In this document: piece after piece, positions 1 to 64,000 of the stretch
How positions within the stretch are numbered: the stretch's first letter is position 1
How the letters are laid out: each line of letters begins with the position of its first letter
DNA from: Gautieria morchelliformis
Lineage: Eukaryota; Basidiomycota; Agaricomycetes; Gomphales; Gomphaceae
Length of the DNA stretch: 64,000 bases
Reading direction: 5' to 3'
Assembly: GCA_015179125.1 (NCBI GenBank)
Contig: WHVA01000258.1
Location: 62,001-126,000, forward strand
Program-made: the position numbers and the translations under genes
The notes under the pieces: generated by a model
What the model was told of the DNA's origin: nothing
Databases searched by the model: none
The model's input: the letters and a program-made list of their open reading frames with translations, nothing else

Positions 1-679
1 GAGCGCAGGGAGGGCAGGGAATCGCGGCAAACATCGGAGAGGCGGATGAGCATAGTTATATATAATGCACCCAATCATTAACGTCAGTCAGGAACGAGCC
101 CCCCCCCGCCCGCCCCCCCACCACTAACGTCTGTCAGTGCAAAGTGACATAATGGCATGCGTACTTACTGCAGAAAGTTAATGCACAGCCATAGGACACT
201 TGCAAGGAAATCGGGCAGGTTTTTCTGTGGTGGAGAACGGGGTGTATCTGATTCATAAAAACAAAGTTACAATCTGGATTGGAATTCAAGGCAAGACTGA
301 CAGTCAGGAAGTGTGATTTGACAAGGAGCATTGACAAAGGAACCCATGCACACGATCATAGACAAAAACCCAATCGGATTCGCCACGGTCAATATCCATT
401 ACATCCATAGAAACGTATAAAGTGGACTTCTTCTAAGGGCTCATGATAAAGCTACATAAGTCAAGGGCGACCTCAAGGCCAGGAACGTTCAGAGGATAAC
501 CACGTTGAAGGATGGAGAGGAGGGATGAGATTGATCGCTTGCGAGGAAAGGGGGCCGTGGTTAAAGCTAGTACAGGATGTAATATACAACGTGATCGACA
601 AAGAAGACACCGGCTGAGAAGAAGACAGAAAGGACAAGTTAAGACACCATTAAGCTTTTGCAAGAACAAAAAGGACTCT

Positions 680-1318
680 TCAAGGTGTAAGGACGGCACT
701 TCGCTTACCACTTCTTGTGGTGAGATTGCAAGGGTCAACCTGGGAGCACCCTTCGGGAGACGAAAGGCCACTGTGAGAATGGTCACGCAAAGTAGGTGAA
801 GAGGAACAGCGGCCCTTGGAAGAGCGCGCATGGTCTGGGGCATGATCGTCTTCCATTTCAGCAAGGGGGGCAGTAAATTTCCTGGGGTGTTGACGCAGTC
901 GCCCCTCTGGGATGACTGCCGAGATTCTGCCACGACTGGACAACCATTGCGCCAAAGTGGCCAATCCTGCATTCATCGCGACTTTGTCCACAACCACACT
1001 AAAATTACCTTCACCATTCACTTCCTTCAAGGCGCCATAGATGTAAATTGCTGTGTTAACATTGGGGGTAGGGGTGCAACTCCAATGAACGGAGTTGCCA
1101 TCATACAATGCCCTCCTCGTAGTCATCACTAGAAGGATCTCCCGATAAGGGGTTAGTGATACAGCGTCCATCAAGATTCTGCTCGACGATGCCACGTACA
1201 CGTGTCCGTGTCCCACCACATGGGCAATCATGTTGTCACAGAGGAGCTTCTCGCCCGGAGGGGTATACAAGTGTATTTCCATAGGAAGTAAAGTGGCCAC
1301 CAAGGTCTCCAACACCAT
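680..1318 (-). CDS. Hypothetical protein, 212 aa
   Basis: An open frame of 212 codons on the minus strand. I do not recognise the family with certainty. The N-terminal two thirds is hydrophobic with beta-like patterning, and a PNVNTAIYIYGALKEV stretch near residues 84-99 resembles anonymous mushroom proteins that I remember only loosely. The C-terminal 60 residues are low complexity and rich in Ser, Arg and His, and are probably not real coding sequence. No intron or promoter signal settles its limits. The rest of 1-1538 holds nothing I can identify apart from G/C homopolymer runs at about 101-121. Confidence 0.3.
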   Translation of the reverse strand: MVLETLVATLLPMEIHLYTPPGEKLLCDNMIAHVVGHGHVYVASSSRILMDAVSLTPYREILLVMTTRRALYDGNSVHWSCTPTPNVNTAIYIYGALKEVNGEGNFSVVVDKVAMNAGLATLAQWLSSRGRISAVIPEGRLRQHPRKFTAPLAEMEDDHAPDHARSSKGRCSSSPTLRDHSHSGLSSPEGCSQVDPCNLTTRSGKRSAVLTP

Positions 1319-1538
1319 ATCATAAAAGGATTAATACATGGGCGGCGTCATTTGATGATGTCCTCCGCAAAGACAAAGGTTGGCCATCAAGGTAACGGCA
1401 GACATTGTGAACAAGTAAAGACGAAGGGAAGATGCGGCATCCCTATTTTTTCGAGAACAAACCCCAAGAAAGGACACGTACTAGTAAGACAGGGGCATGA
1501 GGGATCCTAAACAAAATCCACATAACTGGGAAAGCACT

Positions 1539-2280
1539 AGGGGCTTTCAGTCCCAAGCTAAGAAGCAGCTTGTTCGACCAGCCGGGGTCACTGGTCGAAG
1601 AAGCTGCTTGTGGAAGTAGAGGGGTAGTTCAAGCGTTCCATGTGGATGGTACAAGCTGCTTACCAATCGCCCTCTGCCGGCTTTGCCACAAGTGTACCTG
1701 TCACGCAGATAAATTTGGACAGTACAGATCAAAGTGCGACAAATAATGTGCACACATCAATATAGCATAATATGCAAAAGAAATTGTCTTACCTCCTTTT
1801 GATCCTTCTTCCCAAACAGAACCTTGAAGTTTTCTGGCTTCGACAGTTTGGTGCAGTTCCCATATCTTCGCATTCTTGTTTGCGCTCCATGGCAAGCTTG
1901 TAGGGATACCATTCGCTTCGTCGTTCTTCCTTTTTTTAGCAGCACCTTCATGTGGGGTGCCCGGGTTGGCATGCTTCCGTGGCATCTTCATTCGAATTTC
2001 GTGTACTGTACAATTTCATGTACTGTACAATTTCGTGTATAGTAATGTTAGCGTGTGATGACACGACGCGCTTGTCACCTTAGTCACAGTTTGCACTTAC
2101 AAAGGCTGTTGTGGGTGGGTGCAGGTGGCGTGACGGATGTGCTGGCTGCCGAATGCCGAACAAGCAGCTTTGGGCGCTTGCGACCAGCAGCAGCCGCTGC
2201 TAGAAGCTACGGGGCAGCTTTTCCAACAAGCAGCTTCTAGCAGCCAGAAGCTGCTTCTCACCTCGGGACTGAAAGCCCCT
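1539..2280. mobile_element. Non-autonomous inverted-repeat DNA transposon, long copy
   Basis: The ends are perfect inverted repeats, AGGGGCTTTCAGTCCC and its complement, extended by imperfect AGAAGCTGCTT-type subterminal repeats. The element is flanked on both sides by the 3-base duplication ACT (1536-1538 and 2281-2283). A second copy at 12475-12864 has the same ends and the same internal blocks, for example the segment ending CGCCCTCTGCCGGCTT. This copy is 742 bases and holds about 350 bases missing from the short one. Those bases include a minus-strand frame (1701-1991) with a basic start that could be a transposase scrap, but no catalytic motif is visible. The 3-base duplication suggests the PIF/Harbinger group; this is inference. 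Confidence 0.8.
1997..2047. repeat. 17-base tandem repeat, three units
   Basis: Three adjacent 17-base units of the form TTTCRTGTACTGTACAA, the last one diverged. The core TGTACTGTACA is itself close to palindromic. It lies inside the long inverted-repeat transposon copy. Confidence 0.75.
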
Positions 2281-2561
2281 ACTGAATCCCAGTGAAAAGT
2301 GCCTCTGGTGAGATCTGGTGCCAGCTGGCTCAGAGTGTGAGATCTGGTGGGATCGGGAAATGCAGATACCAAATTATTTTAGTAAGCGTGCAATTCTTGA
2401 AACTCAGAATACTTTTCCCAAACCAGCGAGAATTGTGAAAACATCGAAGAAACTCCAGGAAAAAGTTCCATGAATCTGAGAATTTCAGAAAGACCCTGCC
2501 GCTGGAATTTTGTCCACAGACCAGTCCATAGACACACCCATGGACCCACTAACCCTATGAC
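2281..2561. other. Repeat fragments, no gene
   Basis: No gene is visible. The first 80 bases resemble the reverse complement of about 6060-6208 (CCCAGTGAAAA followed by CTCTGGT and AGATCTGGTG-like blocks). Bases 2513-2556 (GTCCACAGACC, CCATGGACCC, CTAACCCTA) resemble the reverse complement of 4953-5020. These look like eroded ends of small repeats. Confidence 0.45.
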
Positions 2562-3050
2562 TGTCAGGGGACACCCTGTTTTCCATTTTCAGTTCCGACA
2601 CCACACCCAGTTCCGACTCCATTTCCGACTCCACTTCCAATTCCAATTCCATCTCCGCCTCCACTTTTGGAAATGATTCCGCTTCTGGGAGAACTTCCAC
2701 CAGTTCTGTTCGCCTTTCCAGTTCCACTCCAATTTCCGACTTCCACTCTCGGAACAGTGTCGGAAATCAAGTGACTCGCGTAATAGGTGGCATCAAGGGC
2801 GATCAAGGGTCAGGAAGGTCAGGAGGGTGCAGGGTTGATGGCGGGTGCCAAGTGTTGTCCCTGGCTACGCAGCGTAGTATAATACGGGCTCGCTGACATT
2901 GGGGGTCCTTAGACTTTTCTCTTTGGATTTCCCCTTGTCAGGTGAGAATCCCCTCTCTTGTATACTCTGTTTATTTATACAGACTTTGGATTTCCCCTTG
3001 TCAGTTGTGTGGTAGTGTGATCTCCACAACCAGCCAGGGTTGCCCTTACA
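2562..3050 (+). mobile_element. Solo LTR of the 55901-62055 Gypsy family
   Basis: A 489-base LTR beginning TGTCAGGGGACACC and ending GGGTTGCCCTTACA, flanked by the perfect 5-base duplication ATGAC (2557-2561 and 3051-3055). The same LTR occurs at 32046-32553 (solo) and as the pair 55901-56390 and 61567-62055. The first third is a TTCCG/TTCCA-rich degenerate repeat. A 21-base block, CTTTGGATTTCCCCTTGTCAG without its first base, occurs twice in the second half. It is a fossil of a past insertion followed by LTR-LTR recombination. Confidence 0.93.
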
Positions 3051-6000
3051 ATGACGCCCTCAAACTACCATAGTACCCACTAGGAGGCATGGTTGCCCAC
3101 AGCACCCACAATGATTATGTGATGTGATATTTCCTAATATAGTATAACTAATACAGTAGTAGTAGAAAAACACAAATGGTGCTACAGGGCATATACAGGT
3201 TGATGCTGCTGTTATACCTTGTGTTCTAGGAAAGGACACACAGTTGTCTGCAAGTGCTAGTGATCCACTGCCCGTGCCGAATCACAGCAAGACTGTACTG
3301 TGTTCAGCACGTACACGTGCACGGACCTGAGAACGATATTCCTTTTACTGTCAAGACCCCAACAAGTAGAAACTTTAGGGAAGCTTATCAAAGGTTGGTT
3401 GTCAATATTCTCTCAGCTGCATTACAGTAATACTGATAAATTATGGAAAAATCTATGCATATATATCAACCCTGCTGTTATCAAGTACATCTCGACCATC
3501 CCCTACCAGTGGAAAAGTCTTCAGCACCCCCGAGGACGCTGCGTTGAACGTTGATCTACAGATGTGTGGTTGAGGCCGACTTGTGTGTGTTTCATTGTAG
3601 GGATGATGCGGCCACATCTGTGAAATGCATTGGTTAGCACTGCCCGCTCCACATCCAAAAAATAAAATAAAATAAAAGCAAAGCGACACTGGAAAAACCC
3701 AAACACACCCAGGAGCCAGGCAACAAAAGTGCGATGCACGTGCGTCATTCCTTCACCTCAGGCCTGGACCCACACACCTGAGCCTATGCTCACGGAAACG
3801 CCTGAGCCGAAACAACTCTTCCCTCTCCTTGGACAGATACCAGCATAATGCTTGACCATCCATGCCCGACCCAAACGGGACGGGGAGTTGTCTGAATCGC
3901 GTATTGTCACAAGTCACAAGTCCATCTGGACATGTGCATGTTCATGCAGGTTGCAGGTCTATCCGGAGATGACATGTTGTCCCAAACATCTCCATCGTCA
4001 GAAAGAAAAAGAAAAAGGAGAGACAGGTTACGTGGGATGGGCACAAAACACAAACTTGAACACGAACGAGGTGAGGTTGTGCCCCGCGTCCCGCGCCCGT
4101 TGTGCTGTGCTGTTTGTTTGTCGACAATTATGTTTTGTTTTTGTCCTGTTTCGTGCTCCATGCTCCATCCTCGTGGCCGACTTATATAGAAGACACTTCG
4201 GCTTAAATATTGCCATCACCCACCCACTGCTTACACCCGCAGCACTCTTGAGCTATGTCGTCCGTCTTGAGGCAGCCGGAGCTGAGATGCCGATCCTTCT
4301 ACCTATGACAAGTTGGATGAGCGAACTATGGTGTTATCCCTGTTTTCCTTGTTTTCCACGAGGACGCGTCCGACAAGGAATCCGGTGTCATCCAGCAGAC
4401 GCCACCGCACCATACATGCCCTGGGCCATCCACCACATGCATGCGCTTCAGCCTGAGCCCTCCATCTACGCCGCATACGGAGGTTGCGAACGCCGTGACA
4501 TTGTGTCTTCTGTGGTGTATGGTGATATACACGGGTTGCAATCAGGAGACAGAGGGGACAGACGGGCAGAAGACGGGCGCTGTCGTGTGTTGACCCCAGG
4601 TGACAACGAGGTCGTTAGAGGATTCAACGACAGTGCTGACTGTAAAGATGTGACATGAGACCATGAGCTGTACCCATAGCATGAAGACCTGATTGGCTGC
4701 AACGGCAGGAACAGAGATGATGATGGCAGATGTGTGAACGGGGACTTGAGGCCTGAGGAACAAGGCCATGATGTAATCCACGACAGTCTTTGCACATGAC
4801 GCGACGTATCCATAGAGAGCTCTAGTAGGGCAGCAAAGAGCGTGAATACCCCGACAGTACCATACCCACCCGTAGCGTGAGGTCGTCATGGTGAGCATTG
4901 TTGGCGGCTAGCAACGCCCACAATATTTGGTGCTACTGTATGACTAATATTAGGGTTAGGCGGTCCACAGACGGGTCCATGGACCGGTCTACAGACATGT
5001 CCGTGGACATTCTTCTTGCGGCCAGGTTGCTCTCGAGAATTTGACAGGTAGATATTTCATTGAAGTTGCAAATTGAAATACGCCTAGCTAGTCATTTCGA
5101 GCCCAGCCGGCGTATATAGTTCGCGCGTCGAAGTTTTGTTTTCATTTCCCCCTTCTTTCCACGTCACCCACCACCATGCCATCGCTAGTTCACTACACGC
5201 AAAGTCGCCGCCCTGTTGTCATCGTCGTTGAGTCTAGTACACTCTGATCTCATGTATCACTACACTCCTGACCATGTATCTCCTCAGCAGCCTCTGCGTG
5301 CTTGCTCGATAGCGTAGCTCTCTGGCTCCACAGTCGCGTGACTCACTTCATGTTATGCAGCTGCATGATCCTGAGATCGTGCCATCAGCAGCTGTAGTGC
5401 TCAGGGGCCTCCGCTGTGCGCTCCCGCTCCGCCGTCTCTCTTCTCTGTCTCGCATGCAATATCCTAGCTGTTGGTCCCTGCTTTCTTGCTTCTGGCGCAT
5501 GTCTTGTCCTCTGCACTAGTCTCAGAATGAGCATCACTTGGCCCCCGCGCGTGCTCCATGCTAAACGCGAAATGTCCCTCAGCCAGCAGCAAATGTCTGA
5601 ATGCGAGGTTGACGTTCACTGTGGTGGTCAGCAGTAATACCCAGGTATGCCGCGTTGGATGGTGAGCAGCTGTGCATCTATAGCATCTCCTGTCCATTGT
5701 TACTCACGCTCTATGCCTCCGCTGCAGATTCGTGTGCGATGAGTCACTAGTCATCAGGCGCATTGCATTGCGTACGTGTGTGTGGTGCATTAAAAGGGTG
5801 CATATATACATATTATACTGACGTTTTCCCTTGCCTTTCCCACCTCCTTTCCATGCCTCTGTTTCTCCTGGATTTCAGTTCGGATTTGTTGCAGCGGGAC
5901 TTGGCGATGCACGGATATGGGATAGCGGTAGGCCATAGGTAGCTTAGCTACTAGTTGACCTTTCTAGTCCAATGTATCTATTATGAAAATATATTATATT

Positions 6001-6867
6001 TTCAACTATTAAATTGTGACCAGATTCAGCCATATACTGGACTATGGTGCGCCAGATCTGGCCAGTTCTCGAAGCAAATCTGCCAATTTGCCCGATGGCA
6101 TAGTCTCAATTATCTGGCCATGTCCAGTGGGTGCGGGGAGCCATTTGGCTGCCATATCTCACCATATCTGACCAGAGTCTGTTTTCACTGGGACTGAATG
6201 CACCCTAAAGGACGGTGTTATCTGACTATACACGGACAGAAACATAGCACCATTTTGAGACAGGGCTGGTAAGGAAAAAGAAAGAAAGAACTTTAAAAAA
6301 AAGTACGGACAAATCCAGAAAATCACCTATGTCTCACATCCCCCTGCGATGTGGGACAACGAATAACAAATGAAATACACACCAAGCGAGGCAGGGAAGG
6401 GCAGAAAAGGACCTGCCTCCCAATGCGGTGGTAAATAGGTCCAGTCCAAACAGGCAGAAGGACGGAAAGGGGACGGGAGGTGACGACGGATAGGAAAGGT
6501 AGGAAAGGAATTGGCACTCCGTGCATCTCCCCCCTGCCGCCTGCAACACGAAGAAACCCAGGCCACCTTAAAAGGAGAGGCGAGTACGGAACAACCGGGT
6601 AGAAAAGGGCATCGAATGAAATGAATACAAATTCCTCCGCATAACCATAAGCACGGCCATTTCCCTTCGTGTAGAACCCTCCCTCTCCTTCGGAGAGAGT
6701 CGGGGATACACCGCTAAGGGCCCTGCCGGTGCAGCCGGCTTTCTAGTAAAATATGACGTAACCACACATGCGGCCGGACCTATCCAAGCCCCCGGCCCAA
6801 CTGCGTCAAAGACAACACCTCAAAATTTGCTCCTGTTCATTTGCTTCGATAAATCTCACTAAACGTT
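3051..6867. other. 3.8 kb without a recognisable gene
   Basis: Several open frames exist, the largest 3852-4658 on the plus strand, but their translations show no domain and no exon pattern that I trust. A TATA-like box near 5111 followed by a pyrimidine tract and an ATG at 5176 could be a promoter, yet the frame stops after 19 codons. A repeat fragment with GTCCACAGAC and GGTCCATGGACC blocks lies at 4953-5020, and another with CACTGGGACTGAATGCACCC lies near 6187-6208. A purine-rich patch covers 6268-6305. I see nothing else. Confidence 0.5.
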
Positions 6868-7695
6868 ATGTCTGTTTGTCCGCCTTATGCGCCGTTCTTC
6901 GGATTTGCAGGCGTCACTTCTGCTGTGAGCGTTGTTTCTGTAATTGTTGTGCTCTCGCAATGCGGCTCAATTAACACCTTGTCTTGGCCAGATGGTATTT
7001 AGCAGTAAGAGGCTTGACACACTGCTTCCAGGAATTCTCTAATCAGAACTTCAATTACAGCTGTGGGAGCCTCGTATGGCACGTCAAAAGCTGGGATCGG
7101 CATTGCAGGCCTGGGGCAATTCAAGCCAGATTTGATCATGAAGGTGCATATTTTCGCAGATAATCAATCGTTTGAGGTTAATTGGGTGTATATGGTGGAA
7201 TACAGAGTCTCATCCCTGTGGTCATGTCTGGTATCATCGCTGTTTACGGTCTGGTGGTCTCAGTTCTAATCGCAGGTGGCCGTAAGTGCTTTGGTGCATG
7301 ACTGGAATTGTCTGTGTTGATATCTTTGTAGTTGATCCTCGAAATGACTACTCTTTATATGCTGGATTTATTCATCTAGCTGCCGGGTTGGCATGTGGGA
7401 TAACTGGCTTGGCAGCGGGATATGCCATCGGGATTGTTGGTGACTCAGTGAGTACTGATTTCTACACTGTGTATGGCGGATACATGATAGATGTCCGCAG
7501 TGCGTACGAGCATACGTCAACGAATCAAAAGTCTTCGTGGCCATGGTGCTTATCTTGATCTTCGCTGAGGTTCTGGGTCTATACGGGTCCGTTTCCTGCA
7601 TGCTAGATAATTCTGACATCTTATGGTGTTTCCATAGACTCATCGTGGCTTTGATATTGAACACACATACGACCGATGTGGTTCCATGCTTATAG
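6868..7695 (+). CDS. VMA11: V-type ATPase proteolipid subunit c' (Vma11-like)
   Basis: This is a proton-carrying proteolipid of the V-ATPase Vo ring, which acidifies vacuoles and Golgi. Seven exons can be placed: 6868-6924, 6992-7004, 7061-7143, 7206-7281, 7332-7447, 7501-7586 and 7638-7695, with introns of 50-67 bases. The product has four hydrophobic helices in the c/c' order: an N-terminal [12 protein letters not shown], then [48 protein letters not shown] and finally [14 protein letters not shown]. The Glu in LIFAEVLG is the proton-binding carboxylate of helix 4. GYAIGIVGD and [14 protein letters not shown] favour c' (Vma11), which is fungus-specific, over c (Vma3); I am fairly but not fully sure of that choice. 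Exon 2 is only 13 bases, yet it is needed to give the expected helix 1 sequence. The tail (HTTDVVPCL) is longer than usual. Confidence 0.9.
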
Positions 7696-7868
7696 TGATA
7701 TTTCTTGCAATTTCTTGCAGATGGAGAGAGGATGGCATACTGTATAACGTTACTGCAAGGTGGCTTGCATACCCTTAGTCTAATACACCGACAATACATA
7801 CCCGAGTCAGACGACGAGTCAAGAACGCTTGCGAATGCTTGCTGCCTCGTATACTGACACAAGGCAGC

Positions 7869-8644
7869 TTAATCTCGGACATTGCCAGGGGATGAGCTCG
7901 AAGGTCTACGGCGTTTTCTTTTGGACAGTGAGCGGGATGACTCCGAACCTGAGCCAGATGAATCCGAATCCGAGGCAGATGAGTCCGAGTCTGAACTCGA
8001 GGAGCTAGACCCAGACGATGAAGAATCTGAATCGGAACTCGATGAAGACCTTGACGAGATCAGACGGTGTGCAAAGTAGCCTTAAACAACTTCAAAATAC
8101 CTTCGAGCCTTCTTGTTCGGTCTGGCCTCTTTGCCCAGCTTCTTGGCCCGTTGTCGTTCCTTGTCCTCTAAAATCTTATTCGCCGTCCCCGTTCTGTCGA
8201 GCAGGGCAGCTCAGTAACAAGATGTTTTTCATGAAATACGATAGACCTACTTAGTTTTAAATTCGTCTGGCAGATCTACGCTAGGTTTACCCTCCTTCTT
8301 GAGCTTGGCTAAGACGCCCGGCTTTTCAAGCTGTTCAGTTCGTGATGGTCGTGATACGTATGGCCTACTGGACTTGCACTCATACGTAAAGTGACCTAGA
8401 TTGCTGATTAGAGGACGATAAGAGCAGCTCTTAATGCAAACGCACCTTTGCCGAGGCATTTCTGGCAAACGGTACTGGAAGTCGCTGGAGGATTATTGAA
8501 ACCTGGCTGGACGTCAGCGTTTGTGTTTGGTACTAGAGATGAAACAGATATACCTCTTCTGTAATAGATCGGACAACTGTAGTAAGTCTCTCATCAATAA
8601 AGAAAGCACGAACAACAATACCTATGTGGCGCAAACTTGGACAT
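7869..8644 (-). CDS. ZCCHC10-like zinc-knuckle protein
   Basis: Five exons (8644-8622, 8558-8446, 8395-8251, 8193-8101, 8049-7869) give a 184-residue protein in one continuous frame. Residues near 45-60 form a CX2CX4HX4C zinc knuckle (CQKCLGKGHFTYEC), split by an intron in its GKG. It is followed by RPYVSRPSRTEQL, the hallmark of the ZCCHC10 family, then a Lys/Arg-rich segment and a Ser/Asp repeat tail of about 40 residues. Members are nuclear and thought to act in RNA or chromatin work; the precise role is unknown. An acidic open frame on the opposite strand (7882-8079) is only the complement of the Ser/Asp tail. The ATG lies 36 bases from the ATG of the divergent uL6m gene. Confidence 0.85.
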
Positions 8645-8680
8645 ACTGTAACTTGCGGACTTTGAATTGAACCTTGCCAA
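8645..8680. promoter_or_regulatory. 36-base divergent inter-ATG region
   Basis: Only 36 bases separate the start codons of the ZCCHC10-like gene (minus) and the uL6m gene (plus). Either their promoters overlap each other's coding exons or one of the two starts lies further inside. No TATA box is present. Confidence 0.5.
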
Positions 8681-9522
8681 ATGTGCTCGGCAACCCTTCG
8701 AATACGAGCTTTTCCTGTACACGCTCGCCCGTTCTCCACATCCCTAATAGCTCGTGCGGGACATCCATGTTACATAGGACGGGCTCCAGTACCATATCCT
8801 CCATCTGTTACCTTGGTCCAATCATCTACGGCCCTCCGAGTTAGTGGGCCACTGGGCATAACCAGTGTACCTCTGGAGCCATATATGACACTGTCGTTCA
8901 CCACTCAAATGGCCAGTTCACCCCACGATACATCTCAATGCAAAGGAAAGAGTAAACAAGTCGAGCAAGTACCTTCCATCTCGATTTCCGTTGCAGAGCC
9001 ACATGCGCGAAAGCAACGCTCCATGTGGGGACTTACACGAACGCTCATCGCCAATGCTATTACTGGGATGACAGAGGGTTTTACTGTGCCGCTGCACCTA
9101 GTCGGTGTTGGTTACCGTGCTGCTCTGGAGCCAGACCCACGCCCGACTGCCATCATCGCGAAGGAGGGTGGAGGTACCAGCGGGCAGGGTCCTTCCATGC
9201 GTTTAAACATGAAGTTGGGGTATTCTCATTCGGTACTGGTGCCTATTCCACCATATATCAAAGCCGAAGTCCCCATCCCTACGAGGATCATGCTTAGTTG
9301 TAATGACAAGCAGAAGTTGGGGTTGTTTGCAGCCAAGGTGCGCAATTGGAGGAAGCCAGAGCCATATAAAGGGAAGGTATGTCATCCCGTTTCTTGTTGG
9401 TTTTGGGTGCCCGCTTGCGGTAAAGTCATCTCATTCAACCCTAATGCTAAATGTACATTCTCATCCAGGGAATATTCGTTGGTCAGGAGACCGTCAGAAT
9501 CAAATCCGTCAAGAAGAAGTAA
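8681..9522 (+). CDS. MRPL6: Mitochondrial large-subunit ribosomal protein uL6m
   Basis: Two exons (8681-9376 and 9469-9522) encode 249 residues. The start MCSATLRIRAFPVHARPFS is Arg-rich without acidic residues, as expected of a mitochondrial targeting sequence. The body holds the two L6 repeats: GPLGITSVPLEPYMTLSF early, and HLVGVGYRAALE, KLGYSHSVLVPIP, IMLSCNDKQKLGLFAAKVR and RKPEPYKGKG late. The last block is the classic L6 signature and is split by the intron, whose second exon adds GIFVGQETVRIKSVKKK. The protein would sit near the sarcin-ricin loop of the mitochondrial large subunit. The start is supported by the presequence. Confidence 0.92.
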
Positions 9523-9842
9523 GCTACAAATAAAAATTGTGCCCGACCGCAGCTGCAATGCCTGGCTGTTCATCGCACTTTCGCCTCGAGGTTGGACGTG
9601 ATGATGCACCCATTAATACTTTCTTAAACATCAACCTACATACCAACATTGAGGAGTGGACGAGTCCTAGACCTAGTTGTTGTCTAGATATATGTGTAGT
9701 ATGAAAATGAAAGCCTTCGTCGATTTAGTCACTTGCTAAGGTAATTAAATTCAGTTACAGGTCGTCATTGGTACCGGACGTATCTAGTGGTCATCCTCTA
9801 ATCTAGGGAGAGCAATTGTAGACCGATGTAGTTTCATTCGCG

Positions 9843-12158
9843 TCACGCCACACCTCCGACCGAAGCCATGGTCTACATGCTCATATTAATGTGCAACATA
9901 TCATCCAGTGGCAAGATTCCGACTCACAAAGGGGGATGCGGTAGCACCATCTAGAATGGCAAGCTCCTCGGGAGTGAAAGGAAGACGTGGCACGAGAAGG
10001 ACACGCAACGGTACCAACGCCATGATGATAACTGGAAAGCCGATGGCGGCTGGTAACAGCAAAGTTCAAGAGAAGACATGAGTTATAGCAGGGGACATTT
10101 ACCGGTGGTCTGCACGATAGCCATTGTGGCGCCAAACGCGATGAGTTCTATAAGCGTGAACAGCATGATACGCGACTTGCGAACTTTGTGGAGTGGATCG
10201 ACGGGGGACGTGAGAGTGCGATCCCGAAGTAGAAAATGAATCTTTGCCGTGATTCCGTTTGCACTCAATGCGTCGAGCCCCATGTACCAGCTACAACAAT
10301 TTACATCAGGGGCTATCCATCTATGTTTGCCAACGAGGGGAGTACTCACAAAAGACCGCCGAGAACGCCTGAAAGCGAGATAGATGTATATTACTGGTGT
10401 GAAAGGGACGTCAGGGAAAGGGGTCTATACACACCTCGAGGAATTAAACCAAGAACGTGCAAGAACGGGCCCGTGAGAAGCACGAGGCACATGGCGCCTT
10501 GCGCCAAATTAGAGACGCGCTGTTCCACGACGGCGACGGCCACTTCCCTCCTTGCTTTGTGAGTGGTAGTGTCCGTTGAGGTCGATCGAGCAAGTGACCC
10601 ATCCCCAGAAGGCGTGCCATTTCCGCTCACATTCCCCTTTTCTTCGTCTTTCTTCTCTGCCTGGCCCAAAACAACGAGAGATTGGGTATGGATGGGAGCC
10701 TGGGGGATGAGGCCTACGTATACCGTTAGATAGATAAAGCGATAGCATTAAAACATACCGTTCGGCGCAGGGACACCAATAAGACCAGCGATGAAAGTGG
10801 TGATTCCCAGAAGGAAAAAATCGTAATGGAAGCCAGGTGGCTTGCGCAGAGGAAATTGTGATCCTTGCGCCATAAGCGACTGCTGTGATTCAGGCACTGA
10901 CACAGAACATTAAATATTATCAGACACGCACCGACACATTATGGTCAAAAAAGAACAGTACCCAAAGGGCAACGCCGAACGGAAATGCCACACCCACCCA
11001 CTTGGCGTCAAGCTGCCAGAACTTTACCAACCACTCTCTCCTTCCTGCTGCTTGGAAAGCGCCGGCCACGGGAAGTGTCGCCGGGTTAGCTGAATTGAAC
11101 CTACCCCAATAGGCAATGCCTGAGGACGCAACAATGGAAATTGGCATGCCATAATCGGCGAAAAAGCGTCGCACGTGGCGGTGGAAGAGATCGGACTGCG
11201 ACATGGCGCGGAAGACACAGGCAGTAGTGAGCATGATAAGTGAGAGAATGATGGTCACGTAGGCACTCGTGAGGGGCGCAGAGTGTATTTGTCTGGTGAT
11301 CGTCTGCACTCCATATTGGAGATACACCTGCACAAGCGAGTATTTTATAATTATAGTAAGTACACAAATTGCGAAGAGGCGTACCCAGGATACGAAAAAC
11401 CCGAATGTGTCACACGAGAACAGAGTGACATACTTGAGTAAATTACACCCTGTCCATACGGTCAGCGTATGCGACAGAGTCTCGGCTAAGGCGCATTGTA
11501 CAGTTCAGCGCCGCAGTGACCCAATGGAGTATGGCACCCCAAAGGTACACCCAGCCCACAAACTGAAGATAATCTGGGCTGCCGGGGTGATTGGCAACAA
11601 CATCGAAGATGGTTTTGTTCAAGACAGTGATTGGACCTGAATTGACTTGAGGCATATTCCACGCATCAGAGGCCAAGGTTATGCTTACCCGTGACTCCCG
11701 CAATACAAAGCGGTTGTGCGCCGAAGAGTGAGAAGACACCCGCTGCCATAAAGGACGACAGAAGAACCTCGGCTACGCCGTACTGTTGTGTTGTTTCTAT
11801 CAAGTCCAAGGAGAATGCTATGCCAGGAAATATACTGCAGGTGTAAAAGTGGTCAGCGGGCTACCGTCTACTGGCACCAGTAGGCAAGGACGTTATACTT
11901 GGAAAAAAAGGTCAGTGCGGTCGCGGGAACCACACGGTAATTCCAGGCATCTGTCCAGTCAGAAACATAGTATGGACCACGGGATTTGACGTCTCTAATA
12001 ATGCCGTGGAAGGGACGGATGGCCATGAAAAAAGCAAGGACGTTTTTTACAAAACGAGGACGCGGCGGTGGATTCCTTGGGCTTGGAAGTTGGTCGACAT
12101 GACTTGGGTCGGACAGTGGTGGAATAGTGGAGGTTCCCATGGTCGAGGGGTTGAGCAA
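9843..12158 (-). CDS. BOR1: Bor1-type anion/borate transporter (SLC4 family)
   Basis: A multi-pass plasma-membrane transporter of the bicarbonate/borate family; the yeast homologue Bor1 exports borate. About eight to nine short introns cut it. Diagnostic stretches in order are RPFHGIIRDVKSRGPYYVSD (12.05 kb), FPGIAFSLDLIETTQQYG (11.8 kb), GAQPLCIAGVTGPITVLNK (11.65 kb), PDYLQFVGWVYLWGAILHW (11.55 kb), DTFGFFVSWVYLQYGVQTI (11.35 kb), LDALSANGITAKIHFLLRDR (10.25 kb) and FPVIIMALVPLRVLLVPRLP (10.0 kb). The last exon, 9872-9843, encodes TMASVGGVA and stop, close to the usual TMES-type end. A Ser/Thr-rich cytosolic loop lies near 10.55 kb. Starts at 12158 or 12140 are both possible. Confidence 0.9.
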
Positions 12159-12474
12159 AGAGGCCTGAGGCCTGAACGCTGCTTATAAACGCGGAAAGTT
12201 GGCCTAACCATGTATGCTTCGGCGTGTATGGCATATTATGTAACCCGGATAAAATAATAATCAAGGGTTAGTTTTGTAAAGCGGGTGGCGCCGCGCCACT
12301 GATGTCCAACAGACTAACAGTTATTAATACAGCGAGTGCCACTCCACTTGCACGGAATCAAAAAGGGACCGGTTACAAACAACGGGCGCTCTGCTAGCTT
12401 CGCCACGCTTCGAAAGAACCTGCATGCCGCCCGATCCGTTCATGCTCCCCACGGCATCACCCGTCAACGTCATT

Positions 12475-12864
12475 AGGGGCTTTCAGTCCCGAGCTGAAAG
12501 CAGCGTCCACCTGGTCGAAGAAGCTGCCGGTGGATTTGGGTGGATGGTACCAGCGGTTTACAAATCGCCCTCTGCCGGCTTCGCTGCAAGTGTACGTGCG
12601 TATGTAAATATTGGTATTGTAGAGTATGTTGGTTGGTTGACATATCCTTCCATTGGTTGCGCCTTCGAGCTATAGCGCGCTCACACAATCAACTATCTTT
12701 AAGTGTGATGCTGATGCGCTTGTCACCGAGTCACAGTCTGGTGCAGCAGCTTTGGGCGCTTGCGAGTCTGCGACCAACCGCTAGAAGCTACCCCTGGGGC
12801 AGCTTTCCAACACGCGGCTTCTAGCAGCGAGAAGCTACTTCTCAGCTCGGGACTGAAAGCCCCT
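12475..12864. mobile_element. Non-autonomous inverted-repeat DNA transposon, short copy
   Basis: Same terminal repeat as the element at 1539-2280 (AGGGGCTTTCAGTCCC), with matching subterminal and internal blocks. It is 390 bases long and flanked by the 3-base duplication ATT (12472-12474 and 12865-12867). The two copies carry different duplications, so they are independent insertions. There is no coding capacity. Confidence 0.85.
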
Positions 12865-14799
12865 ATTGGATCAGCCAGCTCAGTTGAGTTGACCAGCCTT
12901 TCTTCTGCTCAGGCCGGCCAAAACAGGAATGTGCTGACTAAGCAAGGGACTGGTACCTCGAACTGATTTACAAATTTCTAAAAGGGTCGTTAAGGCTTAC
13001 TCGCTTGCATGCGCTACATAACATCTACTACATATCATAATTATCACAACATTACTTGCTCGAGATTACCAGGCCTGTTGTGAAAGATATACATACATAT
13101 GCGCCATGGCAAATTTGCTAGGTAAAGATAGAAGTCGTTTACAGTAAATGCGGTAAGCTCTGGACCATCCGACACGCGTCGGTGAGCTCAATAACACTAT
13201 ATGGCAGAATTCTTTTGCCAAACTGCTTCCTAGATTCTCTTTGGGTTATGCATAGCTACCACTTCCAGGAGAGACTTGGGAAATATCTATATTACTGGAG
13301 ATATGTGATGTTCAAAGTGTGACACAAGAAAAATTCCAAATTATTTTTTGGATGTCCTAGAGTGATTGCATGCAATTTCAGTATTTGGACCAACAGAATT
13401 GGGCCATCACGTGATGTATTTGTTGGAGAAAAAACATTGCACTGCCATTCCAGGGCCCTTCCTACCACTTCCACTTCTCATAATAGTATATTTGAACAAT
13501 CTAAGCCATGGACATGGGACGAAATAAGGCTTCTCGACTCCACAATCTCAAATCCGCATGTCCAAGACCACCAAAGGCTGCCGTCACGATTGCAGATGAT
13601 TCAGAGGATTCAGATGATGAGTACATACTTTCCATTAAGGAGCACACTTCACTTGCAGCTGAAGGAGAGGATGGTGCTTCTGGACAGCTTTCAGTGTCCC
13701 CTCCCACTCTGGGGCCCCCCCGAGAGATTATATTATTGCATGGCATTCCACAGCCATCGTATTTCACTTCCAAAAATTATGTCTGAGTTTGGAAAGGCAC
13801 CATAAAAAGAGTGTCTATTTAATCTGATTCACCGAAGTGCTGTCTCAACTAAGGAAAAAAAAAAAAAAAATCACCAAATCGAAGATTTGGCGCATCACGT
13901 GACATAGGTGTTCGCTTACATAAAGATGCCGCATTTAAGTGACTTCTATCTTACTAGTGCTAGGGAGGACACCAATATTATGGTGTCGAATTGAATCATG
14001 CACAGGCTGGAGAAGAGTACTATTATATTTGTAATGACATAATTGTTAAGGAACAACTTACTGCCGAAATAAGTGCTTTGTCCAGTCAGAACTTCCGAGC
14101 CACCGGGAAAAGGACCTCAGTCCATAGACTAGACCCACACCATATGCACCCACAGCAATCCCTCGCCACGCCACATCCACATCTGCAATATAAATAACGA
14201 AAGTAAAGAAACAGCGGTAAATAATAGACCTACTGTACTGTATAGTTGTGCCGCAAAAAGAAAAAATTTCTTGTCCCTTCGCATGCATATGCAACAGCAT
14301 GCAGCCTATTCCACCACTGCCGCCGCCGCGATAACCAGAAAATTCTTATCCGTTGATTAATTAGACATTGTACATGCACTTCATTAGTGCATGTGTTAGA
14401 TCTGCCATACCAGGCGCATTGGAATAAACATATATTTGCTATGCCGCGGACATGGCAGAGCGCGCAGGACCCAGGTCTCCAAGGTCCATAGCCCTTCTCC
14501 CAGTATTAGCTCGGACGCTCTCCCAGGTTCAAGGGGTCTTGTGACGCGTGACTGACTGAACCTATGGTTGTAATGGTACAGTAGGTCATCTTCGGCTTTA
14601 CTCACATACCTCCCACGAGTGTCCAGCTTCTGGCACTATGTGAGATTCCGTGGAAAAGCGTTCGAATATTCGCAACTGAATATACATTCCCGAACACGGC
14701 GACATGTCACTGATGATATAAAATATTCCTGCCTATTTCAAACAACGTAAAACGAGATCTATGGACCAATCAGCCCCACTAATTTGTCTATCCATTAGT
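12865..14799. other. About 1.9 kb without a recognised gene
   Basis: One small plus-strand frame, 13508-13786 (92 residues), starts MDMGRNKASRLHNLK and contains an acidic DDSEDSDDEY patch. It resembles the N-termini of anonymous repeat-borne mushroom proteins, but I cannot name it. A 16-base A run (13855-13870) is followed by the palindrome CCAAATCGAAGATTTGG. No target duplication marks it as a retroposon tail. The interval 14396-14605 has a minus frame without recognisable features. Confidence 0.4.
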
Positions 14800-17410
14800 T
14801 CACAGTTTGGCCTTTGCAGTTTCGGAGGCCTTGGCGGCTCGCTCCAGCATCGCCTTGGTCTCGGTCGCGGCCTCAGCCAGGTAGTGGCGAAGTTCAGCTG
14901 TGTCAAGCTTCAAGCTCGTGATTGTCCAGCGCATATAATGGTCCCCAATAGCATATGCAAGGGCATATCCGTCAGGAACAACTGTGCGACGAGTCCATAT
15001 GAATTTGCTAGAGAGGCAGCAGTAACAATTTACCTTCGCCGTAACCCCATCCGTCAAGGAAAGGTGAAGAAAGTTGCGAAGTCGAAAGTTCCCAATGGGA
15101 GCTCTTGGAGAAGGCTTCATCCTTGTAAATCTGTGGAGTGGGCTCGCCTTCTCGGATTAGCTTCTTCAAGCCAAACAGGTGTCGATCAACGCCCTGGCCG
15201 TCTGCCGCCCACGCTGCATACTGGAGATGGCGAGTCACGGCCTTTCGGAAGAGTGACGCCCGATGCTCATCCTAGCAAAGTTCCGATTAAATATAGATGA
15301 TCAATGATTGACAGGACGTTATTTCATACCGTCTCGTGAGGGTTGAGCATTGCTTCGGCCCATTCTTTATTTTCCCGACTCACGCTGCGAATCACCTCGG
15401 TCCTGCCGAGCTGAAACTTCCGGGTTTGTGCACTTTCGTACGTCACCCCAGGACGACTATACAACTGATTTTAAAAAGATGTCTCAGATGAGGAATCTAT
15501 TCAAATACAGCGATGGGTTGACCTTGTGGAATGCTAGCTGCTTCACAAGCTGCATCCAGGCATCGGGCGACGCCTTGAATTTTTTAATAAGGTCCTTGCC
15601 GTAACCTTCGTAATGCAAAACCTAGGTGAAATTTAGTACGCCTGTCGCCAAAAGGCTGCAGAGAAACATAACACTGACGAGAAGCTCATGTTTCCCTACA
15701 AGCTCATCAAAGTCCTTTTCAGCTTGAGTCATGTACCCTCTGGAAGCATCATCAAGCTCAAATTTGAGCTCTTTTGGAGCAGAAAGCACTCGAACAACGT
15801 TAGGGCCGTGGTCAACCTTGCCGTGCGCCAGTGAGGCTAACATAAACTCCTGGTAATCGGTTCTGTGGGTCGCATTTTAGAGTTATACAATTGTACTGAC
15901 GTTCAGACGAAGAGTGGGTGTGCCATCCATGCATGAGTGCTCCCCTTGGGATACCTTGGCGTCAATAATCGGGCACCAAAGTAGGCTGGTCAGTGACGAC
16001 TCACCAAGGAATCCAGACCGACCATTGTCGAAAACGATAACTAAAGAAAAATTAAAGATGTATGCCCGTGATTTATACAACAACATACGTTGATGTTTGT
16101 CGAAAAACCTGTTGCGGCCGTCTCCGGTCCAGACTTGCCATGATATGTCCTCGCGAGTGACTGGTTTATGGTCATCAAGAGCCACAACTATGATCGCGGA
16201 CTCGATTCTCTCCAAGGAAACGGCGTTAGTGGGTGACGCATTTATTAGTGCCTGCCGAGCCTACGGGATTACCGAGCGTTAATTCGCATAGGGAGATTGG
16301 ATTTGTATTGGAATTACATCTGTCCACATGTCCCGGTTCTCGCTCGTCAGAACACCCACTGGTGGTGCCTTGTCCTCGCCTGCGAGTTGGATGACATTTT
16401 CTACTTGACTATCGCACAAATTGGGTAGTAAGCCTATATGTTCAAATATTATCCGAAGTACATACGCCTCAAGCTCCGCTGTGCTGAGCACATGCCCATT
16501 CTCGACTATGGGGACTTCGTAAAATTTGTTTTTCCGGAGAAACACTACATGGTTATTTCTTGCCGGATCGAATTTCTTAGCGGTATCGGAGGGCTTCTCT
16601 GGGTAGCGACACGAGTTGAATCTCAAATGTGGATGAGTTGGACAGGAACCCATTCTCACTGAAAGGAACTTACAACCATTTGTACGAGCTCATAGCTAAT
16701 GGTATATGGCGGGCTTTTTCTGGTTCTAGATGCTGGCTGAATAACGCAAAGCGTCAGTTGAGAGAAAGAACAAGGATATTTGGACAGCACCTTTCTATAA
16801 GGTCTCTGAAAGGCAGCATAGCTTTGATTAAAGTTGCCGCCCGCCTCGCCGCCGTCTTCGTCTCTCTATCGTCTAGGTGGACATAAAAATAGCTCACAAA
16901 CACGACCACAGGATCTCTGTATCCCATATATGCCGCTTCATTCCACCAGTCAGATAGCCAGCTAGCCCTATCTGGCTCGGCTGCCCGTGCCTCTAACCTG
17001 CGCTGGAGCTCTTTGCCTTGATCTGATGTCACAAATTCATCAACAGCCTGTTTGGTCCTTTCATAGGCTGCAGGGGTTAGGAGAGGGTGTACGGTCTCTA
17101 GATATTTGGCGGCAGTAGATGCGAGTGTAGGGACTGGGAGACGGGGAAGTGACCGCTCAAAACGCAGCATAGGCCCCACGGAGGGGTCGACGGTGTACCC
17201 CGGAGGGATTGATTCGGTTTTACGTGGCCTAGAAGTGGTGAGCGTACGTGTACCATGTGCCATAGCGAACGAGCTGCGCTGCGCCAGGCAAAGTGAGCAC
17301 TGAGTACTGCAGCGCTGCAGAGCACACTCACTTGTGAAGCAAGAGGCGCGCGAAGAGCAACAGGAAGCCTGTGCATATGTAGGAAGGGTGCTAGGAGCGT
17401 TTCGAAGCAC
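14800..17410 (-). CDS. CAT2: Carnitine O-acetyltransferase (Cat2 type)
   Basis: The enzyme moves acetyl groups between CoA and carnitine so that acetyl units can cross organelle membranes. Family blocks in order are LPRLPVPTLASTAAKYLETV, WLSDWWNEAAYMGYRDPVVV, KFYEVP, the active-site exon GEHSCMDGTPTLRLN (catalytic His near 15.94 kb), VLHYEGYGKDLIKKFK, KVYSRPGVTYESAQTRKFQ-like sequence near 15.4 kb, and DGYALAYAIGDHYMRWTITS. Roughly eight introns are present. Two in-frame ATGs occur: 17410 gives an Arg/Ser-rich leader of about 49 residues and 17261 starts MAHGTRTL. The protein ends AKL, a peroxisomal PTS1 signal. A leader plus AKL is the dual mitochondrial/peroxisomal layout of yeast Cat2. Confidence 0.93.
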
Positions 17411-18382
17411 CGCGGTGTCAGCGCTTCAGCTTTCGAGAGTTTATGCTGGCCGGACGCGGAGCCGTGGAATTCCGGCATTTTGCACGTGACTTCTTGGCAC
17501 AACGACCACATCTGAATTCTCAGCGGTTGTACATATCACTACCAAAGTTGCCTACAGTTGTGTTCTTGTACAACAACAGGGCAGCTCGTGGAAGGAAACT
17601 ATCTCTTAGTCGTCGACCCCTTTTCCTCTTTTCTTCGTTATCTTCACTCGCTATATCTTACCCGGGAAGAGCAGGTTATAAGGGGACGGCGATGGCTAGC
17701 GAGGCCGCCGCACACTGTAGGAAGTTCTCCTCAGTCCCTCGGGGACTGCTCGGAGGAATTTCGCAAGTCACTGGAGAGAGTGACCGTGGACTTGCTCGGA
17801 GTGCTGACGGTGAGACTGAGCAGTAGCAGAAATGTCCGATCCAGCCCGTGACTTATAGGACTGCGTTCAAGTGACTCAATGACTTCATAGGAGTAAAATC
17901 TATATATTGAGGGACTTGACATAAGTGACCCGTCCAGCGCGTCCACCGTGCGTCCAGGCGTGCGTCCAGCCCCCGGGCGGGCCAGCACCAGATTGCGCCG
18001 CACGCGCTCCAGCCCTGTCCCACCACCCCAGATCCACGCAGTGCAGCTCCGCCATTCGCCGCCCCACCTGCTTGTGGTGCTGTCTGCAACGCGCGCACTC
18101 ATGCCACCTGCCGACCCGGGACCGCTTCCGATTCCGGTGAGGGTACGATCTCACAGGATCAGGCACAAATTCAGAGTTTACATAAGTAGCCGACGCCAAT
18201 ACAGAATATATTCACCACTCGAAGATGCTAGAACTGTCACGCGGTCACGTCATGTGACGTATGACGTCGCTGCTCCAGCGTCTTCCCGACGCTCCGGGGT
18301 AAAACTGTACGGCAGTATGAAACAACATATAAGTAACCTTTAATTTCAGCTTTCGTGTCTCCCATTTACTACTCACACCAAC
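17411..18382. other. Intergenic region, no gene recognised
   Basis: Overlapping open frames on both strands between 17443 and 18343 are low-complexity and look spurious. Bases 17739-17821 contain GGACTGCTCGGAGG and GGACTTGCTCGGAGTGC, an imperfect direct repeat. The last 150 bases form the HSP20 promoter. Confidence 0.5.
18245..18340 (+). promoter_or_regulatory. HSP20 promoter with clustered CRE-like sites
   Basis: Three TGACGT cores in alternating orientation lie between 18245 and 18269 (TCACGTCATGTGACGTATGA, then CGTCG), about 115-140 bases before the HSP20 ATG. TGACGT is the half site of ATF/CREB bZIP factors such as fungal Atf1. A TATA-like ACATATAAGT lies near 18327. I see no clear run of alternating GAA/TTC units that would make a strong heat-shock element. 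Confidence 0.5.
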
Positions 18383-19015
18383 ATGTCTATAACGCGAAAC
18401 CTCTTCAAAGAAGTCCGCCCCTTCTTCCGTCTCTTCGACGAAGTCGCCCGCGCACCTCCAGCTTATTCACTGCTCAATCGCCCCTTTGGCCCTCAATTTG
18501 ACCCAATATTGGAGCCACGCCGTCCGTCCATAGATCTCTCCGAGAAGGGGGACGAGTACATTGTCGAGGCCGAGGTACCGGGGGTTAAGAAGGAGAATCT
18601 CAATGTTCGAGTGGGAGATGGTGGAAGAAGTATCACTGTTGAAGGCCGAATCTTCACTCGTTCTCCCTCCGAATCCGAGTCTTCCAACACATCGGGATCT
18701 GTTGAGAACAGTGGTTCCGCATCTAACCAAACGGATACCCAGGGCGAGAATAAAGGTGAGACCGGCTGATGAATTGAAGATTAACATGATTTCTGACGTA
18801 GGGTGTTCTTTGCTTTAGTTGCCAAGAGTGAGGATCCACTGACACAACTTTCGGTTGAGCGAGAGTTTGTCGGAAGCGCACAATTTACTCGCACTGTCTG
18901 GCTGCCACGACCTGTAGATGCTTCCAAGGTTGCCGGTAAACTATCCGACGGTATATTGACTCTTCGTGTGCCCAAGGCCGAGGAGAAAGATTCCGTAACG
19001 GTGGATATACAGTAG
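18383..19015 (+). CDS. Small heat shock protein (HSP20 / alpha-crystallin)
   Basis: An ATP-independent chaperone that holds unfolding proteins. Two exons (18383-18755 and 18819-19015, intron 63 bases) give 189 residues. The alpha-crystallin domain starts near residue 52 with PSIDLSEKGDEYIVEAEVPG and ends with RTVWLPRPVDASKVAGKLSD followed by GILTLRVPK, where GxLxxRVP is the conserved C-terminal strand. A Ser/Asn-rich insert of about 35 residues (near 93-127) sits between the two halves of the domain, longer than in compact bacterial forms but common in fungi. The intron falls just after this insert. Confidence 0.93.
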
Positions 19016-19208
19016 CTCACAAGAGAATGAATTGTATGTTTGCTGCATTCAACGTGCTGTTGTATTGCCATGTATCATAAGCAACTGGAGTTCTCCGCCT
19101 CCGAATAATACAACCTGTATCGATCATGTACATGTATCAAAAGCATCCGGAATCGATATATACTTGTTAGAATACTTATCTGCCATCAATAACTTCCAAG
19201 TTGATTAT

Positions 19209-19254
19209 GTTTGCTTCCCTCTTCATCGCCGGCCAAATTAACGTGTATGACAAA
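19209..19254 (-). pseudogene. Scrap of the DHX37 first exon
   Basis: These 46 bases match 29364-29411 at most positions (TTTGCTTCCCTCTTCATCG, then AATTA-CGTGT and GACAAAC). On the minus strand they include an ATG followed by codons for KREA, the same as the presumed DHX37 start at 29380. The scrap sits about 215 bases before the intact Scm3-like gene, while the full DHX37 gene sits next to the broken Scm3-like copy. Confidence 0.65.
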
Positions 19255-19468
19255 CAAGACTCTAACGGCTCCGCACCGGGCCAAGCTACTGGTAGACGGC
19301 TCGATTTGTGATGGCTTTAGAGCCGTTTAAAAATGCTGAAGAGTTGGAGCTTGGAAATTCATTTTATCCAAGCTATCTAGGTGCCTGTTAGCGTTCGAGG
19401 TCATATTTGCAGCCGGGCTCGTGGCTTAGCCGGAACCGGGCCAAGCTGGCGGCCACACTACCACCAAA

Positions 19469-21461
19469 ATGTTGAGAAGCGGAGTTCAAAACCGTCGAGC
19501 CATGCATCCGACTCCCTCTACTTCAACGTCGCCGGCTCCATATCACCGCCTTACATCCGCAGCCCAGCAGCCAGATGGCCCCTCACCGTCCAAGCGCCGC
19601 AAGGTTGCCACTCCAGCACCAGCATCCAGCTCGTCCTCTTCCTTCCCCAACCGCTCTGGTTCTGGACCCACATCGGACTCACAGCTCGACCATGCACGCC
19701 GTGAGTCCTCCTCACGTCTATTGAGTGTATGGGCAGGGCTCGAGAACAAGTATACACGTGGGCTTGATGAAGACGATATTGTGAACATCGTCAGCGGCGG
19801 CTTCTACAAGAACCGTGGCGTGCTAAATGATAAAGCTGGAACATGGGACATCGGATGTTTTGCGGACCCAAAGGAGGCTCAGAACCTGGCACCGGAAGAA
19901 GATGACAAAGAAGATGAGATTGCGGGTGGGGGTTCGGACTCTGAGTTTGACCACCAGTTCAATCCTGTCCGCATTCCACCTGTGCATGAATGTGACCCCA
20001 AAGACGCGGAGGATCTTAGAGCCTTTTTGGCTGCAGAGCACGCTCGGAAAGCTTTACATGGGGCTGACGATGATTTTAGCGGAGATGAAGCTGGACTAAA
20101 TGACAACGGAGGTGATGACCTGCAACTTGATGCTGACACGGAAGAATCAGTCTTGGAGGTAGAAGCAGGAAGTGCACGCCTTTCCCCCACAGAGAGTGAC
20201 GACGATCTCGCTGGGTATGACGATACCGTTGGCGAGGGAGCTCTGCTCTGGGAAGTCTCATCAGAATTAAGCAATTGTTCAGAACCTCTGGGTGCAGAAA
20301 GTGGCATGGCATCCAAAAACCTCTATGCTCTTCCTCACCAACATCAGACCCCCACCCAGTTACGCACGCCTCCCCTCTCCCGTTCCTCAATGCGGCCACC
20401 CAATGTCCCGGACCTACCCAGGAAGTCACCACAACCCTTCCGCTCACCACAACCCTTCCGCCCACCCCTCAACTTGCCTCCACCCCCGTCCCCTATATCT
20501 CAGAAGACTTCCGCTCGGGTTTTCTCCTTGAAAAAACAGGCGTCAACTCAATGCTCGCCAGATAAAGCGACAAAGCCGGAAACTCCCATTTTGACTGACA
20601 AAGGAAAGGAAAGGGAAATGAGCTTGTCACCAACAAAGAATCTCGTGGCTGAAATAATGCTGCCCATGCGTCGTGCCGCCACTGTGGTTAAAGAGGGTGA
20701 GAAAACCAAGGTACGCTGTCATATATTTTTGGCTGATATTCCACCCAGGTGTTCATCTGTACACCCAGCTTGAAAATAACGACACGCTTTCGACGCCTGT
20801 GCATTCTGGTCAGGCTGTGTCTAGGTCGGCTCGTCAAAAGAAGACGTCCACCGGCCGAAAGCCATCCAAGCCTCAACTGTACACATCTTCGCCGTTGAAA
20901 GCTCCATACTCAAGTCCTATACCCACAGCTCCATACTCAAGTCCTACCCCCCTAGCTCCATACGCACATCCTGCCCCCCCAGCGCCTAGATTTCCAATAC
21001 CACACCCTGTGCTCCCCGACTTCAACCGCGAGTCCAGCATGACCCCGCATCCAGATGCACAGATCTACATCGCACAGGCGATTCAGAGTCTCAGTTACCT
21101 TGCCTTTGGCTCACCCCAGCCGCCGCCCATTGTGTCATCGTCCCGCCCCTCCCATGCTCAACAAGCATTTCCGTCCTCATCCCACCCGCCCTTGCAATGG
21201 CCGTACCCTCCACCTTATTATCCCCACCACCATCACAGTTACGCTTCTGGACCCCCTACATGGCCCTACCCACCATATACATACCATTACCCCCCCACGT
21301 CACACCCACCCCCTACAACATTGCCCTCCTCCCCAGCCACTCCTTCCAAGACTCTAATGTCTGGCAGCGAATCTCCCGCCTCGTCGCCTGGTTTCTCGTC
21401 GTCTCCTTCTGGGAAAGGCAAGGGGAAAAGAGTACAGTCGCGGACACGCAAAACCCGCTAG
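19469..21461 (+). CDS. Scm3/HJURP-like protein, intact copy
   Basis: Two exons (19469-20710 and 20769-21461; intron 20711-20768, 58 bases) give about 644 residues. Residues about 87-125 read RLLSVWAGLENKYTRGLDED and then DIVNIVSGG--KNRGVLND. This has the layout of the Scm3/HJURP core (W..L..KY...DEDDIV.L.TG....DRG.L), a histone chaperone domain that loads the centromeric H3 variant. I assign it on that pattern alone. The rest is acidic (20.0-20.2 kb), then Pro/Ser-rich, with a PYSSP/APY repeat near residue 460 and a KGKGKRVQSRTRKTR end that looks like a nuclear signal. A broken paralogue lies at 29400-30390 and 47617-48054. The two differ completely after the intron position. Confidence 0.6.
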
Positions 21462-22122
21462 TTTGCTAGCAGACGGAGAGAATTATTTTTGGCACAAAAC
21501 TCCCAGTGACTTCCTCTCATTTACAGTGCTTTCACGGTGCCCCGGCATCAAACGCCACTGCTGTTGAGACGCTCTCCGGAGACACCAGACATTTGCAAGC
21601 CTACTGCGCAGCGTTCCAATCTCAAACATTGCTTAATTTGAGCTTCATTCAGCATTGGGGATCACCATGTATTAGCTGCATAAGTTCCAGCTGGCAGGTA
21701 TGTCCCTGCATTTGTCAAAAGTATATTTGAGTAGATTGGGCTACACGAAGTGCTACATTCCTCGCTTTCGCGTTCTGCTCTCAACTACCATTTTACCACT
21801 TATCTGCTCTGGCCGGGCCATTTTTGAGAGCGCAGATTTTTTTCCCGTCGACAGATGCCAGCATAGCGGCTTCACGCTTTGCCTACGCCTACTACTAGTT
21901 TACTTACTAGTAGTTACTGCACCGTTTACCGATTTGTTTGCTTGATAGAAACACATCTAGTGTTATCTGTGCATATCACATATGTGAACACTGGTGTACA
22001 CCTCAGACCAGGAACAAACAGAATTTACTGGGTCTACAGTATTTCTCTGACAATCATGGCGGAGAAGCCGTGGAAAATGGTGTCGAGATTCCCGGATCTC
22101 AATAATAGTCAAGAGATTCTAC
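21462..22122. other. Intergenic, no gene recognised
   Basis: Short frames only. CTACTAGTTTACTTACTAGTAG at about 21892-21913 is a palindrome. Nothing else is identifiable. Confidence 0.5.
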
Positions 22123-23845
22123 CTATGACAAGGAAGCCCCCACAAACGAAGGTGCCAAACATACACCATCGCCGCCGCCATGCGTCCGTAAACGATGTAC
22201 GCTTTTTGTTACAGGATCGACCCACGCTGCTTCGCGCGTCTCGAGAGTGGTAAAACCTGACCTAGGGTGTGAGTGGAAATACCAGTTGATACTGGTGGAG
22301 CGTACCTGGTTGAATGGTCTCGAAGATCTTCTTTTTGGGATTGAGTTGGTCAAGAGGTTGGTCATCTACTCACAGTGGTCAGAACGCGGGCGTTAGCAAG
22401 TGTGAAGCTACACCTCACTTTCGTATGGTCCTTCAAAGTAGATGCGGTCACCCGGCTTTGAGTGCTTTGGTGGATCAACTATTTCGATGCCGGCGTCCTT
22501 ACCGTCCTTGTGGGTCGCCTAAGTTAAAAACATGAAACAGTGTTCAGGTAGACTGTATTTCTTATGCGACTCACACAAAGAACCATAGCGAAGCTCTTCA
22601 CACCTCGCATATTAGCAGGCTTCAGGTTACACTGCAAATGTATCAAACGTTAACCTGGCAAGTGACTGACGCACAAGAAACACGAACCACGGCGATAAGC
22701 GGCCTGTCCCGCATCTGTTCGATAGGTATATAATTAACAAGGCCTGAAACAACTGTCCGAGGACCGGTTTCCTCTCCAATGTCAATTTGCTTGGAAAATC
22801 TATTCAATGACCGTAAACAAAAAAAAGGCACGACAAACCTCAACGTAAAGCCCGTCGGCATCGGGGTGCTTCTGGACTGTGCAGGGATTAGTTTGGTGGA
22901 AGCCTAATACCTAATATATTACATCCGTACCATCGATAATATGCCCAACGCGCAGGTCGATCATAGAAGGTACAGGTGCCGTCGGCTCGTTGGCTGTACC
23001 TCCGCTCTTACCGCTTGCTTTCTTACCACCGGATTCAACCACTGGTCTATCATTTTTCTTTTCTTTCGGCTCCTTTTTGTCTTTCTTCCCGGACTTCTTC
23101 CCATCAGCATCAGAAGCGGAAGGGGCTACTTCCGTGGCCGTGACTTTGGCTTTGGGGGCTGTAGCAGCCGCATCAGCAACCACTTTGAGCGTCTTCTCTT
23201 TCTTCTTCGGGGGCTCCACTGTGCGTGTCGGTTTAGGTGCACTCTCGATGTCGAATGAGACGAGAGCAAAAGGCAGGGCTGCCGCAGAGCGAACTTGAGG
23301 TCGTGTTTGAATGTGGTCGAAATACCGAGTGACAGAGGGATGTGAGTAATACTGCTCTGGTTTTGCTGTACACTGACGATTAATCGTTGAGTTCATCATT
23401 CAAGCAGGGTAGTTTTTACAAGGACACACAATAACAGGGTGTAATGCACCATAGACGGCAACATCTGCTGCTGTCAAGTAATTGCTTACAAGAAACGTTC
23501 GTGAGACCAAATGTGCATCCAACGACTTGTGTAGAGATCAGGGGATCATGTCCTAGGCCGCGACAATATTCTCCACTCCACCTTAATACTACTTTGATCC
23601 ACAATGTCTGCTTTAGATGCCTTCTCAAGCCAAGTAACTACATCTGCAGCATCCTGCTCTGATGTGCCAAAAACGGTTGAGTCGGCATTTTTGGTAACTG
23701 ATAGGACAAGGCTGCGCAACGGTTCCGCCAGCCGATGGATTAATTCTTGAGAGGACATAGGTTTAGATGATAGAGGCCTACGAAAGTGAGTCACGGTACG
23801 CCGTCCAGATTGGATAAGTGGTTGGAGCCAAATCCGGAAATTCAT
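22123..23845 (-). CDS. ARC1: Arc1/AIMP1-type tRNA-binding cofactor
   Basis: Arc1 tethers cytosolic methionyl- and glutamyl-tRNA synthetases and binds tRNA. The N-terminal half is GST-like: AHLVSRTFLVSNYLTAADVA near 23.5 kb is the usual GST-C motif, and YYSHPSVTRYFDHIQ follows. A Lys/Ala/Glu-rich linker covers 22.99-23.25 kb. The C-terminal OB-fold starts PSMIDLRVGHIID, continues with the exon carrying IDIGEETGPRTVVSGLVNYI and PIEQM (22.7-22.8 kb), and ends with an EMAPII-like tail (NPKKKIFETIQPG, then FTTLETREAAWVDP, 22123-22320). About seven short introns. ATG 23758 (MSSQELIHRL) matches the family; an upstream in-frame ATG at 23845 would add a basic 29-residue leader. Confidence 0.88.
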
Positions 23846-24670
23846 TCAGAGCTACCACAGGTATGGCGCCCCCAGTTGTTCTCCAAAGTTTACATAATCA
23901 ACTTGGATGAATCTGAAGGAGCCACTGGCCTGCATAGACTACATAAATAAAATATACTGTATTACATGTTTTAGGGTAGGAAAACTTGGCGAAGTAACTA
24001 AGCGCTACGACCAATGTTATCTCATAATTTATAAGTTTCACTTTGAGCCACTCCCTGACTCACGTGGACGCGCTTCCCTGTAAAGATTGGAGCCAAATGG
24101 CTTTGTTTTGCTCCTGGGAGCTCACTCGCATGCGAGATTATCCTCACGAAACATCAGTACACCTAGGCGAGTCGTGTCCCACGCAGCTCAACGACCACAG
24201 CTGATGACACTCGTGCGGAACTGGACCGATGGTGCACCATATATATGCCCGCGCCGTGATCAGCGTCGAAATATTAATCCCTCGGCTAGGAACACAAGCT
24301 TGACAAAAAACTTCGTGATATGTAGCGTCTAGCCCCAAGAGTCATAATTCACATCACCCCTCCTATGTTCCGTTTCCGTGTCGATTTCAAATTGCGGCAT
24401 CCCTCGTACATGATCGTGGCAATTGCATATATGGTTCTAGATTATCTACCTGATATGCAGATGCCTCGGGTGGACCAACTTCGACTGAGCTGTGTGGCTG
24501 TCAAGGTTCGAGCTTTACGCTGAGTTCGGAGTAGAAGGGCTTCGCTTTGATTGGACTCGGAAGACGTACACCAGGCTCACCCTTCAGAAGTTTACTGTAA
24601 ATGCACCATATGGACGATAAGTATTGAGTCTCCCTAGACGGTAAGTATAAGGGGACATACAAGATCCAAA
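23846..24670. other. Intergenic, no gene recognised
   Basis: Short frames on both strands lack recognisable features. The first part (23930-24040) is AT-rich. Nothing here can be supported as a gene. Confidence 0.5.
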
Positions 24671-25513
24671 TCAAACAATGCCTGGAATAAACCTGCATGG
24701 CACGGCATGACTGTATTGCACCCAGGAACGTCCAAAGGTCGCCTTGGGGGCATCATCATCTTCGAGCTTACCACGTTTCAGCAACGATATGGAGGCATAG
24801 ACTTTCCATGAAAACCAAGCCAAGAAGAACCAGTGCACGGGCGTCCACAGATTATGGCACTTGAAGATGTAGCTGCTTGGGCTGCCCGCTATGATCGCCG
24901 AGCCTATAATGAAAAGCAAGCTGCCGGAGTAGCCTTGGTGGCGCACATACGCGTACAGTCCGAAAGTGATGAGCTTGTGGTCACGCCTAAGATCTCGAAT
25001 GTTTAAAAACGGCCCAGAGCCCGGTAACACCAGAGACGAAGGGCAGCCGCCGCAGCGGCATGATCCCCACGCCCAAGAGAAATGATGGTGTCAACGAGGA
25101 GAGATATGCAGGAGATCAGACTCGGAGCGTGGACAGAGAGTGGACAGAAATGGCGAGCCGGTTGGCAGTAGCAGTATGATACATTCAATCAACAAGTAGG
25201 TGTTTACGTTATACTGTGCCAGGAGTTCTGAGGTAAAAACACTGTAGGCGACAACCTGAACGAACCTCTGAGAGAATTTTGCTACCGCGAGAGGGTTCCT
25301 TTCAAATCAAGTACCATGATTAACTTTGTCCCTATTTGCAGGCGGTGGATTAGGAGGTTTAATGCTTATACGCCGCGTGAGAAAGGCGATGAAGAGAATG
25401 GAAGGGAACGCCACGTATTTCAAAGGTCCTAGTAGCACTCGAGTACTCGTCACGAACCCATAATACTGTTGCTGTGAGATGGGTATGAACTCAGGCATAG
25501 AGGAGCTGGTCAT
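24671..25513 (-). pseudogene. Isoprenylcysteine methyltransferase-like gene, probably decayed
   Basis: ICMT family members methylate prenylated cysteines or act as related membrane methyltransferases. The N-terminal exon (25513-25335) gives one membrane helix, KYVAFPSILFIAFLTRR. Further down come ALRLWCYRALGRF and RRDHKLITFGLYAYVRHQGY, the family's RLWCYR-LGR and GPYAYVRHPxY blocks, then SYIFKCHNLWTPVHWFFLAW and the C-terminal CRFIPGIV. These blocks lie in different frames near 25.0 kb with no convincing intron between them. The usual RHP is RHQ, and the acidic pair expected before the final FG block is replaced by DDDAP. Functional loss is likely, although an assembly error could produce the frame change. 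The gene starts 45 bases beyond the end of DHX37. Confidence 0.6.
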
Positions 25514-25558
25514 CTTAACAATATTGCAGACAGTATAATTTGAACATCGCTATTAATT

Positions 25559-28500
25559 CTACGAGGTTTCTTTTATTGGAGGCAATTCCCATAAATTAGG
25601 TCCGTATCGTGGAATCACAACAGCGTCACCTCTGGATGATGACTTTTGGGGTTTAGAAATGGAACAGAGGGTCGGGCCTAGCTTCGGGAGCCACGCGGGG
25701 TTGATAACAGTCACCGCTGGAAGACCAATGTCGCTCAGTAGATCCTCTACTTGGGATTAAGAAATACACTAACTTTTGATCCAAGGTCGACTTGTACGTA
25801 TAATCTCGTGAAACACGACGTACTCAGGGGGCGAACAATGGAATAAGATGGATGACGGATGAATAAAAACGTCCTCCGAGACACCCAAAGCTTTATACGG
25901 GACGTCACGAGACGAAGCGAACTTGTTTCCAGACCGGGTCGATTCATCAAGGAGATCTTTTCGGACGGCTACCTGGTCTATAAAGCCAGCGGTGAGTATC
26001 TGACGCAAGATCTTTAACTAGTTGTTGATGATGATAAGCGAAATACACCGTTATTGCAAGCAGCGAAAATTGTGATACCTGTATATCGCTGGGTGGCTGT
26101 AATTTCGGTGTAAACGCCTTTGCCGCGTCCGGAAAGTTGGCATGGACTATCTGACTTATTTGAACTCGGAGTTTGTGTATCTCTTCCATTGCCTGATGAT
26201 AATTGACCTTGAGGTCCCACAAATAAGATGACGTATAAGCTGACCTTTGAGCGGACGAATTGCTCTGCACAAAATGCATATCCTCCTCCCGCATATTCAT
26301 ACGCTCCGACTACGGACAACAGCCGGAAGGCGTCACTGGTACTGCTACCGAGAGATCCGTGGCTCTATCAGACGCAAACGAAATTAGTGACATGTTGATA
26401 CATGATCAACCATGCATGCCTGCTGGGAAATAAAGAAAGCCCGGCGCCGAGCCCTGGCGGTTTCATTCTTCTTAACCTCGTTGCTACGTATCTGTGAAAC
26501 CTCGGGGGCAGTATCCGGAAACATATTGTCATCTGGCACCTCATCTGTATCTATTAAGGCTTCTTCATGAAGAAAGGGGTCGCCAACCGACATAGCCGCC
26601 ACGATTGCAATAATGAATGGCAAACAACCGTGCTGCCTCGCAGACACCAGCATCTTCGAGAACCTGGGGGTTACGGGAAACAAGGACATTGTCCTACCCA
26701 AATTGGTGATATGACTCCCCAGCGCTGCGCTATCCAGAGCACCTAAATGCCCCAGAATGATCTCTGCGTGCTTGAGACTAGTCCTATCCGGAGGGGTCGG
26801 GAACGGGAAGTTAACTACAGCGTCAATGTTCATGGATTTCATTTGCAGAACAACACCCTCAATAGGAACGCGAAGTATCTCGGGCCGTGAAAAATCATCA
26901 AAGTGGTTGTCGAATAGAGCGGAAGAGTAGAGGCGATAACAATGACCAGGACCAGTTCGTCCGGCGCGACCAGCTCGTTGGGCCGCCGAAGCCTTAGATA
27001 TCCAAGATACTTGGAAGGATTGGATGCCACTTTGCACGTCATATTTGCGCTGCGATCCCAAATGTATCACCAATTCGGCTGATGGAGTAAAGAAATATAT
27101 ACCTCTTTTGCGCGACCACAGTCAACCACATAGCGAATGCCCGGGATGGTTAACGAAGTTTCCGCAACGTTTGTTGACACGACAACCAGTCGAGCATCAG
27201 GGGGGGGTGCCTGAAAGACCTTCATTTGCTTATCGCTAGAAAGTAAGGAATAGAGAGGCACGATATGCATCGGTGCTGGAATTTCAAGGAAGAGTCAAAG
27301 CCCATACTAGTCAAGTGTACGGAGATAACATACTGTCGGTATCATCTGTGTCGATTAATTTTGACTCGTCATCCGATGCCTCTGGATCACTGTCTAGAGC
27401 ATCCACGTTTGACTGAGAATCAGCATCACCGTCAACGTCCAGGGCGAGTTCATCGACGTTTCCACCAAGGTCCATGTCTTCAGCCTCCACATCAACTGGT
27501 GTTCTGTAAGCCGACAACCTTGCTACATATGCCACAAACGAAACCTTACCTTGCGTAGGAACAACAATAGACACATTTTCAGCCTGTTTATATTCCTCTT
27601 TTCTCTTGAATGCATGGGGGAGGCCTGTGCGCCGTCCTACTTTTGTCTTGATGGCAGACCGCCCGAATTTCGCTTCCAATTTCTTACATACACCGGTAAT
27701 CTCATTCTGGCCCGTCAAGAATACGAGTATACCACCGGGAGGCAATCTGGCATGGATCTTGATGGTTTTCCGTACAACCTCTGTGACATAGTCAGCAGCG
27801 GTGCGTCGATTGAAATGAATCGTCACTGGATGCTGTCGTGTCGCGATGCTGATGACAGGGGGAGGCGTGCGGAAGAGTATGGTGTTAGATGTAAAGTCAG
27901 AGACACGAAGCGTGGCCGACATTATTATGAGACGAAGTGGCTGGAGTGCATAATGACCAGCGTGAATTTACCATCGGCCAAGAAATATGCAGATGTACAA
28001 ACCTTGATACCTTCTCTGCTATCCTTCCACATCTCCTCTCGTAGCCTCACAACACGACTCAAGACACCAATCAAAATATCGGTGTTCATACTTCTTTCAT
28101 GCGCCTCGTCAACAACAATGACAGAATATCGGCTTAGCAAGAAATCTATAGCAAGCTCTCGTAGTAACACGCCGTCCGTCATGAACTTTATAGTTGTCGT
28201 CGGAGATACAGTAGCATCGTACCGAATCTGGTATGAGACGCGTGACGTGGACAAGGACAACTCGTGCGCGACGCGAGCAGCCATAGACATGGCTGCAACA
28301 CGGCGAGGTTGCGTTACACCAATCATGCCAGGGTTGTCTATAGCATAATCAAATGACCCCTAAGGGGGAGAAAAATTTGGGCTAACTTACCGCTTCCTGG
28401 ACACCCGAAGCCAGCGTCGTACAAAAACTGCGGTATCTGCGTTGTCTTCCCGCTCCCAGTCTCACCACATATAATGACCACCGGGTTTAAAAGTACAGCC

Positions 28501-29380
28501 TCCATTATGGGCTGTTCTTCGGCCACTATGGGCAGAAGCAGACGAGCCTCCTGCTGCTCTGTCGTTCTGTTTATAGTGACATGTTTTCCAGAAGAGAGTT
28601 GGGGTGACCCGTCCGACGCATGTTTTTGGGTACGAATATGCTCTGCGAACGACGTAGAAGGCAAAGATAGAACCTCCCCAAGTGGTCCACGAATTGGGCC
28701 TTGCAGTTTCACCGCGGACGTCGAAGATACATTTTCTGCAGAAATGACACCCTGCTGGTTGAACGATCGTGAAACAGGGTCAATGGGAAGATCATGGCTT
28801 TTGGCCTCATCAAGTTGTTTCAAGGCCCACTGCTTAAATCCTATCGCGTTTCGTCGCCTTTTTCGCTTGGGTTGGTCGACGACGTCGTCGACGTCGCTTT
28901 CAGAGGATTCTGGAAAAGTATGCGGACGCTCAGCGTCATTGGACAAGAAGCCAGTCGATTCTTCAGCGGAACGTTTCCTGTTGGTACCGGCCTTTCCTGA
29001 ACCAAGTGAGGAAGAGGGCTGAAGCTTTGTTGAATCTGAGAGGGCCTGTGACTTGCTAGACAGAATATAAGGCCTGTGGATAGAGAAATAATAATAATAC
29101 TGGACGCACGATAGCTTTTCAAAGAGAACCAAGCGCTCTTCTTTTTTGAGTTTTTTGTCCTACGTTAAAGTTCAACGTTGCAAAGTCAAAGTGTAGCCGC
29201 ATGCTCACAATGTACTTCTCCAGTCGCCGTGCTTTCTTGCTGTCTAACTTGGACTCGGAAGGCAAGGAAAGCTGTTGATAAGCTGTGAGGTAAATACAAT
29301 AGGACAGAGAAGAGAGTGCAATCACGTTCCTCACGGCGTATCCTCTCTCGCCTCTTGCTGTCTTTTGCTTCCCTCTTCAT
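25559..29380 (-). CDS. ECM16: DEAH-box RNA helicase Dhr1/DHX37
   Basis: A nucleolar helicase of small-subunit ribosome assembly that removes U3 snoRNA from pre-18S rRNA. Motifs in order are [20 protein letters not shown] (I, 28.45 kb), TQPRRVAA (Ia), VVDEAHERS (II, 28.1 kb), MSATL (III, 27.92 kb), [10 protein letters not shown] (IV), [20 protein letters not shown] (V) and [19 protein letters not shown] (VI, 26.95 kb). The N-terminus carries [12 protein letters not shown] and [17 protein letters not shown], and the C-terminus [13 protein letters not shown]; both are typical of this subfamily. An acidic insert (27.33-27.47 kb) separates motifs IV and V. About ten introns. The start at 29380 ([15 protein letters not shown]) is my choice; an in-frame ATG at 29437 lies inside duplicated DNA shared with the Scm3-like copy. 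Confidence 0.93.
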
Positions 29381-29536
29381 CGGCGGCTGAATTAGCGTGT
29401 GACAAACGTGACTCGAAGCGTCGAGCCACGCCACCACTTACTTCAAGGTCGTCTGGTTCTGGATCCACATCGGACCCCCGGCTCCTCACGTGTATTGAGC
29501 GTGTGGTCAACACTCGAGAACAAATATGCAAGGCAT

Positions 29537-29667
29537 AATAATGTCTCCTGGGAATGCAATTCTGTCTCCACCAAACAGCCGCCTGTCCTGAATATAACCC
29601 AGCCGTCTCAACCGGTGACACCAGGCTGTTTGGCAGAGACAGAATTGCATTCGCAGGAGACATTATT
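29537..29667. mobile_element. 131-base inverted-repeat (MITE-like) insertion
   Basis: The two arms, about 44 bases each, start AATAATGTCTCCTG and end CCAAACAGCC, and pair with only a few mismatches. The unit sits inside the conserved LENKYAR-RLDEDDIV codons of the Scm3-like paralogue. It is flanked by imperfect copies of about 15 bases (ACAAATATGCAAGGC before, ACAAATATACACAAAGGC after) rather than a short exact duplication. Confidence 0.75.
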
Positions 29668-30268
29668 TGTTTTTCCGACAAATATACACAAAGGCTTGAC
29701 GAGGATGACATTGTGGACTTGCACAGCGGCGGCTTCTACAAGGACCGTGGCGTACTAAATGATAAAGCTGGAGCATGGGACATCGGATGTTTTGCGGACT
29801 CAAAGGAGGCTCAGAACCTGGCGCTGGAAGAAGATGACGAAGAAGATGAGATTGGGGGGTCGGGTTCGGACTCTGAGTTTGACCACCAGTTCAATCCTGT
29901 CCACATTCCACCTGTGCGTGAACTTGACCCTGAAGACACGGAGGATCTTAGAGCCTTTTGGGCTGCAGAGCATGCTTGGAAAGATTTACATGGGGTTGAC
30001 GATGATTTTAGTGGAGATGAAGCTGGACTAAATGACAACGGAGGTGATGACCTGCAACTTGATGCTGACGTGGAAGAATCAGTCTTGGAGGTAGAAGCAG
30101 GAAGTGCGCACGTTCCTCCCACGGAGAGTGACGACAATCTCGCTGGGTATGATGATACCGTTGGTGGGGGAGCTCTGCTCTGGGAAGTCTCATCAGAGTT
30201 AAGCAATTGTTCAGAGCCTTTGGGCACAGAAGGTGCCATGGCATCCAAAACCTATACTGTTCCTTGCT

Positions 30269-30390
30269 GACATCAGACTCCCGCCCAGTTACGCACACCT
30301 CCCCCTTGCCGACATCAGACTCCTGCCCAGTTGCGCACACCTCCCCCTCGCCCATATCAGACTCCTGCCCAGTTATGCACACCTCCCCTC
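30269..30390. repeat. 42-base minisatellite, three units
   Basis: Three units of the form GACATCAGACTCCYGCCCAG plus TTRCGCACACCTCCCC and a short spacer. The intact gene at 20340-20380 has a single unit, so the array expanded in this copy. The last unit is cut by the solo LTR that begins at 30391. Confidence 0.85.
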
Positions 30391-30872
30391 TGTCAGAACC
30401 ATCCACACCAGGTGTAAGATCCCAATGTTGAAGACCCTGCACTAAGAAAGGGTAGGGTGCCTGTACTGGTTGGTTGAAGGGACTTTTCTCACGCTTACCA
30501 TCACCACCAAAACACCCAAAATCGCATTCCCTACGCACACGCTTGCTAAACTGCACGCCAGTGCATCGCTGACTACAGCCAGCGGCGAAACCGAGCTTCC
30601 CTGAAAAAGAAGCCGTTAAAACGATGCCACAAAGCGTCGAACCCCAGGCGCCTGCCACGTCACAAGCTCGCACAAGGGCAGGCGCCACACAACAAGCCAG
30701 CAACAAAACTAGGTCAGATTTGTTGTTGGAGCCAAACATGTCGGTCAGAACCAGAGAGCAAGCGAGGCAGTTCCTAGACAAACACGGGTACTACACGAAG
30801 GATGATCCGTTGTCGACAGAACAGCTAAGTTACGCTCTGTTATCACTTGCACACAACGTTAGTGGCAAAACC

Positions 30873-31808
30873 TTTTAGGAATAATATGTCAGATATATTA
30901 GAATGGATATATCTGGTGACTCAGGGAGTGGGGACTCTTCGTGCACCCCTTTGCAGGGTATATGCGCGAGCTGACTAAGCTCTGTGGGGCGAGTGCGTCA
31001 CTGATTGATGTAGGTCACGTGACTGAGTCGAGGAAGAAACAGGTGAGAACAGAGGAACAAGGGGTCCGAAGCTTTCGCTTTTGGAACAGTATAGTGTAAC
31101 CAGTTATAGTAGACTCTCAACAAAGAATTAGAGAAATCTATCAAGAACCAAGCTCTGTAGCTATCAAACAAGTCTACAGTTACTTCAGGAGGTGAAACAG
31201 TGAATTATGGATATTTCTGGATGATATTCTGGATGTTTTGTTCGTACATTTATGGTAGCTACTTATACTAAAATAGTAGTGAGTACCAGTGTTCAAGATA
31301 GTGAGTGAATGGGTCAGGATAATGTGGAAATGCTCCACAGGCTGCATACAGCTGTGGAGCAGGAACAATGATGGGGATACTTGTCCTACTGACAAGTATC
31401 TAAGCTGGGACCTTGGAGCAATGTACAAAGCCCCTTTCAACATGTAATACAGCTCGTAATCAGTGGAGCTGGTCAGGGGAATAGAATAGAAAAGAAATCA
31501 TGTGTGTCCTGTGCTGTGTGCCTACAGCAGCCTTGGCAAGGCATTTGCCATCTCTGTACCTCTCTCCTGAGGTAGCTATTCAGTACGTCCATAGATAGGG
31601 CAGTGTACTGTAATCTCCATCATGTCCGATGTCCCTGTATGGGTCTATTAGTCCCATAGCAATATTTCTTCTGACCAGGGCCCAGGTGCCTGCTTTCCAG
31701 GGTAGGCACTGTTACTGGTGCGTGGATTATTTCTCCAGATGTTAGCTCAGTTAGACGATTGTGTAGACCTTAGAATACTCTGTGATATAGCTATCTCATT
31801 TATTCTAA
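30873..31808. mobile_element. 936-base unclassified insertion in LINE ORF1
   Basis: Bounded by CAAAACC on both sides (30866-30872 and 31809-31815), and its removal restores the LINE reading frame. The ends show only weak inverted similarity (TTTTAGGAATAA versus TTAGAATAAA). There is no coding capacity. A 7- or 8-base duplication would suit an hAT-type non-autonomous element, but this is inference. Confidence 0.65.
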
Positions 31809-32045
31809 CAAAACCCTGCAGGAGGGAGTTCGGGCGGTGGCCATTCTAATGATGGAGGATGCCACGAGAGCAGCGGTCTCGCGACAAATCGAAAAGCACA
31901 TTGAAACGACCCTGGCCAAACTGGAAGCAGCCGCTGACAGGGCCAAAGAGGCGGCTGAGGTGGCAGAAGAAGCAACAGAAGGAGCCAGAAATGTCATTGA
32001 GCATTTGAACAGCATGGAAGGACAGAGGAACGGCAAGGGGAAAGC

Positions 32046-32553
32046 TGTCAGGGGACACCCTGTTTTCCATTTCCAGTTCCGACACCACACCCAGTTCCGA
32101 CACCACACCCAGTTCCGACACCATTTCCGACTCCGCTTCCAGTTCCGATTCCATCTCCGCCTCCGCTTTCGGAAATGATTCCGCTTCTGGGAGAACTTCC
32201 ACCAGTTCTGTTTGCCTTGCCAGTTCCACTCCAATTTCCGACTTCCACTCTCGGAACAGTGTCGGAAATCAAGCGACTCATGTAATAGGTGACATCAAGG
32301 GTCGATCAAGGGTCAGGGAGGTCAGGAGGATGCAGGGTTGATGGCGGGTGCCAAGTGTTGTCCCTGGCTGCGCAGCGTAGTATAATACGGGCTCGCTGAC
32401 ATTGGGGGTCCTTAGACTTTTCTCTTTGGATTTCCCCTTGTCAGGTGAGAATCCCCTCTCTTGTATACTCTGTTCATTTATACATACTTTGGATTTCCCC
32501 TTGTCAGTTGTGTGGTAGTGTGATCTCCACAACCAGCCAGGGTTGCCCTTACA
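32046..32553 (+). mobile_element. Solo LTR of the 55901-62055 Gypsy family
   Basis: Begins TGTCAGGGGACACC and ends GGTTGCCCTTACA with the duplication AAAGC (32041-32045 and 32554-32558). It is about 19 bases longer than the other copies because a unit containing CCACACCCAGTTCCGACA is repeated once more. Otherwise it is close to the copy at 2562-3050. Confidence 0.93.
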
Positions 32554-35500
32554 AAAGCAATGCAAGAGGGACGACATACGCAGCCGCATTGAAAGGTAAC
32601 GTCCCCTTGTCACACTTAAACAACCTGGCAAAAGCGAAAATGAAAGCGAGACAAATACTGATTGATGGAGACATGTCACGAGAACAGGACGAGCTAAGCA
32701 AGCTAACGGAACAGGAGCTGGTAGCGAAAGCTAACGAAGCAGTAAGCAACCTCGAGCCGGACCCAGAAAGAATAGACATAAGCTTCGTGGGAGCCAAGAA
32801 GCTAGCGAACGGGGGAGTAGTGCTGGACATGGAAACAGAGGAGGCGGCGAAATGGGTGCAGATGAACAAGAGGTCGTTTTTGAGCAAATTCAGCAGGATG
32901 GCCACGATAAAAGAAAGAACGCTATCAGTAATAGTGGAGTACGTGCCGCTGAACCACTCACCTGACGCCATGGCGGAGATGAGAAAGATCGAGAGGGACT
33001 CTAAACTCCCCGACGGATCCCTGCTCTCAACCCGGTGGATAAAGCCCGTCCACAGGAGGACGGCAGGACAGAGATCGGCACACATTATCGCCAAGTTCAC
33101 ATCCACAGAAGCAGCAAATCAAAGCATAAGAGACGGGATGATAATAGCAGGAAAGAGAACCTGGGCCAGGAGAATGAAAAAAGAACCACGAAGGTGCCTA
33201 AAATGTCAGCGATACAACGCTCGGCACATGGCAGCAGAGTGCAGTGGCAGAGCCACGTGTGGGACATGCGGAGAAGAGCACAGGACAGCCGAATGCCAGG
33301 AAGACGATCCCAGCAAATTCAAATGCACGAACTGCGACGCAAAAGGCCACGCGTCATGGGATAGGACATGCCCGGTATTCAGATCAGAATGCGCAGCGGC
33401 AGAAAAGAGCGATCCAGAACACACGTACAAATTCTTTCCCAACGATGACCCATGGACGTGGGAACAACACCAAGAGGCGGAGGAAACAGACGATGTGGGG
33501 GACCTCATAAAAAAACTCAGGGAACAGGAGGACAGGAGATGGAAAACGATGGAAATGGAAAGAAGGATGGCGAGACAAGCGGACAGCAGAAGCAGGGAGA
33601 GGCCCCAAGTGGAACCAGATAACTCACGATATAGAGGAAGGATTGAAAGCTGAGGAAACGCACGCGGGAGAGGAAGAGGTGCGAACCCAAGAGTCGGGCA
33701 CATGGACCAAGGGTGGCAGGACAGAGAACGGGGTGAAGGGCGACAAAGCAGACTGGATGACTACGGAATCGGGGTCAGCCGCGAGAGGACACAAACAGTA
33801 CAGCAAGATGGAAACAACAACAACACACACCAAGGATGAACGAAGAAAACCAACAAATGCGAAAATTGAGAATCAGACAACAGAACGTCAACAAATCGCT
33901 AACGGCAACAGTAGAAATGCTAGCTAAGTGCTCACCTGAAAAATATGATGTCCTTGCAATCCAAGAACCATATATTGACTTCCTAGGCAATGCTAGAGCC
34001 ATGCCAGACTGGTACTCGGTGTACCCCAGAACGCACTTCCACGGCAAAGAGACGCGAACGAGATCGATGATGCTGATAAGCAAAAGGATGGCGACGAGCG
34101 CATGGGGAGCAATCGATATGGGATCGCCAGATGTTATGGCAGTAAAGATTAAAACCAACATGGGTGACGTCCTGATAGTCAATTCATATGTGGACTGCGC
34201 CCATTCTAACAGTATAAGAGCCATACAGAAATATATGCAGCACAGAGCGGCAGAAGGGACCACGCAAGAAAGGGAGATAGAGGGCATGGTGCGGCTCGGG
34301 GATTTCAATAGGCACCACCCAGTGTGGGACGAGCTGCGCAACGCACACCTAGTCACCAGGGCAAATCTAGACGAGGCGCAAATACTCTTGGATGCAGTAG
34401 CAGATCACGGACTACACATGGCGCTACCTAAGGATGTACCCACGCTCAGATCGATGGCTACGGTGAATTACACGCGAACAGATAATGTCTTTGCATCGCC
34501 TTCAGTCATTGAAAACATGATTAGCTGTAGCACAGTGCCAGAAGATCTACCACCAAAAAGCGACCACATGCCCATAGACACCACGATCGACGTATCCGTC
34601 AAGGCAAGCATGCAACTGCTGAAGCCCAATTACAGACAGGTGGATTTGAGGGAATACAGAAAGATGCTCGAAGCTGAGTTAAAAGACAGGATTAGAGAGC
34701 CCGTACCACTCACTGCCCATCAGTTCCATCAAAGCTTATGAGAGTTGACAACGGCCATTCTGGATACCACAGAAGAACTAGTGCCAAAAAACAGACCATC
34801 GGTATACATGAAGTGATGGTGGTCCCTACAGCTGTCACGCACCAGAGCAGAGACCAGGCGGCTCGCCAGGAGATCGTATGTGCGAAGAGACGACCCGACA
34901 CACACAGCACACGAAGAACACAGAGCTGCTTGGAATCGCTACGCGGAAGACATACAGAGGTCAAAAAGAGAGCATTGGAAAGACTTCCTTGACGGTATAG
35001 ACCAGAATACGATATGGGCAGCTCACAGATACGCCTCAGCGGATGCGGGTGACGGGGGCCAGACGCGGGTACCGACGCTAGTGACAAAAAAGGCAAACGG
35101 CGCAAAGCTGATAGCAGAGACGAACGAACAAAAATCAGAACTGCTCTTCGACACCTTTTTCCCAAAGCCAGGAGAAGCGGTTGAACAAATACCGGAGGAC
35201 TATGAGTACCCCCCTCCGGAGTTCGAGTACCAGCCAATCTCAGATGAGCAGATCAGGAGAGCCGTAGACAAGCTCAACCGGTTCAAGGCGCCGGGAGAAA
35301 ATGGTATCCCCAATGAACTCATAAAGCAGTGTATTGATATCCTTCTACCATACATAGGGCCTCTTTTCCACGCAACTTTCGACCTCAAGGTATATCCGGC
35401 AGAGTGGAGGGATTCAATAACAAAGGTCCTCCGTAAACCAGGCAAGGCAGATTACATGGCCCCAGGTGCCTACCGGCCAATCGCACTTCTGGACACGATG

Positions 35501-36725
35501 GGAAAAGTGTTGTCCGCGTGTGTGGCGGAAGATCTGGTAAAGATGATGGAAAAACACCAATTGTTACCCGACAATCACTTTGGATGCAGACCTGGAAGAA
35601 CGACAACCGACACCGTACATTACGTGGTGTCAGAGGTGAAGGATGTGTGGAGGAGAGGAAACGTACTCGGAGTGCTGTACCTGGACATCAAGGGAGCGTT
35701 TCCAAGCATAGTGCTAGACCGGCTGGCCCACAACATGCGAAGAAGGGGAGTACCACGGGAATACACTGATTGGATACGCAGGAAAGTCAAGAACAGGCTT
35801 ACCACGGTGAGCTTTGATGACTATTTCTCTGCGACCAGACCCATCGGGAGAGGAATGGATCAAGGTTGTCCGCTATCGGCAATTGCTTATCAGTTCTATA
35901 ACAGTGATCTGATTGACGTAGTGCGGCACAACAACGGAGAAGCGAGCGTAGGATTCATGGATGATACAACCATAATAGCCGAAGGTCCGGACCTCAAGGA
36001 GGCGTTCAGTAAGCTATCGGACGTAATGGTTAGACCAGATGGGGTGAACAACTGGGCGGAAAAACACCACTGCCAGTTCGCGGTGGAAAAGTTCGGTTTG
36101 ATGGGACTCACCAGATGCAGAGAAAAAGACCCTTCCAAGCCGGGCAAAACCAGGCCGGTGGTGAGACCGTCGATAAGAATAGGGCAGCATGTCATAAATC
36201 CACAACAGTGCACAAGTTCTTGGGGGTGATAATGGACCAAGAACTGGGATTCAGGGAGCACGTCAACTACGCGCTGAAGAAAGGAGAGGCGTACATAAGC
36301 CAGTACAGAAGGCTGGCAAAACCGTCCAAGGGAATAATAGCTAAGTACATGAGGACGTACTACATGACGGTGGCAGTCCTGAGAATGTTGTACGCAGCTG
36401 ACGTCTTCCTAGTTCCAGAGACGGCCACAAGCAAGGGAACCAAGGGATTTATTAATAAGCTCGGGAGAATTCAGAGGCGAGCGGCAATAGACATTACGGG
36501 AGCCCTTGTGACAACGGCCAATGACACCCTCAATTCACACGTGAACCTCCTCCCCTTCCCGCTGATGGTATCCAAAATAGTGCACAGAGCGGCGGTACGA
36601 CTGGCGTGCCTCCCCCAGAGCCATCTGCTCACGAAAAAAGTGAGGAAAGCAGCAAAAAGATATGTAAAACGACACAGATCTCCCCTTCATGAGATAATGC
36701 ACGCTTTTAGTCTACAGCCAGATGC

Positions 36726-37418
36726 TGTTACGACCGTTCATTTCCGACTTCCGACCCTCAGTTCCGCCATACATTCCGCCTCTCCAATAGTTCCGCCACA
36801 CGTTCCGCCCCTCCGACATTTCCGACATTCCGCCCCTTGTACATTTCCCTTGTTCTTTCGACGCTATTACTCGGACCCACCGGACCCACCTCGCCATCCA
36901 TCAAAACCATATATCCGGTCACCCTTGTAGTTTGTTGTCAGATATGTTTTCCCGACCCCTTGTTCTTTGCCATTGTTCTACCTTACCCTGAACCCCCCTT
37001 GTAGTCCCATTGTTCCCAATTAGTTAGTTCCCACACATTGTACTCGACTTCCGCTTCCTCCGGAATTTGCTTAGTACAACACCATTACTTGTTGCTCTGC
37101 GCTTTGTATAAAAACCCCCTCATGTATGTCTGTTATTCTGCAATCAGATAATCACCTTCGATACTTGATTTCCTTCGCTCCATCTCCTGTTCTTAGCACA
37201 GCGAGTCTAGCAAGATCTCAGTCTCTCTCTCAGCCTTCCGTCTTCCGCTTTCCGCCTCAGTTCCGACTCAAGTTCCGACCAAACCTCTGGTCCAGTACTT
37301 TCCGACTTCCGGCTCATTTCCGAAATACCTAGGACGATAGTTCATTGGGGGCGCAACCTATAAGTTGAAGCCGCTGTCCTTTCCAGTTCCGACTTAGTGG
37401 AAATCACGATACGTAACA
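36726..37418 (+). repeat. 5' LTR of the young Gypsy
   Basis: 693 bases. By my count TTCCG occurs 18 times on the plus strand. TATA-like GTATAAAAAC lies near 37108 and is followed by GTCTGTTATTCTGCAATCAG, a likely transcription start region. Confidence 0.93.
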
Positions 37419-40400
37419 GTATTATCTGATTCCCACCCGATAACTATCACTATGCCTCCTCGTACCACAGCTACTTCAGCTCGAGCAGGAGCTGTCGAAG
37501 CTCTCTCTTATTTTGGCAGTCTTAGATCCGCAGCACCAAGGCACGCGGAACCCTCCAGCAGCTCTCGTGCCGACGATGAGCTTTCCGATGCTTTTCCGCA
37601 ACGATTCGAAGAAGTTCCCGACGCTAATCCCGACGAAAATCCCGACTACGACGGGAATTCAACGAGTAGCAGCGGCGAACAAACAGCAGCGTCATTCCGA
37701 CGCCCAGCTCCACCACCACCACCTCCACCAGGACCACCTCCAGGCGGCCCTCCAGGCGGCCCTCCAGGCGGCCCTCATGGCGGCCCACCCGGCGGTCCCC
37801 CAGGCGGTCCTCCCGGCGGTCCTCCACCTCCAATTCCACCTCAGATTCCCGCCAACCCAGTTCCGCCCGCACCAGTTCCGGATCTTGCACAAGCCATCGC
37901 CATGCTAGCCGGACAACTCCAGCGCCCGGCCCAAGCACCACCACGCCCCAAGACAAAGGTCCGCGAACCAGATCAGTTCGACGGTTCCGACCCCAAGAAG
38001 CTCCAGCCATTTCTGGTTCAGCTTCAACTCAATTTCCGTGATCGTCCCGACGCCTTTCCCGACGACGAACGAAAGGTCAATTATGCCCTTTCCTATCTCC
38101 GAGGCACGGCGCTCGACTATTTCGAACCCGCCCTCATGGATCCGTTCGCTCTCGTCGACTGGGCCGACGATTACCCCAATTTCATTTCCGAACTCCGCAG
38201 CAACTTCGGACCATTTGATATGGAAGCCGATGCGGAAAACGAACTCGATAAGCTTCGCATGAAAGACACTCATAAGATAGCTAAATATATCGTCACGTTT
38301 CAGCAGCTCGCTCCTCGAGTCCAATGGGGAGAAGCCGCACTCCGACGCCAGTTTTACATGGGCTTGCCATCCCGCATCAAGGATGAAATTGCCCGCGTCG
38401 GAAAACCCGCCACCCTTACCGACCTCCGCAACCTCGCCCAATCCATCGATTCGCGCTACTGGGAAAGACACTCCGAGATTGCTCGTGAAACCTCCGCCCA
38501 GAGCAAGAACGACAAGTCTTCCGACAAGAAGTCTGATAAAGACAAGAAGAAGACCAATTCCGGAAACACCAACTCCGGAAACAACAACAACAACAGTTCC
38601 GGATCCAACTCCGGCAACCGGAACAACAACAACACCCCTCGGAACAACCAGGCCTCTGGTTCTAACACCAATGCCCGGAAGAGCACCCCGGATCTTTCCG
38701 ACAAACTTGGGAAGGACGGAAAACTAACCCCTGTAGAACGCCAGCGTCGCATGGACAACAACCTTTGCCTCTTCTGCGGCAAAGGAGGTCACGTCGCTCG
38801 CGACTGCACTCGCGCTTCCGCCTCCGCTGCTAAGGCCAAGGGCCGCGCAGCAAAGACGGAAGAGAAATCCGAAGCGGTTCCCGCTGCGGATTCAAAAAAA
38901 TAGTCAGCAGTCCTCTGGCCTCCGCACGAGCTGAGGGCTGTGTTGACCCCATTCGTGCGACAAACGAGGTTAAACTCAACGCATCCGCTCTTTCGTCCTC
39001 CGACTCTCTCTCTGTTCCGCTCACTTCCGACACCATTTCCGCACCCCCGTTTACAGCATTGGTCGACTCCGGTTCGACTCATTGTTTCCTCGATTCCGAC
39101 TTTGTTTTGAAACATAAACTTCCGACCCGCAACATTCCGACTATTCCGCTCCGCCTTTTCGACGGGTCTTCCAACACGGGAATTTCCCAAGTTGTGGATC
39201 TGTCTATCCGTTTCGCTACTGGGGACAACCATGAAGTTACGTTTTACGTTACTCCGCTAGATGCTAGCTGTTCCGTTGTACTAGGACACAATTGGCTCAC
39301 CCGATATAATCCGTCGATTAACTGGGCATTGGGTCAAATACAGTTCCGTACCCCGGATCAACTTCCGTCTATTCCGACGTCGTCTGCAAAGATGGCTCAG
39401 GCCTCTTCTGCAACTCCGCTCGTGGATTCAGTTCCGCACTCCGGTCCCGCTTTAGCACCTCCGCCCCTCGAAGCCCCCGAATTGCGCTCGTTTCCGCCAC
39501 CGCTTTCCGCGTATTGCAACGGCAAGATGATATGACCGTTTTCCAGCTTCACCTCTCCGATTCGGCTTCAGTCAAGGCTCGTTCCGCCTCGACTTCCGCT
39601 CCGGTCGACATGAGCTCAGTTCCGGAAGAATATCGTGACTTCCCGGACGTGTTCAATAAGGCCAAAGCCGACAAACCTGCTGAACATCGACCTTACGACT
39701 TGAAGATAGATTGGAAGAAGGAGCATCTCCGCCCCTTGGACCGATCTACTCTCTTTCGCAAAGTGAACTCCTAACTCTCCGAGAGTTCGTCGATGAACAT
39801 CTCAACATGGGCTTTATCCGCCCTTCGCTGTCTCCGCACGGCGCTCCGGTCCTCTTCGTCAAGAAGAAGGATGGATCTCTCCGCCTCTGCGTCGATTTCC
39901 GCGGACTCAATGCCCTCACTAAAAAGGACAAATATCCGCTTCCGCGCATTTCCGACTTACTCGACACTCCCCGCAGGGCGAAGATCTACACCAAAATTGA
40001 CCTCCGGCACGCTTATCACCTTGTCCGCATCCGGGAAGGTGACGAGTGGAAAACCACCTTCCGCACCCGCTACGGTGCCTTTGAGTGGACTGTCATGCCT
40101 TTTGGTCTAACCAACGCTCCCGCCGCTTTTCAGCGATTCATGAACGACGTATTTTCCGACCTCCTCGACGTATGCATTCTAGTCTACATTGACGACATCC
40201 TCATCTATTCCGACACACCGGAAAAACATCGGGAACATGTCCGCGAAGTACTCCGCTGTCTCCGCAAACATCATCTCTACGCAAAAGCAGAGAAATGCGA
40301 ATGGCATCGCGACACGGTCGAATACCTCGGCTACATCCTCTCTCCAACAGGTCTTACCATGGCAGAGGACAAGGTCAAGGCAATTCAAGAATGGCCGGAA

Positions 40401-42734
40401 CCCCGACGTGTTAAGGAAGTGCAGTCTTTCCTTGGCTTTGCCAACTTTTACCGGCGTTTCATTTATAATTTTTCCGACATTACTGTTCCGCTCACGCGTC
40501 TCACCAGGAAGGGTGCCCCATGGAATTTCACACCGGAATGCCGTTCCGCATTTGAAGCTCTCAAATCGGCCTTCACCACGGCTCCCATACTCGGTTTCTG
40601 GATTCCTGATGCCCAACTTGTACTCGAAACCGACGCTTCTGACTACGCGCTAGCCGCCATTCTTTCCATCATTTCACCCGACGACGGAGAAATTCATCCG
40701 ATCGCCTTTCATTCCCGCACCTTTTCCGCCCCGGAACTCAACTACGACGTCCACGATAAGGAACTACTTGCGATTTTCGAAGCCTTCAAAATCTGGAGAC
40801 ATTACCTCGAAGGTCCAACTTATCCGATCGACGTTGTAACGGATCATAAGAACCTTGAGTATTTTGCAACCACTAAGATTTTGACTCGCCGTCAAGTCCG
40901 CTGGTCTGAATACCTCTCACAGTTCAACATGGTGATCCGTTTCCGCCCCGGAAAGCTCGGAGCAAAACCCGACGCGCTCACTAGACGTTGGGACGTCTAC
41001 CCAAAAGAGGGAAGTAGCGACTATGCCAGCGTTAATCCGCACAATTTCCGCCCAGTATTCTCCACTGAGCAACTGGCATCGTCCCTGCGTGCCACAGCAT
41101 TGCAGTTTCCGCTACTCCGCGCCTCAATTATTATGGACACCGAGTCTCTCCATTCCGACATCTGTTCCGCACTCCGTTCCGACCCCACCTCCGCAACCCA
41201 CCTCGATGACCCCACCAGTCCTGGATGGTCCCTCGATTCCGACGGATTTCTCCGGTACAAGTCCCGGATTTACGTTCCGGACACCAACGATCTACGACTT
41301 CGCGTGCTCCAGCAAAGCCACGATCATCCGCTCTCAGGACACCAAGGCCAGAACAAGACCCTCGACATAATCCGACGTACCTATACTTGGCCTCTCCTCC
41401 GCACGATGGTTCAAGACTACTGCAAGTCATGCACCACCTGTATGCGAGCCAAGCCTCAACGTCACAAACCCTACGGCCTCCTGAAGCAACTTCCGATCCC
41501 GGAACAACCGTGGAATTCAATATCCATGGATTTCATTGAGAAACTTCCTAAGTCATCCGGCTATGATACCATTCTAGTGATCGTTGACCGCCTCACAAAG
41601 CAGTCCATCTTTATTCCGACCTACGACACCATAACTTCCGCCCAGCTCGCACAGCTCTTTGTGCTCCACGTCTTTTCCAAGCACGGAATACCTTCCCATG
41701 TCACTTCCGACCGTGGATCCGAATTTGTGTCCTCCTTTTTCCGCACACTCGGCAAGGCTCTCGACATGAAACTCCACTTCACCTCCGGTTATCACCCCGA
41801 AGGAGACGGACAGACGGAACGTACTAATCAGACCCTTGAGCAGTATCTCCGCGTCTATTGCAACTACCAACATAGCAATTGGTCCGACCGTCTTCCGCTC
41901 GCGGAATTTGCCTACAACAACGCGCCTTCCGCTACCACCGGAATTTCACCCTTTTACGCCAACAAGGGCTACCACCCGAATCTCGCCATCCACCCTGAAC
42001 GCGACCTCGCCTCTGCAAGAGCCCGAGATTTCGTTGTGGAACTTGACGACCTTCACCAGCACCTCCGAGAGAACATTACCGCTGCCCAGAAGAGATACCA
42101 AACTTCCGCCGATCGGAAACGCCTTCCGCAACCGGCATTCGAGATAGGCGACAAAGTCTTTGTCAAAGCGGAAAACTTCCGCACCACTCGCCCCTCGAAG
42201 AAGCTCTCTGAGAAATACCTCGGTCCTTACGAGATCATCGCTAAGGCCGGCAGTCGTTCTTTCACCCTCAGACTTCCTGACAATATGCGCGCAGTACATC
42301 CGGTATTCCATGTCTCCATGCTTGAACCCGCAGTTCCGAATACAATTCCAAATCGAGAACAACCTCCGCCTCCGCCAGTCGTCATCAACGGAGAACCGGA
42401 ATATGAGATTTCGGAAATTCTCAACTCTAAGCTCGACAGACGATACCGCTGCCAACTCCAGTACCTAGTCAAGTGGGCAGGCTATGAAAACACCGACGAA
42501 GAGACCTCGTGGATTTCCGCCACGGAACTTGACCATGCCTCTGACCTCGTCTCTGATTTCCACAAGTCATATCCTGACAAGCCTGGCCCCATTTCCGCGC
42601 CCTAGTCAATTCCGACCTCTTTTCCGATTCCTATTGCTTTCTTACAAGTTTCAAGTTATTATTCAAATCCGAATTACTATTCCGCTACACTAATTTCCGA
42701 CGCTCCAAGAAGTATTTACAAAGTCATCTCGACT

Positions 42735-43971
42735 TCACTCCTCCCTCATCGTTTCCGCCTCTTCCTCGTTCTCCGCTTCCGCACCCTCTTCCGCATGCCC
42801 CATCGGCACACTCACCAGCTCTGTCTCCACCCTCATTCCCGCCTCATTCTCCTGCTCCTCTCGCAACCCCAGTTGGTCCCGGAACAAATCGTTCCGCCAC
42901 CGGAACTCCCGCTTCAGCTGCTCCAAAACTGTTGACATTACAGTCATCTGATTTTGGAATGACAACACTTGGTGTTGTTGAACCTCTGCCATTTCCAGCA
43001 AAATGTTCCGGATCCCGCGCTGCGTTTTCCGGATCCCCCTCAAGGACTCGGCGATATCGAGTAGGGGCGACGCCATGGTGAAGTGGTTTAACACCGCTGT
43101 TTCCGACTGCCCGGTCACCGGAAAGCCTTCCGCGCCCTTTTTCCCGCTCGACCTTGGTTTTGACTTTGGGGTTTCTGGCCCCTCGGTCTCGACTTTCCGC
43201 CTTTTCCGCTCCACCCTCGCGGAACAACCGTCCACGACGCACCGCCTCTTCTTGTCACGGCACCGATCGCAAGCGGTTTCCCGCGGATTTTCCGACCAAA
43301 TACACTCAAGCCCCTTCACCTCGCATGTGTCGCAGGGCGCCTTTTCTTCTTCCCCGTCCCTTGTCTTCCGTTTCCGGGTCGCGGGATTCTCCGGCCCCAA
43401 CTCCCGGAGGTCGACAATGCGGGCCATCTTGTTCTTCCTGGCCTGTTGAAATTCGTCCGCCCTCCTTTTCCGATCCGCCACAAGGTTCACAACAGGAACT
43501 ACTTCCTGCTGTTTTCCCTTCCCTTCAGGAGACGGTGTGTTCTCCGCCGTGTCTTCCGACTCCGGTTCGGAATCGGATTCGACGATTATTTTCTGCCAAG
43601 TTTCTTTAGTCAGTCTCGGGATGAGACTCAGAACCTTTCCGACTCACCCGGGATTGTTCCGTTTTCTCCGCCACGGCCTTGTTTCCCGCAGCCTTTTTGG
43701 CCGCATCCCGTTTCCGCTGTTCTTCACGGACGCGCGATTCCTCCTCGCGACGTTTGCGGTCACGCTCCTCCTTCTCTTTCCGCTCCCGTTCCAGACGCTC
43801 CTGTTCCTTGCGCTCTTTCTCTTTGCGCTCCTCCTCCAGACGCTCTTTCTCCTTCCGCGCCGCTTCCTCGGCCTCGCGCTTTTCGGCCAACTCCTTTTGC
43901 GCGAGCATGTCAGCAAAGTGTTCTTTCATCTCAGCACTGGTCATTTTGGAGAAGTCGACTGGAGTGCTCAT
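42735..43971 (-). CDS. Antisense accessory gene of the young Gypsy: coiled-coil plus zinc-cluster protein
   Basis: Two long minus-strand frames lie between pol and the 3' LTR, opposite to the element's own genes. The first (from 43971) starts MSTPVDFSKMTSAEMKEHFA and becomes an Arg/Glu/Lys coiled coil of about 90 residues. The second ends at 42735 and holds a Cys-rich module near 43.25-43.31 kb (CDTCEVKGLEC, then CDRCRDKKRRCVVDGC), followed by a basic region, a helical segment (LLDIAESLRGIRKTQRGIRN) and an acidic tail. The two are separated by about 60 bases with GTGAGT, a CTGAC branch-like site and CAG, so they look like exons of one spliced gene. Neither frame shows decay. The function is unknown; the Cys module resembles DNA-binding zinc clusters but is not a standard Zn2Cys6 domain. 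Confidence 0.7.
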
Positions 43972-44093
43972 GATGGACTAAACAGAAGACGCGTCTTGCT
44001 TCCCGCCTATCTTTCAAACTCCGATGCATTTGTTCACAGGTCACGTGATTCCGACTTGTGGTCTCGCGGGGCTCGACCTTAGAAGGGAGATAC

Positions 44094-44786
44094 TGTTACG
44101 ACCGTTCATTTCCGACTTCCGACCCTCAGTTCCGCCATACATTCCGCCTCTCCAATAGTTCCGCCACACGTTCCGCCCCTCCGACATTTCCGACATTCCG
44201 CCCCTTGTACATTTCCCTTGTTCTTTCGACGCTATTACTCGGACCCACCGGACCCACCTCGCCATCCATCAAAACCATATATCCGGTCACCCTTGTAGTT
44301 TGTTGTCAGATATGTTTTCCCGACCCCTTGTTCTTTGCCATTGTTCTACCTTACCCTGAACCCCCCTTGTAGTCCCATTGTTCCCAATTAGTTAGTTCCC
44401 ACACATTGTACTCGACTTCCGCTTCCTCCGGAATTTGCTTAGTACAACACCATTACTTGTTGCTCTGCGCTTTGTATAAAAACCCCCTCATGTATGTCTG
44501 TTATTCTGCAATCAGATAATCACCTTCGATACTTGATTTCCTTCGCTCCATCTCCTGTTCTTAGCACAGCGAGTCTAGCAAGATCTCAGTCTCTCTCTCA
44601 GCCTTCCGTCTTCCGCTTTCCGCCTCAGTTCCGACTCAAGTTCCGACCAAACCTCTGGTCCAGTACTTTCCGACTTCCGGCTCATTTCCGAAATACCTAG
44701 GACGATAGTTCATTGGGGGCGCAACCTATAAGTTGAAGCCGCTGTCCTTTCCAGTTCCGACTTAGTGGAAATCACGATACGTAACA
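44094..44786 (+). repeat. 3' LTR of the young Gypsy
   Basis: 693 bases, indistinguishable by eye from the 5' LTR at 36726-37418. Confidence 0.93.
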
Positions 44787-46287
44787 GATGCAATGGAAAA
44801 AATACAAACAGTGGTGTTTGGACCGAAGTGGACGCCGGCCTTCGGCGTGAGGATTCCCCCCAACAAAGAACAAGCGAAGAATGAGATGAACGAGCATGAG
44901 GCTGGGATCACGGTGTATACTGACGGGTCAAGCATAAACGGGGGAGTGGGGGCAGCGGCAGTGCTATTTAGGAACGGGGGAGAGAGGAAGACGGCGAGGC
45001 TCCACCTGGGCCCAGAAAGTGAGCATACTGTGTTTGAGGCGGAGCTGGCAGCGGCGGTGATGGGAGCAAGGATGCTGAACAATGAGAGGGGGGGGAGGTA
45101 CACAATAGCAATGGATAGCCAGGCCGCCATCCAAGCCACTCGACAGGAACGAGCCATACCAGGACAATACATGGTAAACGCTCTACACAGGCAGATACAG
45201 GGAGTGGTGGAGCAACAATCAGGAGCCGAAGTGCTTGTGAGATGGGTTCCAGGGCACGAAGGGGTGGAAGGGAACGAGAGAGCCGACAAGGAGGCGAAAA
45301 GAGTGGTGGAAGGAGGGAATAGCGGCGCGTGGTACATACCAACCCAGTGTCGAGGGAAGCTACCAGTGAGCAGAGCGGCAGAGATCCAAAGGCACAATGC
45401 GAAGCTAAGCCGGGAAGCGAAGGAAAAATTTGCTAAGTCTCCCAGAGCGGTTTACGCGCACGAGATTGACCCCACGATGCTGTCAGCAGCGTTCTCGAAG
45501 ATCACAAGAAATATGCCGCGCAAACAAGCGAGTCTGCTGGTACAACTGAGAACAGGACATATCGCGCTCAATAAACACCTACACAAGATTGGGAAGACAG
45601 CTTCACCCCTGTGCCCAGCGTGCAAGAGCGCCCCAGAGACAGTACACCATTTCCTATTCCGCTGCCCAGCCTACAGAGAGCAAAGAGGGAGGCTAGAGAG
45701 AAAACTTAAGAGAGGAGCCAAGTCAGTCAAGACGTTACTGGGAGGACACAAGGCGATGGAACACCTGTTCAGGTACATACACGACACCAAGCGATTCGAG
45801 GAGCAATATGGGGACGTATCGATGTCGTCAGGAAAAGCAGGAGCAGGCAAAAGATAAAAGAACGGGCAGAATAGACATGAGGAGAGAACCATACACCCCG
45901 CCCACATAGGCAAGGACACACTTGAGGCTACGCCCAATGAGATCAAGCAGAGAAAGAGGTCGAAAGGAGGGAAGGAACGGTCACAAGAAGGAAAATGTAT
46001 ACTTCGTCTTACATAGGGTACAGCCCCAAAAGACGTAAAATTGGATGAAAAAAAAAAAAAAAAAAAGGTTGGTTGAAAGAGATAAGAAGAAGGACAAGTT
46101 TGAAGTAGGCAAGCCTCGAAGTAAGAGATTGAGAGAAGAGATGATAGAGTGAGCAAGGTATCCTCAAGTGCTTAAGGGCATAGGAGATGGTGTAACATAT
46201 ACAATAACCAAACTAGCGAAATACATGGAACAAGCTCTGGTATTTATCTGCTTTGGAAAAGAGGGATGAGTCAGAAGACAATAGGAG

Positions 46288-46825
46288 TGTAAGAACCCAG
46301 CCTTTGGCCAGTTACTTACCGGTATAACTTTCTTCTGAGCCCGAGCCTTGTGATACTCGTGCCCGAGTACATATGATTCTTATCCTGCGCCCGAGCTAGA
46401 GCTCATATCCAACCTTGATCCCATGCCCGTATCCCCTTAGTTACTGATTCTGCTCCATCACGCATCATTCATATATTACCTCGCCCTGACCTCGCCCTGA
46501 TCTCCACTAATATGTTTGCCCCTGACTCGTACCCTCGCCCCATATATAAACCCTCCTGTATGCATTCCTACTCCTCAGTCTGAAAATCAACTATCGTATA
46601 ACTTCGATCCCTAGCTAGTTTCTAAGCCTCGCCTCTTAAGCCAAACCTCGCCTCTTATTCGTTTGCCTCCGAAGTTGGGACTCGTGCGTAGGGTCAGCGC
46701 AGCACATAAGCTGAAGCCTAGTCCCTCTCCAACTTCCCCATCCAAACCTCGCCCCGTAACCTCGGACCGTACCTTGGGTTTCGCTCCCGACCTCGGTCAA
46801 CCTTATGACGGATCGTATCGTAACA
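46288..46825 (+). mobile_element. Solo LTR, third family
   Basis: 538 bases starting TGTAAGAACCCAGCC and ending GGATCGTATCGTAACA, with the perfect duplication AGGAG (46283-46287 and 46826-46830). A TATA-like CATATATAAACCC lies near 46541. It is C/T-rich with repeated GCCCGAG and CTCGCC blocks. It is inserted in the 1.08 kb solo LTR. I see no other copy of this family in the window, although its last bases resemble the end of the 36726 LTR. Confidence 0.9.
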
Positions 46826-46843
46826 AGGAGGGACAAGTCACTG

Positions 46844-47059
46844 TGAGTCAGAATGAGTCAGAGTGAGTCAGGTGAGTATGAGAAGGAGTCAGAACAACAA
46901 GAGGGATGAGTCAGAACGAGTCAGAGTGAGTCAGGACAATAAAGCTGATATGGTACACAATAGGGGAACTGAGTCATAACGAATCAATGAAAACAAGAAG
47001 AGTGAGTCATGAGGAATACTGGTAAACCATGAGTGACTCATAGAGACAATAATGAGTCA
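46844..47059. promoter_or_regulatory. Cluster of TGASTCA (Gcn4/AP-1 type) sites
   Basis: Nine perfect TGAGTCA or TGACTCA heptamers start at 46844, 46854, 46864, 46907, 46927, 46970, 47003, 47034 and 47053; one more lies at 46267, on the other side of the later LTR insertion. The first few are spaced 10 bases apart (GAGTCAGAAT units), so the array grew by short tandem duplication. TGASTCA is the binding site of Gcn4/Cpc1 and related bZIP factors. All sites fall within the 1.08 kb solo LTR. Confidence 0.7.
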
Positions 47060-47616
47060 TCCTAACCCCTGAGCCAACCAACAATCTGGAACCACACATC
47101 TCTGCTCCAGACACATAGCCTCTGAGGCAATGCTTGACTTTCCAAGTCAATCGAAGGGGGTGGTGTAGGGTTAGGTGGTTGAGGGGGTTGGAAATGATCG
47201 AAACAATATGGGTCATAGCTGGTGCTAACCCCACTTTCCAATATCTGAATCTCTACACTTCTCTTGCCCTCATGCACAAAGGGAATATAGTGCATAGGCA
47301 TGTCAACTCATTCTGAGGAAGGGTCAAAGAAGAGTCCATGGGGATCAAGGCTTCCCCAATCCATGCTGTTGGCACTCATCCTGCCAGATTGTCGCCTGGT
47401 GTGGACCAGTGATGGTGCCTGAATGCTTGGTGACATCTGCATAGGGAATGATGATGTAGGTGCACCTGTGGGAGTGGCAGTGAAGTACATGGCACTGGAG
47501 GTGATGGCTCAACTTGGGGTATGAAGATGTGATGGTAGCGGTCTGATGAGATGATTGGGGGAAAATATTCCGTGTAGGCACTCAGTGCAGTTGGTGAAAT
47601 AAACCGGTTCATGACA

Positions 47617-48054
47617 CCCTCTCCCATTCCTCAATGCGGCTGCCCAATGTCCTGGACCTACCCAGGAAGTCCTTCCACCCACCCCTCAACTTTCCTCCAC
47701 CACCACCCCCTATATCTCAGAGAAGACTTCAGCCCAGGTTCCCCCCATGAAGAAACAGGTGTCGAGTCAAGGCTTCATTTCAACTGCCAAAGGAAAGGAA
47801 AGGGAAATGAGCTTGTCACCAACAAAAACCTCATGGCTGAAATAATGCTGCCCATGTGTTGTGCCAGCACTGTTGTTACAGAGGTTGAGAAAATTGTGGA
47901 GCTCCTGGAGGAAGTGCATGCAGAGGAACCTGAGGAGGAGAGGAAGGCATGCCATGCGCTTCTTGAGGAGACGCATCGTGTGAATGACCAGCAGCACCGT
48001 GTCCTGGAACAGCAGGAGAGGACAAATGCAGCCCTTCTGGATATATTTCGGTGA
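47617..48054 (+). pseudogene. Scm3/HJURP-like paralogue, 3' part
   Basis: Continues the gene piece at 29400-30390. Early sequence matches 20370-20700 of the intact copy (CCTCAATGCGG, GGACCTACCCAGGAAG, the KGKGNELVTNKN-type block and AEIMLPM). After that point it differs: instead of the intron and Pro-rich exon it runs on into IVELLEEVHAEEPEEERKAC and a coiled coil ending TNAALLDIFR. So one of the two copies has exchanged its 3' end. Confidence 0.75.
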
Positions 48055-48195
48055 GGGCTCCTCAACTAGTTTTTGATTGTTTTAAATTCTATGCATATCT
48101 CAATTGATTAAAAAAAAGGTTTTCTTTGCAAAGTTTTTTTTTTTTGGCAGACAGAGGTGGAAGACATGCATACAACTGTTGCAGAACATGTGGAA

Positions 48196-50745
48196 TGAAG
48201 GAGATATAATAAAATGTTTTTGTTATTATTCGATATACTCGAGATTGCCTGCTTTTATACTAAATACGAAGTTCACTATATTACTAATTGCTTCGAGCTG
48301 CTGTGCTGATGCCGTGCTGGTGCACCAGCATCCTGGAGTCGAGAGTGTTCTCAAACATCCAGCTAAGTGCGTGCTAGTTCACCCTTGGCTGACTCATCAT
48401 CCCAATTACTAACACTCCCCTTCAGCGAGAAGTCCTTTCTCCTAAACCCTAATTTCCCTAGTAAATACCTATGTTGATGTAAATCCAGTCCCCTTGTGAA
48501 TATATCCGCTACATTCTCCTTCGTTGGTACATAGGTAAGTGTTGCCTTGTGAGAGGCCACTTTCTCACTGATAAAATGATATGCGATGTTGATGTGTTTA
48601 GTATGTGCGTGGTACATTGCGTCATGCGATAAGGTGATGGCACCTAGATTGTCTGATTGGAGTGACGTAGGTTGACTTTGATCTATTCCTAGCTCCTCGA
48701 TGAAGCACCTTAGCCAAATTAGTTGTTTGACACCCTTGGTAAGTGCCATGTATTCGGCTTTGATGGTAGATAGTGCAATCGTCCGCTGCTTCTTTGAGCT
48801 CCAAGTGATAGCTCCCCCTCATATTATAGCCACATAGCCACTAATAGACAGTGCATCAGTTCTATTAGCATAGTCTGAGTTGATGAATATTTTGAGCTTG
48901 AGATCGGCATCTCAGCTGAAAGTTATTCCGTCGTCATGTGATCTCTTGAAGTACCTGAGTACGTACTTGATTGCCGTCCAATGCTCAGTTCCGTAAGTAG
49001 TAGTGAATTGGCTTAGGTGCTGTACAGTACAAGCTAAATCGGGTCGAGTGCTGAGTGCCACATACATCAGTGATCCAATTGCTTTGGTGTATGGTACTTT
49101 GGTAGTTGGACCCATCAAGTCCATAGGTGTTGTGAGTTTGATCATTTTGTGTAGAGGTGTAGATACAGAATGAGCTGTCACCATGTTGAATTGATCAGTA
49201 TGACGTCGATATAATGTCCTTGAGGCATAGTTAGCGTTCCCTCCTCTCTATTCCTCTCAATCCTAATTCCCAAGATTTTCTTCATCTCTCCTAAATCTGT
49301 CATAGGGAATTTTTCATGAAGATCCCCCTTGAGCTTGACCATCTCTTCCTTGGAATCAGCAAATAATCCAAAGTCATCCACATACACTGATATGAATTCA
49401 ATTGAGTCCTTATCTTGTCTGATATAGACACATTCATCGGCTGTGCTTTGATGAAAGCCAAGATCAAGTAATAATCCTCGTAGATACTGGTGCCAAGCCT
49501 GCCCTGATTGTTTGAGTCCATAGAGCACCCTGTGTACTCTTAGAACACATCCAGATCCGTCATCAAAACCGTCGGGCTGGTGCATATAGATTTCTTCATC
49601 TATAGTTGAATTGAGGTAAGTGCCTTTGACATCCATCATCTCGATTTCCCAATCGAGCGTACTTGTGATGGCTAGTAAGACACATAGGGAGTCGAATTTG
49701 ACCACAGGTGATGTTATCTCATAGTAATCCATCCCTGACCTTTGTGTGAACCCTTGAGCTACAACCCTTGCCTTGGCTTTGTCAAATTGTCCATCCAGTT
49801 GTGTTTTGGCAGCATATACCCATCCACAACTGATGGCTACTCGCCATGGTGGTAATTCCATTAGCTCCCATGTTCCTAGTGTTTTATGTTGATCCATTTC
49901 AACTTCCATCGCTTTCTCCCAGATCAGCGCATTGTCACGTGATACTGCCGCTCTGTAATTCTCAGGTTCAGTGATGATTTCCCGCTTTACATAAGCCTGG
50001 TCAATACGGCCCAAGTCATTCAGTTTCTGGTAATCCAGCCTCTGAGTAATACGCACACTCTGTCGAATCTATGGAGCTGGTGCTTGTTCAGGTGGATCAG
50101 GAATGGGTGTCGTCTTGGGTGATGACATCTGTGGGGTAGATGGGATCAGTTCCAGCAGATGCTTGCGCGGTGACTGCTCCCCCTCGAGTGGTGCCGTGTT
50201 GTTGTTGTCATTGTTGTCCGGGATAGGATAGAGTTTGTTGTTGCTTTCATCAAATGTAATGTTTCTTGGGATTTGAACATGCTTCAAAGCTTTATTGTAG
50301 TATTTCCAAGTTTTGGCATGTTCAGCTACTCCAATGAATATATGCTCCTCTGCTTTTGGCTCAAGTTTAGCCCAGAGTTGGTCTGGCACCATGACCCAGC
50401 AGTTCGTCCTGAATTCCTCTAGCATGCTATATTTGGCTTCTTGCCGAATAGTGCCTGGAACGGCGTTGCGTCATCTCCAAGCACTCGCCTGGGTGATCGA
50501 TTTTTGATGTAACACGCATAAGCCACAGCCTCGGGCCAAAGTATTTTTGGCAAGTTTTTGGTGAATATCATTGCCTGCATGTGCTGGAGCAAGGTTCGGT
50601 TGAGCTGCTCAGCAATTCCATTTTGGGCTGGGGAGTATGGAGCTGTGGTCTCCATAACAATGCCATGTTTTGCACAAAATTCTTTAAAAATTTTATTGAC
50701 ATATTCCCCACCATTTTCTGATGTAAGATGTGTGGCTTATTACTT
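48196..50745 (-). mobile_element. Ty1/Copia fossil, 5' part missing
   Basis: A minus-strand Copia element: the end of integrase (SENGGEYVNK, then YSPAQNGIAEQLNRTL near 50.65 kb), the spacer, reverse transcriptase (FISVYVDDFGLFAD near 49.4 kb) and RNase H (IGSLMYVALSTRPDLACTVQ near 49.05 kb; SDNLGAITLS and HINIAYHFI near 48.6 kb). A purine tract (minus-strand GAAGGGGAG) borders a probable 3' LTR at 48196-48414 that starts TGTTAG. Gag, protease and the first half of integrase are absent. It is broken in about five places and appears old. Confidence 0.85.
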
Positions 50746-50906
50746 GTGTTATCACAAGGCAGTAGAAATCGACCAAACGATGGTGATTCTAATATAACGT
50801 AGTGACGGTTACAGGTAAAGTTAAGCTGGGGAATCCCAGAGGGTTCCCATGCAAGAACTATACAGTGGGTCCTCACGGACCCACTGGTGCTATGTAAGCT
50901 ACGAGT
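50746..50906 (-). repeat. LTR fragment related to the 62107 element
   Basis: Its reverse complement matches 62130-62320: CCAGTGGG, GGACCCACTGTATAGTT, TGCATGGGAACC, TTTACCTGTAACCGTCACTACG, and then, beyond the LTR end, TTGGTCG and a CCTTGTGATAACACAAG hairpin. It is therefore an LTR with the first bases of the interior, cut at both sides. Confidence 0.65.
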
Positions 50907-52002
50907 TGTCAAGATTGGTTTTTAGGCATTAATATCGTGTATTAGTGAACACAGCGAATGCCCGAATAACTTGTGCGAATAAGTACGCCGTTCGGCGAAT
51001 AGGTGAACCAATGGATGTTCACAAGGTAAGAGGGTTGCCTGAACGGGGCTCACCCTATCTACAGTCGTAGCGAAATGGCCCGTGGCACTTGACGATGCAA
51101 CGTGCAAGGTGTCACGGAAGGGCTGTCTAAGTAGTGACAATCCCTTTGCCGGCGAAGGTGCTCCTTCGGAGCCCTTTGCCAACAGCACAGAAAATGGTTT
51201 GAAGGCTAAGGCAACGAAGATGAAGTATGAGAACTCACCAGTGGTGCCTAAGTCCTCTGCTAGTCGAAGATGGAAATCTCCAAGAGAAGGCTTTAAGACG
51301 ATGACCACAGCGAGTCGAATTTGCACAAGATGAACGACGTATGATAATTGAACTGGGGAATATACATGCGAATGTAAACTACTTATATCGAATGCTCATA
51401 AGGTATCAGCGAATAGGAAAGAGGCTGTCACGAGTCAGGGTTGGATAGGGGTGCGCAGTCATGATATTAAGTAGATGGAATAAACATACAATAGAGTGAG
51501 GGAAGAATGCGAACATGAAACGACGGAGAGTAAAAGGGAGTGAAGGCACTTATGGACAAAACCATGTCTTGGGACCCGCATACATGCTACCCTGCACGGA
51601 CTCTTCGTTTACTGGGTTGATCCTGCATGACCTATGGAAGGGACGTCTTGCGAACACACTTTGGCCATACGAACGCCCAATGGGGTTGGATTATGAAGAT
51701 GATGGGGTTAATGATGAACCATCATGCCGGGTGAATGGTATCGATCATATTTGATGGCGTGCCTGCTGGCAAAATGCGCGAGCAGTGAATAGCGGTTCAG
51801 AGAATGGGGCGAACAGCAGGTAGAGTGGACGTGGAGGGGGAGTGGTCGGTAGGTGCGGCGAACTCTGGCGAAGATGCTAGGGAGTGACGAGAGGGAACAT
51901 AGAGGCAGTGCAGTAGGAGAAATAGACCGGTCATGACACCAGTCATTATGTATCGCCTCACAGCAATACAGGTAAATATATGTATGTACACCCTCCCCCA
52001 CT

Positions 52003-54059
52003 ATGGAGAACTCTAATCCCCATAGATCTCGGCGTCGAGGTCCTTGTCCTCGGCTGAGGGAGAGTCATCCATTGGGACGTCCTCATATGGAGCCGGCAGG
52101 GGCCAGGCGTCCACGTGCATACCATCCACATGAGCGGATGTGGATGGGCCGGACCCAGCTCTGGGCTGATACGGACCTGTTTCAAGAGATGGGTTGATAC
52201 CCATCTCCTGGATGAAGGTGGCATCCGCAGCTGGATCAGGTTGTGGGTCCATGGGTCGGGATGCAAGCAGCTCCTTATTGAGCTGCTCTGAGGTACTTGC
52301 AGGCGCGCTGGGACAGTTTCAGTCCCTGTTTGTGTCACCACTGCCCTGTGTATGCAGCGGTGTTTGCGACTTCTTTATCCCAAAGTCATTGGAAGTATCC
52401 CTCGATCCAGGAGATACGTTCATGATTCATGCCACCATGGAGAGCAAGCCATGATGCGAGTTCCTTCAGTGGGATCTCATGCGGGAGTCTGTTTCCAACT
52501 GGGAACGTCCCAGTGACCGAGGCCCAAAGGGTGTGCGCTGTGGGAGATGGAATCATAATATTGGTCACGAGCTCCTGCCACTGGTGCGGCGTACCAAACA
52601 AGTTGCTTAAATGTGACTTGAGGGGGACTGTGGCTTGGATTTGGGAGCCAAGATCCTTATCCACATCCAGATATCAATATCTGTTGTGTTTAGCTCGCCT
52701 TCCACATCGCGGATGGCAGGAGGGACACATTTGGCGTTTGACCACCAGCCATTGAGCACTGTGACTATGTCATCAGGCATACCGTCCAGAATATTTATAT
52801 AATTTGGGCGGGGCTTACAGGGGCACTCCTCTCAGAGGTGCTGGAATGCTGTGTTCATTTCTGGCATGTGCTGGTCGACTGGGGTGTCAGGAGGTCTAGA
52901 AACCTCTGCTCAGTTATGGGGCAGACATGGTACCACTTGGCAACCCGAGGGACTGATCTGCCTAGGGGCTGCGGCAAGCAGCCCATCATGGAGATTGGTG
53001 GATCTCCGTGTCTCAATGGCTCCCCTTCCCCCAGGTAGCATTGTATAACTCCCACCCCCGGCGGCGGTAGCACAACGTGAGGCCCTATGTATTGGGCCTG
53101 GGTGGTGGCTACTGGTGCAGCTGGGGGTCATCGACGCTGTGCGCCGACGATTCTGATAGATACGCGTTCTTGACAAACACATTCAGCCCGGTCTGAGTCG
53201 TAATCATCCCAGACCGACATGTCGGACAGCCATCCATCCAGGATGTCAGCATGTGCCGACTCAAACGGTGCTGTCACTGTCCTGGACAACATACAGGTGT
53301 CCTTGGTGGGTGCCATGTGGGGCTCCGTTATATGACTGGCCAGAGCCAAGCCTGTTGGGAGGGGCACGGTCCCTGGGGCTAGTGTCGCCCCTTTATTGGG
53401 CAATGGCAGTGGAGCCATTGGGTGGGATGATGGGCTCGCCACAGGCTAAGCCTTTGGCCGTGATGGGGTGGGGTGTGTTTGCCTGGCGCCTCAAGTTGTT
53501 GCTTCAACTTGTGGATCTTGTCGTCCCGACGTGAGACTCACTCACGCTCGGACAGCAGGTCCTGCTTGAGGCACTCGATCTCTGACTGAGAGTCCTCGAC
53601 TGCCATTCGCCTGGCCCCCTTGGTGATCCAGGGCCAGGCATCTTCAACTGCATAGGCGATGTCATCCTCTATGATTCTTATCTTACCAGAGTTCGATGAC
53701 TCCACTAAGTGCGTTGCCTATGACTTGCAACATTTGCATTTATCCGAATGGATAATGGCAAGCCCATCGTTCCACAACGCTATCTCCCAATTCTCAGGAG
53801 CCAACTTCTTTGAGAAGATTGCAGCGGCTCCCTTTTTTGGAGTCACTGGCTGTGGCATGGATGTTGATGGCTCAACATCCATGGGTTCTTTGATGCCATC
53901 CATCTTCGTTAGAAGATGGTGGTGGTTGCTTCTCAAGGAGCGAAGCGCCTTCGGAGAGATCCAAGGTGAAAATTTATAGCGCCATGGCTGGCACATCACG
54001 TGATCACACATGACCAATGCCACCTGATGGCATTTAGGCAAGTCCTGAGGTTTGGCCAT
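52003..54059 (-). other. Accessory coding region of the old Gypsy, downstream of pol
   Basis: Directly after the pol end, on the same strand, starts MAKPQDLPKCHQVALVMCDH. It contains MDVEPSTSMPQPVTPKKGAA and WNDGLAIIHSDKCKCCKS, then a coiled-coil-like EIECLKQDLLSERE near 53.55 kb and Pro-rich and acidic stretches to about 52.0 kb. The frame is broken several times. It is neither gag nor pol and I do not recognise it. It shows that this family also had a gene between pol and the 3' LTR, here in sense orientation. Confidence 0.5.
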
Positions 54060-54758
54060 GCCTCAAAGCTCTAGATAGATATCTAGGGCCTCGAGGTCCT
54101 TACACGATGACATGGGCTCCCATGTCACATCTCCTAGAGTCCACCTGATTTGGAACTCTATGTCCTTTGAGTTTATCCATCGGTGGGATAAGATCTCATT
54201 GACCAGCCACTCTTCCTTGTCATTCGCTCCAAAGTCATAAAATGACTTTGCTTCCTGATGAGGGAATAGGTCATCATTATTCGCTTCATACCGTCGTATG
54301 AGGTTGGTATGAAATGTTGGCGTGATGTGTTGGTTTTTTAATTCCTCTGGTAATTTGAGGATTACCATTGAGGTGTCATTGTGGGCCTCCTTCACACGAT
54401 ATGGTCCAATATATTGTGGTACTAGCTTCCTGGCCCTTCCTTTTGGCAGGGTCAGGTTCTGGGTCAGCAGGTATATGTGGTCTCCCACCGCATATATGTC
54501 CCCTTCACGACGTTTCTTATTTGTGTGAAACATCTGTGACACGTGATGCTCTATGATTGTGTCGTGCACTGCCATCAGGTTCCATCGAGCCTGATGTGTG
54601 AATTTCGTCACTCCCTTGAAGGGAGTGTCCGTAGTCATTGGTAGGTCAATCCGCAGCATATATCCGTGGTTCAGCTTGAAGGGTGCAAACCCTGTCATTG
54701 AGCTGACGTTGCTGTTTAAGGCAACTTTGACCATTGGGCACTTGTTGGCCCACACTAG

Positions 54759-55514
54759 AGGCATATAAAAATTTTCTGGTCTGAAAAACTGTTCAAAAAA
54801 CTGTAAAGATATTCCAAATTTTTTTAGTGTTTTTACAGCGCTTTGCAGTACATAAGGCAGGTGCTGATTTTGCGCGTGTTTTAGCTGCAATACTTAAAAC
54901 AGCCATAACTCAGGTAATACTGCTCCGATTGGTTTGAAATTTTGTATATAGCTTTATGTAGAGCATAGGCAGGGCACAGAGTAATAACCTCACTAAAAAT
55001 CAAGCAATTTGAAAGTCCCAATTTTTGTGTGAATTTCAAAGTGGATGACTTTGCTGGATATTATTGCTCTGTGCCCTGCATATGATCTACATAAAGCTAT
55101 ATACAAAATGTTGAAGAAATCAGAGCAGTATTCCCTGAGTTATCGCTGTTTTAAGTCTTGCAGCTAAAGCATGCGCAAAATCAGTGCCTGCCTTACATAC
55201 TGCAAAGCGCTGTAATGTAAAAAAACTTTTGTGTTTTTGTTAGAATTTGTTGAGCAAGAAAATTGTAAAAAAGTTTAAAGTTTTTTGCAGGGTTTTTTAT
55301 GTCTTTTTATAAGTTTCTTTGTGAAAACACAAAGAAACCCATAAAAAACACTGAAAAAAACTTTGAATTTTTTTACAATTTTCTTGCTCAACAAATTCTA
55401 ATAAAAACACAAAATTTTATTATAGTTCTTTTTCTATAAAAACACTAAAAATATTTGGAAAATCTTTACAGTTTTTTTCAACAGTTTTTCAGACAAGAAA
55501 ACTTTTATATGCCT
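54759..55514. mobile_element. Foldback element with three nested palindromes
   Basis: The outer arms of about 76 bases (54759-54834 and about 55437-55514) start AGGCATATAAAA and pair with few mismatches. Between them lie two further palindromes: 54835-55213 with arms of about 153 bases (ACAGCGCTTTGCAGTA outward) and about 55224-55418 with arms of about 90 bases around ACACAAAGAAACCCA. The unit is very AT-rich, has no coding capacity and interrupts the integrase of the old Gypsy. No clear target duplication is visible. Confidence 0.88.
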
Positions 55515-55900
55515 GCAGTGCCAGTCCTTTTGATTGTCCTTGATGACTGATCAAAGGACCTGGCCTATTGAATGGTTTGCCCGTTCGGTCGCGCCATCTG
55601 TTTGAGGATGCAACATGGTGGACATGAGGAGTTTCGTCCCCATGAGTCATTGAAGCTCACACCAGAATATGGACATGAACTTCAAGTCTCGATCCGAGAC
55701 TATGGAGTCTGGGACTCCACCTCTTTTAGGAATAGCCAGGCTATTCCTTTGGCTGTCACACTCATCATTGTCGGGACGAGGTGTACGTGAGATGTGAGTC
55801 TATCTACGGTTACCATGAGGTAATCACAGTCATTCGATTTGGGTAGTGGGCCCATGAAATTGATACCAAGAGGTTGCCATGGTCTATCGGGTATGGGCAG

Positions 55901-56390
55901 TGTAAGGGCAACCCTGGCTAGTTGTGGAGATCACACTACCACACAACTGACAAGGGGAAATCCAAAGTATGTATAAATGAACAGAGTATACAAGAGAGGG
56001 GATTCTCACCTGACAAGGGGAAATCCAAAGAGAAAAGTCTAAGGACCCCCAATGTCAGCGAGCCCGTATTATACTACGCTGCGCAGCCAGGGACAACATT
56101 TGGCACCCGCCATCAACCCTGCATCTCCTTGACCACCCTGACCCTTGATCGACCCTTGATGCCACCTATTACGCGAGTCGCTTGATTTCCGACACTGTTC
56201 CGAGAGTGGAAGTTGGAAATTGGAGTGGAACTGGCAAGGCGAACAGACCTGGTGGAAGTTCTCCCAGAAGCGGAATCATTTCCGAAAGCGGAGGCGGAGA
56301 TGGAATCGGAACCGGAAGCGGAGTCGGAAATGGAGTCGGAACTGGGTGCGGTGTCGGAACTGGAAATGGAAAACAGGGTGTCCCCTGACA
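55901..56390 (-). repeat. 3' LTR of the 55901-62055 Gypsy
   Basis: 490 bases. The chromodomain frame runs on into this LTR. A degenerate hexamer block (CGGAAC, CGGAAG, CGGAGT, CGGAAA) fills the last 110 bases. Confidence 0.93.
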
Positions 56391-59300
56391 TCACCCCCCC
56401 CTTAGCGTGCTGCGTCCTCGAAGCACGGGACACGAGGGATTGAAATGCCAGCGAGCGGATTTGGCGAGGGGCACCAGGGTGTGTCCTATAGAACTCACGG
56501 AGTTTGTCTGGAGCGGAAACATCTTGCTCCGGGACCCACGAATTCTCCTCGTATCCATACCCTTCCCATTTCACGAGGAATTGGAGTCGTCCTCGCACAA
56601 ACCGGCTGTCCAGGATCCATTCCACCACGTAGTGCTCTTCCCCATCTACAATTTCCGGTGGAGGTGGCGGACGAGCCTTCCGACCTGGAATTGGATCCTC
56701 AAGCATAGGGAGTAACTTCACCACGTTGAAGACGGGGTGGAGGTGGGACATGGACATCAGAAGTCGGAGTCGGTATGCATTCCGTCCAACCCTCCGCGTC
56801 ACTGTGAAGGGCCCAAGGTAGCGGTGGGCAAGCTTCTGCGAAGGGCGTGTGGTGTGGATGTCGCTTGCATCTAGATACACCTTGTCTCCAACTTGGTACT
56901 CCGGGGCGGGAACCCGGCGTTGGTTGTAGTACCTTGCCATGTCATCCTTGGCCTTCGCAAGGGCTGACTTGGCTTCCGAAAGGGTGGAGTCCATGCGGTC
57001 TCGGAACTCATTGACCGTCTCGAGTCGGGAGTCAGCCTGGTGTGGTTCGAAGCCCATCCGCGGGTGTCGTCCGGAGTCAAGCATGAAGGGAGTCTGTTGT
57101 GTGGCGGAATGGACATGGTTGTTGTATTGGAATTCCGCCAGTGGAAGTAACTCATCCCAATCGTCCTGCCTCTCATTGACAAAGAGGCGGAGATATTGCT
57201 CCAACTCCTGATTGACCCGTTCCGTCTGTCCATCACCCTGCGGATGGTACGCTGTGGTGGTAGCCAGCTTTATGCCGAGCAGGCGGTAGAGCTCCTGAGT
57301 CAATTCCACGACAAATTGCGGACCTCGGTCAGAAACAACTTGCTTCGGGAGCCCATGCAACTTCCAGACATGTGCAAGGAACAGGCGGGCCGCTCCGAGG
57401 GCTGTGATCGTCGTGTGCGTCGGAATGAAGTGGGACACCTTGCTTACCGAATCCACGACGTTCATGATCGCGTCGTAGCCATGAGACTCTGGGAGTTCAA
57501 CGATGAAGTCGACACTGATGGTGTCCCAGCGGGATTTGGGAATCGGGAGCGGAACAAGTTCTCCGACGGGCGGATGTCGTTGTGCTTTGGTTCGGAGACA
57601 AAGGTCACATGTCTTCACATACTGTCCAATGTAGCAGGACATCTGAGGCCACCAGTAATTCCGAGCCACTAACTCCAGCGTCTTCCACCTGCCAGCATGC
57701 CCAGTGACTCGCGTGTCGTGGTGCTGGGACACAATGTGGCGGCGGAGGTCTGCCCCACCTGGAACATAGACCTTGCCTCTGAAGTGGAGCAGTCCATCAC
57801 GTTCCGACCATTCTGCTGCCCGTACAGACCGTGAGTGCCCTTTCCGAAGTTCCTCCACTGCCTTCACCACCGACTCCTCCTTCTCTCCATTCCGGTACTG
57901 CCTCCGGATATCCCGGAGCACTTCCGCTTCCGCCCCAACTGCAGTCACTCCTTCTAGGGCACGGATTGCAAAGAGACTTGGGCGGAGCAGCGTCATATCC
58001 GCGTTGTCTCCACTTCCGCTTCCATGATCCGCACGGCGGGATAGAGCATCGGGCTTGCCCATGGTGCGGCAGGGCCGGTGGTGGAGCATGAAGTCGAACC
58101 GGGACAGGTGTAGGGACCACCGTGCTTGTCGTCGGTTCAACTTCTTAGACGTGCGGAAATACTCGAGGTTTTTGTGGTCTGTCCAGATCTCAAATGGGCA
58201 TAGAGCACCCTCGAGGAAGTGTCGCCACTCCTCCAGTGCTTGGATGATTGCCAGCATCTCCTTGTCATGGACCTCATAGTTCCGCTCGACCGGACTAAGG
58301 CTCTTAGAGAAGAAGGCAATCGGATGCCACCCCCCACCATCTTCCGATGACTGTTGTGACAAGACCGCTCCGGTAGCTGTGTCAGAAGAATCCGCTTCGA
58401 CTCGATAAGGGCGAGAGTCGTCGGGAAAGACCAGGACCGGGGCGGAAGTGATCAGCTCTTTGGGTTTGTCAAAGGAGGCCTGTTCCGGCTCTCCCCACCG
58501 CCATCCAACCTCCTTCTTGTTCCGCGGCACGGGCCAATCCGACACACCGGAAACTTTGACTGGGTCCATTTCCACCTTTCCTTCTGACACAATCACCCCA
58601 AGATACTCTATCCACGTTCGCTCAAATTCGCACTTTTCCGGCTTGAGACACAGGTTGTACTCCCAGAGCCGTTCCAGCACTCTCCGCACGACTTCCCGAT
58701 GTTCGGACATGGTTTTTGTGAAGATGAGGATGTCGTCGAGGTAGACGCAGACAACTCCTTCTGCTATCATGTCACGGAAAATGTCGTTCATCATCATCTG
58801 GAACGTGGCAGGACTGTTGGTGAGGCCAAAGAACATGACTTGTGGCTCAAAGAGTCCTCGGTTGGTGCGGAATGTGGCCTTCCACTTGTCTCCCTCCCGG
58901 ATCCGGACATTATTGAAGCCCCAGCGGACATCCAGCTTAGTGAAGTACCTTGCTCCGCGGAGTTGTGTGATCAGTTCGGAAATGAGTGGAATGGGTTACC
59001 GGTTCTTGATCGTGATTGCATTCAAGGCCCGGTAATCCTGCACAAGTCTGAGCGAGCCGTCCTTCTTCTTGATGAAAAACACCGGAGATGCCATGGGCGA
59101 CTTGGAGGGGCGGATCCTTCCTGTACGGAGGTTTTCTGCAAGGAATGCATCGAGCTCTACCTGCTCCTTGGGTGACAGCGGGTAGACTTTGCAGTTGGTG
59201 GGCTTTGACCCAGGCTCCAACTCGATGGCGTGGTCCCACAGCTTCCATGGAGGCAGGGCATCGAATGACTCCTTGGAAAAGACGTCCTCGAACTCCTGCA

Positions 59301-61566
59301 GGTACTCCGGAATTTCCGCCTCTACTCTATCATGCCTCTTGGAGGCTTCAGCAAGGCGTTGTGAAATGTTTCCGGTGGCGCGGATGTGTTCCGCTTCCGG
59401 CGGAAGGTTTACGTACAGCAAGCGCTCCCCTTCCGCCAGAATGTCTTCCGGGCCAAGTCAGATGACGCCGGAGTCGGAATTGGAATTGGAATCGGAAGTG
59501 GGATCCAGTTCAAATTCCGCTTCCGAGTCTTCTTCTGCAAGCAGTGGATGGGGGCCAGAACGACATGTCTGTATGAGCCGTTCGGTCTTCCGCTGCTCCT
59601 GGCACTCTTTCCACATTTCCGACCTGCACGTGACACTTGGCTGGACATCGACTCATCAGTACCTCCCGAGTCTGCCAATTGATCTCCGGGTTGTGCTCCT
59701 GAAGCCAGGTAAACCCGAGGATGATGTCCTGCTTCCCCAGGCTGGTGACTGCAAAGGAAGTGCGTTCTGAGTGTCCATCGTAGCGGAGAATTGCGTCTAC
59801 TATCTCCGTGATGGACCCTGCCTCATTGGGGCCACATTGAACACCGGGATTGCACGTTGCAACTTCCGCGTGGTCAGTCGGTTCCGTTCCACATAGTCCC
59901 GGTCCATAAACTGACCAGTGGCCCCGCAATCGACGAGGGCGGGTCCAGATTTGACTTCCGCCGTATCTGTTGTCTGGATCTCCACCTTAATGACTAGTGA
60001 CTTGGGGCCAGGGGTGGCAGCAACAACATAGCGCTTCGGGAGGTGTCTCTCCCAAGGGCGGATGCGGGATGGATGGGGTGTCGGATTTGGTTTTTGTGTG
60101 ACTTTATCCGGTGGGTCTGTACGAAGTGAGGGGAGTGGGGGCTTTTCATTCTCTACTTCAAGACAGGCAAACCGGTTATGTACAGGCAGCAGGGGCATAC
60201 ATCTCACCCGCTGCATGTCACAAAATCCGACGCATCTTCCGCTCCTGATGCACCATGTTCCGCATTTTTGGAAATTACTTCCGCAGTGGGCACTCCGCCT
60301 ATGTCCGTGAGTGCGAGGAACTCTGGAAGGAGCTCAAGTTTCTCCTCTGTAGTCATAAGCCGGATGTCAAAGGCTTGGGGGCACTCGTGGGCATAGTGGC
60401 CTGGTTGTCGGCATCGGAAGCAGGTGATGGTTCCGTTGCCTTTTCCGCGCATGCGGTCAACATCCATCGGGGCAGGGCCACTCTTCGAGGGAGGAGGGCT
60501 ATGGTTCCTAATAGGAGCAGGCAGAGCAAGCATCGGAAATACTTTCCGTGTGGGAACGAATGCGCTTCCGGGTTTTGGCACAGGTGGAGTAGGACGAGTG
60601 GAACTGCATGTCATGTTCCAGCTCGTCTCCACGAAGGCCTCATTTGCCTCCCTGTTCTGAGACCCCTTCTGCGCAGCTTGGTACCACCCTTCCGGGTCAT
60701 CAAAATCCGGAACTCCATCCCCAAGCAGTGCAACTTGGTTCTGGAGTGTCGGATCAAGTCCTCGTCGGAATTTGATGACGATCGTCTTGTCGTCGTCATA
60801 TTCCGCAAGGTCGATGAGCTCCTGGAAGCGATCGATGTAGTCATCGACCGGATCCTTGGCCTGGTACCAGCTGGTCCCCTCGAGCTTCGTAAGGGCTGTG
60901 AGCTGCTCGTTTTTCGGGCAGAACTGATCGGAAAATGTTTTCTCGAAGGCGTCCCAGTCCCGGAAGTAGTTCCCCTTGCCCTTTGCTTCATGTCGTATCA
61001 CCTTGTTTGCAAAACGGGCTGCGCGGTCCGATTTGAAAAAGGACAATGCCCAGTGAATCCCAGCCTGGTCGTTCGGAAAGAGGTCTCCGACAATTGCAAA
61101 GTAGACGCTGCATGTGTTGAAGAATGCGCGTCCCTTCTCCCGATCTCCGTCAAAGTCCGCCGGAGTTGCGGGTTTGACCTTTGCTAACTTTGCGGACTTT
61201 CTCTCTTCCGCTAGTTCCGCTTTTCCGAAATCCAGATCATCCAGCATTTCATTTCCACCACTTTGTGGAATATCTAACTTAGCCAAAATCGCTTGTAAGG
61301 CTGTATCCATCGCGTCGGTCTTCATCCGGTTCCGCGTCAATTCCTCCTCCATATTCCGAAGACGATCGTCCGGATCCATGTTGGAAGGAGAAATATGGGA
61401 CGGGATTTCCGAGGTTGGGAGCTCGACGTAAGAAGAGGGGCTGTCGTACGCCGTGTGTGCGGAAGAGGCTGCGATTTCCAAGTCGCTGTCTCCGATTCCG
61501 AACACACCTATGGCGAATGCAACACGCGGTACGACTGCCGGTCCTCTAGGGAAGAGACTTTTCTGC

Positions 61567-62055
61567 TGTAAGGGCAACCCTGGCTAGTTGTGGAGATCAC
61601 ACTACCACACAACTGACAAGGGGAAATCCAAAGTATGTATAATGAACAGAGTATACAAGAGAGGGGATTCTCACCTGACAAGGGGAAATCCAAAGAGAAA
61701 AGTCTAAGGACCCCCAATGTCAGCGAGCCCGTATTATACTACGCTGCGCAGCCAGGGACAACATTTGGCACCCGCCATCAACCCTGCATCTCCTTGACCA
61801 CCCTGACCCTTGATCGACCCTTGATGCCACCTATTACGCGAGTCGCTTGATTTCCGACACTGTTCCAAGAGTGGAAGTTGGAAATTGGAGTGGAACTGGC
61901 AAGGCGAACAGACCTGGTGGAAGTTCTCCCAGAAGCGGAATCATTTCCGAAAGCGGAGGCGGAGATGGAATCGGAACCGGAAGCGGAGTCGGAAATAGAG
62001 TCGGAACTGGGTGCGGTGTCGGAACTGGAAATGTAAAACAGGGCGTCCCCTGACA
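61567..62055 (-). repeat. 5' LTR of the 55901-62055 Gypsy
   Basis: 489 bases, nearly identical to the 3' LTR. The interior that follows lacks an obvious TGG-type tRNA primer site. Confidence 0.93.
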
Positions 62056-62106
62056 GGCAGGCTATGCAGTAGTCCTGTGGGCCGCTGCATGCCTATCTTG
62101 GTAGTC

Positions 62107-64000
62107 TGTAAATAACCTATGTATCTACATGTACAATAGTTATTACATAATCCCAGTGGGCCCCTTAGGGACCCAGTGTATAGTTTATGCATGGGAACCG
62201 GCCAGCGGTCCCCATTGCATCTTACTCTTACCTGTCACTACGTAGCATTCAGAATACCACTCATTGGTCAAGTTCTGCAGTGCCCTTGTGATACAAGGTC
62301 ATAAGATCGACATCCTTTACACCTTTTTGAACTATCCTGCAGTTGATCGCCACGCGACCAACTGATAGTGGATTCGAAGCAATCTTGAAAAAGATCGCTG
62401 CGTCGACGACTAAACATCGTTGAGACCCTCCAGTAGACCCTCTACTGTCGGCTGCAAGCATGATGATTCCACGCAGTCAAAGACGGACACGAGCGATGAG
62501 CTCGATGTCCACGCCCCAGGCGCAGCCCAGTGACACGACGGCTGACGCTAACCTGGACCAAGAGTCCAGGACGATAGAAGACGGAGAGATTGTAGATCTC
62601 ACCGCCCTCGTCCCCCCAGTAGAGGACGAGGAAAACCCCGACCACGTCTCGTCGAGCGTGGCCAAGGAAGAGATGATGCCGGGGAACGAGCCGGCGCCGC
62701 CCCCCCATTCCTCTCTGCCCAGAGACAAAGGAAAGGGCAGAGAAGTCTCGCCGTCGTCAGACGGTAGAGCAACAACGTCGAGGCGGGAACAAAGCCACGA
62801 CTCGAACCGACGCTCACGAAGTAGAGCGACGACAATCGTCCCTGAAGGTGGATGACAGCGAAAAGGACGAGCCCCAGACGATGGTCAGGGCTCGGAATAC
62901 TTGAGCTCCAGTCGCAAGAGCTCGAGGGCTCACACCATCGACCACGAGACGGCAGTGGCCCTGAACAAACAGGTGCAGGCTGCGCTGCACCGAAGCACGC
63001 TGACGCGCCACAAGCATGATCAGCTGGCATCGCAGCTTGACAATGCCACCACCACCCTAATAGCAATCGGCAAGGAACTCCACCAGGCAGAGGAGATCAG
63101 GATGCAAGACGCAGCCATGCTGGAGGACGTCCAGAAAGCCCTCCGCCCACGGGGGAACGCGACACAACTTGTCCGAGCTCGCGACAGTCCGCAGCCAACG
63201 AACGCAGTCACGACGCGGAAGACCCACGCCAAAAGGAGCGGGACAAGCAGCGAATGCCGCCGCCAGCCGTCCTGGTCGAACAGGACATAAGGTTCAGAAA
63301 TGAACCTCAAGAGCAACCGGCTGCCCCAACGGACAGCCGTAAGACGATCCAACAGATCGTTAGGGAACAGGTCACCTCAGAGCCTGACTTTGAAACGACG
63401 ACCGAGAGCTTAGAGCTCGAAGTCGCACACTGGCAGCGTAAAGAAGCCGCAGCCGCGCGCCGCCACATGCGGGCACTCGAGCTACTAGTGAAGAATGCTG
63501 AGGAAACAGTGGCCCACAGCCACACCACTCAGCTGCCCGACGAGCAGCTCACGCGAGCCGTACAGGACACACGGCAGGTGCACGCAGCCTACAACAGCAG
63601 GCTGCAGATCCACAAAGCGGGACTGACCGGGGACACCAGGCACAAAGCGCCCCCAGAACCGAGAGCACAAAATGCTCCCGATCCCAAGCCCGATCCGGGC
63701 CCGGGGCCCATCAGGGCATACAACAGCCTGCCCCGCACGGCGTCACAGCCGCGCGAGCGATCCATGGCCCCAACGGAAGGCCAGGGAATCCCTGACCAGG
63801 CCGACGTCGTACCAATGGAACCGTATGATGGGATCACACGGATGATCTGCGTGGCGTTAGCAGATGCCGCGGACACAGACCCGGAGAAGTCTGTGCTAGT
63901 GAAAGCCGGCGTGAAATTGGCTCACCCCGAGCCATATGCCGGGGGATCTGACCTCGAAGAGTTTGAAATCTTCGTGGCAGCCATCCTACGATGGCTGAAA
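62107..64000 (+). mobile_element. Start of another LTR retrotransposon, runs off the window
   Basis: A short probable 5' LTR (62107-62263, TGTAAATAACC to ACCACTCA, 157 bases) is followed by TTGGTCAAGTTCTGCAG, a possible primer site, and the hairpin CCTTGTGATACAAGG. A gag region begins at 62460 (MMIPRSQRRTRAM) and extends past the edge. The last 100 bases encode KLAHPEPYAGGSDLEEFEIF and VAAILRWLK, a typical Ty3/Gypsy capsid start. It is broken in several places. The LTR begins inside the old Gypsy's integrase, so this element was a further insertion there. Confidence 0.7.

Follow-up and report, generated by a model that had tools for sequence, protein, structure and literature searches.

Nested transposable-element insertions in a decayed Scm3-like gene copy of a fungal-looking genome

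The region described here is, with a probability of about 0.93, an ordinary cluster of nested transposable elements, and the genome looks fungal. The nested insertions that an earlier note proposed from the letters of this DNA are confirmed as real: at all 6 insertions, exact duplications directly abut the element ends, in agreement with the claim that every boundary has its own, and a palindromic element absent from that note brings the total to seven. The key features are listed below, with positions counted from the first letter of the window, that is, the whole analyzed stretch of 64,000 nucleotides; inserts are denoted by their target duplications.

19469..21461, + strand, intact Scm3-domain gene (gene model, 644 aa, PF10384)
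29364..30390, + strand, left part of the decayed Scm3 copy (self-BLAST, alignment)
29531..29677, palindromic (foldback/MITE-like) element in the gene copy, 147 bases
30391..47616, outermost element, putative solo LTR with CCCTC duplication and ends TGTCAGAACC...GGTTCATGACA
30479..46066, + strand, LINE with endonuclease, RT and RNase H, poly-A tail and the 11-bp duplication GGTTGGTTGAA
30873..31808, CAAAACC insert in the LINE, 936 bases, 7-bp duplication
32046..32553, + strand, AAAGC solo LTR inserted in the LINE; other members of its family at 2562-3050 and as LTRs of 55901-62055
36726..44786, + strand, full-length Ty3/Gypsy chromovirus inserted in the LINE, flanked by GATGC, with 693-base LTRs
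42735..43971, - strand, antisense reading frame of 393 codons between Gypsy pol and the 3' LTR
46288..46825, + strand, AGGAG insert in the outermost element, probable solo LTR
47617..47903, + strand, right part of the decayed Scm3 copy, which continues from the duplicated CCCTC

Order of the insertions

Two chains of insertion are supported by the nesting: the gene copy precedes the CCCTC element, which precedes the LINE and the AGGAG LTR, and the LINE precedes the CAAAACC insert, the AAAGC LTR and the Gypsy element. This nested order is the part of the earlier reading that stands; the depth of five layers and the completeness of the chronology do not, and its rarity is not supported. There are three insertion levels in the gene, and the order is partial, with sibling insertions unordered, namely, the three LINE-borne elements among themselves and the AGGAG LTR relative to the LINE. 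As to rarity, the available excerpts of two papers (PMC2672092, PMC6911290) present nested clusters whose order can be resolved as a common feature of eukaryotic genomes. The six insertion places were found from the duplication strings of the earlier note itself, which speaks to their existence as described, so that the case for more than chance rests on independent support for the ends.

The gene pair and the outermost insertion

For the outermost insertion, the independent support comes from the intact Scm3 paralogue in the same window, which has a single CCCTC at 20373 and so provides a paralogous empty site. The PF10384 match in this gene (E=4e-8, 33.3 bits) exceeds the curated cut-off of 24.3 bits, and the remnant in the decayed copy scores 21.0 bits, below that cut-off. 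The gene model includes one predicted 58-nt intron (20711-20768), the acceptor of which was chosen as the one giving the longest product among three tried. The left part of the decayed copy is 89% identical to the intact gene over 29678-30304, contains a 42-base unit in three tandem copies and lacks the region in which the intact copy has its start codon. In the right part, the BLAST match stops at 47893 and the likeness fades by about 47903, close to where the intron begins in the intact gene. The junction was previously said to match the intact copy at all but one of the bases compared; the match is indeed close, but this count was a little generous, with 18 of 20 bases identical when 10 are taken on each side, 36 of 40 with 20, and 69 of 80 with 40. 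Over 188 compared codons, the two copies differ at 20, 15 and 20 first, second and third positions, respectively, which suggests weak or no constraint. The NG86 (dN 0.085, dS 0.177) and YN00 (dN 0.108, dS 0.102) estimates disagree, and therefore we make no claim on date or dN/dS for these copies. The seventh insertion, the 147-base palindromic element, is absent from the intact copy and is flanked by ACAAATATGCA and ACAAATATACA, an imperfect 11-bp duplication (10/11 match, 8 bp exact).

The CCCTC element comprises 1084 bases net of inserts and is LTR-like by its ends only, so that solo LTR is a putative, unproven label. Self-comparison detected no second copy within the window of this element, the LINE, the CAAAACC insert or the AGGAG LTR; hence, any LTR label among them is putative, and so is the reading of the CCCTC element as continuous across the LINE. 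Among the five inserts of LTR type, a second copy of the LTR supports two, the AAAGC LTR and the Gypsy element. It is conceivable, at odds well short of even, that the CCCTC element, and perhaps the CAAAACC insert too, is a non-autonomous DNA transposon with terminal inverted repeats rather than a solo LTR. The ends of the CCCTC element pair as inverted repeats (TGTCA-GAACC / TGTCATGAACC), with one gap and a match at 10 of 11 positions (p 0.047 relative to random positions), and two antisense open stretches, 66 and 81 codons long, lie within the element in a single frame; the shorter stretch has no Pfam match, and the longer one matches only PRIMA1, at 18.8 bits, far under the cut-off of 38.6. 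However, a 5-bp duplication combined with TG...CA ends is known to fit LTR elements better, and similar inverted ends are found in the proven LTR elements of the region (p 0.0035 for Gypsy and 0.012 for the AAAGC LTR). A DNA transposon at this level would leave the insertion order unchanged, with different element families and a different mechanism.

The second insertion in the CCCTC element, the AGGAG insert, is a probable solo LTR. TGT...ACA ends with a 5-bp duplication were considered as proof of an LTR and rejected, the chance frequency being close to that observed (6 cases in the region; 4.44 on average over 100 Markov sequences). With LTR-like ends near the chance level, the evidence for the AGGAG LTR lies in its sharp edges in composition: the change in purine content yields a log-likelihood gain of 47.3 at the claimed ends, compared with at most 7.1 in 20 shuffles, and the best change points fall at 46296 and about 46806, inside these ends by 8 and 19 bases. 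Its inverted-end match does not go beyond chance (p 0.667). When six pieces of the LTR-type inserts were compared in both orientations with a threshold of z > 4, a single pair, the AAAGC and Gypsy LTRs, exceeded it (z 4.8); the likeness of the AGGAG LTR to the Gypsy LTR was below this threshold.

The LINE and its smaller inserts

The LINE, 6066 bases net of inserts, combines an endonuclease and a non-LTR RT (PF14529, 5.2e-10; RVT_1, 1.4e-23; RNase_H, 4.3e-15) with a poly-A tail and a target duplication of the variable-length kind. Both occurrences of the 11-mer GGTTGGTTGAA are on the + strand, with none on the other strand, and the second copy lies directly 3' of the poly-A run. Stops, a frame change and the three insertions disrupt this copy, and its coding frame is interrupted in several places. 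As previously reported, the frames resume across two of the three inserts, the CAAAACC insert and the Gypsy element, and not across the AAAGC LTR. By its domain content, we take the element to resemble the Tad1/I-type LINEs, with which it appears to share the succession of endonuclease, RT and RNase H, the poly-A tail, the long target duplication and, by eye, a cysteine-knuckle pattern in the first frame. This first frame has no Pfam match, and a search of viral contigs with the RT frame returned 2 pattern matches and no relative.

The CAAAACC insert is supported by the frame resumption and by imperfect inverted ends, and its class is putative, the likeness to LTRs being confined to the ends. 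It may be a 938-base solo LTR (30873-31810) with a 5-bp AAACC duplication; with this 2-base extension, the right end becomes CTAACA, and the left end reads TTTTAGG rather than TG. The earlier note itself gave this insert no LTR label.

Three other LTR copies within the window, a solo one and the pair of a full element, define the ends of the AAAGC LTR, the class of which follows from that pair. The family is represented in the window by three separate insertions, each with its own 5-bp duplication, the others being the solo copy at 2562-3050 (ATGAC) and the full element at 55901-62055 (GGCAG). Compared with the two LTRs of the latter, the AAAGC LTR shows 15 differences over 490 aligned sites and 19 over 489, respectively.

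The chromovirus and its antisense frame

The Gypsy element is the best-dated layer of the nest: its LTRs are identical at 693 of 693 bases, with TG...CA ends and GATGC on both sides. Pfam searches identify gag, protease, RT, RNase H and integrase, in the Gypsy order, and a C-terminal chromodomain (Chromo, 2.7e-7). Nevertheless, pol is not uninterrupted: the protease (38834-39532) and the RT-integrase part (39684-42602) are in different frames, with stops between. Given that this split coexists with identical LTRs, the frame break may come from sequence error. The same discrepancy could be held to indicate that the nest is partly an assembly artefact, in which collapsed or wrongly joined repeats created false junctions, but we regard this as very improbable: misassembly is not expected to leave flush duplications at 6 of 6 sites, and the gene and LINE sequences resume across the joins.

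By content, rather than by a tree, the element resembles the fungal Tf1/sushi-type chromoviruses, which share with it gag, protease, RT, RNase H, integrase, the chromodomain and a 5-bp duplication; unlike these, it has the antisense frame between pol and the 3' LTR. An 11-nt self-priming-like match connects the sequence after the 5' LTR with the LTR downstream of a TATA-like box, and self-priming is described for this group in the available excerpts of PMC6317226 and PMC4600332. A scan of genome contigs with the RT-integrase frame yielded 5 pattern matches and a single relative, with 45% identity. The contig of this relative is assigned to an Erythrobacter MAG and presumably represents eukaryotic contamination; the relative is too distant to provide empty sites.

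The antisense frame is a more unusual detail of the region than the nesting. It has one predicted 55-nt intron (43593-43647), and its product would have a charged N-terminus that, by eye, looks coiled-coil-like, and a sub-threshold Zn(2)-Cys(6)-like motif. No Pfam family scored above the cut-off (TRP28 was outside this comparison), and the frame that holds exon 2 yielded 2 pattern matches and no relative in viral contigs. In the plant elements Retand, Grande and RIRE2, antisense additional ORFs likewise lie between pol and the 3' LTR, according to the excerpts consulted (PMC11963269, PMC7264820). The frame analyzed here differs from those plant cases, as far as they are described there, in its predicted intron and in its chromodomain-bearing host element, Retand being described as a non-chromovirus. 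Tentatively, and with somewhat less than even confidence, we propose that this frame is an intact accessory gene of a young chromovirus, with a spliceosomal intron, and a fungal counterpart of the Retand antisense genes; the putative protein, with its coiled-coil-like N-terminus and a cysteine cluster like a fungal DNA-binding motif, might act on the expression or targeting of the element. Under this proposal, the intron would survive retrotransposition because the genomic RNA is the other strand.

A scenario for the nest

The following succession of events accounts best for the region. The second copy of the Scm3-like gene would have lost its start region and then been invaded by the small palindromic and the LTR-like elements. 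The LTR-like outer element next became the target of the LINE and, independently, of the AGGAG insert, now probably a solo LTR. Afterwards, the LINE received three further elements, among which the full chromovirus with identical LTRs is most clearly recent. At each integration, a few target bases were copied. Staggered cuts by integrases produce 5-bp duplications, and target-primed reverse transcription of LINEs produces longer ones; we ascribe the 11-bp duplication of the LINE to the latter process. We infer that LTR-LTR recombination reduced the CCCTC and CAAAACC inserts to solo LTRs, and likewise infer the order given here for the decay of the gene copy.

Solo LTRs are known to arise in this manner, which brings up the alternative that some inserts were placed by recombination and not by direct transposition. 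For example, the LINE could have entered one LTR of a complete outer element first and been carried into the solo LTR when the two LTRs recombined; the present data are compatible with formation of the solo LTR either before or after the arrival of the LINE. We consider this route unlikely given that it requires an additional coincidence in the position of the crossover, and it would again leave the outer element before the LINE.

Implications

Deriving insertion order from nesting is standard, with dedicated software, REANNOTATE, described in the excerpted text of PMC2672092. The present nest shares with the nested LTR retrotransposon clusters, best studied in plants, elements within elements, an order obtained via nesting and direct dating by LTR pairs, as these features appear in the excerpts of PMC2672092 and PMC6911290. 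It differs from the plant clusters in the fungal-looking genome, the LINE as the main host and the duplicated gene as the outermost target with an empty site nearby. With seven insertions, a paralogous empty site and one internally clocked layer, the nest is a clean, checkable case for annotation. The nest further suggests that repeats came to use a decayed duplicate of a centromere-assembly gene as a landing site, a role that is to be expected of a gene copy free of constraint. If conserved across copies of the chromovirus, the antisense gene would be a more useful outcome than the nested cluster.

Target duplications and insertion order

An earlier note described six nested insertions bounded by exact target duplications. 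Scripted tests of each boundary, at sites located via the duplication strings given in that note, find the duplications flush at all six.

Target duplications in the nest, each flush and exact (window positions)
30391-47616: outermost element; CCCTC, 5 bp
30479-46066: LINE; GGTTGGTTGAA, 11 bp
46288-46825: probable AGGAG LTR; AGGAG, 5 bp
30873-31808: CAAAACC insert; CAAAACC, 7 bp
32046-32553: AAAGC LTR; AAAGC, 5 bp
36726-44786: full Gypsy chromovirus inside the LINE; GATGC, 5 bp

The proposed depth of five layers reduces to three insertion levels in a gene. The claim of a complete relative chronology holds in part: the outermost element was in place before both the AGGAG LTR and the LINE arrived, and the three inserts are younger than the LINE that holds them, but nesting gives no further order. 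The inventory, correct for its six sites, overlooked a seventh: in the decayed Scm3-like gene copy, a palindrome of 147 bases (29531-29677) is inserted between ACAAATATGCA and ACAAATATACA. This palindrome is flanked by an imperfect 11-bp duplication, and its counterpart in the intact Scm3 copy is one such site, ACAAGTATACA, at 19746; its order relative to the CCCTC element is not given by nesting.

The Scm3 gene pair and the outermost element

The limits of the CCCTC element are fixed by a paralogous empty site within the window, in the intact Scm3 gene (19469-21461, + strand), with a single CCCTC at 20373. The junction of the gene copy matches the intact gene at 18 of 20 bases (10 on each side), 36 of 40 (20 on each side) and 69 of 80 (40 on each side). 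The intact gene contains the PF10384 domain above the curated cut-off and has a predicted product of 644 aa with one 58-nt intron, the acceptor being the longest-product choice of three tried (463, 644 and 629 aa). The copy, which lacks the segment holding the start codon of the intact gene and retains a domain remnant below the cut-off, matches the intact gene at 89% over 29678-30304 in its left part; in its right part, 47617-47893, the match is 72% when gaps are counted. Because an open frame goes on at 47904-48054 without likeness to the intact 3' end, the duplication is either chimeric or has a breakpoint there.

The two ends of the CCCTC element are inverted repeats of each other, with 10 of 11 positions matching (p 0.047), so that this element could also be a DNA transposon. 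Its three pieces, when joined (1084 bases), contain 10 TGAGTCA/TGACTCA heptamers, with 21 in the whole window; the heptamer is of the AP-1/Gcn4 site type.

The LINE and its inserts

The LINE is supported by a poly-A tail and by a duplicated 11-mer with just two occurrences in the window, and encodes, in order, endonuclease, RT and RNase H domains. The LINE frame picks up again beyond the CAAAACC insert and beyond the Gypsy; in agreement with the earlier note, it does not do so at the third insert, the AAAGC LTR, probably through decay. Apart from the inserts, stops and a frame change also interrupt the coding frame.

The CAAAACC insert begins with TTTTAGG, as opposed to the TG expected at an LTR start. 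Judging from the sequence, it may be read as 938 bases with a CTAACA end, flanked by an AAACC duplication of 5 bp, in which case the additional CA would be a coincidence; the imperfect inverted match of the ends (p 0.0135) counts as support for this reading.

Three further LTR copies in the window, belonging to two elements, fix the ends of the AAAGC LTR:
2562-3050: AAAGC-family solo LTR; ATGAC duplication
55901-62055 (-): second full Gypsy chromovirus with two AAAGC-family LTRs; GGCAG duplication

In alignments, the AAAGC LTR differs from the solo LTR at 18 of 489 positions and from the LTRs of the full element at 15 of 490 and 19 of 489. The two LTRs of the full element differ from each other at 4 of 489 sites. 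None of these distances gives an age for the insertion of the AAAGC LTR.

Judged by its ends alone, the AGGAG LTR is the weakest LTR-type layer. The region contains 6 TGT...ACA pairs, 300-1500 bases apart, with a flush 5-bp duplication, versus a mean of 4.44 and a maximum of 11 in 100 Markov sequences, and the inverted match of the AGGAG ends is not beyond chance (p 0.667). Likeness to the Gypsy LTR falls short of z 4; by eye, the two align from a TATA-like box onward. Purine content is 0.68 before the claimed LTR, 0.38 within it and 0.69 after it, with a log-likelihood gain of 47.3 at the claimed ends and 50.8 at the best change points, 46296 and 46806, compared to a highest gain of 7.1 in 20 shuffles (on a coarser scan grid).

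The Gypsy element

The two Gypsy LTRs, which fix the ends of the element, are identical at 693 of 693 bases, giving a 95% upper bound on divergence of ~0.0043 per site (rule of three, zero differences). Two features within the element are relevant here:
37142-37152 and 37419-37440: 11 complementary nt that resemble a self-priming signature
42735-43971 (-): antisense frame of 393 codons with one predicted 55-nt intron, between pol and the 3' LTR

Over 11 nt, the complement of the sequence that follows the 5' LTR matches the element's own LTR downstream of a TATA-like box; 4 of 500 random 22-mers attain this length. The second full element has a 10-nt match of this kind, the random comparison covering the 11-nt match. 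The pattern fits the self-priming reported in the cited passages on Tf1/sushi elements (PMC6317226, PMC4600332).

The 393 codons of the antisense frame are reached by none of 200 order-2 Markov sequences of the pol-3' LTR stretch (longest, 191). The longest unspliced Met-started frames of this stretch have 230 codons antisense and 153 sense. Stop-to-stop openings of up to 269 codons (43164-43973) also occur here on the sense strand, so that openness by itself does not prove an antisense gene. With E values up to 10 allowed, the frame matches a single Pfam family, the fungal Zn(2)-Cys(6) cluster, and this below threshold (E 0.0034 with the exon 2 frame; 0.0059 when spliced, 17.1 bits versus a cut-off of 21). 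For plants, the cited passages describe additional antisense ORFs at the same place (PMC7264820, PMC11963269), and a figure legend mentions, for chromodomain elements, an additional ORF of unknown function, with orientation unstated in the passages concerned (PMC2864245). Titles and abstract openings among the matches listed name no fungal antisense ORF with an intron, which is no proof of absence.

A pol 45% identical to that of this Gypsy lies on a contig listed with an Erythrobacter MAG, probably a eukaryotic contamination of the MAG. Elsewhere in the window, 54753-55520 has long self-complementary stretches (about 82-90%) that lie partly over a Gypsy remnant frame and extend into A+T-rich DNA.

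Significance of the nest

The gene and element types point to a fungal host. In the passages cited, inferring insertion order from nesting and age bounds from a nested LTR pair is standard practice (PMC2672092), nesting of LTR retrotransposons is described as common (PMC6911290), and complex elements built up by several insertions into a single locus are noted for fungi (PMC3248453). The cluster thus belongs to a kind already known, of which it is a well-preserved case.
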